Source of the DNA: Oerskovia douganii
GTDB taxonomy: Bacteria > Actinomycetota > Actinomycetes > Actinomycetales > Cellulomonadaceae
DNA: 60,403 nt
Direction of reading: 5' to 3'
NCBI RefSeq assembly: GCF_015142735.1
Contig: NZ_JACSPN010000024.1
Coordinates: 1-60,403, forward strand
Part shown: one piece after another, positions 1 to 60,403 of the stretch
How positions within the stretch are numbered: position 1 is the stretch's first letter
Layout: each line of letters opens with the position of its first letter
The notes under the pieces: model-generated
The model's input: the letters and a program-made list of their open reading frames with translations, nothing else
The model's database searches: none
Told to the model about the DNA's origin: nothing
Made by a program: the position numbers and the translations under genes

Positions 1-16
1 CCCCTCCGGAGAGGGG
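1..16 (-). terminator. Hairpin downstream of rpsB
   Basis: CCCCTC-CGGA-GAGGGG forms a perfect 6-bp stem with a 4-base loop, 14 bases past the rpsB stop. There is no T-run. In actinobacteria tsf usually follows rpsB, so this may be a partial terminator or processing hairpin between the two; the next gene lies outside the window. Confidence 0.4.
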
Positions 17-30
17 CGCGCACCACGTCG

Positions 31-999
31 TCACTTGGACTCGTCGGCCTCTTCGGCGGGGGCCTCGGCGGCTGCCTCGACGGCTGCCTCTGCCTCGACC
101 TCGGCCTCGACGGCGACCTCAGCGGCTGCCTCGGCGACGACCTCGGCCTCGACGGCCGTCTCGGCTGCTGCCTCGGCGACGACCTCAGCGGCGGCTGCGG
201 TCTCCACGGCGGTCTCCGCCTCGGCACCGGCGAGGAGCTCGCGCTCCCACTCGGCGAGAGGCTCTGCCTCGGTGGCCGACCCGGCCTCGGCGCCCGTGCG
301 GTTGCCCGAGTGGCGCTGGAGCAGGCCCTCGGCCGCGGCGTCGGCGATCACGCGGGTCAGCAGCGTGACGGCGCGGATCGCGTCGTCGTTGCCCGGGATC
401 TTGTAGTCGACGACGTCGGGGTCGCAGTTGGTGTCCAGGATCGCGACGATCGGGATGCGCAGCTTGCGCGCCTCGTCGACGGCCAGGTGCTCCTTGTTGG
501 TGTCGACGATCCAGACGGCGGAGGGGACCTTCGCCATGTCGCGGATGCCGCCCAGGGTGCGGGTCAGCTTGTCCTTCTCGCGACGGAGGACGAGCAGCTC
601 CTTCTTGGTGAGCCCGGAGCCTGCGACGTCGTCGAAGTCGATCTCCTCGAGCTCCTTCATACGCTGCAGACGCTTGTGCACCGTGGTGAAGTTGGTGAGC
701 ATGCCACCGAGCCAGCGGTGGTTCACGTAGGGCATGCCGACACGAGCGGCCTGCTCGGCGACGGGCTCCTGCGCCTGCTTCTTGGTGCCGACGAAGAGGA
801 TCGTGCCACCGTGGGCGACGGTCTCCTTGACGAACTCGTAGGCGCGGTCGATGTACGACAGCGACTGCTGCAGGTCGACGATGTAGATGCCGTTGCGCTC
901 CGTGAAGATGAAGCGCTTCATCTTCGGGTTCCAGCGGCGGGTCTGGTGTCCGAAGTGGACTCCGCTGTCGAGGAGCTGGCGCATGGTCACGACGGCCAT
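31..999 (-). CDS. rpsB: 30S ribosomal protein S2
   Basis: Structural protein of the small ribosomal subunit, needed for S1 docking and translation initiation. The N-terminus ([20 protein letters not shown]) and the segments [26 protein letters not shown] and [13 protein letters not shown] are diagnostic of S2. The ATG at 999 follows a good Shine-Dalgarno (GGAAG). The protein is 322 residues; the S2 fold ends near residue 230, and the last 65 or so residues are an almost pure Ala/Glu/Val tail built from imperfect repeats of the type EVVAEAAAE(T/V)AVEA. Acidic tails on S2 are common in actinobacteria, but this one is long and repetitive. It is the last complete gene on the left; tsf and pyrH would be expected beyond the edge. 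Confidence 0.97.
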
Positions 1000-1452
1000 G
1001 GCACTTCCTTTCAGGCGTGACGCGGGATCCTCCCGCTGCTCACGCTCATTCGTCCGACCGGTCGCGGTGCGTCCGGTCGGTGCTTTCCGGTTGTCGGTGC
1101 CGGCCGGGATTGGCCCTGCACCCCTGGCGCCACACCGCCGTTGGACGCCGGACCCTGGCGAACGAGGGTCCGGACCGATGTCGTGGCAGCCCCCGGCCCC
1201 TTGCCCTGTCGGGCGGGGTGGCGGGGAAGTGACGCGCGAAGTCGACGGCGCGCAACGGGGGCCCGTCGCCTCTCCGCCGGGGTCCGTCGGAGGTGCTGGG
1301 AGGCCGTCCGAATGAACGTGCCGATCGCGGCGTTAAGTCTACCTGATCGCGGGCGACGGCCCGACCCGTGCACAGCTCCGCCGACCGGCGCCCCCTCCAC
1401 AGGCCGGGCGGGCGCTCGACCGGCGCGCACGCTCGTGCGCGAGGCTCGGGCG
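1000..1452 (-). promoter_or_regulatory. rpsB leader and divergent intergenic region
   Basis: About 450 bases without a convincing gene, between rpsB and the divergent M23 peptidase. On the rpsB strand an actinobacterial-type -10 (TAGACT, 1341 to 1336) lies about 340 bases upstream of the start codon, with no good -35. The implied long leader contains a perfect 8-bp inverted repeat, CCGACCGG/CCGGTCGG (1054-1061 and 1073-1080, 11-base loop), about 55 bases before the ATG. A structured leader used for ribosomal-protein autoregulation is possible but only inferred. Confidence 0.3.
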
Positions 1453-2229
1453 ATGACGCCCTCCCACCAGTCTCCCAGGCCGTCCGCACGGCCGTCCTCC
1501 CCTGCCCGACGGCGCCGCACCCGTCGTGCTGCCGGCCCGCCCCGCGAGGCCCCGGGAGGGGCGTCGCGGGGGCGGGCGTCGCGCGGGCGGGGCGGACGCG
1601 CAGAGGTTCCCGCCTCGGCCGGTGCGGGTGTCGCAGCACGGCGCGGCCGGGGACCGCGAACCGGTCGGCTGAGGGCACGGGTGGCCGCGCTCGCCGTCGC
1701 GCTCTCGCTGCTCCCGCCTCTGGCCGTCCTGCCGGCACGGGCGGCCGGTGACCCCGGCCCGGCACAGGCCGGGTGGACGTCGCCCGTCGAGGGAGAGCCC
1801 GTCGTGCTCCGCGCGTTCCTCCCTCCGGACCAGGACTGGCTCGCCGGGCATCGTGGCGTCGACCTCGCCGCCCCGCAGGGGGCTGCCGTGGTGGCACCCG
1901 CGTCCGGGGTCGTGACGTTCGCCGGGACGGTCGTGGACCGTGGGGTCGTGGTCGTCCTGCACTACGACGGCCTGCGGACCTCCCTCGAGCCCGTCGACGG
2001 GACCGTCGCGGCGGGGACCAGGGTGCACCGTGGGCAGGCCGTCGGGACGGTCCAGGGTTCGGACGGGCCCGACGCCACGGCACCTGCGGACGGGGCTGGT
2101 CCGGCGGGGGCCGGCCACTGCCTGCCCGCGTCGTGCGTGCACTGGGGCGTGCGACGCGGCGAGACGTACCTCGACCCGCTCGCACTGCTCGGGCCGCGGG
2201 AGCCGATCGTGCTGCTCCCCCTGCGCTGA
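1453..2229 (+). CDS. M23-family peptidase-like secreted protein
   Basis: A 258-residue protein with a long Arg/Pro-rich N-terminus, a hydrophobic export signal around residues 78-98 (VAALAVALSLLPPLAVLPARA) and a C-terminal LytM/M23 domain. Zinc-ligand residues are visible in HRGVDLAAP (His and Asp) and in CVHWGVRRGETYLDP (His). The usual His-x-His motif is Cys-x-His here, so the general-base histidine is replaced; I recall this variant from the M23 protein that sits beside rpsB in other actinobacteria (Rv2891 position). It may bind rather than cut peptidoglycan. The start is uncertain: an in-frame ATG at 1312 would add 47 residues, and 1453 puts the signal nearer the N-terminus. It is transcribed away from rpsB and toward xerC. 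Confidence 0.8.
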   Translation: MTPSHQSPRPSARPSSPARRRRTRRAAGPPREAPGGASRGRASRGRGGRAEVPASAGAGVAARRGRGPRTGRLRARVAALAVALSLLPPLAVLPARAAGDPGPAQAGWTSPVEGEPVVLRAFLPPDQDWLAGHRGVDLAAPQGAAVVAPASGVVTFAGTVVDRGVVVVLHYDGLRTSLEPVDGTVAAGTRVHRGQAVGTVQGSDGPDATAPADGAGPAGAGHCLPASCVHWGVRRGETYLDPLALLGPREPIVLLPLR

Positions 2230-2278
2230 GCGGGGTCGGGGCCCGTCCACCGCTCAGCACGCGTCCGTCGCCCCGACG

Positions 2279-2303
2279 ACGGCCCCCGGCCCGGGCCGGC
2301 CGT
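2279..2303. terminator. Hairpin between convergent M23 gene and xerC
   Basis: ACGGCC (2279-2284) pairs with GGCCGT (2298-2303), and the GC-rich interior can pair further. It lies between the stops of two convergent genes, so it may act on both strands. Confidence 0.35.
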
Positions 2304-2314
2304 TCAGCGCCCCG

Positions 2315-3355
2315 TCACGCCCGCGGGAAGGCCTGCTCGAACGAGGCGCGCAGCCGGTCCGCGCTCACGTGCGTGTAGCGCTGCGTCGTGGAGAGCGTGG
2401 CATGGCCGAGCACCTCCTGGACGCTGCGCAGGTCGGACCCTCCCTGGAGCAGGTGTGTCGCGGCGCTGTGCCGCAGGTCGTGGGGGGCGACGTCGTCGAC
2501 GCCCGCGAGCGCCGCGAGACGGTGCACCGTCTCGCGCGCCTGCCGCTGCCCCCAGCGGCGCCCCCGCTCCCCCAGGAGGAGGGCAGGACCGGAGCCCGGG
2601 ACGGCGAGCGCTGGGCGCCCCACGTCGAGCCAGCGGCGGAGCGCGCGACCCGCCGGGACGCCGAACGGCACGACGCGCTCCTTGTCGCCCTTGCCCACGA
2701 CGCGCAGGGTCCGCTCACCGAGGTCGACGTCGTCGACGTCGATGCCCACGAGCTCGGCCACGCGGAGCCCCGACGCGTAGAGGACCTCGACGGCGACCCA
2801 CTCGCGCAGGCGCGCCGGGTCACCGTCGGCCGCTGCGTCTCGGGCGGTCTCCATGAGGTGGGTGGCGGCGTCGACCGCGAGGACGGTCGGCAGGTGTCGC
2901 GCGACCTTGGGGCTCGCGAGCCGGAGGGCCGGGTTGTGCGCGGTGCGTCCGGTGCTCGTCGTCCAGGCGAAGAAGGCACGGGCGGCCGCTCCCCTGCGGG
3001 CCATCGTGGTGCGGGCGAGGTCGCGAGCGCCGAGGTCCGCGAGCCAGTCGCGCAGGACCGCGATGTCGACGTCGTCGAGGCCCCGCACCCCGGTCTCGAC
3101 GGCGCGGGACAGCAACGACCGGACGTCGCCCGTGTAGGCGCGCACCGTGTGGGTCGAGAGGCCGCGCTGGACGTCGAGATGCTGCTCGAACTCGGCCACA
3201 GCGGTGGCGAGCGCAGGCGGGAGGTGCCGCGCGTCGGGTGCCTGTGCAGGCTCGGCACCCTGAGCGGGCTCGGCCTCCGGCGTCGGGCCGCTCCCCGGCG
3301 CGGGGCGGGGCGCGGTGCGGGAGACGCTCCGGCGCTGCTCGGTCTCGCGGCTCAT
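2315..3355 (-). CDS. xerC: Tyrosine recombinase XerC
   Basis: Site-specific recombinase that, with XerD, resolves chromosome dimers at dif. An N-terminal SAM-like core-binding domain (EFEQHLDVQRGLSTHTVRAY) is followed by a catalytic domain showing the full set: Arg in LYASGLRVAELVGID, Lys in VGKGDKERVVPFG, His-x-x-Arg in PHDLRHSAATHLL, His in LGHATLSTTQRYTH and the nucleophilic Tyr in that last segment. With the ATG at 3355 it is 346 residues. An upstream GTG at 3397 would overlap the end of dprA by 8 bases and cannot be excluded. It is the last gene of the comM-dprA-xerC run. This is the house-keeping enzyme of this locus, not a phage integrase. Confidence 0.93.
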   Translation of the reverse strand: MSRETEQRRSVSRTAPRPAPGSGPTPEAEPAQGAEPAQAPDARHLPPALATAVAEFEQHLDVQRGLSTHTVRAYTGDVRSLLSRAVETGVRGLDDVDIAVLRDWLADLGARDLARTTMARRGAAARAFFAWTTSTGRTAHNPALRLASPKVARHLPTVLAVDAATHLMETARDAAADGDPARLREWVAVEVLYASGLRVAELVGIDVDDVDLGERTLRVVGKGDKERVVPFGVPAGRALRRWLDVGRPALAVPGSGPALLLGERGRRWGQRQARETVHRLAALAGVDDVAPHDLRHSAATHLLQGGSDLRSVQEVLGHATLSTTQRYTHVSADRLRASFEQAFPRA

Positions 3356-3389
3356 GTCCCCGGTGTCCTCATGACCCCAGTGTCCCTGG

Positions 3390-4628
3390 TCAGCCACCTC
3401 GGGCCGTGGACCCCACGCCCTGCGACGGCCGGGCTGCCCGTCGCCACCGACCGCCGGACTGGGTGGCGAGCCCGACGAGCTCCAGGTGGCCGAGACCGCC
3501 CAACGTCTCGTCGACCCCGAGTCCCGCTGCCCGCGCCACGGAGTCCACGGCGGCGTAGGCGCGCAGCGGGAGGGCGTCCCAGAGCCTCGTGCCGAGCTCG
3601 TCGAGGCCGTCCTGCGGGGCGGACGCTCCCTCCCGCGGGGGCGGCGCGTCCGCCCCGACGTGCCCGGCGAGCTCGGCCACCTCGTCCACGTCGGTCACGC
3701 ACACGGCCTTCGCGTCCCGCAGGAGCTGGTGGCAGCCACCGGAGGCCATCGAGGTGACCGGCCCGGGCACCGCCCCCACGGGACGGAGCAGTGCGGAGGC
3801 GTGCGTCGCGGTGCTGAGCGCGCCGGAGCGCCAGGCCGCCTCCACGACGACGGTCGCCCGCGAGAACGCTGCGATGAGCCGGTTGCGCTGCAGGAAGCGG
3901 ACGCGGCTCGGGACCGATCCAGGTGGCACCTCGCTGACGAGGCTCCCCGTGTCCAGGACCGCCCGCAGGAGGTCGGTGTTCCCCGCGGGGTAGAGGCGGT
4001 CGACGCCGCCCGCGAGGAACGCGACCGTGCGCCCCTGCGCGACGATCGCGCCACGGTGGGCGCTGGCGTCGATCCCGTACGCCCCGCCGGAGACGACCGT
4101 GAAGCGTCGGTCGACCAGGCCGGAAGCCAGGTCGGCTGCGACGTGCCTCCCGTACTCGGTGCACGCGCGAGCTCCCACGAGCGCGACGGAGCGCCGCGAG
4201 AGCCCGGCGAGGTCCGTCTCCCCCCGGACCCACAGCGCGAGGGGCGCGACGTCGCCCAGCGCGTCGACCGACGTCGGCCACCGGGGGTCGCCGGGCACGA
4301 GGAGCGCACCCCCGAGCTGGTCGAGGGCCCGCATCTCCCGGACCGGGTCGAGCACCGCCAGCCTGCCCCGCCACCGCTCCACGGCCCGCAGCACGCGCTC
4401 GACCGCCGGGCGGTCCTGCCCGCGCGCGAGCGCCCCGGGCACGAACGGGCTCGCGTCGGCAGCCGCCTCGTAGAGCCAGGCCAGGGCGTCCGGCGCTCCC
4501 AGGTGCGTGACGAGCGCCCCCGCGACCGGGTCCCCGGGCTCGGCCACCCGGCTCCAGGCCGCCCGGGCGAGCAGCGGGTCGCTCGCGTCGAACGACGGGG
4601 CGGCCGCGACCTTGCCCCGGTCAGCCAT
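3390..4628 (-). CDS. dprA: DNA-processing protein DprA (Smf)
   Basis: Binds incoming single-stranded DNA and loads RecA in natural transformation; in non-competent bacteria its role is less clear. The 412-residue product has the Rossmann-like DprA domain: RSVALVGARACTEYGRHVAADLA near residues 146-168, the hallmark SGGAYGIDASAHRGA near 180-194, then LAGGVDRLYPAGNTDLL and a C-terminal winged-helix-like segment (GVDETLGGLGHLELVGLA). I chose the ATG at 4628, whose codon overlaps the comM stop region (8-base overlap), because an earlier start would read into comM without family similarity. It is translationally coupled to comM. Confidence 0.93.
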   Translation of the reverse strand: MADRGKVAAAPSFDASDPLLARAAWSRVAEPGDPVAGALVTHLGAPDALAWLYEAAADASPFVPGALARGQDRPAVERVLRAVERWRGRLAVLDPVREMRALDQLGGALLVPGDPRWPTSVDALGDVAPLALWVRGETDLAGLSRRSVALVGARACTEYGRHVAADLASGLVDRRFTVVSGGAYGIDASAHRGAIVAQGRTVAFLAGGVDRLYPAGNTDLLRAVLDTGSLVSEVPPGSVPSRVRFLQRNRLIAAFSRATVVVEAAWRSGALSTATHASALLRPVGAVPGPVTSMASGGCHQLLRDAKAVCVTDVDEVAELAGHVGADAPPPREGASAPQDGLDELGTRLWDALPLRAYAAVDSVARAAGLGVDETLGGLGHLELVGLATQSGGRWRRAARPSQGVGSTARGG

Positions 4629-6159
4629 GGTGTCCTCGGGTCCGCAGCGCGAGCCCCTGGCCGACGTCTCCCCTGCTCGGTGCGCCGCGGCCCGCGAGGT
4701 CCGCCACGGTCCAGGCCAGCCGCAGGACCCGGTCGGCGCCGCGGAGCGAGAGCGTGCCCCGGTCCAGGGCCGCGTCGATACCCGCGAGCAGGCCCGGGTC
4801 GGGTCCCAGCCGTTCACGCAGCCAGGTGCCGGGCACCTCGGCGTTCGTGACCCACGGGGTTCCTGCGAGCCGCGCCCTGGCGGCGGCCCGGGCCGCTGCG
4901 ACCCGGGCCGCGACGGTCGCGCTCGACTCGACGTCGGTCCCGCCCCCACGGTCGACCCGGGAGACGGGGCGCACCTCGACCTGCACGTCGACGCGGTCGA
5001 GCAGCGGGCCCGACAGGCGGGCGAAGTACCGGCGTCGGACCAGCGGGCTGCACGAGCACTCGAGCCCCTTGCCGATGCCCAGGCCGCACGGGCACGGGTT
5101 GGCGGCCAGGACCAGCTGGAAGCGCGCCGGGTAGCGTGCCGACCCGGCCGCGCGGTGGATCACGAGCTCCCCGTGCTCGAGCGGCTGGCGCAGGGTCTGC
5201 AGGACGCGGGACCCGAACTCAGGGGCCTCGTCGAGGAACAGGACGCCGCGGTGCGCCCTCGACGCGGCCCCGGGGCGCGGCAGCCCGCTGCCCCCTCCCA
5301 CGATCGCGGCCGCGGTCGCGGTGTGGTGCGGGTCCTCGTAGGGCGGCCGACGGATGAGGCCCTGTCCCGGGTCGAAGACCCCTGCCACGGAGTGCACGGC
5401 CGTGACCTCGACGGCCTCCGACTCGTCGAGGTCGGGCAGGATGCCCGTGATCCGGGACGCGAGCATGGTCTTGCCCGCCCCGGGCGGCCCGACGAGGAGC
5501 AGGTGGTGACCGCCCGCGGCCGAGACCTCGAGTGCTCGCCGCGCCTGCTCCTGCCCCAGGACGTCGCGCAGGTCTCCCTCGGCCCGTCGTGCGACGCCGC
5601 TGCGGGTGGGACGCGCGGTCGCGGACGGCAGCACGATGCCGGGGACCTCGGCGCCGTAGAGCGCCGCGATCTCGGCGAGGCTCCCGACCCCGACGACCCG
5701 GGCGCCCGGGACGAGGCGTGCCTCGTCGGCGTCCTGCGCGGGCACGACGACGTCGCGCAGCCCGGCCGCGACCGCGGCGGCGACGGCGGGAAGCACCCCG
5801 CGGACGGACTGGAGCCTGCCGTCGAGCCCGAGCTCGCCGATGTGGACCACGCGCTCGGGGTCCGCGACCGAGATCCTGCGGGCTCCGGCGAGCATGGCGA
5901 CCGCGATGGCGACGTCGAACCCCGACCCGGCCTTGGGCAGCGAGGCGGGCGACAGGTTGACCGTGATCTTCCGCTGGGGCCACTCGATGCCCGAGGAGGC
6001 GATCGCTGCGCGGACGCGGTCGCGCGACTCCGACAGCGCGGTGTCGGGCAGCCCGACCAGGGTGAACCCCGGGACCGAGGCCGCGAGGTGCGCCTGCACC
6101 TCGACCAGGTGCCCCGAGAGCCCCACGAGGGAGACCGCGAACGTCGTGCCGAGGGACAT
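4621..6159 (-). CDS. comM: ComM/YifB-type Mg-chelatase-like ATPase
   Basis: AAA+ ATPase of the YifB/ComM family; in Vibrio, ComM is a branch-migration helicase that helps integrate transforming DNA. The 512-residue protein has an N-terminal Lon-protease-like domain (LVGLPDTALSESRDRVRAA; ITVNLSPASLPKAGSGFD), a Walker A GPPGAGKT at 224-231, a Walker B-like GVLFLDEAPEF, four cysteines in NPCPCGLGIGKGLECSCSP and a C-terminal Mg-chelatase domain. The start ATG at 6159 shares one base with the yraN stop (ATGA), so yraN, comM and dprA form a tight operon. Confidence 0.93.
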   Translation of the reverse strand: MSLGTTFAVSLVGLSGHLVEVQAHLAASVPGFTLVGLPDTALSESRDRVRAAIASSGIEWPQRKITVNLSPASLPKAGSGFDVAIAVAMLAGARRISVADPERVVHIGELGLDGRLQSVRGVLPAVAAAVAAGLRDVVVPAQDADEARLVPGARVVGVGSLAEIAALYGAEVPGIVLPSATARPTRSGVARRAEGDLRDVLGQEQARRALEVSAAGGHHLLLVGPPGAGKTMLASRITGILPDLDESEAVEVTAVHSVAGVFDPGQGLIRRPPYEDPHHTATAAAIVGGGSGLPRPGAASRAHRGVLFLDEAPEFGSRVLQTLRQPLEHGELVIHRAAGSARYPARFQLVLAANPCPCGLGIGKGLECSCSPLVRRRYFARLSGPLLDRVDVQVEVRPVSRVDRGGGTDVESSATVAARVAAARAAARARLAGTPWVTNAEVPGTWLRERLGPDPGLLAGIDAALDRGTLSLRGADRVLRLAWTVADLAGRGAPSRGDVGQGLALRTRGHHG

Positions 6160-6515
6160 CAGCTGACCCCGACGAGGTGCTCGACGTGCGCGGCCCCCGC
6201 GGCGGGCAGCGTGACCGCCACCACGTCGATGCGCACGGACGCGGGCCGCACCTGGTGGGTCGTGATCCACTCGCCCGTCAGTCGGCGCAAGCGGGCCAGC
6301 TTGTCGACCGTCACCGCCTCCGCCGGGTGGCCGTAGGCCGTACCGCGACGGGTCTTGACCTCGACGACGACCAGGACGTCGCCGTCGCGGGCGACCAGGT
6401 CCAGCTCACCCCGTGTGCCGCGCCAGTTGCGGTCCAGCACCACCCAGCCGGCCTCGACCAGGTGCGCCGCGGCGACCTTCTCCCCGTACCGGCCGACAGC
6501 GTCCTTCGCTCTCAT
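6159..6515 (-). CDS. yraN: YraN/UPF0102 nuclease-fold protein
   Basis: A 118-residue member of UPF0102, which has a restriction-endonuclease-like fold and unknown cellular role. Family signature residues are clear: GRYGEKVAAAHLVEAGW, NWRGTRGELDLVARDGD and VVVEVKTRRG, giving the E...D-ExK-type metal site. It starts at the ATG at 6515 and ends in a one-base overlap with comM, the usual actinobacterial arrangement (Rv2898c position), which suggests a DNA-processing role. Confidence 0.9.
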   Translation of the reverse strand: MRAKDAVGRYGEKVAAAHLVEAGWVVLDRNWRGTRGELDLVARDGDVLVVVEVKTRRGTAYGHPAEAVTVDKLARLRRLTGEWITTHQVRPASVRIDVVAVTLPAAGAAHVEHLVGVS

Positions 6516-6678
6516 GTCCCACCTCCGGCGCCCACCCTGACCGGTACGGGGTGCGATCGGGAGGGGATGATGCGTCGGTTGTGGAGAACCGTGAGGGCCG
6601 AGGCCCTGTGCACGGCTCGGGGCACGGGCGACGGCGGGTCGTACGTTCCGCCGCGCCCGAGCGGCCGCCGACGTGCTC

Positions 6679-6978
6679 CTAGAGCTGGAGCTCGGCCTTG
6701 GCCAGCTCCTCGACGTTGACGTCCTTGAACGTCACCACGCGCACCGACTTCACGAACCGCGCGGAGCGGTACACGTCCCACACCCAGGCGTCCGCGAGCC
6801 GCAGCTCGAAGTACACCTCGCCGGCAGCCGACCTGACCTGAAGGTCCACCTGGTTCGCCAGGTAGAAACGTCGTTCTGTCTCGACCACGTAGGAGAACAG
6901 GCCCACCACATCGCGATACTCGCGGTAGAGGGCCAGCTCCATCTCGGTCTCATAGTTCTCGAGGTCTTCGGCGCTCAC
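6679..6978 (-). CDS. DUF2469 family protein
   Basis: A small acidic protein of 99 residues, nearly invariant in actinobacteria and of unknown function. The family core is obvious: EDLENYETEMELALYREYRD, then VVETERRFYLANQVDLQV and FVKSVRVVTFKDVNVEEL. I chose the GTG at 6978 (giving MSAEDLENY) because it matches where the family usually begins; an ATG at 6996 and a TTG at 7008 lie in frame upstream. It sits between rnhB and yraN. The 163 bases after it (6516-6678) show no gene and only weak hairpins. Confidence 0.9.
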   Translation of the reverse strand: MSAEDLENYETEMELALYREYRDVVGLFSYVVETERRFYLANQVDLQVRSAAGEVYFELRLADAWVWDVYRSARFVKSVRVVTFKDVNVEELAKAELQL

Positions 6979-7096
6979 TGCACCATCATGGACCATCGGG
7001 TGCCACAACCCCGGATCGTCGGCCGGGTGCGCGCGGCGCGCGCCCGTGGTCCGGGTGCCCGCGTCTCGCCGGACCGCACCGACCCGTCCCCTGCCC

Positions 7097-7885
7097 TCAG
7101 CCCTCGTCGCGCTCCGGGAGCCGCCAGCTGCGCCGGTGCTGCGGCGTCGGGCCGTGAGCCTTGAGCGCCTCGACGTGCACGGCCGAGCCGTACCCCTTGT
7201 TGCCGTCCCACCCGTAGGCCGGGTACTGGCGGGCCAGCCCGGTCATGAGTCCGTCGCGCTCGCACTTGGCGAGCACGCTCGCGGCGGCGACCGACGCGCA
7301 CTGGAGGTCCGCCTTGACGAGCGTGCGCACGGCCGGGTCCGGGAGCGCGCCGAGGTCCCCGTCGGGGTCGAGGTCGAAGGCCTCGAAGAGGTCCACGCTG
7401 GGACGGGTCAGCCAGTCGTGCTTGCCGTCGAGCAGGACCGCGTCGACCGGACCGAGGGACCGGCGCACCTGGGCCAGCGCGCGGCGCCCGGCCAGGCGCA
7501 GCGCCGCGACGATGCCGTGCGCGTCGATCTCGGCGGGGCCCGCGTGCCCCACGGCCCAGGCGAGCCCCCACCCCCGCACGGCGGGCAGCAGAGCTTCCCG
7601 GGCCGCGGGCGTGAGCATCTTGGAGTCGGTCAGCCCCTGGGGGAAGGCTCCCGTGCCCAGGTCGACGACGACGACCCCCACGCTGACCGGACCGGCCAGG
7701 GCACCGCGTCCGACCTCGTCCATGCCCGCGACGAAGCGTGCGCCCGAGTCGAGGATCGCGCGCTCGTGCCGCAGCGTCGGGGGCTTGGGACCGGTCGATC
7801 GCTTGGTGGGCGTCGTGCGGGCGGTGCGGCGCGCGGCGGGGGCCGGGGCACCGACGCCGAGCGGGGAACCCAGGTCGGTCGTCAC
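7097..7885 (-). CDS. rnhB: Ribonuclease HII
   Basis: Removes RNA from RNA-DNA hybrids and starts ribonucleotide excision repair. The 262-residue protein has the acidic catalytic residues in [22 protein letters not shown] and [18 protein letters not shown], plus the C-terminal [13 protein letters not shown] motif typical of HII. About 45 extra N-terminal residues precede the domain. It starts with GTG in a 4-base GTGA overlap with the lepB stop, so it is coupled to lepB. A longer reading frame upstream lies entirely within lepB and is not believable. Confidence 0.93.
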
Positions 7886-8661
7886 GGCTCCGGCACCTCC
7901 GCGAAGACGTCGCCCGGGTTGCGCATGAGCGTGAGGTCGGTGAGCGGCCACACCTTGACGAACGCGGTCCCCACGACGTTGCTCACCGGCACGAACCCGC
8001 CGCCCGGCTTGCCGGTGTTGTACCGGGAGTCGGCCGAGTGCTGACGGTTGTCGCCCATGACGAACAGCATGCCCTCCGGGACCACCACGTCGAAAGGGTC
8101 CTGGCTCGGGACCGACCCCGGCTTGATGTACGTCTCGTCGACGGGCTGGCCGTTGACGCTCACGCGGCCCTGCGCGTCGCAGCACACGACGTGGTCGCCC
8201 GCCGTGCCGATGACGCGCTTGATGAGGTGCTCGCCCGTGTCCTGGGGCAGGAGGCCGACGAACGTCATGGCCGACGTCACGGTGTTGCCGACCGGTCCGC
8301 GGTCGGGGGCGACGTAGGGCGGCAGCCAGCCACCGGGGTCCTTGAACACCACCACGTCGCCGCGGTGCACGTCGAACGCGTCGGGGACCAGGCGCGAGAC
8401 CATGACGCGGTCCCCCTCGACCAGGGTGTCCTCCATGGATGCGCTCGGGATGAAGAAGGCCTGCACCAGGAACGTCTTGATCAGCCAGGACAGGACGAGC
8501 GCGCTGACCAGGATGATGACGGTCTCGCGCAGCATCGACCCCCGCCGGGGGGTCGGGCCCGCGGGCTGTTCCATGGGGCTCCTCGTGTCCGGCTCCGCGG
8601 CCGGTGACCCGCCCACGGCGGGTTCGGGTCGGATGGGGGCCGGTGCGGCGCTGTCTGTCAC
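7882..8661 (-). CDS. lepB: Signal peptidase I
   Basis: Membrane serine protease that removes signal peptides from Sec and Tat substrates. The 259-residue protein has a disordered N-terminus, one transmembrane helix near residues 46-66, the catalytic Ser75 in [11 protein letters not shown] and the general-base Lys148 in [11 protein letters not shown], then the box E motif [11 protein letters not shown]. The GTG start at 8661 gives a sensible N-terminus (MTDSAAPAP); longer starts only add Arg/Gly-rich sequence. It lies downstream of rplS behind a strong hairpin, so it may have its own promoter in 8662-8755. Confidence 0.93.
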
Positions 8662-8755
8662 GCGCTCACTGTGCCATTGCGCGGGCCGTCGGGCGAAACC
8701 GGGAGCGACCCGCCGTGCGCCCGCCCTGCGGCGGCCGACCACCCCTGGGACGCCG

Positions 8756-8788
8756 ACGGGCGGCCACCTTCGAGAGGTGGCCGCCCGT
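8756..8788 (-). terminator. rplS terminator hairpin
   Basis: A perfect 14-bp stem, ACGGGCGGCCACCT paired with AGGTGGCCGCCCGT, with a 5-base loop TCGAG. It lies 38 bases past the rplS stop. There is no T-run, as is usual at this GC content. Confidence 0.75.
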
Positions 8789-8825
8789 GGACGTGTGACG
8801 AGCCTGACGTGACGTCAGGCGCAGA

Positions 8826-9185
8826 TCACTTCGAGGGGAGCGCGTCGCGCTTCTCCTTGATCTTCGCCTTCTTGCCGCGCAGCTTGCGCAGGTAGTACAG
8901 CTTGGCGCGACGGACGTCACCGCGCGTGACGAGCTCGATCGACTCGAGGGTCGGGGAGTGCACCGGGAAGGTACGCTCCACGCCGACGCTGAAGCTGATC
9001 TTGCGGACCGTGAAGGTCTCGCGGATGCCGCCACCCTGGCGGCCGATGACGACGCCCTGGAACGCCTGGACACGAGAGCGGTTGCCCTCGACGACCTTGA
9101 CGTTGACCTTGACGGTGTCTCCGGCCCGGAACTCCGGGATGTCGCTACGCAGCGATGCTGCGTCGACGCTGTCCAGCGTGTGCAT
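8826..9185 (-). CDS. rplS: 50S ribosomal protein L19
   Basis: Large-subunit protein at the 30S-50S interface. The 119-residue product shows family sequence throughout: [56 protein letters not shown] and [20 protein letters not shown]. The ATG at 9185 follows a strong Shine-Dalgarno (GGGGAGAGATCA). About 160 bases separate it from trmD, so it is probably transcribed from its own promoter as well as by read-through. Confidence 0.97.
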
Positions 9186-9347
9186 TGATCTCTCCCCGCC
9201 CTGCCACAGGTCAGACGCGTTCTCGTGGCCCACCGCGAGGTGGGTCCGGTTCAGTACAAGGGTGGTGGGCGCATGTGATCGGTCGCGCACGCGGACGTGC
9301 GGTGGGCTTCCCCTGTGGCAGAGGCCCGACCGGCGCACACCAAGGGT

Positions 9348-10175
9348 CTATTCTGCCACACCGCCGACGGTGGCCTCGGGGCGCGGCTCGTCCCGTCCGC
9401 CCTCCCGGCGCAGCGCTCCGCCGCGGACCTCCCAGCCGAGCGTCGCGAGGAACGCCCTGTCGTGCTTGTCCAGGTGGCCCGGGTCGAGCGCCTCGATCAG
9501 GTCGGGGCGGCGCGCGGACGTCTTCTCGAGCGCCCGGTCGCGGCGCCACCGGCTGATCTTCGCGTGGTGACCCGAGAGCAGCACCTCGGGCACCTCGAGG
9601 TCGGACCAGACGGGCGGCTTGGTGTAGACGGGGTACTCGAGCAGGCCGGCCGCGCCGTGCGACTCCTCGACGAGCGACTCGGGGTTGCCGATCACGCCCG
9701 GCAGGAGGCGTGCGACGGCCTCGACCATGACGAGCGAGGCGACCTCGCCGCCGTTGAGCACGTAGTCGCCGATCGAGAGCTCGCTCACGCGGTGGCCCGC
9801 AGCACGGTAGTGCTCGGCGACGCGCGCGTCGATCCCCTCGTAGCGCCCGCACGCGAACACCAGCTGCTCCTCGGTCGCGAGGGCTTCCGCGGTGCGCTGG
9901 GTGAACGTCGTGCCCGACGGCGTCGGGACCACCAGGTGCGCGGGTCCGGTCGCGGTCAGCTCGTCGAGGGCCTGGCCCCACACGTCGGGCCGCATGACCA
10001 TGCCCGCTCCCCCGCCGAACGGCGTGTCGTCGACCGTGCGGTGCCGGTCGGTCGTCCAGTCGCGCAGGTCGTGGACGCGCAGGTCGAGCAGGCCGGCGAC
10101 GCGCGCCTTGCCGACGAGCGAGAGGTCGAGGGCCGCGAGGTACTCGGGGAAGATCGAGACGATGTCGATGCGCAC
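9348..10175 (-). CDS. trmD: tRNA (guanine-N1)-methyltransferase
   Basis: Methylates G37 of tRNAs with SAM to prevent +1 frameshifting. The 275-residue SPOUT enzyme starts [16 protein letters not shown] and contains [32 protein letters not shown] and the trefoil-knot SAM site [15 protein letters not shown], plus [11 protein letters not shown]. It starts with GTG one base after the rimM stop (TGA-C-GTG), so the two are coupled. The last 30 or so residues, Arg/Glu-rich, are an extension. Confidence 0.95.
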
Positions 10176-10176
10176 G

Positions 10177-10773
10177 TCAGTCGTTCGTCCCGTCCGTGCC
10201 GTCGGTGCCCGCCGCGTCGTCGTCGAGGTCGCCCGAGCCCGGCGTGGGCTCCGCGACCTCGAGCCGGTCGGCGTCCCGCGCCAGGAGGCCGCCCGGAGGG
10301 TCGAGCACGACGCGCCCACCCGGCACGTCGACCACGGGCACGATCGCGTGCACGAACGGCACGAGCGTGCGCGCGCCGTCGGTCTCCCTGATCACGAGCA
10401 GGTCGTGCGCGGGCAGGTGCTCGAGGCCCAGCACCTCACCCACGACGGTCCCGTCCTCGAGCTCGACGCGCAGCCCCACGAGCTCGTGCGGGTACCAGGC
10501 GTCCTCCTCGTCGGACACGTCGGCCTCCACGACGAGCGTGATGCCCCGCATGCGCTCGGCCGCGGACCGGTCGGTCACGCCCGCGAACGTCACGAGCCAC
10601 TTGCCCTGGTGCAGGCGTGCACGCTCGATCGTCAGCGGGCCGGCCTCGGCGGGCTCGGTGTCGATCGTGGACCCGACGACGAGACGCGCCTCGGGGTTGT
10701 CGGTGCGCATGTCCAGCGCGACCTCGCCGCGCAGTCCGTGGGCGCGGCCGATACGGGCCACCGTGAGCTGCAT
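10177..10773 (-). CDS. rimM: Ribosome maturation factor RimM
   Basis: Binds S19 and helps mature the 30S head domain. The 198-residue protein begins [20 protein letters not shown], the RimM N-terminal barrel, and has the PRC-barrel segment [21 protein letters not shown] and [22 protein letters not shown]. The ATG at 10773 has a good Shine-Dalgarno (AAGGAG). The Asp/Gly/Thr-rich tail (about 20 residues) is not part of the fold. It forms a pair with trmD. Confidence 0.95.
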
Positions 10774-10916
10774 CCTGTGCTCCTTCTCGTCGTGTTCGTG
10801 CTCGTCGTGCAGCGGATCGTGCCGGGGGCCGGCGACCTGGCGTTCCCACCGTGGCACCCGCACGACGCGGTCGCACGTCCGTCGGGCGGCAGGGGGCGGG
10901 CAGGTGCCGGGCAGAC

Positions 10917-10956
10917 GACGAGGCCCGGTCCACCCTGAGGGGGACCGGGCCTCGTC
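10917..10956 (-). terminator. Terminator after rpsP-KH pair
   Basis: GACGAGGCCCGGTC (10917-10930) pairs perfectly with GACCGGGCCTCGTC (10943-10956) around a 12-base loop. It lies 58 bases past the KH-protein stop and 144 bases before rimM, so it separates rpsP-KH from rimM-trmD or attenuates between them. Confidence 0.7.
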
Positions 10957-11013
10957 AGCGCGACGGTCGGAACCGTCACGTCGTGCTGTGTATCGGCTTG
11001 CGCTCAGCCGTCG

Positions 11014-11253
11014 TCAGCGGCGGTCGACGTCGACGACGTCGACCCGCACCGGACCGTCGACCGACAGGGCACCGATCACCGTGCGCAAGGCACGGGCGGT
11101 ACGCCCACCACGGCCGATGACGCGGCCGAGGTCCTCGGGGTGAACCCGGACCTCGAGCAGCTCGCCCCGGCGCAGCGGCTTCGCGTTGACCCGGACGGCG
11201 TCCGGGTTGTCCACGATCCCGCGCACCAGGTGCTCGAGCGCCTCGCCGAGCAT
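11014..11253 (-). CDS. khpA: KH-domain RNA-binding protein (KhpA-like)
   Basis: A 79-residue single KH-domain protein. The family is known to bind RNA and, in streptococci and clostridia, works with KhpB in cell-division or sRNA control. The KH core EVRVHPEDLGRVIGRGGRTARALRTVI has the GxxG loop (GRGG). The start ATG at 11253 shares a base with the rpsP stop (ATGA), so it is coupled to rpsP, which is the conserved order in many bacteria. Confidence 0.92.
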   Translation of the reverse strand: MLGEALEHLVRGIVDNPDAVRVNAKPLRRGELLEVRVHPEDLGRVIGRGGRTARALRTVIGALSVDGPVRVDVVDVDRR

Positions 11254-11687
11254 CAGGCCTGCTCTTCGGCTGCCTCAGCCGCGTCAGCGGACTCGGTCTC
11301 GGCAGGAGCGGCGGCCTTCTTCTCGGCAGCCTTGGCCTTGACCTTCTCGGCGTCCTTGGCGGCGGCCTCGATGGCGGCGGCCGGGTCGACCTTCTCGCCC
11401 TTGACGCGCAGGGTGCCCTCGGCGCCCGGGAGGCCCTTGAACTTCTGCCAGTCACCCGTGATCTTGAGGAGCACGAGAACCTGCTCGGTCGGCTGCGCGC
11501 CGACGCTCAGCCAGTACTGCGCACGCTCGGAGGAGATGTCGATGAGCGACGGCTCCTCGGTCGGGTGGTACTTGCCGATCTCCTCGATGACGCGACCGTC
11601 ACGCTTGGTGCGCGAGTCCGCGACGACGACACGGTAGTACGGCGCACGGATCTTGCCGAGACGCTTCAAACGAATCTTGGTGGCCAC
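11253..11687 (-). CDS. rpsP: 30S ribosomal protein S16
   Basis: Early-binding small-subunit protein. The first 85 or so residues match S16 ([57 protein letters not shown]). It starts with GTG at 11687. The last 55 or so residues are an Ala/Lys/Glu-rich tail ([20 protein letters not shown], then acidic), making it 144 residues instead of the usual 80-90. Actinobacterial S16 proteins often carry such tails; note the parallel with the S2 tail in this window. Confidence 0.96.
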
Positions 11688-11863
11688 TGTGGTGGTCTCT
11701 CCTGGTTCTGGGTGAGGTGACCCGTGCGTCCTCCCGGTGGGGACCAGGTGAGCACGGTGTCGGGACACGGCGTTGCGCGGAGAGAGGGGCCGGGCACGCC
11801 GAGTACCCGGCTATTGTGCCAGATCCGGCCCGGTGCGACCAACACCCCTCGTCGGGATCCGGA

Positions 11864-12982
11864 TCACACCGGCGCGACGATCTCCCCGCGCAGGATCACC
11901 GCCGTCGGGTGCCGCAGGACCTCGATGTTCTCGCGCGGGTCCGCCGGGTACACGACCAGGTCGGCGCTCGAGCCCTCGACGAGACCGCCGTACCCCAGGA
12001 ACTCGCGTCCCTGCCAGCTCGCGGCCGCCACCACGTCGGCGGTCGGGACCCCGGCGGCGACCATCGCGGCGCACTCGTCGGCGATGCGGCCGTGACCGAT
12101 GGTCCCGCCCGCGTCGGTGCCGACGAGGAGCTGGATGCCGGCCTCGTGCAGCAGGCGCACCTGCTCGTGCCGACGCGCGTGCAGGGCCCGGAGGCGCGCG
12201 GCGAAGACCGGGTACCGGTCGTCGGCCTGGCGGGCGATGTTCTCGAACTCGTCGATCTGCAGCAGGGTGGGCGTCACGGCGACGCCCCGCTCGGACAGCG
12301 TGTACATGTCGTCGGGGTGGATCCCGGTGCCGTGCTCGATGCAGTCCACGCCGGCCGCGAGCAGCGAGGGGACGACCTCGCTCGAGAACGCGTGCACCGT
12401 GACCCGGGCGGCCTCCGCGTGCGCGACGGCCACGGCCTCGGTCAGCACGTCCTGGGGCCACAGGGGGCGCAGGTCGCCGTCGGCACCCAGGTCGCGGTCG
12501 ATCCAGTCGCCCACGAGCTTGACCCACCCGTCCCCGGCGCGCGCCTCCTGACGGACGGCGTCGGGGAGCTGCGCGACGTCGTCGAGCTCGAGGCCGTAGC
12601 CCCGCAGGTAGCGCTTGGGGCGCGCGATGTGCCGACCGGCCCGCACGAGGCGCGGCAGGTCCTTGCGCGAGCGGACCCACCGCGTGTCGAGCGGGGAGCC
12701 GGCGTCGCGCAGGAGGAGCGCGCCGCTGTCCCGGTCGGCGATCGCCTGGGCCTGGGCGGTCGCGTTGTCGACCGCCCCGTCCTTGCCGAGGCCCACGTGG
12801 CAGTGGACGTCCACGAGGCCCGGGAGGACCCATCCCTCGAGCGCGACCATGTTGGTCCCCTGCGCGGAGGGACGGGTCAGCGTGACGTGACCGTCCTTGA
12901 CCCAGAGGTCGGACACCTCACGGTCGTCTCCCAGGAGGATGTGCCCCCGGAGGTGCAGCGAGGGGCCTTCGAGCGCGGACAT
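11864..12982 (-). CDS. Amidohydrolase-superfamily protein
   Basis: A 372-residue metal-dependent hydrolase of the imidazolonepropionase-like type, substrate unknown. The TIM-barrel metal ligands are all visible: HCH in LPGLVDVHCHVGLG, Lys in DGWVKLVGDW, His in VTVHAFSSE, His in DCIEHGTGIHPDD and Asp in LLVGTDAGGTIGHG. The N- and C-terminal strands form the usual small beta-sandwich (VTLTRPSAQG..., SADLVVYPADPRENI). It sits between ffh and rpsP, where mycobacteria also carry an amidohydrolase (Rv2915c position), so it is a conserved passenger of the ribosomal cluster, not a recent insertion. Confidence 0.88.
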   Translation of the reverse strand: MSALEGPSLHLRGHILLGDDREVSDLWVKDGHVTLTRPSAQGTNMVALEGWVLPGLVDVHCHVGLGKDGAVDNATAQAQAIADRDSGALLLRDAGSPLDTRWVRSRKDLPRLVRAGRHIARPKRYLRGYGLELDDVAQLPDAVRQEARAGDGWVKLVGDWIDRDLGADGDLRPLWPQDVLTEAVAVAHAEAARVTVHAFSSEVVPSLLAAGVDCIEHGTGIHPDDMYTLSERGVAVTPTLLQIDEFENIARQADDRYPVFAARLRALHARRHEQVRLLHEAGIQLLVGTDAGGTIGHGRIADECAAMVAAGVPTADVVAAASWQGREFLGYGGLVEGSSADLVVYPADPRENIEVLRHPTAVILRGEIVAPV

Positions 12983-13061
12983 CGGTCTCCCAGTTCTCGG
13001 GCGGTCGGGCTCGTCCGACTCCTGGGCGACTGAGGACGGACAGGTCGGACGCGACGGACGG

Positions 13062-13088
13062 AGGTCACGGTGAGGGCCACCGTGACCT
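13062..13088 (-). terminator. ffh terminator
   Basis: AGGTCACGGTG pairs perfectly with CACCGTGACCT (11 bp) around the loop AGGGC, 21 bases past the ffh stop. Confidence 0.7.
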
Positions 13089-13108
13089 GCAGGACATAAC
13101 CTAGCGCG

Positions 13109-14731
13109 CTAGCGCCCCAGGAACTTCTCCAGGTCGGGCGGGAGCTGGAGATCGGCGGGATCCGGCGACTTCTGGGCGCTCTTGGCACCGCCCAGGGCGC
13201 CGAACGCCGCGCCGGGAGCGGCCTTGGGTGCGGCCGGGCCGCCCAGGGCGCGCGCCTGGCGTGCCGCCTCCTCGGCCGCACGCTTGGCCGGGTTGCCCGA
13301 CTTCGCCTTGCGTCCCTTGGCGGGAGGCGCGACGCGGCCGCGGGCCTTCTTGCCCCCCATGCCCGGCAGGTTGCCCATGCCCGGCATGCCGGGCATGCCG
13401 CCGCCGCGGCTCATCTGGCGCATCATCTTCTGCGCCCCCGCGAACCGGTCGAGGAGCTGGTTGACGTCGCTCGTCGTGACGCCCGAGCCGCGGGCGATGC
13501 GCGCACGGCGCGACCCGTTGATGATCTTGGGGTTCTCCCGCTCGGCGGGGGTCATCGAGCGGATGATGGCCTCGATGCGGTCGACCTCGCGCTCGTCGAA
13601 GTTGTCGAGCGCCTCACGCATCTGCCCCATGCCCGGCAGCATGCCGAGCATCTTCTTCATGGAGCCCATGTTCTTCATCTGCTGCATCTGGACGAGGAAG
13701 TCCGCGAGCGTGAAGTCCTGCCCGCTGGCGACCTTCTCGGCCATCTTCGCGGCCTCGTCGGCGTCGAACGCCTTCTCGGCCTGCTCGATGAGCGTCAGCA
13801 CGTCGCCCATGTCGAGGATGCGCGACGCCATGCGGTCCGGGTGGAAGGCCTCGAAGTCGGTGAGCTTCTCACCGGTCGACGCGAAGAGGATCGGGCGACC
13901 CGTGACGCGTGCGACCGACAGGGCCGCACCACCGCGCGCGTCGCCGTCGAGCTTCGACAGGACGACGCCCGTGAAGTCGACGCCCTCCTCGAAGGCCTTG
14001 GCCGTCGCGACCGCGTCCTGACCGATCATCGCGTCGATGACGAACAGGATCTCGTCGGGGTTCACGGCGTCGCGGATGTCCGCGGCCTGGCGCATGAGCT
14101 CGGCGTCGACGCCGAGGCGGCCCGCGGTGTCGACGATCACGACGTCGTGCTGGCGCTGGCGAGCGGTCTCGACGCCGTCGCGCGCGACCTGCACCGGGTC
14201 GCCGACGCTCGTGCCGGACTGCCCCTCGGACCCCTGGTTGCCGGGCAGCGGCGCGTAGACCGGCACGCCGGCGCGCTCGCCCACCACGGACAGCTGGTTG
14301 ACCGCGTTGGGGCGCTGGAGGTCTGCCGCGACCAGCAGCGGCGTGTGCCCCTGCTCGCGCAGGTGCAGGGCCAGCTTGCCGGCGAGGGTCGTCTTGCCGG
14401 CGCCCTGGAGGCCCGCGAGCATGATGACGGTCGGCGGGTTCTTCGCCAGGCGCAGCCCGCGGGTCTCGCCGCCGAGGATCGCGACGAGCTCCTCGTTGAC
14501 GATCTTGACGACCTGCTGGGCAGGGTTGAGCGCGCCGGAGACCTCGGCCGACAGGGCCCGTTCCCGGATCGCGCCGGTGAAGTCCTTGACGACGGGCACA
14601 GCGACGTCCGCGTCGAGGAGCGCGCGCCGGATCTCACGGATCGTGGCGTCGATGTCCGCCTCGGAGAGACGGCCCTTGCTCCGCAGGTTCTTGAAGGTCG
14701 ACGTCAATCGATCTGACAGCGTGGCGAACAC
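13109..14731 (-). CDS. ffh: Signal recognition particle protein Ffh
   Basis: GTPase that binds signal sequences and 4.5S RNA and delivers ribosomes to FtsY. The 540-residue protein has the N domain (MFATLSDRLTSTFKNLRSKG), the G domain with GLQGAGKTTLAGKLA, VDTAGRLGVDAELM and LSKLDGDARGGAALS, and a Met-rich M domain (QMQQMKNMGSMKKMLGMLPG; MMRQMSRGGGMPGMPGMGN). A basic Gly/Pro/Ala tail of about 90 residues follows. It starts with GTG at 14731 behind AAGGA. Ten bases separate it from glnD, so they may share a transcript. Confidence 0.97.
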   Translation of the reverse strand: MFATLSDRLTSTFKNLRSKGRLSEADIDATIREIRRALLDADVAVPVVKDFTGAIRERALSAEVSGALNPAQQVVKIVNEELVAILGGETRGLRLAKNPPTVIMLAGLQGAGKTTLAGKLALHLREQGHTPLLVAADLQRPNAVNQLSVVGERAGVPVYAPLPGNQGSEGQSGTSVGDPVQVARDGVETARQRQHDVVIVDTAGRLGVDAELMRQAADIRDAVNPDEILFVIDAMIGQDAVATAKAFEEGVDFTGVVLSKLDGDARGGAALSVARVTGRPILFASTGEKLTDFEAFHPDRMASRILDMGDVLTLIEQAEKAFDADEAAKMAEKVASGQDFTLADFLVQMQQMKNMGSMKKMLGMLPGMGQMREALDNFDEREVDRIEAIIRSMTPAERENPKIINGSRRARIARGSGVTTSDVNQLLDRFAGAQKMMRQMSRGGGMPGMPGMGNLPGMGGKKARGRVAPPAKGRKAKSGNPAKRAAEEAARQARALGGPAAPKAAPGAAFGALGGAKSAQKSPDPADLQLPPDLEKFLGR

Positions 14732-14741
14732 CGCGTCATCC

Positions 14742-16574
14742 TTACCGCTCGTGAATCAGGGAAGTACCCAGCCTACCGGTCGGGGGCGGCGGTTCGGGCA
14801 GGGTCGCCCGGGTCGCGGCCGTGAGGTCGTCCACCAGGCGCGCCCGCCACGCCGTCCAGCCCGCCGGTCCGAGCGACGACGAGTCGGCCTCGGTCAGTGC
14901 GCGCAGCACGTCGAGGAGGTCCCGGCGGTGCCCGACGGCGGCGGCGAGCTCGGCGACGGTCGCCGGGTCGTCCGGGTCCGCCGCGACGGCGAGCCGCGAC
15001 AGGGTGAGGTGGTGGCGCACGAGGCGCGCGACGTCGTCGGGCACGCCGTCCTCGAAGCCCATGCGCCGCAGGATGCCCGGCACGAGGCGCGCCCCCTCCT
15101 CCGAGTGGTCGCCCGCACCGCGCCGCTTGCCGATGTCGTGGAACAGGGCCGAGAGCAGCAGCAGGTCGCCGCGCTCGACCGCCCTGCGGTCGCGCGCCGC
15201 ACGGGCGACCGTCTCGACGAGGTGGCGGTCGACCGTGTGCCGGTGGATCGCGGCACGCTGCGGCCGGTTGCGGACCCCGGACCACTCCGGGATCCAGGTC
15301 GTGACGACGCCCACGAGGTCGAGGGCCTCCCACACCGCGACCTGGGCCGGTCCGCTCCCCAGGAGGGACAGGAAGGCCGACCGTGCCAGCGCGGGCCACG
15401 GCTCGGGCAGGGGCGGGCAGTGCGCGAGGCTGCTGACCGAGACCGGCGACAGCGTCAGGCCCGTGCGCGCCGCGGTCGCTGCTGCCCGCAGCGCGAGCAA
15501 CGGGTCCGTCTCGGGGTGCGCGTCGATCGCGAGGACCAGCTCGCCGTCGTGCTCGACGAGGCCGTCACCGACCGACCGCAGCCGGGGCGCCGCACGCCGG
15601 CCCCGCACGAGGACGGGGCGACGCGCGACGCTCGGGCGCTGGAGCGCCTGGCGGGCCCGTCGGACCGTGGTGTCGAGCGCGTAGGAGATCTCCCGGCCCG
15701 CCGCCGCGAGGCTCGCCAGGAGCTCGTCGGGATCGTCGTACCCGCTCACCTGCGCGACCTCGTCGAGGTCCGCCAGGAGCAGCCTGTTCGTGTGCCGCCC
15801 CGTGACGACCTGGACCGCGTCACGCACGTCCAGCAGGTGCGCGTACGCGCGGTCGACCGTCCCGTGCGGGCGGTCGGTGAGCCACGTCGCGGCCAGCGCC
15901 GACAGCACGACCGCGTCCCGGATCCCACCCCGCGCGTCCTTGAGGTCCGGCTCGATCAGGTACGCGAGCTCGCCCGACCGCTCGGCCCGCTCCTTGACGG
16001 ACGACAGCAGCTCCGGCAGCCGGCGACGCGACGCCGACCGCCAGTCCGTGAGGACCGCCGACGCCGCCCGGTGGACCACGAGCGCGTCCCCCGCGACCGC
16101 CCGCACGTCGAGCCAGCCCACGGCCGCGGGCACGTCCCGGGACGCGACCTGACGGCACTGGGACAACGAGCGCACCGCATGGTCCAGGTCGATCCCGGCA
16201 TCCCACAACGGGTACCAGAGCCGCTCCGCGACCACCGCGACCTGCTCGGCCGAGTGGTGGCGACCGTCGTGCACGAGCACCAGGTCGAGGTCGCTCACGG
16301 GCCCCATGTCCCCCCGGCCGAGGCTCCCGACCGCCGCGAGCGCGATGCCCTCGGTGCTCTCCCCCGCCGTCGCCTCGTCCCACAGCGCCCGCAGCCGGTC
16401 CGTCACCACGGTGCAGACCGCCGACCGACGCGCCACCCCCGAGCTCCCCGGGCCGCTGAGCCCGCGAGCCACCGCGAGCATCTCGGCCCGGAGGCCCCGC
16501 ACCCCTGACGGGTGCGGGGCCTCCGGCGGCCGGTCGACGTCGCGGGTGGCTCCTGCCCCTGCCGGTCCACTCAT
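14742..16574 (-). CDS. glnD: PII uridylyltransferase GlnD lacking ACT domains
   Basis: Uridylylates and deuridylylates the PII protein according to glutamine level. The 610-residue protein has the nucleotidyltransferase motif [20 protein letters not shown] (residues 81-100), the GlnD central helical region, and an HD domain with [16 protein letters not shown] (about 441) and [21 protein letters not shown] (about 479). It ends shortly after [21 protein letters not shown], the point where the first of two C-terminal ACT domains begins in enterobacterial GlnD (about 890 residues). Both glutamine-sensing ACT domains are therefore missing. The stop is followed 10 bases later by ffh, with no remnant. 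The ATG at 16574 is chosen. Neighbours glnB and amtB confirm the role. Confidence 0.93.
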
Positions 16575-16646
16575 CTCGGCTCCGCCTCCGTCGCCCCCGC
16601 CGTGCCTGCTGCCACCGCTCGTGCCGCCCGACCGGGCCCTCAGGTC

Positions 16647-18289
<1,643 letters not shown>

Positions 18290-18383
18290 GCGCTGTCGCC
18301 TCTCACCTCGCCAGCCGGGCGGCCGGACAGGTCAAGAGTCGTCCAGCGGCGTTTCCCGCCGACGCTCGCGCGGTGACGGAGGT

Positions 18384-18419
18384 GTAACGCGCGGACCCTG
18401 CGTGTAAACGTTGCGTTAC
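18384..18419 (-). promoter_or_regulatory. Possible GlnR-type site upstream of amtB
   Basis: Reading toward amtB, GTAAC (18419-18415), six bases, then TTTAC, resembles one half of the actinobacterial GlnR box (gTnAC-n6-GaAAC). A further GTTAC lies at 18388-18384. The spacing of this last element does not fit the 22-base periodicity of a full GlnR site. The patch is unusually A/T-rich for this DNA and lies about 95-130 bases before the amtB start. Confidence 0.3.
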
Positions 18420-18437
18420 CCGGTCGTCCGTCGGCCG

Positions 18438-18481
18438 CGCGGGGCGCCCCGGTGGCCGTGGAGCCTCCGGGACGCCCCGCG
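18438..18481 (-). terminator. ftsY terminator
   Basis: CGCGGGGCGCCCCGG (18438-18452) pairs with CCGGGACGCCCCGCG (18467-18481) with one mismatch and a 14-base loop, 34 bases past the ftsY stop. Confidence 0.65.
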
Positions 18482-18515
18482 GGTCGACGACCTGCGGGCT
18501 CGGGGTGGCGCGGCG

Positions 18516-19685
18516 TCAGTCGCCGAGCAGTCCGTCGACGAACTCCTGCGGGTCGAACGGGGCCAGGTCGTCGGGCCCCTCACCCAGGCCCACGAGCTTG
18601 ACGGGCACGCCCAGCTCGCGCTGGACCGCGACGACGATGCCCCCCTTGGCCGTGCCGTCGAGCTTGGTCAGCACGATGCCCGTGACACCGGCGATCTCGC
18701 CGAAGACGCGCGCCTGGTTGAGGCCGTTCTGGCCCGTGGTCGCGTCCAGGACCAGGAGGACCTCGGAGAGCGGCGCCTCCTTGGTGATGACGCGCCGGAT
18801 CTTGCCCAGCTCGTCCATGAGGCCCGCCTTGTTCTGGAGGCGGCCGGCGGTGTCCACGAGCACGACGTCGACGCCCTCCGTACGACCGGTGCGGACAGCG
18901 TCGAACGCGACCGCGGCCGGGTCCGCGCCGTCACGCTCCGAGCGCACGGTGCGCACGCCCACGCGGGCGCCCCACGTCTCGAGCTGGTCCGCGGCGGCCG
19001 CGCGGAAGGTGTCGGCCGCGCCGAGCACGACCGTGCGGTCCTCGGCGACCAGGACGCGCGCGAGCTTGCCCACGGTCGTCGTCTTGCCCGTGCCGTTGAC
19101 ACCCACGACCAGCACGACGGCGGGCACGCGCGACCCGTCCTCGGCCGTCCGGGGCTCGGTCGCCAGCGAGCGGTCGAGGGTCGGGTCGACCAGGGCGATC
19201 AGCTCCTCACGGAGCAGGGCGCGCACGCTCGCGGGGTCGCGGACGCCGAGGACCCGGACGCGGGTCCGCAGGGACTCGATGAGCTCGCCCGCGGGCCCGG
19301 CCCCGACGTCGGCGAGCAGCAGCGTCTCCTCGAGCTCGTCCCAGTCGTCCTCGGTCAGGTGGTCGCGCGAGAGCACCGCGAGCAGCCGGGAACCGAGCGG
19401 GGAGCCGGACCGTGCGAGCCTGCCGCGGAGCCGGGCGAGACGGCCGCCGACGGCCTCGGGGACCTCGACCGCGGGCGGTGCCTCGAGGTCGGTCGGGGCT
19501 TCGGTCGTCGCGACGGCCCCCGGTTCCTGCGTCGCGGTCGGGGGCTCGACGGCGTCGGGGGTCGTGCCCGGCGTCGGCGGAGGAAGGGGGGCGCGCGTCC
19601 CGGGTCGGCGGCGGTAGCCGACGAAGCCGACCGAGACGACGACGAGGACGGCGAGGGTGATCCAGAGCCAGAGGAGATCGTTCAC
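18516..19685 (-). CDS. ftsY: Signal recognition particle receptor FtsY
   Basis: Membrane-associated GTPase that receives SRP-ribosome complexes. The 389-residue protein begins with a transmembrane helix (residues 4-23, LLWLWITLAVLVVVSVGFVG), as in actinobacterial FtsY, followed by a Pro/Thr/Glu linker. The NG domain shows VVGVNGTGKTTTVGKLA, LGAADTFRAAAADQLETW, VDTAGRLQNKAGLMDEL and LTKLDGTAKGGIVVA. It starts with GTG at 19685. Together with ffh it gives the full SRP protein pathway in this window. Confidence 0.96.
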   Translation of the reverse strand: MNDLLWLWITLAVLVVVSVGFVGYRRRPGTRAPLPPPTPGTTPDAVEPPTATQEPGAVATTEAPTDLEAPPAVEVPEAVGGRLARLRGRLARSGSPLGSRLLAVLSRDHLTEDDWDELEETLLLADVGAGPAGELIESLRTRVRVLGVRDPASVRALLREELIALVDPTLDRSLATEPRTAEDGSRVPAVVLVVGVNGTGKTTTVGKLARVLVAEDRTVVLGAADTFRAAAADQLETWGARVGVRTVRSERDGADPAAVAFDAVRTGRTEGVDVVLVDTAGRLQNKAGLMDELGKIRRVITKEAPLSEVLLVLDATTGQNGLNQARVFGEIAGVTGIVLTKLDGTAKGGIVVAVQRELGVPVKLVGLGEGPDDLAPFDPQEFVDGLLGD

Positions 19686-19720
19686 CGTCGCAGTCTCTCA
19701 AATACGAGCGTGACGTGCGG

Positions 19721-19769
19721 CGGCGGGGGTCCGGCGAGGGGCTCGCGGCGGGGTCCGCCGAGGGGCTCG
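19721..19769. repeat. Tandem 24/25-base repeat
   Basis: Two adjacent copies, CGGCGGGGGTCCGGCGAGGG plus GCTCG (19721-19745) and CGGCGGGGTCCGCCGAGGGG plus CTCG (19746-19769), differ by one indel and one substitution. They lie between ftsY and the upstream membrane-protein gene. This is probably slippage; no function is apparent. Confidence 0.7.
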
Positions 19770-19776
19770 GAGGGGG

Positions 19777-20199
19777 TCAGCCCTGCGGGGCGACCGGGCC
19801 CTGGGGCGGTGTCGCCGGGACCGAGCGCACGGACCCGGTGTGCGGGCGGCGCACCGTGGCCCCCTGGAGCGTGTGGGTGGCCCGCTCCCGGGCCCGGTGC
19901 AGGACGTCCGTGATCTCGTCGGCGTCCATGTAGGCGGGCTCGTCGACCTCGGTCGCGGCGAAGAACTCCTCCATGCCCGTGTCGATCGGTCGGGCGGCCC
20001 TCGCCGCGGCCCGGTCCTCGTCCTTGCGGCGACGCCAGCCCGAGAGGCCCGACCGGAAGTCGCGCCAGAACCCCTTGATCCCGACGGGCGGACCCTGGCG
20101 CTCGTTGCGGTCGTCGATGCGCGTGACGACGCTCGCGAACAGGAAGACCACGACGGCCGCCACGAGCGCGATCCCGAGGAACACGAACATCCAGAGCAT
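19777..20199 (-). CDS. Small membrane-anchored protein of unknown function
   Basis: A 140-residue protein with one N-terminal transmembrane segment (residues 3-25, WMFVFLGIALVAAVVVFLFAS) and a charged cytoplasmic part (RNERQGPPVGIKGFWRDFRSGLSGWRRRKDEDRAAARAA, then an acidic stretch AATEVDEPAYMDADEITDVL). I recognise no domain. It lies between smc and ftsY in the same direction, and its coding-like codon use and intact length support a real gene. It could be an accessory to membrane targeting, but that is only position-based. Confidence 0.7.
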   Translation of the reverse strand: MLWMFVFLGIALVAAVVVFLFASVVTRIDDRNERQGPPVGIKGFWRDFRSGLSGWRRRKDEDRAAARAARPIDTGMEEFFAATEVDEPAYMDADEITDVLHRARERATHTLQGATVRRPHTGSVRSVPATPPQGPVAPQG

Positions 20200-20320
20200 T
20201 CGTCAAGTATCACCGGGGCTCGCGGCCGACCGCCTACCGAACGCGGCGAGTCCGCTGATCGATACAGCATCTTCACACCGCGCGAGCCGCACGATCGTGC
20301 GGGTCGCACGCTCCGGCACG

Positions 20321-20349
20321 CGGCCCCTCGGTCACCGGACCGGGGGCCG
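20321..20349 (-). terminator. smc terminator
   Basis: CGGCCCC-T-CGGT pairs with ACCGGGGGCCG (one bulged T) around CACCGG, 21 bases past the smc stop. A separate perfect 12-base palindrome, GCACGATCGTGC, lies at 20289-20300. Confidence 0.55.
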
Positions 20350-20369
20350 GCGCCTCCTCGAGACGGTCG

Positions 20370-23300
20370 TCACACCCCGACCTCGTCGCGCAGCCGCTGG
20401 CTGATGACGGTCGTCACGCCGTCGCCGCGCATGGTCACGCCGTACAGGGCGTCCGCGATCTCCATGGTCCGCTTCTGGTGCGTGATGACGATGAGCTGCG
20501 AGTCCTCCTGGAGCTCGCGGAAGATCTCGAGCAGGCGCCCCAGGTTGACGTCGTCGAGCGCCGCCTCGACCTCGTCCATGACGTAGAACGGGCTGGGGCG
20601 AGCCTTGAAGATCGCGACCAGGAGCGCGACCGCGGTCAGCGACCGCTCTCCCCCGGACAGCAGCGACAGCCGCTTGACCTTCTTGCCCGCGGGGCGCGCC
20701 TCGACCTCGATGCCGGTCGTGAGCATGTCCTCGGGGTTCGTCAGGACCAGGCGCCCCTCACCACCGGGGAACATGCGCTCGAACACGTGCACGAACTGCT
20801 CGGCCGTGTCGTGGTACGCCTCGGTGAAGACCTGCTCGACGCGCTCGTCGATCTCCCGGACGATCTCCAGCAGGTCGGCGCGGGACTTCTTGAGGTCGGC
20901 GAGCTGGGTCGTGAGGAACGTGTGCCGCTCCTCGAGCGCGGCGAACTCCTCGAGCGCGAGCGGGTTGACCTTCCCGAGCTGCCCCAGGGCGCGCTCGGCG
21001 GACCGCAGCCGCTTCTCCTGCGCGGAGCGCACGTAGGGCTCGGTCACGGGATCGCCGTCCTCGTCCTGGCGGACCGAGCCGTCCTCCGCGAGCACGGGCA
21101 CCGGGCGGTCGGGGCCGAACTCGTCGAGCAGCACCTCGGGGTCCAGGCCGAGCTCGGTGACGCTGCGCTCCTGGAGCTGCTCGATCCGCAGCTGCTGCTG
21201 GGTCCGGGCGACCTCGTCGCGGTGCGCGACGTCGGTCAGCTCGCGGAGCTGTCCGGCGAGCGCGTCGACCTCGGCGCGTCGGGCCGTCACGGCGGCGTCG
21301 AGCTCGCCCCGGGCCGCCTCCGCGGCCTCCCGCTCGTCCCGGGCCCGCGCGAGGGAGCGGTCGATCGCCGTCAGGGCCACCTGCGCCCCGTCGCGCACGG
21401 CCTCTGCCCGCGCGGCCTGTCGAACCCGTGCGGCCTCCCGGGCGGCGGCACGCTCGCGAGCCGCCCGCTCGGTCGCGGCAGCGCGGGCGAGGGACTGCGC
21501 CCGCCCCGTCAGGGCGCGCGCCCGTTCCTCGCTCGTGCGCAGCGCGAGGCGCGCCTCGGTCTCGGCGGCCCGGGCCCCGGTCGCCAGGGCGTTCGCCTCG
21601 TCGCGCGCTGCCGTGGCGGCCGCGACCGACTCCTCGGTCTGCTCGGGCGCTGCCTCGGCCTCGTCGTGCCGCGCGACCAGGGCCTCGAGCTCGGCCTGCT
21701 CGGCCACGAGCGTGGCCTGCGCCTTCTCGAGGTTCGCCCGGACCCGGGCGGACTCGGCCGCGGCCGCGCGCGCAGTGGCGCCCAGGTGCCCGAGCTGCTC
21801 CGCGACGGCCGCGAGCGCGGCGTCGGACTCGTTGAGCCGATCCAGCGTCGCGTCGTAGCGCTGCTGCGCCTCGTCTGCCTCCTCGAGCGCCCCGACCAGG
21901 GCGAAGCGCGTGCGCTCCCCCCGGGCGACCGCGTCGTCCCGCGCCGTCTGGGCCTCCTCGAGCGCCGACTGCAGGTGCAGGACGCTCGGCGCGGTCGCCG
22001 ACCCGCCCCACGCACCGTGCGCCGAGAGCAGGTCGCCACCCCGGGTCACGGCCGTGACCTCGGGAGACGCCGTGACCAGGGCACGCGCCTGCGCGAGGTC
22101 CTCGACCACGACCACGCCGTCGAGCAGGAGCTCGACCGCCGAGGCGACGGACCGCGCGGGCGTGACGACCGACGTGGCCCACGCTGCGCCGTCGGGCAGG
22201 ACGGCGGGCCGGGCCGCACGCGCGGCGCTCGCCCTGTCCTCGACGGGCGCTCCCCCGCCGACCACGAGGCTCGCCCGTCCCGCGTCCTCCTGACGCAGGT
22301 GGCGCACCGCGTCGACCGCGGCCTCGAGGCTCTCGACCGCGACCGCGTCGGCAGCGGGGCCCAGGGCTGCGGCGATCGCGTCCTCGTACCCCGTGTCGAT
22401 GCCGAGCAGCGCCGCGAGCGAGCCCAGCGTCCCCACCTGGTCCGCGGCCAGCAGGGTTCCCGCGCCGTCCTTGCGGACCAGGCTCATCTCGAGGGCCTCG
22501 ACGCGTGCGCTCCACGTCGCCCGCTCGCGGTCGGCGGTCTGCTCGTCGGCACGCAGCCGGGACACCACGGCCGCGGTCCGCTCGACGGCGTCGGCCGCCT
22601 CCTCGTGCTCGGCGTCGAGGCCCTCCTCGCCCTCCTCGACGCCCACGACCTGGGTCTCGAGGCTCGCGAACTCGACGTTGGCCTGGTTCCCGCGCCGCTC
22701 GGTCTCCGCGAGCGACTCCCGCAGGCGCCCGATCTCGGCCTCGGTCGCCTCGACGCGCGAGCGCCGGGCCGCGACCTGGCCCGCCAGCCGTGCGAGCCCC
22801 TCGCGGCGGTCCGCCGCCCCGCGCAGCAACGTCGCGAGCGCACGCTCCGCGGCCTGGGCCTGGCCCTCGACCGCGGTCCGCTCCGACACGGCGCCCTCGA
22901 GCGTCGCGCGCGCGACCGCCACCTCCGACTCGAGCTCCTGCTCGGCGGCGCGCGCCCGCGCCGCCTGCGCGTCGAGGTCGTTCGGGTCCTGCCCGCGCTG
23001 CACCGTCTCCGGACGGCCCAGCAGGCGCAGCCGCTCGGCCGCGAGCGTCCGGGTCCCGGTCAGGCGCTCCTGGAGCGACGACAACCGGTACCAGACGTCG
23101 CTCGCCTGGGCCAGCGCCGGGGCGGCCTCGGCGGCCTGCGCCTCCAACGACCCCAGCGCCTCGCGCGCCGCCGCGAGCGAGCGCTCGACCTCGGCCTGCC
23201 GCGCGCGCAGCGCCGACTCGTCCGCGATCTCCTGCTCGAGCGTCGCCGTGAGCTGGGCCAGGTCGTCCGCGAGCAGGCGCGCCCGCGCGTCGCGCAGGTC

Positions 23301-23960
23301 ACGCTGGACCACCTGTGCCTTGCGCGCGATCTGCGCCTGCCGTCCGAGCGGGCCGAGCTGGCGCCGGATCTCGGCCGTCAGGTCCCCGAGCCGCGTCAGG
23401 TTCGCCTGCATCGCGTCCAGCTTGCGCAGCGCCTTCTCCTTGCGCTTGCGGTGCTTGAGGACGCCCGCGGCCTCCTCGATGAAGCCGCGCCGCTCCTCGG
23501 GCGTCGCCCGCAGCACCGCGTCGAGCTGCCCCTGCCCCACGATCACGTGCATCTCGCGCCCGATGCCCGAGTCCGACAGCAGCTCCTGGATGTCCAGGAG
23601 GCGGCACGACGACCCGTTGATCGCGTACTCCGACCCGCCGTTGCGGAACAGGGTGCGGGAGATCGTCACCTCGGAGTAGTCGATCGGCAGGGCGCCGTCC
23701 GTGTTGTCGATCGTCAGCGACACCTCGGCGCGGCCCAGCGGCGGACGCCCCGCGGTGCCCGCGAAGATGACGTCCTCCATCTTGCCGCCGCGCAGGGACT
23801 TGGCCCCCTGCTCGCCCATGACCCAGGACAGGGCGTCGACCACGTTCGACTTGCCCGAGCCGTTCGGCCCGACGACGCACGTCACCCCGGGCTCGAAGCG
23901 CAGGGTCGTCGCCGACGCGAACGACTTGAACCCGCGAAGGGTCAGGGTCTTGAGGTGCAC
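20370..23960 (-). CDS. smc: Chromosome segregation protein SMC
   Basis: ATPase of the condensin complex (with ScpA and ScpB) that compacts and separates chromosomes. The 1196-residue protein has all SMC parts: Walker A GPNGSGKSNVVDALSWVMGE near residue 32, a long coiled coil rich in Ala/Glu/Arg, the hinge from about 505 to 650 (LGSLAALLGIDTGYEDAIAA, VVVEDLAQARALV), a second coiled coil, and the ATPase signature LSLLSGGERSLTAVALL with Walker B FYVMDEVEAALDDVNL near 1100-1130. It starts with ATG at 23960. The heptad-rich arms make long antisense reading frames, which are not genes. Confidence 0.97.
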   Translation of the reverse strand: MHLKTLTLRGFKSFASATTLRFEPGVTCVVGPNGSGKSNVVDALSWVMGEQGAKSLRGGKMEDVIFAGTAGRPPLGRAEVSLTIDNTDGALPIDYSEVTISRTLFRNGGSEYAINGSSCRLLDIQELLSDSGIGREMHVIVGQGQLDAVLRATPEERRGFIEEAAGVLKHRKRKEKALRKLDAMQANLTRLGDLTAEIRRQLGPLGRQAQIARKAQVVQRDLRDARARLLADDLAQLTATLEQEIADESALRARQAEVERSLAAAREALGSLEAQAAEAAPALAQASDVWYRLSSLQERLTGTRTLAAERLRLLGRPETVQRGQDPNDLDAQAARARAAEQELESEVAVARATLEGAVSERTAVEGQAQAAERALATLLRGAADRREGLARLAGQVAARRSRVEATEAEIGRLRESLAETERRGNQANVEFASLETQVVGVEEGEEGLDAEHEEAADAVERTAAVVSRLRADEQTADRERATWSARVEALEMSLVRKDGAGTLLAADQVGTLGSLAALLGIDTGYEDAIAAALGPAADAVAVESLEAAVDAVRHLRQEDAGRASLVVGGGAPVEDRASAARAARPAVLPDGAAWATSVVTPARSVASAVELLLDGVVVVEDLAQARALVTASPEVTAVTRGGDLLSAHGAWGGSATAPSVLHLQSALEEAQTARDDAVARGERTRFALVGALEEADEAQQRYDATLDRLNESDAALAAVAEQLGHLGATARAAAAESARVRANLEKAQATLVAEQAELEALVARHDEAEAAPEQTEESVAAATAARDEANALATGARAAETEARLALRTSEERARALTGRAQSLARAAATERAARERAAAREAARVRQAARAEAVRDGAQVALTAIDRSLARARDEREAAEAARGELDAAVTARRAEVDALAGQLRELTDVAHRDEVARTQQQLRIEQLQERSVTELGLDPEVLLDEFGPDRPVPVLAEDGSVRQDEDGDPVTEPYVRSAQEKRLRSAERALGQLGKVNPLALEEFAALEERHTFLTTQLADLKKSRADLLEIVREIDERVEQVFTEAYHDTAEQFVHVFERMFPGGEGRLVLTNPEDMLTTGIEVEARPAGKKVKRLSLLSGGERSLTAVALLVAIFKARPSPFYVMDEVEAALDDVNLGRLLEIFRELQEDSQLIVITHQKRTMEIADALYGVTMRGDGVTTVISQRLRDEVGV

Positions 23961-24033
23961 GGGTCAGAGCCTAGTGCGGTTTTGCGGGTGAACCGGGGAG
24001 GTGGTGGCGCAGGGACGCAGGCACGGACGACGA

Positions 24034-24068
24034 CAGGCACCCCCGGTCCCTTGGACGGGGGGTGCCTG
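24034..24068 (-). terminator. ndk terminator
   Basis: CAGGCACCCCC (24034-24044) pairs with GGGGGTGCCTG (24058-24068), with a further short inner stem, GTCC with GGAC. It lies 45 bases past the ndk stop and just before smc. Confidence 0.65.
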
Positions 24069-24112
24069 CGTGCCGCGCCGGGTGGGGCGTCAGCGGGTCG
24101 TGCGGGGGCCGC

Positions 24113-24577
24113 TCAGAGGCCCGGGAACCAGAGCGCGATCTCCCGTGCCGCGGACTCCGGGGAGTCCGAGCCGTGGACCAGGTTCTGCTGGACCTTCAGG
24201 CCCCAGTCGCGACCCAGGTCGCCGCGGATGGTGCCCGGGGCGGCGGCGGTGGGGTCGGTCGTGCCGGCGAGCGACCGGAAGCCCGGGATGACGCCCTGCC
24301 CCTCGGCGACGACCGCGAGGATCGGACCCGAGAGCATGAAGTCGACCAGGGGCTGGAAGAACGGCTTGCCCTCGTGCTCGGCGTAGTGCTCCGCGAGGAG
24401 CTCGGGGGTGGCGTCCAGGAGCTGGACGGCGGCCAGGGTGTACCCCTTGGCCTCGACGCGGCGGAGGATCTCTCCCGACAGACCGCGACGGACGCCGTCG
24501 GGCTTGACGAGGACGAGGGTGCGCTCGATGGTCTCGGAGAGCGCGTCTGCCACTGCGGGGGCTGCAACATCAGTCAT
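24113..24577 (-). CDS. ndk: Nucleoside diphosphate kinase
   Basis: Transfers the gamma-phosphate between nucleoside tri- and diphosphates through a phospho-histidine. In 154 residues it shows [36 protein letters not shown] and the active-site [22 protein letters not shown]. Residues 62-64 of the typical family are followed here by a slightly longer loop. The ATG at 24577 gives an N-terminal extension of about 18 residues ([14 protein letters not shown]). It is 23 bases downstream of the DUF4233 gene, the usual order. Confidence 0.95.
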
Positions 24578-24600
24578 GCGCACGACCCTACCGGGCGCGC

Positions 24601-25107
24601 TCACATGTTCGGCGCGGTCTCCGGGTGCGCGGCGTCGTACTCCGCGCGCTCACGGTCGATCCGCCCGCCGAGGCGCAACGACACGACCCACAGCACCACG
24701 AAGATGCCTCCCACCAGGAACATCAGCGGTACGGCGAAGCCGCACGCGATGACGGGGAGCTGCACGACCGAGCCCGCGACGTACCCGCCCGGGCCCCCGA
24801 CCATGCGGCTCAGGAGGATCAGCACGACCATGAGCGTGCCGCCCACGATCCAGATCGCGGGCCCCGAGGGGACCTGCAGCCGGTCCGGCCACGCGTACGG
24901 CACGGTCCGCAGCCCGTACGCGACGAGGGTCGCGAACAGGACCAGGAAGGCCTCCAGCAGCAGCGTCGTGGACGTGAACTGGATCTTCGCGGACTTCTTG
25001 GCCTTGATGCGGGGCGGGCCCGCCGCGTCCTCGCCCGCGGGGGCGGAGGACGCGGCGGACCGGGCCTGCTCTGCCGGCTCGTCGGCCGGTTCGATGGTGG
25101 AGCTCAC
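24601..25107 (-). CDS. DUF4233 family membrane protein
   Basis: A 168-residue protein with a hydrophilic N-terminus (about 45 residues) and four hydrophobic helices ([75 protein letters not shown]). It matches the DUF4233 family, normally found directly between folC and ndk in actinobacteria; its function is unknown. Here folC is 5.3 kb away because the exporter and dha genes lie between. It starts at the ATG at 25107, five bases from the end of the exporter gene. Confidence 0.85.
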
Positions 25108-25112
25108 GCCGG

Positions 25113-27594
<2,482 letters not shown>

Positions 27595-27599
27595 AGCAC

Positions 27600-27627
27600 G
27601 CAACTTTACGCGTCGTGCAACTTTGCA
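27600..27627 (-). promoter_or_regulatory. Candidate TetR operator
   Basis: Two copies of GCAACTTT (27600-27607 and 27617-27624) lie 17 bases apart just upstream of the TetR start codon. The second is inside a perfect inverted repeat TGCAA-CT-TTGCA (27616-27627), and the first has a partial version of it. This A/T-richer patch is a natural autorepression site. Confidence 0.4.
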
Positions 27628-27731
27628 GGCAATGCAGTCTTCGCGTGACACGTGTCACGCACTCGGCGCGGCACGCGCCGACGGCGGGGTCCGATGGCGG
27701 GGTCCGGCGGCGCCGTCCGGGCCGCGGCCCC

Positions 27732-28499
27732 TCAGACCTCTCCGAAGCCCTCCTCGACCGCGGCGACCGCCGCGTCCCTGGCCTCGTCCGCCTGCGGCCC
27801 CTCGGCCGCGACCACGAGCTCGCGGCCTCCGGTCGCACCGAGCTTCATCAGCTCGAGCACGCTCGCCGCGTTGACCCCGTTGACCGTGACCTTCGCGTCG
27901 TACCCCGCGACGAGGCGCGCGAGGATCGCCGCAGGGCGGGCGTGCAGGCCGAGCGGGTTGCGCAGCGTGACCGCGCGCGGGGCCCCGGGCGAGTCGTCCT
28001 CGATCCCCGCGGCACCGGCGAGCTGGTCGGCCGGTCCCGGGGCGGGGACGAACTCGCCCCCTCCCCCCGGGGCCCCCGCGCTCTGCGCGAACGTGCCGCC
28101 CGCGGCCTCGGCCGACGCGAGCACCTCCGCGAGGGAACCGCCGCCGTGGGCCGTGACCGCGGCGGCGACGGCCCCCTCGACGAACGGGGCGTCCGCGAGG
28201 ACCACCCGGCCGTCGAGCGAGTCGTCCAGCTCGATGACGGACTCTATCGTCATGACCGCCGACCCCAGGTCGGCGAGCACGACGACCCCGTCGGTGCCGA
28301 CGAGCCCTTCCTCGACCGCGGCGGACACCACGTCGTAGCTCGTGCCCAGGCTGCCGTCGTCCGTCCCGCCCGCGGGCAGGAGGAGGACCCCGGGCGCCAT
28401 CTGGGCGGCGAGCTCGGCGACCCCTTGCGCGAGGCGGGCCGAGTGGGACACGAGCACCAGGGCGATCCGCGCGCGGTCGCCGACCTGTGGGGTAGTCAT
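27732..28499 (-). CDS. dhaM: Dihydroxyacetone kinase phosphotransfer subunit DhaM (EIIA-HPr)
   Basis: Passes phosphate from PEP to DhaL-bound ADP in PTS-type dihydroxyacetone phosphorylation. Of 255 residues, 1-135 are the EIIA-mannose-like domain, with the phospho-His in LVLVSHSARLAQGVAELA and GGTDDGSLGTSYDVV. A Gly/Pro linker (about 140-165) leads to an HPr domain from about 170, with the phospho-His in NPLGLHARPAAILARLV. There is no EI-like domain, unlike Escherichia coli DhaM, so general EI must supply phosphate. It starts seven bases after dhaL. Confidence 0.92.
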   Translation of the reverse strand: MTTPQVGDRARIALVLVSHSARLAQGVAELAAQMAPGVLLLPAGGTDDGSLGTSYDVVSAAVEEGLVGTDGVVVLADLGSAVMTIESVIELDDSLDGRVVLADAPFVEGAVAAAVTAHGGGSLAEVLASAEAAGGTFAQSAGAPGGGGEFVPAPGPADQLAGAAGIEDDSPGAPRAVTLRNPLGLHARPAAILARLVAGYDAKVTVNGVNAASVLELMKLGATGGRELVVAAEGPQADEARDAAVAAVEEGFGEV

Positions 28500-28506
28500 C
28501 GAGCCA

Positions 28507-29151
28507 TCATTCACCGGGAGCGGTGGCCGCCGCGACCGCGGCCCGCAGGACCACGACCGTCGACGTCGCACCAGGGTCCTGGTGACCGATGCTGCGCTCG
28601 CCCAGGTAGCTCGCGCGCCCCTTGGTCGCGAGCATGGGGATCGTCGCGCGGGCCCCCTCCTCGGCGGCGGCGAGGGCCGCTTCGAGGACCCCCTCCGGCG
28701 AGGCCCCGGCGTCGGCCGCCGCGACGGCCGCGTCGACGGCCGGCTGCCAGGCGTCGACCATGGTCTTCTCGCCGGGCACGGCCTTGCCCCGCGCGGTGAT
28801 CCCCTCGAGCGCGCCCTCGAGCAGCGCGACGACGGCCGACGAGTCGAGCTCGGCGAGACCCGTCACCTTGGCCGCCCGCAGGAACGCGGTGCCGTAGAGG
28901 GGGCCGGACGCGCCCCCCACCGAGGACATGAGCGTCGTGGCGACGAGCTTGAGCACGTCACCGATCTGTGCGGGCTGCTGCTCCAGCCCGTCGAGCTTCG
29001 CGACGACCGCCTGGAAGCCACGGTTCAGGTTCTCGCCGTGGTCACCGTCGCCGATCTGGCGGTCCAGCTCGGTGAGCTCGTCCCTCGACGACACGACCAT
29101 CTCCGCGGTGTCCCGCATCCAGCGCACAGCCCACGCAACGTCCAGCGTCAT
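28507..29151 (-). CDS. dhaL: Dihydroxyacetone kinase ADP-binding subunit DhaL
   Basis: Carries the ADP that DhaM re-phosphorylates, and transfers phosphate to substrate in DhaK. The 214-residue all-helical protein has the Mg-nucleotide motif ELDRQIGDGDHGENLNRGF and GGASGPLYGTAFLRAA, then ATKGRASYLGERSIGHQDPGATS. The ATG at 29151 (MTLDVAW) has AGGG upstream. An in-frame ATG five residues earlier lacks support. It lies between dhaK and dhaM in one operon. Confidence 0.93.
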   Translation of the reverse strand: MTLDVAWAVRWMRDTAEMVVSSRDELTELDRQIGDGDHGENLNRGFQAVVAKLDGLEQQPAQIGDVLKLVATTLMSSVGGASGPLYGTAFLRAAKVTGLAELDSSAVVALLEGALEGITARGKAVPGEKTMVDAWQPAVDAAVAAADAGASPEGVLEAALAAAEEGARATIPMLATKGRASYLGERSIGHQDPGATSTVVVLRAAVAAATAPGE

Positions 29152-29236
29152 CAATCGCCCTTTCACTACTGTCCCGGGGCGGCTCGCGAGAACCGCCGGC
29201 GGGGCGCCGTCCCCCGGCTCTCGGGAGCGGCCGGAG

Positions 29237-30232
29237 TCACCACCTCAGAGCGGCGGTGTGCACGGGCGCGTCCCAGAGCGCGGTCAGCTCGTCGTCCAGC
29301 CGGAGCACGGTGACCGAGGCCCCCTGCATCTCCAACGAGGTGACGTAGTTGCCCACGAGCGAGCGGGTGACCGCCACGCCGCGCGCCTCGAGCAGCCTCC
29401 GTGCCTGACGATAGACGACGTAGAGCTCGGACTGGGGCGTACCGCCCATACCGTTAACGAACAGCAACACTCGCTCCCCGCCCTCGAGCCTCAGGTCCTC
29501 GGCCACGGCGTCGACGAGCATGCCCGTGATCTCGTCCGCGGCCGCGAGCGGGATGCGGTGCCGTCCTGGTTCGCCGTGGATCCCGATCCCGATCTCGATC
29601 TCGTCGTCGCCGAGGTCGAAGCTGGGCTTGCCGACGTGCGGCACGGTGCACGCGCTGAGCGCGACGCCCATGGACCGGACGTTGGCGACCACCCGGCCGG
29701 CGATCTCGGTGACCTTGCCGAGGTCGTCCCCCCGGTCTGCGGCGGCCCCGGCGATCTTCTCGACCGCGACGGTCCCGGCCACGCCGCGGCGGCCCGCGGT
29801 GTAGAGCGAGTCCTCGACCGCGACGTCGTCGTTGATGAGGATGCTCGCGGCCTGCGTGCCCTCGGCCTCGACGAGCTCGAGCGCGGTCTCGAAGTTGAGC
29901 ACGTCCCCCGTGTAGTTCTTGACGATCGCGAGCACGCCCGCGCCCGAGTCGGCGCCGAGGATCGCGGGCACGATCTGGTCCGGCGTGGGCGAGGTGAACA
30001 CCGCCCCGGGCACCGCGGCGTCGAGCATGCCAGCCCCGACGAAGCCCGCGTGCAGCGGCTCGTGCCCGGCGCCGCCCCCGCTGACGAGCCCGACCTTCCC
30101 GGGGACGGCCCCGCCCGCGCGCGAGACGTACAGCGGCGCGCGGTGGACCTCGACCAGGTCCGCGTGAGCCAGCTCGAACCCGTCGAGCGACTCCGTGACC
30201 GCGTCCTGCGGGTCGTTGAGCAGCTTCTTCAT
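29237..30232 (-). CDS. dhaK: Dihydroxyacetone kinase substrate-binding subunit DhaK
   Basis: Binds dihydroxyacetone covalently through a histidine. The 331-residue protein begins MKKLLNDPQDAVTESLDGF and has GLVSGGGAGHEPLHAGFVG, GVLAIVKNYTGDVLNFE and the hemiaminal His in IGIGIHGEPGRHRI. It is the first gene of dhaK-dhaL-dhaM, all on the minus strand. The ATG at 30232 is clear. The gene set matches PTS-dependent, not ATP-dependent, kinases. A 17-base palindrome lies 40 bases upstream. Confidence 0.94.
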   Translation of the reverse strand: MKKLLNDPQDAVTESLDGFELAHADLVEVHRAPLYVSRAGGAVPGKVGLVSGGGAGHEPLHAGFVGAGMLDAAVPGAVFTSPTPDQIVPAILGADSGAGVLAIVKNYTGDVLNFETALELVEAEGTQAASILINDDVAVEDSLYTAGRRGVAGTVAVEKIAGAAADRGDDLGKVTEIAGRVVANVRSMGVALSACTVPHVGKPSFDLGDDEIEIGIGIHGEPGRHRIPLAAADEITGMLVDAVAEDLRLEGGERVLLFVNGMGGTPQSELYVVYRQARRLLEARGVAVTRSLVGNYVTSLEMQGASVTVLRLDDELTALWDAPVHTAALRW

Positions 30233-30271
30233 GGCGCATCCCTCCGTCGGACTGCTGCGGCACCGGGCGGC

Positions 30272-30288
30272 CGCGTGCACTGCACGCG
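30272..30288 (-). promoter_or_regulatory. 17-base palindrome upstream of dhaK
   Basis: CGCGTGCA-C-TGCACGCG is a perfect inverted repeat with 8-base arms, 40 bases before the dhaK start. It is in the position of an operator for a dimeric regulator of the dha operon. No regulator gene for it is adjacent except the distal TetR. Confidence 0.45.
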
Positions 30289-30391
30289 CGCCGGTGGCTC
30301 GTGCCCCGGCGCCCGTCCCCCCATCAAACACCCGCGCGCGCCCCCCGGCACGCAGGGAGCGCCCGGTCCGGGCGCGCGGCACCGGATGCCG

Positions 30392-30431
30392 ACGGCGCGG
30401 GGCACCTCCCGGAGGAGGCGCCCCGCGCCGT
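30392..30431 (-). terminator. folC terminator
   Basis: ACGGCGCGGGGC (30392-30403) pairs perfectly with GCCCCGCGCCGT (30420-30431), with further inner pairing, 15 bases past the folC stop. It separates the ileS-folC unit from dhaK. Confidence 0.75.
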
Positions 30432-30445
30432 GGTCGCCCGACGCG

Positions 30446-31894
30446 TCAGCCGCGTCCGAGCAGGATCCGCACGTCGGCCGCCGTGATGACCGACCCGGTC
30501 ACGAGGACGCCCGTCCCGACGCCGACGCCGACGCTGTCGTCGCGCTCGGCCAGGTCGACCGCGATGGCGAGCGCCTCGTCGAGCCGCTCGGCCGTGTGGA
30601 CCCGGTCCTCACCGAAGACCTCCGTCGCGACCTCCGCGAGGTCCGTCACGTCGGCCGAGCGCTCGGCGCTGTTGCGCGTGATGACGACCTCGGCAAGGAC
30701 GGGCTCGAGCACCGAGAGGATCTGCTCGGAGTCCTTGTCGCCCATGATCGCGACGACCCCGATGAGGTGCTCGAACTCGAACGCCTCGTCGAGCGCCGCG
30801 ACGAGGGCCTCGGCACCCGCCGGGTTGTGGGCCGCGTCGACGATCACGGTCGGGCTGGACCGCAGGACCTCGAGGCGCCCCGGCGAGGACACGTCGCCGA
30901 ACGCGGCCTCGACGACCCCGCCGTCGAGCGCGCGCCCGCCGGACAGCAGGGCCTCGGTCGCCGACAGCGCGAGCAGGGCGTTGTGCGCCTGGTGCTCGCC
31001 GATCATGGGCAGGAAGATCTGCGTGTACAGGCCTGCGGGGGTGCGCAGGTCGACGACCTGTCCCCCGACCGCCGGCGTCCGCCCGGCGACCGCGATGTCC
31101 TGGCCCTCGCGCAGGACGCGGGCGTCCTTGGCGGCGGCCGCCTCGATCACGATCGCCTCGGCCACGTCGCTCTGCTCGGCGAGCACCACGACGGCGTCCT
31201 GCTTGACGATGCCGGCCTTCTCGGTCGCGATCTCCTCGATCGTGTGCCCGAGCCAGCGCGTGTGGTCGATCGAGATGGGCGTCACGATCGCGACGTCGCC
31301 GTCCACGACGTTGGTCGAGTCCCAGCCGCCACCCATGCCGACCTCGACGATCGCGACGTCCACGGGGGCGTCGGCGAACGCGGCGAAGGCCATGACGGTG
31401 AGCACCTCGAAGAAGCTCAGCCGGGGACCGCCGGCCTCCTCGGACTCGCGGTCGGCGACGCCGATGTACGGCGCGACGTCCTCCCAGATCTCGACGAAGC
31501 GCGCGGGGCTCACGGGCTCCCCGTCGATCGCGATGCGCTCGGTGACCGACGTCAGGTGCGGGCTCGTGAAGCGTCCGGTGCGCAGGCCGTGCTCGCGCAC
31601 GAGGCGCTCGACCATGCGGGACGTCGACGTCTTGCCGTTGGTCCCGGTGATGTGGACCGTGCGGTAGGCCTTCTGCGGGTCGCCGAGGAGCTCGAGGACC
31701 CGCTCGACCCGCGCGAGCGTCGGGTCGATGTCGTGCTCGGGGGCCCGGTCCATGATGTGCGCGTACACCGTGGTCAGGTCCTCGAGCGCGGCGGCCTCCT
31801 CGGCCGTGCGCTGGTGCGCAGCACCTCCGGGACGCCGCGCGTCCTTGTCGCCCGGGCGCTCGCCGGCGCCACGGCCGACGCGGATGCCGCTCAT
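30446..31894 (-). CDS. folC: Folylpolyglutamate synthase / dihydrofolate synthase
   Basis: Adds glutamate to folates and probably makes dihydrofolate. The 482-residue Mur-ligase-type protein has the P-loop [51 protein letters not shown]-like [21 protein letters not shown] and [16 protein letters not shown]. The first 35 residues are an Arg/Gly-rich extension; an internal start is possible. It overlaps the ileS stop by 4 bases (ATGA), so ileS-folC is one operon. Confidence 0.94.
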
Positions 31895-34800
31895 GCCTGT
31901 GCTCCGGTCGAGCCGGACACGTCGGCGCCCGTGGTCGCCTTGGTCACGAGGACCTGGCGCTCGTCGGTCGGCGACAGGTCGATCGTGACGCTGACTGCGA
32001 GGGTCTCGCCCGCGATGAGCTCGCGGTGGTCCTCGACCGCGCCCTGCCAGGGGCCGGGCACCGAGAGGGACAGGTCGATGCGGTCCGACACCTCGAGGCC
32101 GGCGGCCTTGCGGGCATCCTGCACCTCGCGCACGATGTCGCGCGCGTACCCCTCGGCCAGGAGCGCGTCGTTCAGCTCGAGGTCGAGGACCACGAAACCG
32201 CCCGTGGGCAGCACGGCTGCGGCGATCGACGGCGCCGCCGGGTCCGCCTCGTCGTGGCCCTGCTCGGCGAGCACCACGGTCGTCAGCTCGTACTCCGAGC
32301 CGAGCAGCGGCACGTCGCCGTCGGGCGTCTCGACGACGACGAACCCGTCGTCACCCACGCGCCACGCCCCGGCCTTGGCCGCCTTGATCACGGCCTGGAC
32401 ACCACGGCCCAGGCGCGGGCCGGCGGCCCGGGCGTTGACCGTGAGCTTCTGCGACACGCCGAACTCGTCGGCCGCGCCCGACTCGAGGTCGAGGAAGCGC
32501 ACGGCCTTGACGTTGAGCTCGCGGGCGAGCAGGTCGGCGTAGGGCTCGAGCGCTGCCGGGTCCTCGGTCACGACGGTCAGGGTGCTCAGCGGCTGGCGCA
32601 CGCGCAGCGAGTGCGCCTTGCGCAGCCCGAGCGAGAGCGAGGCGACCGAGCGGACCAGGTCCATCGAGGCGACCAGGGCGTCGTCGGCGACCAGGACGTC
32701 CGCGAGGGACTCCCCCGCGCCGTCCGCCCCACCGGCGGCGACGCTGGGCCAGTCGGTCAGGTGCACGCTGCGCCCGCCCGTGAGCCCGCGCCAGACCTCT
32801 TCCGAGAGCAGGGGCGCGAGCGGCGCCATGACGCGCGTGAGGACCTCGAGCGCCGTCCACAGGGTGTCGAACGCGTCGGCGTCCTCGTCCCAGAACCGGT
32901 CGCGCTGCGTGCGGACGTACCAGTTGGTGAGCAGGTCCAGGTGCTCGCGCACGGTCTCGCACGCCCCGGCGATGTCGAACGCGTCGAGCTGGGCCGTGAC
33001 GGTCTCGACCAGGTCGTGCGTGCGGGCCAGCAGGTAGCGGTCGAGGGCCGGGAGGCCGGCGACGCGCTCGGGGGCCACGCGCTGGGCGGTGTACCCCGCG
33101 CCGTCCTGGGCGTTGTTGGAGTAGAGCGTGAAGAAGTAGTACGTGCTCCACAGCGGCAGCAGGACCTGGCGCACCGAGTCGCGGATGCCGTCCTCGGTCA
33201 CGATGAGGTTGCCACCGCGCAGGATGGGCGAGCTCATGAGGAACCAGCGCATCGCGTCGGACCCGTCGCGGTCGAAGACCTCGTTGACGTCCGGGTAGTT
33301 GCGCAGCGACTTGCTCATCTTGCGCCCGTCGGAGCCCAGCACGATCCCGTGCGAGACGGCCGAGCGGAACGCCGGCCGGTCGAAGAGCGCCGTGGCCAGC
33401 ACGTGCAGCGTGTAGAACCAGCCACGCGTCTGGCCGATGTACTCGACGATGAAGTCGCCCGGGTAGTGGTGCTCGAACCAGTCGGCGTTCTCGAACGGGT
33501 AGTGCACCTGCGCGAACGGCATGGACCCCGAGTCGAACCAGACGTCCAGGACGTCGGGGATGCGGCGCATGGTGGACTTCCCGGTCGGGTCGTCCGGGTT
33601 GGGGCGCGTCAGGTCGTCGATGAACGGGCGGTGCAGGTCCGTCACGGGCACCCCGAAGTCCGCCTCGAGCTCGGCGATCGAGCCGTAGACGTCGATGCGC
33701 GGATGGTTGGCGTCGTCCGAGACCCACACGGGGATGGGCGTGCCCCAGTAGCGGTTGCGGGAGATCGACCAGTCGCGCGCACCGGCGAGCCACTTGCCGA
33801 ACTGCCCGTCGCGGATGTGCTCCGGGGTCCAGGTGATGTCCTGGTTGAGCTCGACCATGCGGTCGCGGAACTCGGTCACGCGCACGAACCAGCTCGAGAC
33901 CGCCTTGTAGATCAGGGGGTTCCGGCAGCGCCAGCAGTGCGGGTAGGAGTGCTGGTAGGTCTCGTGGCGCAGCACGACGGCGCGTGCCCCGGGCTCGACG
34001 CGCGCGAGAGGGCCCGTGCCCTCCTTGAGGTCCTTGATGACCTTCGGGTTGGCGTCGAAGACCTGCTCGCCCGCGTAGTCCGGCACCTCGTTGGTGAAGC
34101 GACCGCGCGCGTCGACCGGCACGACGGGCACGATCCCCGCCGCGTCGCAGACCGCCATGTCGTCCTCGCCGAAGGCCGGGGCCAGGTGGACCACACCGGT
34201 ACCGTCCTCGGTCGTCACGAAGTCCGCGACGAGCACCTGGTGGGCGTTGGGCCAGCCGGCCGCCGAGCGGTCGGTGAAGTAGTCGAAGGCCGGGGTGTAG
34301 CGCAGCCCCGCGAGGTCGGCTCCCTTGACGGTCGCCAGGACCTCGGCGTCCTCCCCGAGCTCCTTGACGTAGGCGCCCAGGCGCGCGGCCGCGAGAACGA
34401 CCTTGTCCCCCGCCACCGCGGAGTCGACCCCGGGGCGCACGACCACGTAGTCGACGTCCGGCCCGACGGCGACCGCCAGGTTGGAGGGGAGCGTCCAGGG
34501 GGTCGTGGTCCACACGAGCACGAGCGCGCCCGCCGCCGGGGAGGCGGCGCCGTCCACGACGTCACCCGAGAGGCGCAGCCCGACCGTGAGCGCCGGGTCC
34601 TGACGCGACTGGTAGACGTCGTCGTCCATGCGCAGCTCGTGGTTCGACAGCGGCGTCTCGTCGCGCCAGCAGTAGGGCAGCACGCGGTAGCCCTCGTAGG
34701 CGAGGCCCTTGTCGTACAGGCGCTTGAACGCCCAGATGACCGACTCCATGAACGTGATGTCGAGCGTCTTGTAGTCGTTGGCGAAGTCGACCCAGCGCGC

Positions 34801-35271
34801 CTGGCGCGTGACGTAGTCCTTCCACTCGTCCGTGTACCTGAGCACGGACTCACGGCAGGCGTCGTTGAACGCGGCGATGCCCATGGCCTCGATCTGCGAC
34901 TTGTCGGTGATGCCCAGCACGCGCTCGGCCTCGAGCTCGGCGGGCAGGCCGTGCGTGTCCCAGCCGAAGCGGCGCTCGACGCGCTTGCCGCGCATGGTCA
35001 TGTACCGCGGCACCACGTCCTTGGCGTACCCCGTCAGGAGGTGCCCGTAGTGCGGGAGGCCGTTCGCGAACGGAGGGCCGTCGTAGAAGACGAACTCGTT
35101 GTCGCCGTCCTGGCCGGCCTCGCGGCGCTCGATCGACGCACGGAACGTGTCGTCCTTGGACCAGTACGACAGCACGCCGCGCTCGAGCGCGGGCAGGTTC
35201 GGGCTGGCGGGGATCTGGTGGCCCTGACCGTCAGGGGCGGTGTCGTCGGTGCGGTGCAGAGGGTAGGCCAT
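31891..35271 (-). CDS. ileS: Isoleucyl-tRNA synthetase, eukaryote-like (type 2)
   Basis: Charges tRNA-Ile. The 1126-residue protein has the class I signature as HYGH (residues 74-77, in [19 protein letters not shown]) and KMSKS near residue 652 ([16 protein letters not shown]), with the CP1 editing domain between. The HYGH form, the length and the lack of an obvious C-terminal zinc finger point to the eukaryote-like IleRS2 class, which is known for mupirocin tolerance. It starts at the ATG at 35271. A T-box leader precedes it, so expression should rise when tRNA-Ile is uncharged. Confidence 0.95.
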
Positions 35272-35289
35272 GGCTCAGTGGCTCCATCG

Positions 35290-35530
35290 TGAGTGGCAGG
35301 CGGTGGTCCGGGACGTGCTCGTGCGAGGACGACCACCCCTCCCTGGTGACCGAGGGAGCGGGCGAGCCGCGGTACCACCCCGCTTGCCGTCGTCGGGCAC
35401 CTCACGGAGCCCGAGCGGCGACCGCTCGACACGGCTGTGACGGGCCTACCCGTCCGGTTCTACTGGGGCGCCACGGCGTGGGACCTGTTCTTCCGGAGGC
35501 TCACCGGTGATGGCCGGGTCGATGCCTGTG
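35290..35530 (-). promoter_or_regulatory. T-box riboswitch, ileS leader
   Basis: On the ileS strand the conserved T-box sequence GGGGTGGTACCGCGG lies at 35381-35367. Upstream, ATCACC (from 35511) with AGAACCGGACGGG and the hairpin ACGGGTAGGCCCGT matches the short stem I of actinobacterial ileS T-boxes, and AUC would be the isoleucine specifier. Another hairpin, GAGCGG-TCG-CCGCTC, lies between. After the T-box, GGTGGTC can pair with GACCACC, an alternative structure close to the ribosome-binding site, in line with translational control. The ends are approximate. Confidence 0.88.
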
Positions 35531-35740
35531 GCCCCATGGTAACGCGCCGTCGGCGCGGGCACCGAGCCGATCGTCGAACCGGCGTACCGGAACGGTCGAG
35601 CGCGTGCCGGGGGCGGGCCACCACGTTTCCGGGGGGTCGCCCTCCTGTCGGAGGGCCTCCCCGGGGCGGGACGCTGGGAACGCCCGACGGTGCCCGGACG
35701 GCGCCCCCGTCCCGCACCCCGACCCGAGAACGAGGCGACG

Positions 35741-36526
35741 ATGCCCACTCCCTCCGAGGCCACGTCCACGACCGGCGCCCCGCGCGCCCCCGGGCGAACG
35801 AGCCCCTCGCACCCGGTCCGCCCGTCCCGCCGCTTCCGGCCCGGGCTCGTGTGGGTCGCGCTCAGCTCGATCGCCATGGCCGCGGTCCTGCTCACCTCCT
35901 ACACGGGCGCGACGCTCGACGAGCTGGCCCAGGACGGCACGGGCCTCGCGTCGACGTTCGCGGACCGCCCGCCCGCGATCCAGCTCGCGTTCTACCTGCA
36001 CATCGCGTTCGCGGGCGTCGCGCTCCTGGTGGGACCGCTGCAGTTCGTGTCCCGCTGGCGCCGCCGCTTCCCACGCCTGCACCGCGTGCTGGGCCGGGTC
36101 TACCTGGTCGGGGTCGGGGTCGGCGCGCTCACGGGGCTCGTCGTCTCGACCGCGAGCTCGGTCGCCTTCCTCGGCTTCTTCGGGTTCGGCACGCTCGCGG
36201 TGCTGTGGGCCTGGACGGGCTGGAAGGCGTACCGCGCCGTCCGGACGGGTCGCGTCGCCGAGCACCAGGCCTGGATGATCCGCTGCTTCGCCCTGACGTA
36301 CGCGGCCGTGACGCTGCGCCTGTGGGTCGGCGTCCTCGTGGCGGTCCAGACGCCGTTCGCCGGACCCGACGCCGACCCCGGGGTGCTCTTCGAGACCGCG
36401 TACGCCCCCGTCGCGTTCCTGTGCTGGCTCCCCAACATCGTGCGCGCCGAGTGGCTGGTCGCCCGGCGGGGCCTGCCCGGGCTGCGCATGAGCGCCGGCA
36501 CGGTCGGCGACCGCGCAGCGGCCTGA
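35741..36526 (+). CDS. DUF2306 family membrane protein
   Basis: A 261-residue integral membrane protein with about six or seven helices (VWVALSSIAMAAVLLTSYTG; IQLAFYLHIAFAGVALLVGP; VYLVGVGVGALTGLVVSTAS and others). The segments HRVLGRVYLVGVGVG and AEHQAWMIRCFALTYAAVTLRLW are typical of DUF2306; the spaced His residues suggest a heme- or quinone-linked fold, but function is unknown. The ATG at 35741 follows GAGG. It is the first plus-strand gene after the ileS leader and is convergent with the small gene at 36533. Confidence 0.82.
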   Translation: MPTPSEATSTTGAPRAPGRTSPSHPVRPSRRFRPGLVWVALSSIAMAAVLLTSYTGATLDELAQDGTGLASTFADRPPAIQLAFYLHIAFAGVALLVGPLQFVSRWRRRFPRLHRVLGRVYLVGVGVGALTGLVVSTASSVAFLGFFGFGTLAVLWAWTGWKAYRAVRTGRVAEHQAWMIRCFALTYAAVTLRLWVGVLVAVQTPFAGPDADPGVLFETAYAPVAFLCWLPNIVRAEWLVARRGLPGLRMSAGTVGDRAAA

Positions 36527-36532
36527 GCCCGC

Positions 36533-36769
36533 CTACCTGCCCCGCGAGGACTGCCCGCGCCGCGCCCGGTAGGTGTCGATGTCGCGCGCGACGAGCCACT
36601 CGATGGTGAGCGCCCCGGCCGGGGCGGGCTGCGCCGTCGGGCCGTGGGCCGCCGACGGCACGCCGCCCCGCGAGGCCGCGGCGAACCACGGGTCGTGGGC
36701 GACCAGGCGGCCGAGCGGGTCGACGTCCGCGGAGACGGCGAACGGGTAGGCGTTCAGAGCGATGTTCAT
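36533..36769 (-). CDS. Small protein of unknown function
   Basis: A 78-residue protein (MNIALNAYPFAVSADVDPLG...) with no recognised domain, membrane segment or signal peptide. AGGA lies about 10 bases before the ATG. The stop is six bases from that of the DUF2306 gene, in convergent orientation. It could be a real conserved small protein or a chance frame; codon use looks coding (G/C at third positions). Confidence 0.5.
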   Translation of the reverse strand: MNIALNAYPFAVSADVDPLGRLVAHDPWFAAASRGGVPSAAHGPTAQPAPAGALTIEWLVARDIDTYRARRGQSSRGR

Positions 36770-37083
36770 AGGAGGTCCTGAGGTCGAGGCGGGTGCTCAC
36801 GAGGGCAGACCGACCGGGTCCGGAGAACTGATCGGTGACCATCACGCCCTCTCCCAGGAGGGAGGGGCGCGGCACTGCTCGCTGACACCAGGTCGCACGC
36901 TGCTGGAGCGTCAGCGAGCCCTCAACAACAGCTCGACGCGCGGACCGCCCACGGGCGCACCGGGAGCACCGGCGTGCTCAGGGGGTGCGCGGAGGGGGTC
37001 ACGGGCGTCATCATGCCAGCCGGGCCGCAGCCCGACAAGCGCGTCTCGGCCCAGGGCGCCCGCACCTCAGCCCGGACCGGCGC
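36770..37083. other. Gene-free stretch with inverted repeat
   Basis: No convincing gene in 314 bases. It holds a perfect 10-bp inverted repeat, GCTCGCTGAC (36877-36886) with GTCAGCGAGC (36910-36919), 23-base loop, and a weaker hairpin around 36847-36868. Either could end transcription of the short-chain dehydrogenase gene to the right. A plus-strand frame here is Ser/Pro/Arg-rich and runs into that gene antisense, so it is not called. Confidence 0.5.
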
Positions 37084-37905
37084 TCAGCCCCTGTCCGTCC
37101 GCGTCACGAGCGGCCCGCGGGCCAGGAGCGTGGTCGAGGACTGCGCGACGGGGCGCAGCACCAGGGTGTCGATCGCGACGTGCTGGGGCCGGGTCACGGC
37201 GAACGCCACCACGTCGGCCACGTCGTCCGCGGTGAGCGGGTTCTCGACGCCCTCGTAGACCGCGTCGGCCCTGGCCTGGTCGCCGTCGAACCGCGTCAGG
37301 GAGAACCCCTCGGTGCGGACCATGCCGGGCGCGATCTCCAGGACCCGGACGGGCTCGCCGTTGAGCTCGAGGCGCAGCGTGTCCGCGACCGCGGCCTGCG
37401 CGTGCTTGGTCGCGACGTAGCCCGAGCCGCCGCTGTATGCGTCGTGCCCCGCGGTCGACGTCAGGACCAGGACCGTGCCGAACCCCGCGCGGCGGATCGC
37501 GGGCAGGAACGCCTTGGTCACGCGCACCGTCCCCAGCACGTTGGTCTCGAACATCGCGCGCCAGCGGTCCAGGTCGCTCGCGTCGATCGGGTCCGTGCCG
37601 CTCGCGAAGCCCGCGATGTTGAGCACCGCGTGGACAGGTCCGCGGGCCTCGGCCTCGCGCACGAGGCGCGCGACGTCGGCCTCGTCCGTGACGTCGCCGA
37701 CCACGGGGTGGGCGCCCGTCTCGGCCGCGAGCGCGTCGAGCAGGTCGGCGCGGCGCGCGAACGCGACGACGTCCCACCCCTGCGCGCGCAGCCGGCGCAC
37801 GGTCGCGGCGCCGATGCCGGACGAGGCGCCGGTCACGACGGCGCGCAGGGTCGCGGGCACGGCGGCCTGCTCGGTGGACGGGGGCTGGGGCTGCGAGGTC
37901 GTCAC
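37084..37905 (-). CDS. Short-chain dehydrogenase/reductase
   Basis: A 273-residue classical SDR. NAD(P)-binding TGASSGIGAATVRRLRAQG lies near residues 25-43, followed by the NAG-equivalent LNIAGFASGTDP, catalytic Ser in LTSTAGHDAYSGGSGYVATKHA with YxxxK (Tyr and Lys), and PGMVRTEGFSLTRF. An Arg after the first strand (FARRADLLDAL) hints at NADPH preference. GTG at 37905 has the Shine-Dalgarno GTAGGGAGC. It is 70 bases downstream of the molybdenum-protein gene; substrate unknown. Confidence 0.9.
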   Translation of the reverse strand: MTTSQPQPPSTEQAAVPATLRAVVTGASSGIGAATVRRLRAQGWDVVAFARRADLLDALAAETGAHPVVGDVTDEADVARLVREAEARGPVHAVLNIAGFASGTDPIDASDLDRWRAMFETNVLGTVRVTKAFLPAIRRAGFGTVLVLTSTAGHDAYSGGSGYVATKHAQAAVADTLRLELNGEPVRVLEIAPGMVRTEGFSLTRFDGDQARADAVYEGVENPLTADDVADVVAFAVTRPQHVAIDTLVLRPVAQSSTTLLARGPLVTRTDRG

Positions 37906-37975
37906 GCTCCCTACCCTGCCACGCCGCGCGGCGTCGTCCACGCCGCTGCGCGAGGTGCTCGCATGCTGGACGGGT

Positions 37976-39649
37976 TCACCCCACGCGGACCTCGATCGCG
38001 TCCCAGCCGCTCGACCCGTCGGGGGCGGGCGGCGCCTCGGTCGAGGTCTGGACCGTGCCGTCGGTGTCGGTCGCCCGGACCGCGAGGCGGTGGCTGCCCG
38101 CCGCGGGCGACGCCCAGGTCCAGGTCCACTGGCGCCAGGTGTCGGCCGAGACGGTCGCCGCGAGCTCGGCCTGCTCCCACTCCCCCTCGTCGACCCGCAC
38201 CTCGACGCCCGCGACACCCGTGTGCTGGGACCACGCGACGCCCGCGACGACCACGTCCCCGGCGGCGCCGGGCGACACCGTCGCACCCGCCCGGGGCACG
38301 TCGATGCGTGACGACGTCTTGATCGGCCCGCGCTCGGACCAGCCGCGCGTGGACCAGTAGGCGACGTCGTCGGCGAAGCGCGTGACCTTGAGCTCGACGA
38401 CCCACTTGGTCGCCGACACGTACCCGTACAGCCCCGGCACGACCATGCGCACCGGGAAGCCGTGCGCGAGCGGCAGCGGCTCGCCGTTCATGCCGACCGC
38501 GAGCAGGGACTCGCGGCCCGGGTCCGTGAGCACGTCGAGCGGCGTGCTCGCGGTCCAGCCGTCGGCGCTGCGCGAGAGCACCATGTCGGCGTCCGCGTGC
38601 GGACGGGCGCGGGCGAGCAGGTCGCGCAGCGGGTACCCGAGCCACACCGCGTTGCCGACCAGGTTCCCGCCGACCTCGTTCGACACGCACGTCAGGGTCG
38701 TGGCGTGCTCGACGAGGGGCAGCGCGAGCAGCTCCGCGAACGTGAGCTCGACCTCCTCCTCGACGAGCCCGACGACGCGCAGCCGCCAGTCGTCCGGGTT
38801 GACCTCGGGCACGCGCAGGGCGGTGTCGATGCGGTAGAAGTCGTCGTTGGGCGTCACGTAGGGCGTGATGCCGGGCACGGCGAGGTCTGCCCCGGCCGGG
38901 ACCACGACGGCGGGCCCGGTCGGGGCCGGGAGGCGGATCGCGTCACGCGCCGCGGTCACTGCCCGGGCAGAGGCGGACAGCACGCGCGACACCCCGCCGA
39001 CCACGATCGCGGTCGCGGTCGTGAGGCCCGCGAAGACGAGGAACGACCGGCGGTCGACCGCCTCGCGCCGACGGGCCGCGGTGAGCGGGGTCTCGGGGTC
39101 GGCCGGACCCGTCGTGGCCGCGAGCGCCGCGCTGCGCCACGTCCGCAGCCGCGCCGCGCCCGTCCGCAGCAGCATCACGCCGACGCCGACCCCCACCACG
39201 GTCGGCAGCGCCCACAGGGGCGTCGCGTCGGGTCGCGTGACGGCGGCGGCCACCCCCACGAGGCCGACCGCGACGAGCAGGACGGCGCCCCACGGCGGCC
39301 GTCGCGTCTCGAGGGTCCCGGCGGCGACGGCCGCGAGCGCCAGCACCACGACGATCCCGAGGATCAGCACGGTCTTGTCCGCGGTCCCGAACGTCTCGAC
39401 CGCGAAGTCCTTGAGCCACGGCGGCACCCGGTCCACGACCCCGGCGCCCACGACGAGGACGGGGCTCGACCCGGCGCCCACGACGAGCGCGACGAGCTCG
39501 GCCACGGCGAACGCCCCGAGGGCCGACACGATCCCGAGCAGCGGCGCCCACAGCCGTGACGGACCGGTGCGCGCCGCGCCGGACCCGCGGCCGGGCGTGC
39601 CGGGCGTGCCGGGCGTGCCGGGAGGGGTGGGCTCCGCCGTCGGGCTCAT
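37976..39649 (-). CDS. Membrane-bound sulfite-oxidase-like molybdopterin protein
   Basis: A 557-residue protein. Residues 33-160 hold about four transmembrane helices; a twin-Arg segment (DRRSFLVFAGLTTATAIVVGG, 199-219) precedes a further hydrophobic helix and an exported oxidoreductase domain. The domain has the Mo ligand Cys321 in TTLTCVSNEVGGNLVGNAVW, GYPLRDLLARA, HGFPVRMVVPGLYGYVSATKW and a C-terminal Ig-like dimer domain. This matches YedY/sulfite-oxidase relatives fused to a membrane anchor, known from actinobacteria; electron acceptor and substrate are unknown. The N-terminus PGTPGTPGTPGR is encoded by three tandem CCGGGCGTG units (39591-39617). Confidence 0.88.
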   Translation of the reverse strand: MSPTAEPTPPGTPGTPGTPGRGSGAARTGPSRLWAPLLGIVSALGAFAVAELVALVVGAGSSPVLVVGAGVVDRVPPWLKDFAVETFGTADKTVLILGIVVVLALAAVAAGTLETRRPPWGAVLLVAVGLVGVAAAVTRPDATPLWALPTVVGVGVGVMLLRTGAARLRTWRSAALAATTGPADPETPLTAARRREAVDRRSFLVFAGLTTATAIVVGGVSRVLSASARAVTAARDAIRLPAPTGPAVVVPAGADLAVPGITPYVTPNDDFYRIDTALRVPEVNPDDWRLRVVGLVEEEVELTFAELLALPLVEHATTLTCVSNEVGGNLVGNAVWLGYPLRDLLARARPHADADMVLSRSADGWTASTPLDVLTDPGRESLLAVGMNGEPLPLAHGFPVRMVVPGLYGYVSATKWVVELKVTRFADDVAYWSTRGWSERGPIKTSSRIDVPRAGATVSPGAAGDVVVAGVAWSQHTGVAGVEVRVDEGEWEQAELAATVSADTWRQWTWTWASPAAGSHRLAVRATDTDGTVQTSTEAPPAPDGSSGWDAIEVRVG

Positions 39650-39720
39650 GTGCCCACTCTAGGTCCGTGCGCCGCGCGGACGGCGGTCTCACCGACCGTG
39701 GCCCCCGGCCGCCACGACCT

Positions 39721-39884
39721 ACTAGGCTGGGGTGCGGATCGCGGGCCGTGCTTGGCTCGCCGCAGCGGCCCGTGCTTGGGCCGCGGATCCTCGTCGCGGA
39801 TTGTGGCGCCCTACCCCTCTCGCATCTCGCCGCGCCGCCGTGCCCTGCACCGGTCGAGCAGGCGACCTCCCGACCTGGAGTGCT
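39721..39884 (+). promoter_or_regulatory. Structured leader of the ABC importer operon
   Basis: The leader holds a 15-base direct repeat with one mismatch, GCGGGCCGTGCTTGG (39741-39755) and GCGGCCCGTGCTTGG (39765-39779), and three copies of GCGGAT. It also holds fragments loosely like a cobalamin riboswitch: GGTGCGGATC at 39731-39740, CCGCAGCGG at 39760-39768 and AGCAGGCGACCTCC near 39867-39880, the last compared with the B12 box. The match is weak, so ligand and even riboswitch nature are unproven. GGAG at 39877-39880 is the ribosome-binding site. Confidence 0.3.
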
Positions 39885-40964
39885 GTGCTGTCCACGCTGC
39901 GCCGTGTCCGACCGTCCGTCCGCCCGTCCCGTCGCGCACCGGGCGCCGGCCCGACGGCGGCGCTCGCCCTGGCCTCGTCCCTCGCCCTCGCGGGGTGCTC
40001 GGCCGTCGGGGCCCCGTCGGCCGGTGGGTCGGACGAGTCGTCCGCGCCCGCCGGGACCGACGTCGCGGCGACGACGTACCCCCTGACGCTCGACAACTGC
40101 GGGTTCGACGTCACGTTCGACGCCGCGCCGGAGAAGGTCGTGACGATCAAGTCGAGCACGACCGAGATGATGCTCGCGCTCGGGCTGGGCGACCGGATCG
40201 TCGGGACCGCGTTCCCCGACGGGGCCGTGGCCGAGCGGTGGGCCGACGTCGCCGCCGACCTCCCGGCCGTCGCGACCCCGCTCGCGGACAAGGTCCCCGG
40301 CGCGGAGGCGGTCCTCACGCTCGAGCCCGACCTCGTGTACGCGGGGTGGGAGTCCAACCTCACCGCCGAGGGCGCGGGCGACCGCTCGACCCTCCAGCAG
40401 CTCGGCGTCCAGACCTACGTCTCGCCCTCGGCCTGCAAGGACGAAGCGTACAAGCCGGACCCGCTCACGTTCGACGACGTGTTCGCCGAGATCACCGAGG
40501 CAGGCCAGGTCTTCGACGTCGCCGGGACGGCGGAGGACCTCGTGGCGGCCCAGCGCGCAGGGCTCGACGCCGTCGAGCCCGACGACCGCGGGCTCACGGC
40601 CCTGTGGTACTCGTCCGGGTCGGACATCCCCTACGTGGGTGCCGGGACCGGTGCGCCGCAGATGATCATGGACGCCGTCGGGCTCGAGAACATCGCGGCC
40701 TCGGTCCGGGACACCTGGACGCCGTTCTCGTTCGAGGAGATCATCGCGGCCGACCCCGACGTGATCGTGCTCGTCGACTCGGCCTGGAACACGGCGCAGT
40801 CCAAGATCGACGCCCTGCAGGCCAACCCGGCCACGGCCAACCTCACGGCCGTGCGGGAGGACCGCTTCCTGACCGTCCCCTTCCCCGCGACCGAGGCGGG
40901 CGTCCGCAACGTCGACGCCGTCGAGGACCTCGGCGCGCAGCTCGCCGCGCTGACCGTCTCCTGA
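39885..40964 (+). CDS. ABC transporter substrate-binding lipoprotein, F420-0-importer type
   Basis: A 359-residue periplasmic binding protein of the helical-backbone (FecB/BtuF) class. The signal peptide ends in the lipobox LALAGC near residue 40. The mature protein starts with a Ser/Gly linker, then YPLTLDNCGFDVTFDAAPEK, VVTIKSSTTEMMLALGLGDR and IVGTAFPDG. These match, from memory, the actinobacterial clade proposed to bind F420-0 (TIGR03868). A cobalamin or siderophore binder of the same fold is the alternative. GTG at 39885 follows GGAG and gives a proper signal peptide; an upstream reading frame is longer but lacks one. It leads an operon with the permease and ATPase. Confidence 0.8.
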   Translation: MLSTLRRVRPSVRPSRRAPGAGPTAALALASSLALAGCSAVGAPSAGGSDESSAPAGTDVAATTYPLTLDNCGFDVTFDAAPEKVVTIKSSTTEMMLALGLGDRIVGTAFPDGAVAERWADVAADLPAVATPLADKVPGAEAVLTLEPDLVYAGWESNLTAEGAGDRSTLQQLGVQTYVSPSACKDEAYKPDPLTFDDVFAEITEAGQVFDVAGTAEDLVAAQRAGLDAVEPDDRGLTALWYSSGSDIPYVGAGTGAPQMIMDAVGLENIAASVRDTWTPFSFEEIIAADPDVIVLVDSAWNTAQSKIDALQANPATANLTAVREDRFLTVPFPATEAGVRNVDAVEDLGAQLAALTVS

Positions 40965-40978
40965 GAGGTCCGGCACCC

Positions 40979-42070
40979 GTGAGAAGCCTCGTGGCCGAGA
41001 CGAGCACCGCCCCGTCGGGTGAGCGCGCCCCCGCGCGCCGCTCCCCGGGAAACCGGCGCGCGGGGCCGTGGTGGCTCGCCGGGGCGTCGCTCGCGCTCGT
41101 CCTGAGCGTCGTGGTCGCCGTGACGATCGGCCCCGCGGACCTCACGTGGGGAGACGTGTGGCGCTCGATCGCGACGCACGTCGGGCTCGGCGGGCCGCTC
41201 GGGCTCGAACCGCTGCCGCTCCTGCAGGACGGCATGGTGTGGCAGCTCCGCCTGCCGCGGGTCCTCACGGCCGCGGCCGTCGGGGCAGGGCTCGCGATCT
41301 GCGGAGCCGTCATGCAGTCCCTCACGCGCAACCCGCTCGCCGACCCGTACCTGCTCGGGCTCTCGTCGGGCGCCTCGCTCGGCGCGGTCCTCGTCCTGGT
41401 CCTCGGCGTGAGCGTCCTGCTGCCCGTCGCGGCGTTCGGCGGCGCCGTCCTGGCCCTGGTCGCGGCGCTCGCGCTCGCCGGTTCGCTCGGGGCGGTCACC
41501 CCCACACGGACGGTCCTCGCGGGTCTCGCGGTGAGCCAGCTCGCGGCCGCGGCGACGTCGTTCATCATCTTCTGGTCCGCGACAGGGGACTCCTACCGCG
41601 AGATCCTGTCGTGGCTCATGGGGTCGGTCGCGGGGGCCACCTGGACGTCCGTGGCGATCGCGGGCGGGGCCGTGCTGGTCCTGGGCACGCTCCTCGCCTC
41701 GACGGGCTCGGTGCTCGACGCCTTCACGTTCGGCGACACCGCGGCCGCGGGCCTCGGCATCGCCGTGAACCGGACCCGCTGGCTGCTGCTCGTGGGGGTC
41801 GCGCTGCTCACCGGAGCGCTGGTCTCGGTCTCGGGCGCGATCGGGTTCGTGGGCCTGATCCTGCCGCACGCCGTCCGGCTCCTGACGGGCGCCCGGCACC
41901 GCGTGCTGCTGCCCCTCGCGGCACTGCTCGGCGGGTCGTTCCTGGTGTGGGCGGACACGCTCGCCCGCACGATCTTCGCCCCGCGCGAGCTGCCCGTGGG
42001 CATCCTCACGGCCGCGATCGGTGCGCCCGTCTTCGCGCTCATCCTGTGGCGAGGGAGGCGGGCGCTGTGA
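40979..42070 (+). CDS. ABC transporter permease, F420-0-importer type
   Basis: A 363-residue FecCD/BtuC-type permease with about ten helices. Family motifs are LRLPRVLTAAAVGAGLAICGAVMQ, NPLADPYLLGLSSGASLGAV, SFIIFWSATGDSYREILSWLMGS and GAIGFVGLILPHAVRLLTGARHR, the last holding the coupling helix. The N-terminus is a hydrophilic 30-residue extension. The GTG at 40979 is used; GTG at 40991 is also possible. The stop overlaps the ATPase start (GTGA), so the two are coupled. The cassette proposed for F420-0 includes this permease type (TIGR03869). Confidence 0.85.
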   Translation: MRSLVAETSTAPSGERAPARRSPGNRRAGPWWLAGASLALVLSVVVAVTIGPADLTWGDVWRSIATHVGLGGPLGLEPLPLLQDGMVWQLRLPRVLTAAAVGAGLAICGAVMQSLTRNPLADPYLLGLSSGASLGAVLVLVLGVSVLLPVAAFGGAVLALVAALALAGSLGAVTPTRTVLAGLAVSQLAAAATSFIIFWSATGDSYREILSWLMGSVAGATWTSVAIAGGAVLVLGTLLASTGSVLDAFTFGDTAAAGLGIAVNRTRWLLLVGVALLTGALVSVSGAIGFVGLILPHAVRLLTGARHRVLLPLAALLGGSFLVWADTLARTIFAPRELPVGILTAAIGAPVFALILWRGRRAL

Positions 42071-42879
42071 GCGGGGAGAGCGCTGTGGTCCCGGGCGCGG
42101 AGGGCGGTCGTGGGCTCGACGCGTCGCGCGTCTCGTGGTCGGCCGGGACACGGCTCGTCCTCGACGGGGTCGACGCGACCGCTCCCCCGGGCGCCGTGAG
42201 CGGGCTGCTCGGACCGAACGGCTCGGGGAAGTCGACGCTGCTGCGCGCGATCGCGGCCACGCAGGTACCGGACGCGGGCGAGGTCCGGTTCGACGGCGAG
42301 GACCTCCTGGGCATGCCGCGGCGTCGTCGGGCCCGTCGGGTCGCGCTCGTCGAGCAGGACGCGTCGACCGACCTGCCGATCTCGGTGCTCGACGCGGTGC
42401 TGCTCGGCCGCATCCCCCACCGCCCGCTCCTCGCGGGGGACACCGACGCCGACCGCGCCGTGGCCCGCGAGGCCCTGGGCCGCGCCGGGGTCGAGGAGCT
42501 CGCCGGGCGGTCGCTCGCGACGCTGTCCGGCGGTGAGCGTCAGCGCGTGCACATGGCTCGTGCGCTCGCCCAGGACCCGGCCCTTCTGCTCCTCGACGAG
42601 CCCACCAACCATCTCGACATCGCGGCCCAGCTCGCGGCGATGACGGTGCTGCGCAAGCTCGCCGCCGACGGCGTGACGGTCCTCGCGGCGCTGCACGACC
42701 TCAACCTCGCGGCGGCCTCGTGCGACCACGTCGTGGTCCTCGCGGAAGGGCGCGTCGTCGCGGCAGGACCGGTCAGGGAGGTGCTCGTGCCTGCCGTGAT
42801 CGAACCGGTCTACGGTGTCCGCTGCGACGTGCTGACCCACCCACGGACGGGGCGCCCGGTGCTGGTGTTCGGCGACTGA
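42067..42879 (+). CDS. ABC transporter ATP-binding protein, F420-0-importer type
   Basis: A 270-residue ATPase of the FecE/BtuD group. Walker A is GLLGPNGSGKSTLLRAIAAT, the Q-loop EQDASTDLPISV, the signature LATLSGGERQRVHMARALAQ, Walker B LLLLDEPTNHLDI and the H-loop His in LAALHDLNLAAASCD. The C-terminus ends in VRCDVLTHPRTGRPVLVFGD. It starts with GTG in a 4-base overlap with the permease. A 25-bp perfect hairpin (repeat copy A) follows its stop by 21 bases. Confidence 0.9.
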   Translation: MSGESAVVPGAEGGRGLDASRVSWSAGTRLVLDGVDATAPPGAVSGLLGPNGSGKSTLLRAIAATQVPDAGEVRFDGEDLLGMPRRRRARRVALVEQDASTDLPISVLDAVLLGRIPHRPLLAGDTDADRAVAREALGRAGVEELAGRSLATLSGGERQRVHMARALAQDPALLLLDEPTNHLDIAAQLAAMTVLRKLAADGVTVLAALHDLNLAAASCDHVVVLAEGRVVAAGPVREVLVPAVIEPVYGVRCDVLTHPRTGRPVLVFGD

Positions 42880-42900
42880 CCCTGCTGTGTCCCCCGGGGT

Positions 42901-42959
42901 GCCGAGAACGGGGTTGAGGTCGTTCTGCTGGTCGGAACGACCTCAACCCCGTTCTCGGC
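42901..42959. repeat. Palindromic repeat, copy A (also a terminator)
   Basis: GCCGAGAACGGGGTTGAGGT plus CGTTC (42901-42925) pairs perfectly with its complement at 42935-42959 around a 9-base loop, a 25-bp stem. It ends the importer operon and also lies before the stop of the convergent CoA-binding gene. The same arm recurs at copies B, C and D; with copy D it shares about 30 bases with one mismatch. Confidence 0.85.
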
Positions 42960-42979
42960 GCCCTGCGGGGCCCGGCCGG

Positions 42980-43405
42980 TCAGACGGCGGGGCCCAGGCG
43001 CGGCCACTCGATCGCGGGGCAGCGGTCCATGACCATGTCCAGACCGGCGTCGCGGACCCGCGCGAGGGCGTCCTCGTCGACCACGCCGAGCTGGAACCAG
43101 ACGGCCTTCGCCCCGATCGCCACGGCCTGGTCCGCGACGTCCCCGGCGAGCTCGGACCGCACGAACACGTCCACCACGTCGACCGGGAACGGGATGTCGG
43201 CCAGCGAGGCGTACCCCTGCTCGCCGTGCACGGACTGGCCCGACGGGTGGACCGGCACGATCCGCTTGCCCTGACGCTGGAGCAGCCGCGCCACCCCGTA
43301 GGCAGCGCGTGCCGAGTTGTTCGACAGACCCACCACGGCCCAGGTCTCGGTGTCCGCGAGGACCGTGCGGATCGTGGCGTCGTCGCCCCAGCTCTGTTCG
43401 CTCAT
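42980..43405 (-). CDS. CoA-binding domain protein (YccU-like)
   Basis: A 141-residue single Rossmann-fold protein of the succinyl-CoA-ligase-like CoA-binding family (PF13380 type). The motifs are WAVVGLSNNSARAAYGVARLL, RIVPVHPSGQSVHGEQGYASL, VDVVDVFVRSELAGDVADQA and AKAVWFQLGVVDEDALARV. The role of these stand-alone proteins is not established. The ATG at 43405 lies two bases from a UUCG-type hairpin (43407-43422) that would cover the ribosome-binding region. Confidence 0.9.
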   Translation of the reverse strand: MSEQSWGDDATIRTVLADTETWAVVGLSNNSARAAYGVARLLQRQGKRIVPVHPSGQSVHGEQGYASLADIPFPVDVVDVFVRSELAGDVADQAVAIGAKAVWFQLGVVDEDALARVRDAGLDMVMDRCPAIEWPRLGPAV

Positions 43406-43406
43406 A

Positions 43407-43422
43407 CCGGGGCGAACCCCGG
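43407..43422 (-). promoter_or_regulatory. UUCG hairpin at the CoA-binding protein start
   Basis: In the transcript, CCGGGG-UUCG-CCCCGG is a perfect 6-bp stem with a stable tetraloop, ending one base before the ATG. It would hide the ribosome-binding site, or it may end transcription from the DUF1772 gene 65 bases upstream. Confidence 0.4.
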
Positions 43423-43486
43423 CGTGCGAGCGGCTATTCCAGGTCCACCTCGACGACCGGACCAGGACCGGGCCCGACGGCGCCGC

Positions 43487-44062
43487 TCATCCCCCGACGA
43501 GCGTCACCAGTCCCAGGGTCAGGAGCAGGGCCGCCGCCGCGCACGCGAGGGTCCGCACGTGGTTCCAGGCGACCCAGCGCCCCAGGAAGACCCGCCAGAC
43601 CTGGTCGCGCTCCGCCGTCGGGCTGGTGGCCCGGACCTTCACGTCGCGCACCCCTGCGCCCGAGGCCGGGACAGCGCGGGGCGAGGAGGCCGAGACCGCG
43701 GCGTCCGCGGCCTCGAGGCGGTCGTTGAGCGGGACGTTGACCGCCGCCGTCACCCCGATCCCGCCCACGAGGTAGACCACGGCACCCGCGACGACGAGCG
43801 GCATGCCCGCCTCGCCCAGCCGGGTAGCCGCCACGACGCCGAGCACCGTCACCAGCCCGGTCGTCACGAGCAGGAGCGACCCGAACGGCACCCTCGTCGC
43901 ATGACGGTTGATCGCGGCCATCGCCGCCGCGCCGACGTCCGGCGCGACCGACCGCAGACCGGCCATGACGAAGGTCGAGAACGCGAAGAGCACTCCCCCG
44001 ACCAGGGCGCAGCCCACGGCCGCGACCACGACCGCCCACCCCACCGCGCCGACCGCGTCCAT
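43487..44062 (-). CDS. DUF1772 (anthrone-oxygenase-like) membrane protein
   Basis: A 191-residue membrane protein with four hydrophobic helices and the family pattern MAAINRHATRVPFGSLLLVTTG, VNVPLNDRLEAADAA, WRVFLGRWVAWNHVRTLACAAA. DUF1772 members resemble anthrone oxygenases. The start ATG shares bases with the stop of the NmrA-like gene (ATGA), so the two are coupled and probably act together under the divergent AraC regulator. Confidence 0.87.
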   Translation of the reverse strand: MDAVGAVGWAVVVAAVGCALVGGVLFAFSTFVMAGLRSVAPDVGAAAMAAINRHATRVPFGSLLLVTTGLVTVLGVVAATRLGEAGMPLVVAGAVVYLVGGIGVTAAVNVPLNDRLEAADAAVSASSPRAVPASGAGVRDVKVRATSPTAERDQVWRVFLGRWVAWNHVRTLACAAAALLLTLGLVTLVGG

Positions 44063-44988
44063 CAGTGCACCTCCGAGAGAGCGGACGGGGCTGCGGTGGA
44101 GGTCGGGGACCACACGGCGGCCTCGCGGCGCGCGAACCCGGCGAAGTCCCGGGGCTCGCGCCCGAGCGCCTCGCGGACCCCGTGGGCCAGGTGCGCGTTG
44201 CGACCGTCGAGAACCTCCTCGAAGAGGTAGCGCACGAGGTCGACGTCGTCCGCCGGGAGCCCCGCGGCACGCAGGCCGGCCGCGAACTCGTCGCCCGTGA
44301 CGGTCCGGAGGCGGACCTCCCGACCGCTCGCCGCACCGATCTCCGCGAGCGCCTCGCCGAACGTCAGCAGTCGCGGCCCCGTGAGCTCGTGGACCAGGCC
44401 CTCGTGCCCGGGCTGGGTCAGTGCGGCGACCGCGACCTCGGCCACGTCCTCGAGGTCGACGAACGGCTCGACCACGCCGTCGACCGGAAGGTGGACCACG
44501 CCGCCGAGCACGGGGTCCAGCAGGAAGCTCTCGCTGAAGTTCTGCGCGAACCACGCGCAGCGCACGACCGTGCGCGCAGGGAAGGCCTCGGCGACGAGCC
44601 CCTCGGCCCGCTGTGCCTCGGGCTCGCCCCGGCCGGAGAGCAGGACCAGGCGCCGGACCCCCTCCCGGGCGGCGACCCCGGCGAGGTCGGCGACGACCTC
44701 GGGGACGCCGGGGGCTGCGAGGTCCGGGGCGACGGCCACGTAGACGGCGTCGGCTCCCGCGACGGCCGTGGCCCAGGTCGCCGGGTCGTCCCAGTCGAGC
44801 CGCACCTCGGTGCTGCGCGAGACGGCGCGGACGCGGACGCCCGCCGCGGTGAGGCGGGCGGCGACACGACGACCCGACTTGCCCGTCGCGCCGACGACGG
44901 CGACCAGCGGCGCGACGCCGTCCGGTGCCGCGGGTGCTGCGGGTCCTGCGGGTGCTGCGGTTTCTGCGGGGGGCTGGTGCGCGGTCAT
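44062..44988 (-). CDS. NmrA-type NAD(P)-binding protein
   Basis: A 308-residue atypical SDR. The dinucleotide motif is VAVVGATGKSGRRVAARLTAAG near residue 29, followed by RLDWDDPATWATAVAGADAVYVAV and a NmrA/HSCARG-like body (WFAQNFSESFLLDPVLGG). An N-terminal Pro/Ala stretch precedes the fold. The ATG at 44988 follows AGGAG. It is divergent from the AraC-type gene; the shared region 44989-45125 would hold the promoters. Confidence 0.88.
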   Translation of the reverse strand: MTAHQPPAETAAPAGPAAPAAPDGVAPLVAVVGATGKSGRRVAARLTAAGVRVRAVSRSTEVRLDWDDPATWATAVAGADAVYVAVAPDLAAPGVPEVVADLAGVAAREGVRRLVLLSGRGEPEAQRAEGLVAEAFPARTVVRCAWFAQNFSESFLLDPVLGGVVHLPVDGVVEPFVDLEDVAEVAVAALTQPGHEGLVHELTGPRLLTFGEALAEIGAASGREVRLRTVTGDEFAAGLRAAGLPADDVDLVRYLFEEVLDGRNAHLAHGVREALGREPRDFAGFARREAAVWSPTSTAAPSALSEVH

Positions 44989-45125
44989 GTCGGTCTCCTG
45001 TGATCGATGGTCCGGTGCTGTGGTTTCGAGTCAACAGGTACCGTCCGAGACGTTCCATGGCCCAGAGGCTCGTCTGCATGTCCGTCCGTCTTCCACCGGG
45101 CAGCGGGGCGGCGTACGGTCGAGGC

Positions 45126-46078
45126 ATGGACGCTGTCGCCGGACTGCTCGACGGGCCCCGCGCGCGGGGCGCCTTCCTGCTGCGCTCGCTCCTCGCGCCG
45201 CCGTGGTCGATGCGCATCGAGGACGAGGCGCCGCTCACGCTCGTACCCGTCGTGCACGGGACGGCGTGGATCGGGATGGACGCCGGGCCGGGACCCGACG
45301 AGCCGCGGCTCGACGCCCACCTCGTCGCGGGCGACGTCGCCCTGCTGCGCGGCCCACGCCACTACACCGTGGCCGACGCCCCCGGGACGCCACCGCAGAT
45401 GGTGAGCGACGCCGTCGGGGCCTGCCGGGCGGTCGGCGACCAGCCGTCGCCCCTCGTCGACCTCGGCGTCCGGACCTGGGAAACGACCCCGACGGTCCGA
45501 CCGTCCTGCTGACCGGGACCTACCCCCTCGACGGCGAGGTCGGCGGCCGCCTGCTGAGCGTCCTGCCGCCGCTGCTCGTGCTGCGCCGGGGAGACCTCGA
45601 CGCCGACCTCGTGTCGCTCCTCGCCCGCGAGATGGCGCACGACCGGCCCGGGCAGGAGGCCGTGCTCGACCGGTTGCTCGACATCCTGCTCATCGGCGCC
45701 CTGCGCGCCTGGCTCGACCGCGGCGAGGCGCCGGGGTGGTACCGCGCCGACGCCGACCCCGTGGTCGGGCACGCGCTGCGGCTCATGCACCACGAGCCGG
45801 CCACGGCCTGGACGGTCGAGTCCCTCGCGCGGTCCGTCGGGCTGTCGCGCGCCGCGTTCTCGCGCCGGTTCACCGAGCTCGTGGGCGAGCCGCCCATGAG
45901 CTACCTGACCGGGTGGCGCCTGACCCTCGCGGCCGACCTGCTGCTGGAACCCGGGGCGACGGTCGGGTCGGTGGCCCGCCAGGTCGGGTACGGGACACCG
46001 TTCGCACTGAGCGCAGCGTTCACACGCGTGCGCGGCATGAGCCCGACCGCGCACCGGGAACGGGCCGGGGCCGCCTGA
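45126..46078 (+). pseudogene. AraC-family regulator, frameshifted
   Basis: The first frame (45126 onward) encodes a cupin-type sensor (MDAVAGLLDGPRARGAFLLR, LRGPRHYTVADAPGTPPQMV) but runs into a stop at 45510-45512. From about 45479 the -1 frame continues as NDPDGPTVLLTGTYPLDGEV, LPPLLVLRRGD and a full AraC helix-turn-helix (TVESLARSVGLSRAAFSRRF; VARQVGYGTPFALSAAFTRV) to 46078. One missing G in the TGGG run at 45477-45480 would join the two parts into a normal 318-residue protein. This is either a real inactivation or a homopolymer error. It is divergent from the NmrA-DUF1772 pair, which it likely controls. Confidence 0.85.
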
Positions 46079-46109
46079 ACGGCCACGGCCGGACCGGGGC
46101 CCTGCCCGC

Positions 46110-46164
46110 CGAGAACGAGGTTGCGGTCGTCATACCCGCCGAGACGACCGCAACCTCGTTCTCG
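46110..46164. repeat. Palindromic repeat, copy B
   Basis: CGAGAACGAGGTTGCGGTCG plus TC (46110-46131) pairs perfectly with 46143-46164, a 22-bp stem with an 11-base loop. The arm agrees with copy A at 21 of 25 positions. It lies 31 bases past the AraC gene stop and can end its transcription. Confidence 0.8.
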
Positions 46165-46249
46165 AGGGCGCGCAACGTCGTCCTCGGCCGGCAGCCGGTC
46201 ACGACGCCGGGCGCTCGTGCGCTGGCCGGTGCACGCGCCGGCGCGCACC

Positions 46250-46672
46250 ATGGCTGTCATGCCCATCCCGCACGCGGTCGCCCGGACCAACAGGCGTCTC
46301 CTCAACCCCCTCGTGCTCCGCATGTCGTCGCGCGTGCCCCCCTTCGCGACGGTCCACCACCACGGGCGGCGCAGCGGGCGCCCCTTCGCGACACCGGTCA
46401 TGGCGTTCCGGGAGCCGGCGTCGGCGACCGCTCCGCACGAGGTCCGCGTGGTGATCGCCCTGACCTACGGCCCCGACGTGGACTGGCTCAGGAACGTCGA
46501 GGCCGTCGGTCTGTTCGGGCTCACGCGCGGTGGGCGCGGCTACGTCGTCGACGACCTGCGCCGCCTGCACGGCGACGCCGGGCTCCGGCTCGTGCCGGGC
46601 GTGATCCGGGTCGCGCTGCGGGTGCTGCGCGTGGACGAGTTCCTCGACGGGCGGGTGGGTCCGCCCCGCTGA
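46250..46672 (+). CDS. Deazaflavin (F420)-dependent reductase, Ddn-like
   Basis: A 140-residue split-barrel protein of the deazaflavin-dependent nitroreductase/quinone reductase family (DUF385). Family features are TVHHHGRRSGRPFATPVMAF and VVIALTYGPDVDWLRNVEA, where the YGxxxDWxRN pattern contacts F420. Members reduce quinones or nitroimidazoles with F420H2. The start is ATG 46250 or 46259; neither has a strong ribosome-binding site. Its presence implies that this organism uses F420. Confidence 0.85.
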   Translation: MAVMPIPHAVARTNRRLLNPLVLRMSSRVPPFATVHHHGRRSGRPFATPVMAFREPASATAPHEVRVVIALTYGPDVDWLRNVEAVGLFGLTRGGRGYVVDDLRRLHGDAGLRLVPGVIRVALRVLRVDEFLDGRVGPPR

Positions 46673-46732
46673 GCGGCACCCCGGCACCCCGGCGCCACGG
46701 CGTCGGCGGGCCCCGGCTGCCATGATGGGGGC

Positions 46733-47338
46733 ATGGCCAACGACCTGTGGTTCACCGGCGACCCGGAAGCCGACACGCTGCTGTCCACCGACCCGTTCGC
46801 GCTGCTCGTCGGGATGCTCCTCGACCAGCAGGTCACCATGGAGTCGGCGTTCGCCGGGCCGCTCAAGATCTCCCAGCGCATGGGCGGGTTCGACGTGCAC
46901 CGCATCGCCGCGGCCGAGCCCGAGTCGTTCGCCGCGATGGCCGCCACTCCCCCGGCGATCCACCGCTACCCCGGCTCCATGGCGGGTCGCGTGCAGGCCG
47001 TCGCCCAGGTCGTCGACGAGCAGTACGACGGCGACGTCACGCGCCTGTGGACCGACCCCGGACCCGACGGCAGCGCCCCCGACGGCCCGCTCGTCCTCAA
47101 GCGGCTCAAGGCCCTGCCGGGTTTCGGCGAGCAGAAGGCGAAGATCTTCCTCGCGCTCCTCGGCAAGCAGTACGGCGTCCAGCCCGAGGGGTGGCGCGAG
47201 GCAGCGGGGGCGTACGGCGAGGAGGGTGCGCGCCGCTCGATCGCCGACGTCGTCGACCAGCACTCGCTCGACCAGGTCCGCGAGACCAAGAAGGCGGCCA
47301 AGGCCGCGGCGAAGGCGGAGCGCGCGGCGAAGGGCTGA
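46733..47338 (+). CDS. HhH-GPD-type base-excision repair protein
   Basis: A 201-residue helix-hairpin-helix protein of the small actinobacterial HhH-GPD family. The N-terminal LLVGMLLDQQVTMESAF resembles the glycosylase core, and the hairpin is LKRLKALPGFGEQKAKIFLALLGKQ. The catalytic Asp expected after the hairpin is not obvious (the region reads GVQPEGWREAAG), so activity is uncertain. The C-terminus is Lys/Ala-rich. The ATG at 46733 is near the upstream gene and a short plus-strand unit with the VOC gene is possible. Confidence 0.85.
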   Translation: MANDLWFTGDPEADTLLSTDPFALLVGMLLDQQVTMESAFAGPLKISQRMGGFDVHRIAAAEPESFAAMAATPPAIHRYPGSMAGRVQAVAQVVDEQYDGDVTRLWTDPGPDGSAPDGPLVLKRLKALPGFGEQKAKIFLALLGKQYGVQPEGWREAAGAYGEEGARRSIADVVDQHSLDQVRETKKAAKAAAKAERAAKG

Positions 47339-47481
47339 CCGCCCGGGAGCGCTCCTGCCCGACGGCGTCGCTCACCCCGGCGGACGGGTGCCCGTCGCGC
47401 TCGACGGACGTAGCGTGGAGAAGCGGGGACGCCGCCCGGCGCCCGGCCGCACCGCCCAGCACCCCGGTCGAGGAGGACCCC

Positions 47482-47847
47482 ATGGCTCACGGCGACATCA
47501 CGCACATCGACATCCCGGTCGGCGACACCCAGGCCGCCCGCACGTTCTACAGCGGGCTGTTCGGCTGGGACATCGCGGAGGTCCCCGGCTTCGAGGGGTA
47601 CCCCATGTGGCGGGCACCCAACCAGATCAGCGGCGGCGGGCTCGCACCACGGGACGCGAGCTTCACGACCCCGCGCAGCTACGTCGAGGTCGACTCGATC
47701 GACGACACCCTCGCGCAGGTGTCCTCCCTCGGCGGGAAGGTGCTCATGGGCAAGTCGCAGATCAGCCCGACGAGCTGGTGGGCGATCTTCGAGGACCTCG
47801 ACGGGAACCAGCTCGGCCTCTACGAGGGCGTCACGTCGGCCGAATGA
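47482..47847 (+). CDS. VOC-family (glyoxalase-like) protein
   Basis: A 121-residue vicinal-oxygen-chelate protein. Features are ITHIDIPVGDTQAARTFYSGLFGW (first metal His), then SYVEVDSIDDTLAQVSSLGGKV and AIFEDLDGNQLGLYEG, where the usual Glu ligand lies near the end. The fold is clear, the substrate is not. The ATG at 47482 follows a strong AGGAGG. Confidence 0.9.
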   Translation: MAHGDITHIDIPVGDTQAARTFYSGLFGWDIAEVPGFEGYPMWRAPNQISGGGLAPRDASFTTPRSYVEVDSIDDTLAQVSSLGGKVLMGKSQISPTSWWAIFEDLDGNQLGLYEGVTSAE

Positions 47848-47933
47848 CGAGGGTCTTCGTGGACGCACGGCGGAACCGGGGGTCTCGGGGCGCGGCGGGT
47901 GCCGTGGCCGCGGGTGCGTCAGGGTCAGTCCGG

Positions 47934-47961
47934 CCGCCGTGCCCGGGAGGCACGTCGGCGG
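47934..47961 (+). terminator. Hairpin after the VOC gene
   Basis: CGTGCC (47938-47943) pairs with GGCACG (47949-47954), with an outer CCGC/GCGG stem, 86 bases past the VOC stop. Confidence 0.4.
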
Positions 47962-47980
47962 CGCGCTGTACGGTGCTCGC

Positions 47981-48043
47981 ATGACTCCACGGGTGCGTCC
48001 GCGCGGGAACCAACCCCGCCCTCTCAGGCGGGTGTTGTCCTGA
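47981..48043 (+). CDS. Possible 20-residue upstream reading frame
   Basis: ATG ACT CCA ... TGA encodes MTPRVRPRGNQPRPLRRVLS, basic and Pro/Arg-rich, ending 13 bases before the next gene. No strong ribosome-binding site is seen. A hairpin CCCGCC/GGCGGG (48015-48032) lies inside it. It could be a leader peptide or chance. Confidence 0.25.
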   Translation: MTPRVRPRGNQPRPLRRVLS

Positions 48044-48056
48044 GACGAGGTGCCTC

Positions 48057-48212
48057 GTGGCACATTCACCCCACCGCCGGTGGAAGGGCTGCCGGTTGTG
48101 CAGCCCGCACAAGATCCGCGGGATCGGCGACGCCGCGCGCCTGCCCTTCCGCGACCTGCGCAAGATCGGACGCGTCCGTCGCTGGAACCGTCACGACGTC
48201 GACGACGAGTAG
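48057..48212 (+). CDS. Small CxxC basic protein
   Basis: A 51-residue protein, MAHSPHRRWKGCRLCSPHKI then RGIGDAARLPFRDLRKIGRV and RRWNRHDVDDE. It is strongly basic with a CxxC pair (Cys12, Cys15) and two nearby His residues, suggesting half of a zinc site and nucleic-acid binding. I believe similar small proteins are common in actinobacteria, but I cannot name the family. GTG at 48057 follows GAGG; ACGAG-GUGC-CUCGU (48045-48058) folds that site against the start codon, which could limit translation. Confidence 0.65.
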   Translation: MAHSPHRRWKGCRLCSPHKIRGIGDAARLPFRDLRKIGRVRRWNRHDVDDE

Positions 48213-48224
48213 TCCCTGAGGAGG

Positions 48225-48255
48225 GCTGTGCGCCGACCCCCGGTGGGCGCACAGC
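48225..48255. terminator. Bidirectional hairpin
   Basis: GCTGTGCGCC (48225-48234) pairs perfectly with GGCGCACAGC (48246-48255) and the interior pairs further. It lies 13 bases past the CxxC gene stop, and faces the stop of the convergent gene at 48335. Confidence 0.65.
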
Positions 48256-48334
48256 CACTCGTCCCGAGGAGGCGGGGCCGTGCGACACCTTCGCCTCGTG
48301 CGCCGTTCGCGACACCTGCCGTTCGGAACGCGCC

Positions 48335-48724
48335 TCACGCCGGTCCGAACACGACTCTTTCGTCCGGGTCGTCGCTGCGCCGGGGCCTGAGCCGGGCGGG
48401 GGCCGGCCACGGCAGCTCGAACCGGACGACGGGCGCGTCGATCGCCCCGAAGTCGTCGGTCTGGACGACGACGCGCTCGGGTGTGACCTCGACGAGGCGG
48501 ACGCGGATCGGCTCGACGCCGTCCCCTTCGAGCATCCACACGTCGCCGAGCCACGAGAGCCCGGTGGCATCGAGGGCTTCCTCGGCGTCGAGCCAGTCGA
48601 CCGGCTCGGTGAGCGCGTGCCCCAGCAGGGAGACGGCGACCCACCCGTCACCGTCGGGACGGATCCAGCCGATGTGCTCACGGTCGTCGGGACGGCGGTG
48701 CGGGATCCAGTCGGCGGGAAGCAT
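48335..48724 (-). CDS. Conserved-looking protein of unknown function
   Basis: A 129-residue soluble protein (MLPADWIPHRRPDDREHIGW ... PERVVVQTDDFGAIDAPVVR). It is Trp/Asp-rich with alternating strands, suggesting a beta-rich fold. No domain is recognised. The ATG at 48724 lacks a strong ribosome-binding site. Its stop faces the CxxC gene, and a copy of the palindromic repeat (C) lies 74 bases upstream of its start. Confidence 0.65.
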   Translation of the reverse strand: MLPADWIPHRRPDDREHIGWIRPDGDGWVAVSLLGHALTEPVDWLDAEEALDATGLSWLGDVWMLEGDGVEPIRVRLVEVTPERVVVQTDDFGAIDAPVVRFELPWPAPARLRPRRSDDPDERVVFGPA

Positions 48725-48797
48725 CAGGGAACGATACCGAGCGGCCGGCCGATCCGCCCAGCAGATTCTGTGCTGGGCGTCCGGCTCCGGTGCCCCT

Positions 48798-48883
48798 GCC
48801 GAGCACGACCTTCCGTTCAGTCGACCACGACCTTGCGGTCGCCAGACCCCTCAGAACGACCACAACGTCGTTCTCGGCACCCG
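48798..48883. repeat. Palindromic repeat, long form, copy C
   Basis: An 86-base element. Its right end, GAACGACCACAACGTCGTTC plus TCGGCACC, is the family arm; its left end, GCCGAGCACGACCTTCCGTT, is a degenerate partner arm; a 35-base middle (AGTCGACCACGACCTTGCGG...) is shared with copy D. Copies C and D are identical at 78 of 86 positions and lie in the same orientation. Confidence 0.85.
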
Positions 48884-48930
48884 GTCCCCTGAGCGATCGC
48901 GGGCCGTCGGACCGGAAGGGCGGAACAAGC

Positions 48931-49443
48931 TCAGCCAGCACCGCCCGAACGACCGCGGTTCGCCGCCGCAGCATACCGGATCCGGCGGGTCCGACCGCCC
49001 CCGGCGAGGGCGTCCAGGACGTCGGCACGGGTCGCGGAGCTCGCCGCGCGCAGCTGGAGCCAGTCGGACCAGCACTCGACGTCGAGCCCGTCGCCCAGCG
49101 ATCGGAGCTCGCCGCCCGATGCGGCGACGGCGCCCGACACGGACTCGAGGATCGCCAGCTCCGCGGCCCGCCGGGCGACGAAGTTGGCCACTGTCCAGTC
49201 GCTCGTGAGCCCCACCCAACGCGCCCGCTCGACGGGCGGGACGAGCTCGAGGGCCACGACGACGGCTCCGCCCGCCATCACGTGGTCGCTGTCGTCGGCC
49301 ACCGCCCGGAAGAGAGGCTCGAGCGCGCCATGCTGCAGCGCCTTCTGGTACAGCGCCCATCGTGCGTGCTCGTCGGCCAGGTCGCCGGAGAACGCAAGGT
49401 CCCGCGCGAGCCGACGGAGCTCCGCCCTCGGTTCCCGCCGCAC
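48931..49443 (-). CDS. Helical protein of unknown function between repeats C and D
   Basis: A 170-residue, mostly helical protein (DLADEHARWALYQKALQHGA, VMAGGAVVVALELVPPVERA, DVECWSDWLQLRAASSATRA). The pattern of short amphipathic helices resembles HEAT-like repeat proteins, but no family is recognised. I place the start at GTG 49443, because the frame upstream of it runs straight into repeat copy D. It is bracketed by direct repeats C and D. Confidence 0.6.
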   Translation of the reverse strand: MRREPRAELRRLARDLAFSGDLADEHARWALYQKALQHGALEPLFRAVADDSDHVMAGGAVVVALELVPPVERARWVGLTSDWTVANFVARRAAELAILESVSGAVAASGGELRSLGDGLDVECWSDWLQLRAASSATRADVLDALAGGGRTRRIRYAAAANRGRSGGAG

Positions 49444-49464
49444 TACGCGCCCGCCCCAGCAGTC

Positions 49465-49550
49465 ATCGAGCAGGACCTTCCGTTCAGTCGACCACGACCT
49501 TGCGGCCGCCAAAACCCTCAGAACGACCACAACCCCGTTCTCGGCACCCG
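49465..49550. repeat. Palindromic repeat, long form, copy D
   Basis: An 86-base element ending in GAACGACCACAACCCCGTTC plus TCGGCACCCG, 3 bases beyond the cofE stop. It may serve as the cofE terminator region. It is 78/86 identical to copy C, and its right arm matches the copy A arm with one mismatch over about 30 bases. Confidence 0.85.
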
Positions 49551-49553
49551 ACG

Positions 49554-50573
49554 TCAGCCCTGTTGAGGATTTCCGGTCCCCTCCCGGAACCCCTCGGTGA
49601 ACCCGTCCCGGTACCCGTCGGCGTACCCGGCCTCGCGGGCGAGCCGTTCGGCACCGCCGGGCGCAGCACCGCCGGGCGCCGCAGCACCGACCGGCGCACC
49701 CACCCCCGGCCTGCCCTCACCGGCAGCGCCCGCACGGCCTGCCGCCACCCCCCGCGCGTACGCCTCCGCGGAGCCCTCGCGGAACATGTCGGTCCCCGAG
49801 TCCCGCACGAGCACGCGCGCCCCCGGCCCGTCGTCGTCGGTCACGAACCGCCCGAGCCCGCGCACGACGGCCACGGGGCGCCCCGCGGCCTTGCCCCGGA
49901 CGAGCTCGGAGGCCGCGGCGATCTGGTCCGCGACCGCCGTCACGGTCACGGACAGCTCACGCCCGTGGGAGTCGACGCCGCCGCGCAGGTCGTCGAGCGC
50001 GACCACCCCGGCGACCCCGATCGCCAGGTCGGTGAGCCCTTCTCGCCACGCACGCCCGGCCGTGTCGGACACGACGACCCCGACGCGGACCCCGAACCGT
50101 TCCGCGAGCGCCGCCCGCAGAGCGCGCGCCGAGGCGTCGGGGTCGACGGGCAGCAGCAGCACGGTGCCCTCGGGGGTGTTGGACGCGTCGACGCCCGCTG
50201 CGGCCATGACGAGGCCGAGCCGGTTCTCGACGATCCGCAGCACGCCCCCGGGTGACGGCCGGGTCGCGACGACGCGCACGGTCTCGTCGGTGATCGCCTG
50301 CTCGCGGTCGGTGGCCGCGACGACGCGCCCTTCGGCCTTGGACACGACCTTGCTCGTGACGACCACGACGTCGCCGTCGTGCAGCCCGCCCTCGCGGGCG
50401 AGCGCGTCGCCCACGATGCGCGCCAGGTCGTCACCGGGCAAGATCTCCCCGATGCCCGACGGCGCCACGACCGTGAAGCGCGTGTCGTCGCCCGCGGCAC
50501 GCCTCGCCTCGGGCGACGCCTGCCGCTCGGCGCGAGCTCCGCCGTCGGGCAGCGGGACGGACGTGCCCGTCAC
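49554..50573 (-). CDS. cofE: Coenzyme F420-0:L-glutamate ligase
   Basis: Adds gamma-linked glutamates to F420-0. The 339-residue protein has the CofE fold: [75 protein letters not shown] and [25 protein letters not shown]. It lacks the C-terminal nitroreductase-like domain of mycobacterial FbiB. Instead residues from about 245 form a Gly/Ala-rich tail ending in repeated GYxDG-type units ([16 protein letters not shown]). GTG at 50573 overlaps the LLM-oxidoreductase stop (GTGA), so the enzyme is coupled to an F420 user. No other F420 synthesis gene is in the window. Confidence 0.93.
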
Positions 50574-51568
50574 CGGACGAGCTTCGGCAGGACGTCGCGC
50601 GAGAACGTGTCGATCCACTCGCGCTGGTTGCGGCCCACGTTGTGGAGGTAGATGCGGTCGAAGCCCAGGTCGACGAACTTCTGGATGTAGGCGCGGTGCA
50701 CGTCCGGGTCGGACGAGATGACCAGGCGCCCCTCGAAGTCCTCGGGCCGGACGAGCTTGGCCATCTGCTCGAAGTCGAACGGCGAGCGGATGTCGGCCTT
50801 GGGGAACTTCATGCCGCCGTTGGGCCACTCGGTCATGGCGTTCGTCAGCGCCTCCTCGTCGGTCTCGGCCCACGACATGTGGAGCTGGAGGACCTTGGGC
50901 ATGGTCTGCGGGTCGCGGCCGGACTCGCGGACGCCGTCGTCGAACTTGCCGAACAGCATCGAGATCTTCTCGAGCGGGGCGCCCACGGTGATGAGGCCGT
51001 CGGCGTGCTTGCCCGCGCGCTTCGCGGTCACGGGGCCGGCCGTGGCGACGAGGATCTCGGGGGCGACCTCGGGCATGGTCCACAGCCGCGTGGACTCGTG
51101 CTTGTAGAACTGCCCCGAGTGCTTGGTGTCCTTGCCCGCGAGCGAGGCGGCGAAGAGCTTCTTGATGATGTCGATGGCCTCGAACATGCGGTTGATGCGC
51201 TCGGGGGCCTCGGGCCAGTACTGCGCCGTGACGTGCTCGTTCAGGGCCTCGCCCGAGCCCAGGCCCAGCCAGTGCCGCCCGGGGTACATCGCGGCGAGCG
51301 TCGCCGAGGCCTGCGCGACCATCGCGGGGTGCCAACGGAACGTGGGCGCCGTGACGCCCGGGCCCAGGTCGCCGCGCGTGCGCTCGCCGAGGGCCGACAG
51401 GACGTTCCACACGAACGCCGAGTGCCCCTGCGCGGGGACCCAGGGCTGGAAGTGGTCCGCGGCCATGACGCCGGAGAAGCCCTTGCTCTCGGCGTACTCG
51501 GAGAGGGCGATCACCTCGGTCGGGTGGAACTGCTCGAGCATGGCGGCGTAGCCGATCGTCAAGTCCAT
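50570..51568 (-). CDS. F420-dependent LLM-class oxidoreductase (G6PDH-like family)
   Basis: A 332-residue bacterial-luciferase-fold enzyme. Features include [78 protein letters not shown] and the C-terminal [20 protein letters not shown]. These match the TIGR03557-type family related to F420-dependent glucose-6-phosphate dehydrogenase, with its conserved ADHF and [10 protein letters not shown]420-site segments. The true substrate is unknown. It starts with ATG at 51568, upstream of and overlapping cofE. Confidence 0.92.
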
Positions 51569-51624
51569 GGACCGACCTTAGTACGGGCGCCTCGCGCCCG
51601 AGCGCCGGTATCTGATACTTGCCG

Positions 51625-51687
51625 GAGGACGGCCGCCCCCCGGCGGGGGCCGGGCCGCGGGGGGGGGGGGCGGGGGGGCCCGTCCTC
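51625..51687 (-). terminator. Hairpin with long G/C homopolymers
   Basis: GAGGACGG (51625-51632) pairs with CCGTCCTC (51680-51687). The interior is almost only G and C, with a run of 12 G (51659-51670) and one of 7 G (51672-51678). It lies 18 bases past the stop of the gene at 51705 and fits a terminator. The homopolymer lengths may be wrong. Confidence 0.5.
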
Positions 51688-51704
51688 TTCTCAGCAGGCC
51701 TCGA

Positions 51705-53633
51705 TCAGGTGAACAGCGGGGTGAGCGCCGTGTACTCCTCGACCGAGCCGTCGCGCAGGCACACCTCGATGATCTGGCGACCCAGCGGGTCCAGGTCGTC
51801 GGTGAGGAACTCCTGGAGCTCGCTCTTGAAGAAGTCCGTGATGATCCTCGCGCCGGCGTCGTAGGCCTCGACGCCCACCTGCGACTGCATCTCGGGCTTG
51901 AGGAACGTCGGGCGCACGAGCTGCCCGTCGATCTTCATCTCCTGGAGCGTGTACCCGAACAGCGGGCACCGCGAGGGGGTCAGCTCCTCGGTGCGGAACT
52001 TGCCGCCGCCACGGCGCGCCAGGTACTCGCGGGTGAGCCACTCGGCCGCGAAGTCGACCTTGTACGCGCCGATGTGCTGGTTGGGCGTGAGCACGTAGCG
52101 CGTGCGGTCCATGTCCACGAGCTGGCGCAGGAGCAGGTTCGCGGCCGCGACCTTGGTGCCCGTGGAGAACGGCCAGTACGACCCGACGCCCTCTGCGACC
52201 ATGCCGCCGTGGGCCAGCTTGTCGGTCGCCGACTTGGACTCGCCGATCGAGGGGTTCTTGTCTCCGCGCGGGGCGATGAGCCGCCAGATCCACGCGAGCG
52301 ACGGCGGCACGATGTGCATCATGCCCATGATCCCGTAGGTCGGGTTGTCGCGGGTGCAGGCCGGCATCCGGGCGCCGAAGGTGCGCACGTCGACCTCCTC
52401 GGCCCCCGTGACGTCGGTCAGGAGACGACGGGGCACGACCACGCGAGGGTTGGGGCAGCGCTTGCCCGTCGAGTCGAGCGTGTGCTCCCACGGCAGGACG
52501 GTCGCGTCCGGGACGCCGTCGATGTTGAAGAAGACGAGCGGCTGGTCGGGGTGGATGCAGGCCCGCTCGAGGTGGGCGTCCTGGCCGTAGCCCGTGAGGT
52601 TGTCGACGCGCACGAACCAGCCGTCCTCGGCGTCGGCGACCACGAGGCGCCCCTCGCCGGTCTGCAGGTCGACGTGGCACAGCGTCATGTCGTCGGTCAC
52701 GGGGTCCAGCGCGCTGGACTCGCCGAGGTTGATGACGTAGGGCTCGTCGGTCACGACGTTGGTGCCCAGCAGGATGCGCCCGTCCTCCTGGCGGCGGATC
52801 TCCTGGCACATCTCGGACTTCCCGCCGCCCGACGCGCCCTCGTGCATGATGACGGTCTCGTTCTCGTAGGGGGTCGTGACGCGCACCGACGACGCGTGCG
52901 CGGTGACCCACCCCTCCTGCTCGCCGACGTCGAGCAGGACGGAGAAGACGCCCTTCTTGGCGCTGGGGCCCGGGTAGAGGTTGTAGGCGAAGACCTCGTG
53001 CAGCGTCTCGGAGCGGTCGTGCACGACGACCTGGCGGCCGTCGAAGTGCGTGTGGCGGAAGGGCGGCGCGACGTAGAGGATCGAGCGCGGCTCGAAGGGC
53101 CCGATCTCGTCGAACGTGACCCAGCCCTGCAGGTCCACGAGCGTCAGCGCGAAGAACGCGGAGTTGACGGGGCAGATCGCGAGCGAGGGGTAGCCGTGCG
53201 TGAGGCCGCCGGCCTTGAAGGGCACGACGACGAGGTCCTGGCCCGCGAGCCAGTCGAGCGTCTCGGCCTTGACCTGGTCGAACCCGGTCCCGAACACGTC
53301 GCGGTAGCGCGGCTTGTCGGTGGGCAGGTCGTCGGCGATGCGCATGCAGTCGGGGTCCCGACGGCGCATGTAGTCCTCGGGGTAGTTCACGGCGATCCCG
53401 TTCTTGCAGCGGACCACCTCGGCCTCGGGGACCGGCGTGCCGAACACGTCGTACTCGACCGTGAAGCGCGGCCCTCCCTCGGGGCCGAGCGCGAGCTGGT
53501 ACAGCTCCTCACGGGAGGCGGGGACGATCACGGTGGCGCACGCATCCAGGGCGGCCTGGACAGCGGGGGGAAGGACCATGCCGGCAGGGATGCTCCCGGT
53601 ACCGTGCACGGCCACGCTGTCGATCAATGTCAT
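51705..53633 (-). CDS. PEPCK-like P-loop protein (DUF4914 type)
   Basis: A 642-residue soluble protein. The P-loop MHEGASGGGKSEMCQEIRRQ (GASGGGKS at 266-273) resembles the kinase-1 loop of the PEP-carboxykinase/HprK group. Other segments are FNIDGVPDATVLPWEHTLDS, YGIMGMMHIVPPSLAWIWRL and GDKNPSIGESKSATDKLAHG. The family is, to my recollection, DUF4914, sometimes mis-annotated as PEPCK. It does not match the known GTP- or ATP-PEPCK active sites, so gluconeogenic activity should not be assumed; a kinase-like role is possible. It stands alone, divergent from valS. The ATG at 53633 is clear. Confidence 0.75.
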   Translation of the reverse strand: MTLIDSVAVHGTGSIPAGMVLPPAVQAALDACATVIVPASREELYQLALGPEGGPRFTVEYDVFGTPVPEAEVVRCKNGIAVNYPEDYMRRRDPDCMRIADDLPTDKPRYRDVFGTGFDQVKAETLDWLAGQDLVVVPFKAGGLTHGYPSLAICPVNSAFFALTLVDLQGWVTFDEIGPFEPRSILYVAPPFRHTHFDGRQVVVHDRSETLHEVFAYNLYPGPSAKKGVFSVLLDVGEQEGWVTAHASSVRVTTPYENETVIMHEGASGGGKSEMCQEIRRQEDGRILLGTNVVTDEPYVINLGESSALDPVTDDMTLCHVDLQTGEGRLVVADAEDGWFVRVDNLTGYGQDAHLERACIHPDQPLVFFNIDGVPDATVLPWEHTLDSTGKRCPNPRVVVPRRLLTDVTGAEEVDVRTFGARMPACTRDNPTYGIMGMMHIVPPSLAWIWRLIAPRGDKNPSIGESKSATDKLAHGGMVAEGVGSYWPFSTGTKVAAANLLLRQLVDMDRTRYVLTPNQHIGAYKVDFAAEWLTREYLARRGGGKFRTEELTPSRCPLFGYTLQEMKIDGQLVRPTFLKPEMQSQVGVEAYDAGARIITDFFKSELQEFLTDDLDPLGRQIIEVCLRDGSVEEYTALTPLFT

Positions 53634-53932
53634 AGCTACTCCTGGGTCGGACCTCGAACGAAGGCGTCGAGTTGATGGGGCGCGTCCACGTACGCCCCCG
53701 CCTTTGCTCGAAGGTTACGAGCCGATGACCAACACCGACCAGGGACCTTTGGCCTTTGTTCGTTCGGTAAAACCCCGGGGCGGCTACAGGCGTGCTGCTC
53801 ACCGGCCCGGCACTCACCGAGGCCCCCGGAGGTTCGCCGACCGGCCTCCCGCGGGCCGCTCGCCGCCGGAGTCCCACCCACCCCGGTCCGGGGAGCGGCG
53901 CGTTTCGCAGGTCCCTCCGAGATTCTGGGAGA
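53634..53932. other. Divergent intergenic region, DUF4914 gene and valS
   Basis: No gene. The part near the DUF4914-type gene is A/T-richer and has three CCTTTG copies (53701, 53746 and 53753), the last two forming ACCTTTGGCCTTTG. This patch may hold promoters. There is no T-box before valS: no GGTGGNACCGCGG-like sequence is seen on the plus strand. Confidence 0.4.
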
Positions 53933-56686
53933 ATGTCGTCCATGAGTTCACCCGTCGAGGGCACCACGCCCGCACCCGCCTCCCAGACCCCCGCCGCACC
54001 CGCCCCCGCCGAGGGCACCGAGGTAGTCCGCGCCGTGGTCGGAGAGGTACCGGACAAGGTGAGCCTCGACGGCCTCGAGACCAAGTTCGACGCCGCCTGG
54101 ACCGAGCAGGGCACCTACTCGTTCGACCGGACGAAGACGCGCGAGCAGGTCTACTCGATCGACACCCCGCCGCCCACCGTCTCCGGCTCGCTGCACGTGG
54201 GGCACGTCTTCTCCTACACGCACACCGACGTCGTCGCGCGCTTCCAGCGCATGCGCGGCCGCGAGGTCTTCTACCCCATGGGCTGGGACGACAACGGGCT
54301 GCCGACCGAGCGTCGCGTGCAGAACTACTACGGCGTGCGCTGCGACCCGTCGCTGCCGTACATCGAGGGCTACGAGCCCCCGCTCCAGGGAGCCGAGGGC
54401 AAGAGCGTCAAGGCCGCCGACCAGCAGCCCGTCTCGCGCCGCAACTTCGTCGAGCTGTGCGAGCGCCTGACGGCCGAGGACGAGGTCCAGTTCGAGGAGC
54501 TGTGGCGCCGCCTGGGCCTGTCGGTCGACTGGTCGCACCACTACCAGACCATCGGCGTGCCGGCCCGGATCGTCGCGCAGAAGGCGTTCCTGCGGAACCT
54601 CTCGCGCGGCGAGGCGTACCAGTCCGAGGCCCCGGGCCTGTGGGACGTCACGTTCCAGACCGCCGTCGCGCAGGCCGAGCTCGAGGCCCGCGACTACCCC
54701 GGGCACTTCCACAAGGTCGCGTTCCACGCCCCGGGCGGCGAGAAGGTCTTCATCGAGACCACGCGCCCCGAGCTGCTCGCAGCCTGCGTCGCGCTCATCG
54801 CGCACCCCGACGACGAGCGCTACCAGGGCCTGTTCGGCACCACGGTCACGTCTCCCCTGTTCGACGTCGAGGTGCCCGTGCTGGCGCACCCCGCCGCGCA
54901 GATGGACAAGGGCGCGGGCATCGCGATGTGCTGCACGTTCGGCGACCTGACCGACGTCCAGTGGTGGCGCGAGCTGCAGCTCCCGACGCGCTCGATCATC
55001 AACCGCGACGGGCGCATCACGCGCGAGACCCCGTCCTGGCTGACATCCGAGCGTGCGGTCGCGCTGTTCGAGGAGATCGCGGGCAAGACGACGTTCTCGG
55101 CGCGCGCGGCCGTCGTCGACGCGCTGCGCGAGTCGGGCGACCTGGACGGCGAGCCCGTCGCGACCCAGCGCAAGGCGAACTTCTTCGAGAAGGGCGACAA
55201 GCCCCTCGAGATCGTGACGTCGCGCCAGTGGTACATCCGCAACGGTGGCCGCGACGTGGCGCTGCGCGAGGAGCTGCTCGCGCGCGGCAAGGAGCTGGGC
55301 TTCCACCCCGAGTTCATGCAGGTGCGCTACGAGAACTGGGTCGGTGGCCTCAACGGTGACTGGCTCGTCTCGCGCCAGCGCTTCTTCGGCGTCGCCATCC
55401 CGCTGTGGTACCCCGTCCTGGAGTCGGGCGAGGTCGACTACGAGCACCCGATCGTCCCGGACGAGTCGATCCTGCCGATCGACCCGTCCTCCGACGTCCC
55501 GGCCGGCTACACGGCCGACCAGCGCGGCGTGCCCGGTGGGTTCGTGGGCGAGCCCGACGTCATGGACACCTGGGCCACGTCGTCGCTGACCCCGCAGATC
55601 GCGGGCGGCTGGGAGTCCGACCCTGACCTGTTCGAGCGCGTCTTCCCCATGGACCTGCGCCCCCAGGGCCAGGACATCATCCGCACGTGGCTCTTCTCGA
55701 CGGTCGTCCGCTCGCACCTCGAGCACGGCTCGCTGCCCTGGTCCAACGCCGCGATCTCGGGCTGGATCCTGGACCCGGACCGCAAGAAGATGTCCAAGTC
55801 CAAGGGCAACGTGGTCACGCCCATGGGCCTGCTCGAGGAGCACGGCTCGGACGCGGTCCGCTACTGGGCGGCCTCGGCACGCCTCGGCACGGACGCGGCC
55901 TTCGAGGTCGGCCAGATGAAGATCGGCCGCCGCCTCGCGATCAAGGTCCTCAACGCGTCCAAGTTCGCGCTGTCGTTCGGCGGCAGCGAGATCACGCTCG
56001 ACCCGTCGCTCGTGACCGAGGCGATCGACCGCTCGATGCTCGCGAGCCTTCTCGAGGTGGTCGCCCGTGCGACCGAGGCGCTCGAGGAGTACGACCACAC
56101 GCGCGCCCTCGAGGTCACCGAGACGTTCTTCTGGACCTTCTGCGACGACTACCTGGAGCTCGTCAAGGACCGCGCGTACGGCGCAGGCACGACGAACGAG
56201 ACGCCCGACGCGGCGGCCCCCGCCACGCAGTCGGCTCGCGTCGCGCTCGCCCTGGCTCTCGACACGTTGCTGCGCCTCTTCGCGCCCTTCATCCCGTTCG
56301 CGACGGAAGAGGTGTGGTCGTGGTGGCGCAAGGGTTCGGTGCACCGTGCGCCGTGGCCCACGACCGCCGAGCTGCTGCCGGCCACGAGCGGCGGCGTCCC
56401 TGTCGTCCTCGTGGGCGCGGGCCACGCGCTGGCCGCACTGCGCAAGGTCAAGTCGGAGGCCAAGGTGTCGATGCGCACCCCGATCCTCGCCGTGACGCTG
56501 GCCGTCCCCGCGGAGTTCGTCGCGTCGGTCCGGGCCGCCGAGTCCGACATCAAGGGTGCCGGCCGCGTGACCGGGACCTTCGACGTCGTCGAGGCGACCG
56601 AGGGCCAGGGCGACCCCGCCGTCCAGGGCGGGATCGTCGTCGTGCACTCCGAGCTCGGCGAGCCCGAGGCCCGCAACCGCGGCTGA
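53933..56686 (+). CDS. valS: Valyl-tRNA synthetase
   Basis: Charges tRNA-Val. The 917-residue class I enzyme has the HIGH signature as HVGH (residues 88-91, in TVSGSLHVGHVFSYTHTD), RVQNYYGVRCDPSLPYI, and KMSKS near residue 618 (DRKKMSKSKGNVVTP). The CP1 editing domain lies between (ETTRPELLAACVALIAHPDD), followed by the anticodon-binding region. The ATG at 53933 has GGGAG eight bases upstream; a second ATG at 53942 is less well placed. The N-terminal 35 residues are Pro/Ala-rich. Confidence 0.95.
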   Translation: MSSMSSPVEGTTPAPASQTPAAPAPAEGTEVVRAVVGEVPDKVSLDGLETKFDAAWTEQGTYSFDRTKTREQVYSIDTPPPTVSGSLHVGHVFSYTHTDVVARFQRMRGREVFYPMGWDDNGLPTERRVQNYYGVRCDPSLPYIEGYEPPLQGAEGKSVKAADQQPVSRRNFVELCERLTAEDEVQFEELWRRLGLSVDWSHHYQTIGVPARIVAQKAFLRNLSRGEAYQSEAPGLWDVTFQTAVAQAELEARDYPGHFHKVAFHAPGGEKVFIETTRPELLAACVALIAHPDDERYQGLFGTTVTSPLFDVEVPVLAHPAAQMDKGAGIAMCCTFGDLTDVQWWRELQLPTRSIINRDGRITRETPSWLTSERAVALFEEIAGKTTFSARAAVVDALRESGDLDGEPVATQRKANFFEKGDKPLEIVTSRQWYIRNGGRDVALREELLARGKELGFHPEFMQVRYENWVGGLNGDWLVSRQRFFGVAIPLWYPVLESGEVDYEHPIVPDESILPIDPSSDVPAGYTADQRGVPGGFVGEPDVMDTWATSSLTPQIAGGWESDPDLFERVFPMDLRPQGQDIIRTWLFSTVVRSHLEHGSLPWSNAAISGWILDPDRKKMSKSKGNVVTPMGLLEEHGSDAVRYWAASARLGTDAAFEVGQMKIGRRLAIKVLNASKFALSFGGSEITLDPSLVTEAIDRSMLASLLEVVARATEALEEYDHTRALEVTETFFWTFCDDYLELVKDRAYGAGTTNETPDAAAPATQSARVALALALDTLLRLFAPFIPFATEEVWSWWRKGSVHRAPWPTTAELLPATSGGVPVVLVGAGHALAALRKVKSEAKVSMRTPILAVTLAVPAEFVASVRAAESDIKGAGRVTGTFDVVEATEGQGDPAVQGGIVVVHSELGEPEARNRG

Positions 56687-56707
56687 CGCCCGCACCTGCT
56701 GCACGGC

Positions 56708-56743
56708 ACAGGGCCCCGACCGCACGCGCGGTCGGGGCCCTGT
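56708..56743. terminator. Bidirectional terminator after valS
   Basis: ACAGGGCCCCGACCGC (56708-56723) pairs perfectly over 16 bp with GCGGTCGGGGCCCTGT (56728-56743), loop ACGC. It lies between the convergent valS gene and the gene at 56771. Confidence 0.8.
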
Positions 56744-56770
56744 CCCGTCACGGGCGCGAGCGACGGGCGG

Positions 56771-57970
56771 TCACACCATCTCGCCGCGCAGCCTCGCGTC
56801 GTCGCCCGACATGGTCGCGGCGACCTCGTTGGGCGTCCCGTCGTCGTTCCACCGCAGGGTCGCGCCGACCCCTTCGATGAGCTCGACGCTGCCGTCGGGC
56901 GAGAACGTGAGGCCGGCGTCCTGACCGATCGCGGCCCGGAGCAGGGCCACCGTCGCGGGCAGCTCCTCGATCCCCTCGCTCACCCCCAGGTCCGTGATGT
57001 CGGAGCGCGCGGACCCGATGTGCAGGGGACTGGGCCCGATCCACAGCGTCCGACCGTCGAGCTCCGCGTCCTCGCCGTACTCGTCCGCGAGGATCAGCTC
57101 CTTGACCTGCCCGCGCGAGAGCACCGCGACCACGTCCTCGAGCGACGTCACCGCGGCCGCCTCCCGGCCCTGCTCCTGCCGGAACTCGGCCAGCACCGAC
57201 TCCCGACGACGCTCCCGGAAGCTCTCGAGCGCCTCGGTGATCTTCGCCTCGAACGCCGCCTCGTTGATGCCCGGGGCGCGGCCTCCGCCCGCCACCTCGA
57301 CCACGAGCTCGTCGGTCGCCTTGTTGAGCGCGGCGCGCACGAGGGGCACCGCGCGGACGTCGCCCGTCATGAGGATCACCTCGGGCCGGTGCTCGAGCAC
57401 CTGCCGGTCGAGCTCCGCGGCGACGGCCTCGGCGTTGCGCTCCCAGGAGTCCTCGGCGCGTGCCTCGATCCGCTTGTGCGACAGGCCGCCCGTGCGGACC
57501 TTGTTGATCACGTCGTGACCGCCCTCGACGGACTCGGCGTCGCCGTAGGGCACGTGCCCTCCTGCGACGGACCACGTCAGGTCGGCGCCCTGGCGGTCGA
57601 CGACGACGCGGACGTAGTCCACGGACTCGTCGGCGGCCCGAGCGGCTTGCAGCAGGGCCGGGACGGGACCCCAGAGCCCCTTGGTGACGGCGGGCGGGTC
57701 CTTCAGGACCCGGTCGACGAGGATCCCCTCCTCGTCGGCGATGAGGACGCGACCGTGCGGGCCGGGCAGCCTCGTGGGGAGCAGGACGGACTCCTCGAGC
57801 TCGTCGATGATGCTCGCCGGAGCTCCCGCTGCTGCGAGCGTCCGGCGCACTCCCTTCCACCGGTTCTCGACCTCGCGTGCGGTGGCCTCGTCGCCTCGTG
57901 TCGCGTCGAAGTAGACGGTCGCGAACGGGCCGGGGTGGCCGAGCAGGGGCTTGAGCCAGTCGATCTTCAT
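56771..57970 (-). CDS. baeRF-domain protein, Rv2629-like hibernation-factor candidate
   Basis: A 399-residue protein resembling mycobacterial Rv2629 in length and layout: MKIDWLKPLLGHPGPFATVYFDATRGDEAT at the start, then VILMTGDVRAVPLVRAAL, and the C-terminal DVVAVLSRGQVKELILADEY, GVGATLRWN. The family has archaeo-eukaryotic release-factor (Pelota/eRF1-like) folds; Rv2629 relatives include Balon, a factor found in the A site of dormant ribosomes. This is inferred from recalled similarity. The ATG at 57970 has AGAGGTG upstream; a longer frame adds an implausible Arg-rich start. It is the only gene on its short minus-strand unit. Confidence 0.75.
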   Translation of the reverse strand: MKIDWLKPLLGHPGPFATVYFDATRGDEATAREVENRWKGVRRTLAAAGAPASIIDELEESVLLPTRLPGPHGRVLIADEEGILVDRVLKDPPAVTKGLWGPVPALLQAARAADESVDYVRVVVDRQGADLTWSVAGGHVPYGDAESVEGGHDVINKVRTGGLSHKRIEARAEDSWERNAEAVAAELDRQVLEHRPEVILMTGDVRAVPLVRAALNKATDELVVEVAGGGRAPGINEAAFEAKITEALESFRERRRESVLAEFRQEQGREAAAVTSLEDVVAVLSRGQVKELILADEYGEDAELDGRTLWIGPSPLHIGSARSDITDLGVSEGIEELPATVALLRAAIGQDAGLTFSPDGSVELIEGVGATLRWNDDGTPNEVAATMSGDDARLRGEMV

Positions 57971-58078
57971 GCAGGCACCTCTAGACATCCATCGTCGGAG
58001 GGACGGTCGGAGGCCGACCGCCCCGATGTCCTCACCAGCCTGCTGCACGGGCCCGGCGCCCGCCACCCGTGGAGGAGA

Positions 58079-58432
58079 TCAGGAGTAGGTGTCGAGCACG
58101 GGGACCTCGTCCTGGTGCTCCCGCGCGATCTGCTGGTGGTGCCGGATGACCTCGCTCACGATGAACTCGCGGAACTGCTCGGCGAACGCGGGGTCCAGCC
58201 CGGACGCCTGTGCGATGCCCGTGAGCCTCGCGATCTGCTGCTGGTCCCGGGCCGGGTCTGCGGGCGGGAGACCACCCTGGGCCTTGAGCTCTCCCACGCG
58301 GCGCGTGAACTTGAAGCGTTCCGCGAGCAGGTGCACGAGGGCCGCGTCGATGTTGTCGATGCTCTCTCGTAGGCTGAGGATCTCTGCGGGGACGGGGCGG
58401 GGGGCCGCGGCGGGGGCGTGGGGGTCGCTCAT
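58079..58432 (-). CDS. Chorismate mutase, AroQ type
   Basis: Converts chorismate to prephenate for Phe and Tyr. The 117-residue all-helical protein shows ILSLRESIDNIDAALVHLLA, ERFKFTRRVGELKAQGGLP, DPARDQQQIARLTGIAQASG and FREFIVSEVIRHHQQIARE. The Arg, Lys and Glu/Gln residues of the AroQ active site are in place. Ala/Pro-rich residues 3-13 are an extension. It lies divergent from the acyl-CoA synthetase gene and 108 bases upstream of the gene at 56771. Confidence 0.92.
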   Translation of the reverse strand: MSDPHAPAAAPRPVPAEILSLRESIDNIDAALVHLLAERFKFTRRVGELKAQGGLPPADPARDQQQIARLTGIAQASGLDPAFAEQFREFIVSEVIRHHQQIAREHQDEVPVLDTYS

Positions 58433-58542
58433 CCGACGATCCTAAGCACCGGGGCGCGCACCCGGGTCCTGACCCGCGGAACGTGGGACGCCCGGTACGC
58501 AGTAAAATCGGACGTTGCCCCACCACTCAGCGGAGAGTTGAC

Positions 58543-60363
58543 ATGACCGAATTCGCGTCGCCGAGCCTCGTCGAGGTACCGGCCACCAGCAGCATCAGCA
58601 CGCTTCTCACCGACCGCGTCGAGCGGTCCGGGGACGACGCGGTGATCGAGCGACGCCTCACGCCGGGCGGCCCCTGGGAGCCCGTGACCGCGCGCGCCTT
58701 CGACGACGACGTGGTCACCGTGGCCCGCGGCCTCGCCGCGCGCGGCGTGCAGGCCGGTGACCGGGTCGCCATCATGTCGCGCACCCGCTACGAGTGGACG
58801 CTGCTCGACTTCGCCGTCTGGGCCGCCGGCGGCGTGCCCATCCCGGTCTACGAGACCTCGTCCGCCGAGCAGGTCGAGTGGATCCTGTCCGACTCCGGCG
58901 TCAGCGTCGTGCTCGTCGAGACGTCCGCGCACGCCCAGATCGTCGAGAGCCTCCGTGCGCGGCTCCCGCTCCTGCGCGAGGTCCTCGTGATCGACGACGG
59001 CGCGGTCGACGACCTGCGTGCCGGCGGCGACGACGTCCCCCGGGAGGAGATCGACTCCCGCCGCGCCGCGACCGGCCGTGACGACCTGGCGACCATCATC
59101 TACACCTCGGGAGCGACGGGCCGCCCCAAGGGCGTGGAGCTCACGCACCTGAACTTCGTGCACCTGACCCGCAACGGCGTCGCCGGGCTGGCAGAGATCG
59201 TCGCGACGCCCGACGCCCGCACGCTCCTCTTCCTGCCCCTCGCGCACGTCTTCGCGCGGTTCGTCCAGGTCGTGTGCATCGCGTCGCCCACGGCGGTCCT
59301 GGCGCACAGCTCCGACATCAAGAAGCTCGTGCCGGACCTGGGCTCGTTCCGGCCGACCTTCCTCCTGGCCGTGCCCCGCGTGTTCGAGAAGGTCTACAAC
59401 GCCGCCGAGCAGAAGGCCGGAGCCGGCGCCAAGCGTCGGATCTTCCACTGGTCGGCCAAGGTCGCCATCACGTACTCGCGCGCGCTCGACTCCGCCGCGG
59501 GGCCGTCGATCGTCCTCAAGACCCAGCACGCGCTCGCTGACCGGCTCGTGTTCGGCTCGATGCGCACGGCTCTCGGTGGCGACCTCACGCACTCGATCTC
59601 AGGTGGCGCGCCGCTCGGCGAACGGCTGGGGCACTTCTTCCGCGGCATCGGCCTCACGATCCTCGAGGGCTACGGACTCACCGAGACCACGGCCCCCTGC
59701 GCCGTGAACCCGCCCAGCCGCCTCAAGATCGGCACCGTCGGCCCCGCGTTCCCCGGCACGGCGCTCAAGGTCGACGCCGAGGGCGAGCTGTTCGTCAAGG
59801 GCGACCACGTCTTCCGCGGCTACCACAACCAGCCCGAGCTGACGGCCGAGGTGTTCCAGGACGGCTGGTTCCGCACGGGCGACCTGGCCTCGCTCGACGA
59901 GGACGGCTACCTGCGGATCACGGGCCGCAAGAAGGAGATCATCGTGACGGCCGGCGGCAAGAACGTCGCCCCGGCCCAGCTCGAGGACCGTCTGCGCGCC
60001 CACCCGCTCGTGAGCCAGGTCGTCGTGGTGGGCGACCAGCGTCCGTTCATCGGCGCGCTCGTCACGATCGACCCCGAGATGCTCCCCGGCTGGCTCACGA
60101 CGCACGGCCTGCCGCCCATGGACGTCACGACCGCGGCCACGGACCCGACCGTGCTCGCGGCCCTCGACCGGGCCGTGACGCGCGCGAACGAGGCGGTGTC
60201 CCGCGCGGAGTCCATCCGCAAGATCCAGGTGCTCACGACGGACTTCACCGAGCAGAACGGCTACCTGACGCCCTCGCTCAAGGTCAAGCGCCCCCTCGTG
60301 CTCCGGGACTTCGCCTCGACCATCGACGACCTGTACGGCGCCCCCGCGAACGCGGACGCCTGA
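58543..60363 (+). CDS. Long-chain fatty-acid-CoA ligase (AMP-forming)
   Basis: Activates fatty acids to acyl-CoA through acyl-AMP. The 606-residue ANL-family enzyme has the P-loop TIIYTSGATGRPKGVELTHL near residue 184, FLPLAHVFARFVQ, the A5 motif ILEGYGLTETTAP, FRTGDLASLDEDGYLRITGR and KKEIIVTAGGKNVAPAQLED, and the catalytic Lys near the end (NGYLTPSLKVKRPLVL). It is the FadD15/Acsl-like form. The ATG at 58543 has GGAGAG upstream, and TAAAAT at about 58503 could be a -10 box. The chain-length preference cannot be told. Confidence 0.93.
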   Translation: MTEFASPSLVEVPATSSISTLLTDRVERSGDDAVIERRLTPGGPWEPVTARAFDDDVVTVARGLAARGVQAGDRVAIMSRTRYEWTLLDFAVWAAGGVPIPVYETSSAEQVEWILSDSGVSVVLVETSAHAQIVESLRARLPLLREVLVIDDGAVDDLRAGGDDVPREEIDSRRAATGRDDLATIIYTSGATGRPKGVELTHLNFVHLTRNGVAGLAEIVATPDARTLLFLPLAHVFARFVQVVCIASPTAVLAHSSDIKKLVPDLGSFRPTFLLAVPRVFEKVYNAAEQKAGAGAKRRIFHWSAKVAITYSRALDSAAGPSIVLKTQHALADRLVFGSMRTALGGDLTHSISGGAPLGERLGHFFRGIGLTILEGYGLTETTAPCAVNPPSRLKIGTVGPAFPGTALKVDAEGELFVKGDHVFRGYHNQPELTAEVFQDGWFRTGDLASLDEDGYLRITGRKKEIIVTAGGKNVAPAQLEDRLRAHPLVSQVVVVGDQRPFIGALVTIDPEMLPGWLTTHGLPPMDVTTAATDPTVLAALDRAVTRANEAVSRAESIRKIQVLTTDFTEQNGYLTPSLKVKRPLVLRDFASTIDDLYGAPANADA

Positions 60364-60403
60364 CGCCGGGGCGGGGGGGGGGGGGGGCGCGGCCCCCCCC
60401 CCC
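60364..60403. other. Low-complexity G/C tail at the window end
   Basis: About 40 bases after the ligase stop, mostly one run of G followed by a run of C. It looks like an unreliable contig end with a collapsed hairpin, not a real feature. Confidence 0.6.

Follow-up and report, generated by a model that had tools for sequence, protein, structure and literature searches.

The window analysed here, the whole 60,403-nucleotide contig of Oerskovia douganii, carries an ABC transporter cassette that reads somewhat more readily than otherwise as a high-affinity deazaflavin importer and that, in its own genome, would most likely serve FO. A preliminary description of this DNA had proposed salvage of F420-0 by the cassette. 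Salvage as such is borne out by the lack of a detectable FO synthase, the presence of CofE and the rarity of the cassette among genomes with CofH; F420-0, however, is no longer the simplest substrate to assume here, CofC and CofD being encoded elsewhere in the genome. Because CofC, CofD and CofE are all encoded, the missing compound would be FO rather than F420-0, and this actinobacterium seems, judged from its gene content, to have lost the first step of F420 synthesis and kept the later ones. What began as an in silico guess of F420-0 import thus becomes a sharper and testable one, namely which deazaflavin is imported, as told from which residues.

In the proposed route, the lipoprotein would bind extracellular FO, a neutral F420 precursor presumably leaked by other microbes, and the FecCD/BtuC-type permease with its ATPase would carry it inward. 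CofC and CofD, encoded on contig C22, would attach a phospholactyl or phosphoenolpyruvyl group to FO, a nitroreductase encoded near them may reduce the dehydro form, the CofE of the window would append glutamates, and the LLM enzyme adjoining cofE would use the resulting F420. The features concerned are collected in Table 1.

Table 1. Features of the window, with profile scores in bits against model cut-offs
Feature	Position	Strand	Basis
Substrate-binding lipoprotein (TIGR03868)	39885..40964	+	481.7 vs cut-off 392.4
Specificity-associated residues of the binding protein	K136 40290-40292, S299 40779-40781, S306 40800-40802	+	residue associations
Permease, FecCD/BtuC type (TIGR03869)	40979..42070	+	530.9 vs cut-off 437.35; PF01032
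ATPase (TIGR03873)	42067..42879	+	392.1 vs cut-off 372.4
Inverted repeat with perfect 25-base arms, terminator-like, just past the ATPase gene	42901..42959	.	folding energy; identical arms on both strands
Possible Ddn-like deazaflavin reductase, weak	46250..46672	+	42.1, under TIGR00026 cut-off 46.35
cofE, F420-0:gamma-glutamyl ligase	49554..50573	-	TIGR01916, 223.2 vs 180.65; PF01996
LLM oxidoreductase, of the family holding F420-dependent G6PDH	50570..51568	-	TIGR03557, 276 vs 210.4

F420 biosynthesis genes in the genome and across the order

The earlier statement that the window contains no gene for making F420-0 does not extend to the genome. On contig C22, and thus on a different contig from the cassette, cofD (303.7 bits) and cofC (115.7 bits) stand in tandem, both over cut-off. 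The FO synthase (CofG and CofH, or FbiC) is absent from the profile results: CofG was not found in searches at E up to 1e-3 and 1e-6, nor CofH at E up to 1e-20, the range displayed. A hidden FO synthase was considered and, within these E limits, rejected, as the same models that are empty here detect the enzyme in two control genomes, CofG scoring over its cut-off in both G020 and G025 and CofH over it in G020 and under it in G025. For the reduction of dehydro-F420-0, the candidate nitroreductase on C22 reaches 47.1 bits against the 249.55 of TIGR03553. An NADPH:F420 reductase model gives 76.3 bits in this genome, under the cut-off of 149.8. That the CofD falls in a divergent clade (branch 1.66), its gene being on a different contig from the cassette, counts against the FO reading; in favour of it, 54 of the 82 columns conserved across 49 ordinary CofD rows are identical in all eight rows of that clade. 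These include its D37 and D49, 12 residues apart, a spacing like that of the metal-binding aspartates 45 and 57 given for FbiA (PMC8498797). Within the genus, cofD occurs in all seven genomes searched, and CofG was found in none of the seven.

Across 297 genomes of the order, the binding protein exceeds its cut-off in 74. The cassette is accompanied by cofD, cofC and cofE, with no CofH match, in 39 of these 74 genomes; cofD is absent from 33, of which 32 retain cofE, and both routes occur together in two. A CofH match is present in 54 genomes, 24 of them below cut-off (CofG among these 24 was searched in G025 only), and an over-cut-off cassette is found in two of the 54 and in one of the 30 genomes with CofH over cut-off. 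Among the 110 genomes with cofD, the cassette occurs in 39 of 58 without a CofH match versus 2 of 52 with one (p 5e-13, uncorrected for kinship), or in 40 of 82 versus 1 of 28 if only over-cut-off CofH is counted. The 80 genomes chosen for the CofG search comprise every one of the 39 in which the cassette stands with cofD, the full 19 showing neither cassette nor CofH, 16 of the 32 that have cofE only, G020, G025 and four further genomes of the genus. An over-cut-off cassette is missing from 19 of the 58 cofD genomes without a CofH match, two of these 19 having a binding protein of this kind under its cut-off; this gene set does not, then, require the cassette. Where cassette and cofD coexist, the distance from cofD to the binding-protein gene is at most 5 kb in 20 of 41 genomes.

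Residues of the binding protein and the proposed choice of deazaflavin

On the binding-protein tree the cofD state changes about 11 times, at least eight of them on well-supported branches, and proteins from genomes that lack cofD tend towards a basic residue at 136, a basic residue at 306 and Ser at 299. In a 79-row table, position 306 is basic in 32 of 36 proteins without cofD versus 3 of 43 with it. A co-evolution scan of the Pagel type, covering 215 tests (columns 60-356, four residue classes, with at least eight rows per state and at most five gaps), placed 306 at the top with a likelihood ratio of 27.1, which was reached by none of 378 null simulations run at the rates fitted for 306. 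The long or partial sequences of G275, G301 and G096 were left out of the residue likelihood tests and retained in the 79-row table. Independent-pairs tests for 306, which lacked power, were not significant. In 49 named genomes outside that tree, a basic 306 occurs in five of eight versus 1 of 41; for this comparison 50 of 80 loci were picked, with presumed repeats of sampled genomes and near-duplicates dropped, and 49 were searched. With 125 rows the likelihood ratios are 38.1 for a basic 306 and 51.7 for Ser 299, the latter post hoc because the Ser/non-Ser coding of 299 was introduced once the scan had been run.

Residues 136, 299 and 306 thus co-evolve with cofD state at the level of sequence, which speaks for ligand discrimination. 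Given the repeated changes in cofD state as well, the TIGR03868 family looks like a set of deazaflavin importers whose substrate has alternated between FO and F420-0. Import of F420-0 is the best reading for the 33 genomes that have the cassette and no cofD, and it is the probable role of this family in relatives with neither cofC nor cofD; the window protein, mixed in its signature, may take both compounds.

The principal rival, which we regard as unlikely yet serious, holds that the cassette of the window imports F420-0 and that FO diffuses in as a second supply for CofC and CofD. It accords with the F420-0 name carried by the NCBIfam models, which are hypothetical equivalogs, and with those 33 of 74 cassette genomes, to which nothing earlier than F420-0 would be usable. 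FO is moreover said to cross membranes readily by diffusion (PMC8498797), so that an importer is perhaps unneeded, and 17 genomes with cofC, cofD and cofE show no FO synthase and no cassette of this type. The window protein also shares K136 and S299 with most proteins from genomes lacking cofD, and only its S306 is FO-like. A constant substrate, however, would lead one to expect neither the co-evolving residues nor the linkage of cofD to the cassette in 20 of 41 genomes. Less probable again is a broad importer of FO, F420-0 and perhaps short F420-n, in which loss of cofC and cofD would mirror the supply from neighbours. Such breadth would fit the many changes of cofD state on the tree and the mixed signature of the window protein, but it is at odds with the way in which the three residues follow cofD state.

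Capture of FO by the cassette is supported by what is reported of FO outside cells. FO occurs extracellularly (PMC3012119), a Streptomyces fbiC mutant gained fluorescence in spent medium of the wild type (PMC12282290), and yeast given CofC, CofD and FbiB made F420 from added FO (PMC10949242). The yeast performs the same enzyme steps on external FO, in an engineered setting unlike that of the window; the main text of that paper contains neither the word "uptake" nor "transport". No paper naming TIGR03868 was found, nor any on an F420 or FO transporter by phrase or title, most having been checked by title only.

A wider proposal, to which we would give slightly less than even credence, is that the TIGR03868 family comprises importers of deazaflavin vitamins with repeated switches between FO and F420-0; that 136, 299 and 306 form a specificity code tied to loss and gain of cofC and cofD; that proteins of the cofD-linked type, the one in the window among them, would represent the first transporters dedicated to FO; and that the 72 of 297 genomes in which a cassette occurs without a CofH match, roughly one in four of the order as sampled, would be auxotrophic for F420 and depend on leakage of FO or F420-0. 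If this is true, FO counts as a public good and F420 as a vitamin shared by the community, FO auxotrophy applies to many actinobacteria that carry cofC, cofD and cofE, and F420 supply could be engineered with the help of natural FO importers.

The cassette, its neighbours and related systems

The assignment of the cassette to the putative F420-0 ABC transporter type is confirmed by all three proteins, which lie in one cassette over the cut-offs of their respective models, the ATPase with a margin of only 20 bits. The permease and ATPase genes share a GTGA overlap, and Cys38 of the binding protein, conserved in at least 90% of 57 alignment rows, is the apparent lipobox cysteine. Likeness to the NCBIfam system extends to a cofE about 7 kb away and to the missing FO synthase; the difference is that the present genome also retains cofC and cofD, leaving FO as the missing compound. 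The family text of the three models rests mostly on genomes keeping only cofE, and absence of cofC and cofD is a trait of those founding genomes and not of the models. By sequence the best solved structure is PDB 4mlz ("periplasmic binding protein"), a structural-genomics entry from Jonesia denitrificans with 453 bits to the family profile. It aligns with Arg 136, Ser 299 and Lys 306, the signature of proteins without cofD, in contrast to Ser306 in the window protein.

The architecture of a binding protein, a FecCD/BtuC permease and one ATPase is shared with the vitamin B12 importer BtuFCD, and binding proteins of this architecture are class III. A conventional importer of vitamin B12, heme or siderophores, placed near cofE by chance, is nevertheless very improbable and was rejected: the superfamilies are shared (Peripla_BP_2 and FecCD in Pfam), the next models are EitA and BtuC, and a heme ATPase model gives the ATPase 239 bits, 22 short of its cut-off of 261, but all three subunits exceed the F420-0 cut-offs and miss the others (BtuF 27.2 vs 234, BtuC 237.8 vs 461, BtuD 128.7 vs 281, EitA 132 vs 640), Rfam at gathering score yields nothing in the window, a cobalamin riboswitch included, and cofE lies within 10 kb of the cassette in 58 of 74 genomes.

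As first described, the CofE lacks the FbiB fusion, no match to the FbiB C-terminal domain being present, and its gene is joined to that of the LLM oxidoreductase by a GTGA overlap on the minus strand. The missing fusion was set aside as an informative trait because TIGR03553 is passed by none of 72 chosen genomes, FO-synthase genomes among them. In 46 of 53 loci a relative of the oxidoreductase sits next to cofE in the same orientation. The LLM protein has its lowest E-value to TIGR03885, yet scores under the cut-off of that model; the narrower model was missed (210.4 vs 420) and only the wider TIGR03557 was met. The Ddn-like F420 reductase suggested at 46250 exists as an open reading frame, but it falls short of the TIGR00026 cut-off and has no Pfam match at E 1e-4. 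The region of the inverted repeat (42885-42975) has a folding energy of -82.2 kcal/mol (z -10.7), and every one of the microRNA names returned by Rfam below gathering score falls on this hairpin after the ATPase gene.

The import cassette and F420 genes of the window

The cassette is complete in the window, and its binding lipoprotein, permease and ATPase each exceed the curated cut-off of the corresponding model, as the preliminary description had anticipated in likening it to the putative F420-0 ABC transporter. Oerskovia proteins are the closest named relatives of this lipoprotein. This transporter family is already known as a proposal through its NCBIfam names, and was reportedly put forward as such by Selengut and Haft in 2010.

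Features of the window and of contig C22, another contig of the same genome
Feature	Position	Remarks
PF00174 molybdopterin-binding oxidoreductase domain protein	37976-39649 (-)	divergent from cassette
Binding lipoprotein	39885-40964	TIGR03868 cut-off passed
Permease	40979-42070	TIGR03869 cut-off passed
ATPase	42067-42879	GTGA overlap with permease; TIGR03873 cut-off passed
Hairpin	42901-42959	perfect 25-base arms; 3' of ATPase; -82 kcal/mol for 42885-42975
Copies of one hairpin arm	49521-49545; 48854-48878	1 and 3 mismatches
cofE	49554-50573	strand opposite to cassette; about 7 kb beyond it
LLM oxidoreductase	50570-51568	overlaps cofE
DUF4914 protein	51705-53633 (-)	1055.6 bits; upstream of LLM gene
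Divergent-clade CofD, cofC and nitroreductase	L034:7297-10620 (fetched locus on C22)	one locus

Because copies of one arm occur elsewhere in the window, the hairpin is a repeated intergenic element. The overlap of cofE with an LLM oxidoreductase gene was likewise seen. The oxidoreductase exceeds the TIGR03557 cut-off but misses that of the glucose-6-phosphate dehydrogenase model; by E-value it fits TIGR03885, a model named FMN-dependent, better than TIGR03557, with a score under the TIGR03885 cut-off. Of 53 loci, 46 have a relative next to cofE and in the same orientation, so that F420 is favoured as the probable cofactor of the enzyme. The Ddn-like reading of the ORF at 46250 is weak, this ORF falling under the model cut-off and having no Pfam match.

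FO as the probable missing precursor

The preliminary description had envisaged salvage of F420-0 made by others. Salvage is well supported, as CofE is present and profile searches of the genome (99.99% complete) found neither CofG nor CofH, the FO synthase. The proposed substrate fared less well, as cofD (303.7 bits) adjoins cofC (115.7 bits) on contig C22. A nitroreductase less than 1 kb from this pair, weakly similar to the C-terminal domain of FbiB, is a candidate reductase. As CofC, CofD, this candidate and CofE are present and CofG/CofH were not found, the missing compound is, judging from gene content, predicted to be FO. Within the genus, cofD occurs in all seven genomes tested and CofG in none, with CofH searched in three of these.

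Searches with TIGR03868, CofH, CofD, CofE and CofC covered a single sample from the order, comprising 297 genomes (G numbers). The binding protein exceeds the cut-off in 74, of which 39 combine cofD, cofC and cofE with no match to CofH, 32 possess cofE only, two (G020, G025) additionally possess FO synthase, and one (G223, 69% complete) has none of these genes. Conversely, CofH is matched in 54 genomes (over cut-off in 30), and the cassette is absent from 52 of these; CofG, searched in 80 chosen genomes, was found only in G020 and G025. Among 110 cofD-positive genomes, the cassette occurs in 39/58 without versus 2/52 with a CofH match (p 5e-13, kinship ignored), or 40/82 versus 1/28 when only over-cut-off CofH is counted. 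Contrary to this pattern, FO synthase and an over-cut-off cassette are both absent from 19 genomes with cofD, cofC and cofE. Two of these (G275, G301) contain a sub-cut-off binding protein of the TIGR03868 kind. The other 17, including G037, G040, G052, G127, G153, G180 and G194 (fetched neighbourhoods L074-L091 in part), must receive FO by diffusion or another carrier or make it by an unknown route, because neither CofG/CofH nor the cassette was found there.

The imported compound and the residue signature

FO cross-feeding is supported by several reports. FO was identified by mass in medium in which M. smegmatis overexpressed FbiC (PMC3012119) and occurs in Mycetohabitans supernatant (PMC11104420), wild-type spent medium gives fluorescence to a Streptomyces venezuelae fbiC mutant (PMC12282290), and yeast with CofC, CofD and FbiB converts added FO to F420 (PMC10949242). 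FO is described as uncharged and readily diffusing (PMC8498797), and these sources together also speak for the rival reading, entry of FO without an importer. FO is somewhat favoured as the compound imported by the cassette in this genome. Import of F420-0 only is a less likely rival, and broad deazaflavin import more doubtful still. Import of B12, heme or a siderophore is highly improbable, the cassette proteins scoring far under the BtuF, BtuC, BtuD and EitA cut-offs in profile searches and only the ATPase approaching a different family (239 bits against the cut-off of 261 of a heme ATPase model).

On a tree of 79 binding proteins the cofD state requires 11 changes, at least eight on well-supported branches, which means that the two gene sets share a single family of transporters. 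His or Lys at position 306 occurs in 32/36 cofD-negative versus 3/43 cofD-positive proteins, with a correlated-evolution likelihood ratio of 27.1, the highest of 215 column-class tests and reached in none of 378 null simulations (maximum 16.2); basic 136 (26.5), 299 (24.0) and 308 (17.8) follow. More positive charge where anionic F420-0 must be taken is the direction predicted by chemistry. Among 49 further named genomes, whose binding proteins lie outside the tree, 306 is basic in 5/8 cofD-negative versus 1/41 cofD-positive (Fisher 0.0002). Over 125 rows the ratios are 51.7 for Ser299 (40/43 cofD-negative versus 11/82 cofD-positive), 38.1 for basic 306 (36/43 versus 4/82), 31.5 for basic 136 (41/43 versus 29/82) and 11.0 for basic 308. 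Independent-pair tests run in the same direction, significantly for 299 alone (median p 0.03; 0.22 for 306). Residues 136, 299 and 306, which correlate with cofD state, may be associated with specificity. The window protein is mixed, S306 being cofD-positive-like and S299 and K136 as in most cofD-negative proteins, and 4mlz, the closest solved structure by sequence, aligns with cofD-negative letters at the signature positions. A literature search, with most subscription journals outside its reach, found no F420 or FO transporter phrase, no TIGR03868, and neither the FO-import reading nor this signature.

Gene neighbourhoods and the divergent CofD clade

Each of the 59 fetched loci that exceed 8 kb and contain the binding protein (above 200 bits to that of the window) has permease and ATPase next to it. 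The binding-protein gene has cofE within 10 kb in 58/74 cassette genomes and cofD within 5 kb in 20/41 that are cofD-positive, the three genus genomes among these 41 lacking cofD near the cassette. The CofD of this genome forms a divergent clade with those of G001, G005, G020, G300, G108, G062 and G097, all eight members being identical at 54 of 82 columns conserved in other CofDs; this cofD was possibly acquired after the usual one was lost. Relatives of the C22 nitroreductase occur in fetched cofD loci of seven of these eight genomes, and divergent CofD, cofC and nitroreductase share a locus in Oerskovia, G020, G300, G108 and G062.

F420 may serve in one step of the breakdown of pyrimidines or hydantoins. 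When the window and the first 60 fetched loci are taken together, dihydropyrimidinase family genes lie near the cassette or cofD in 18 genomes, as at L043:1063-5975, L042 and L063. Frequent companions are a carbon-nitrogen hydrolase, an LLM oxidoreductase of TIGR03842, an ABC transporter and a regulator of the MocR-like kind.
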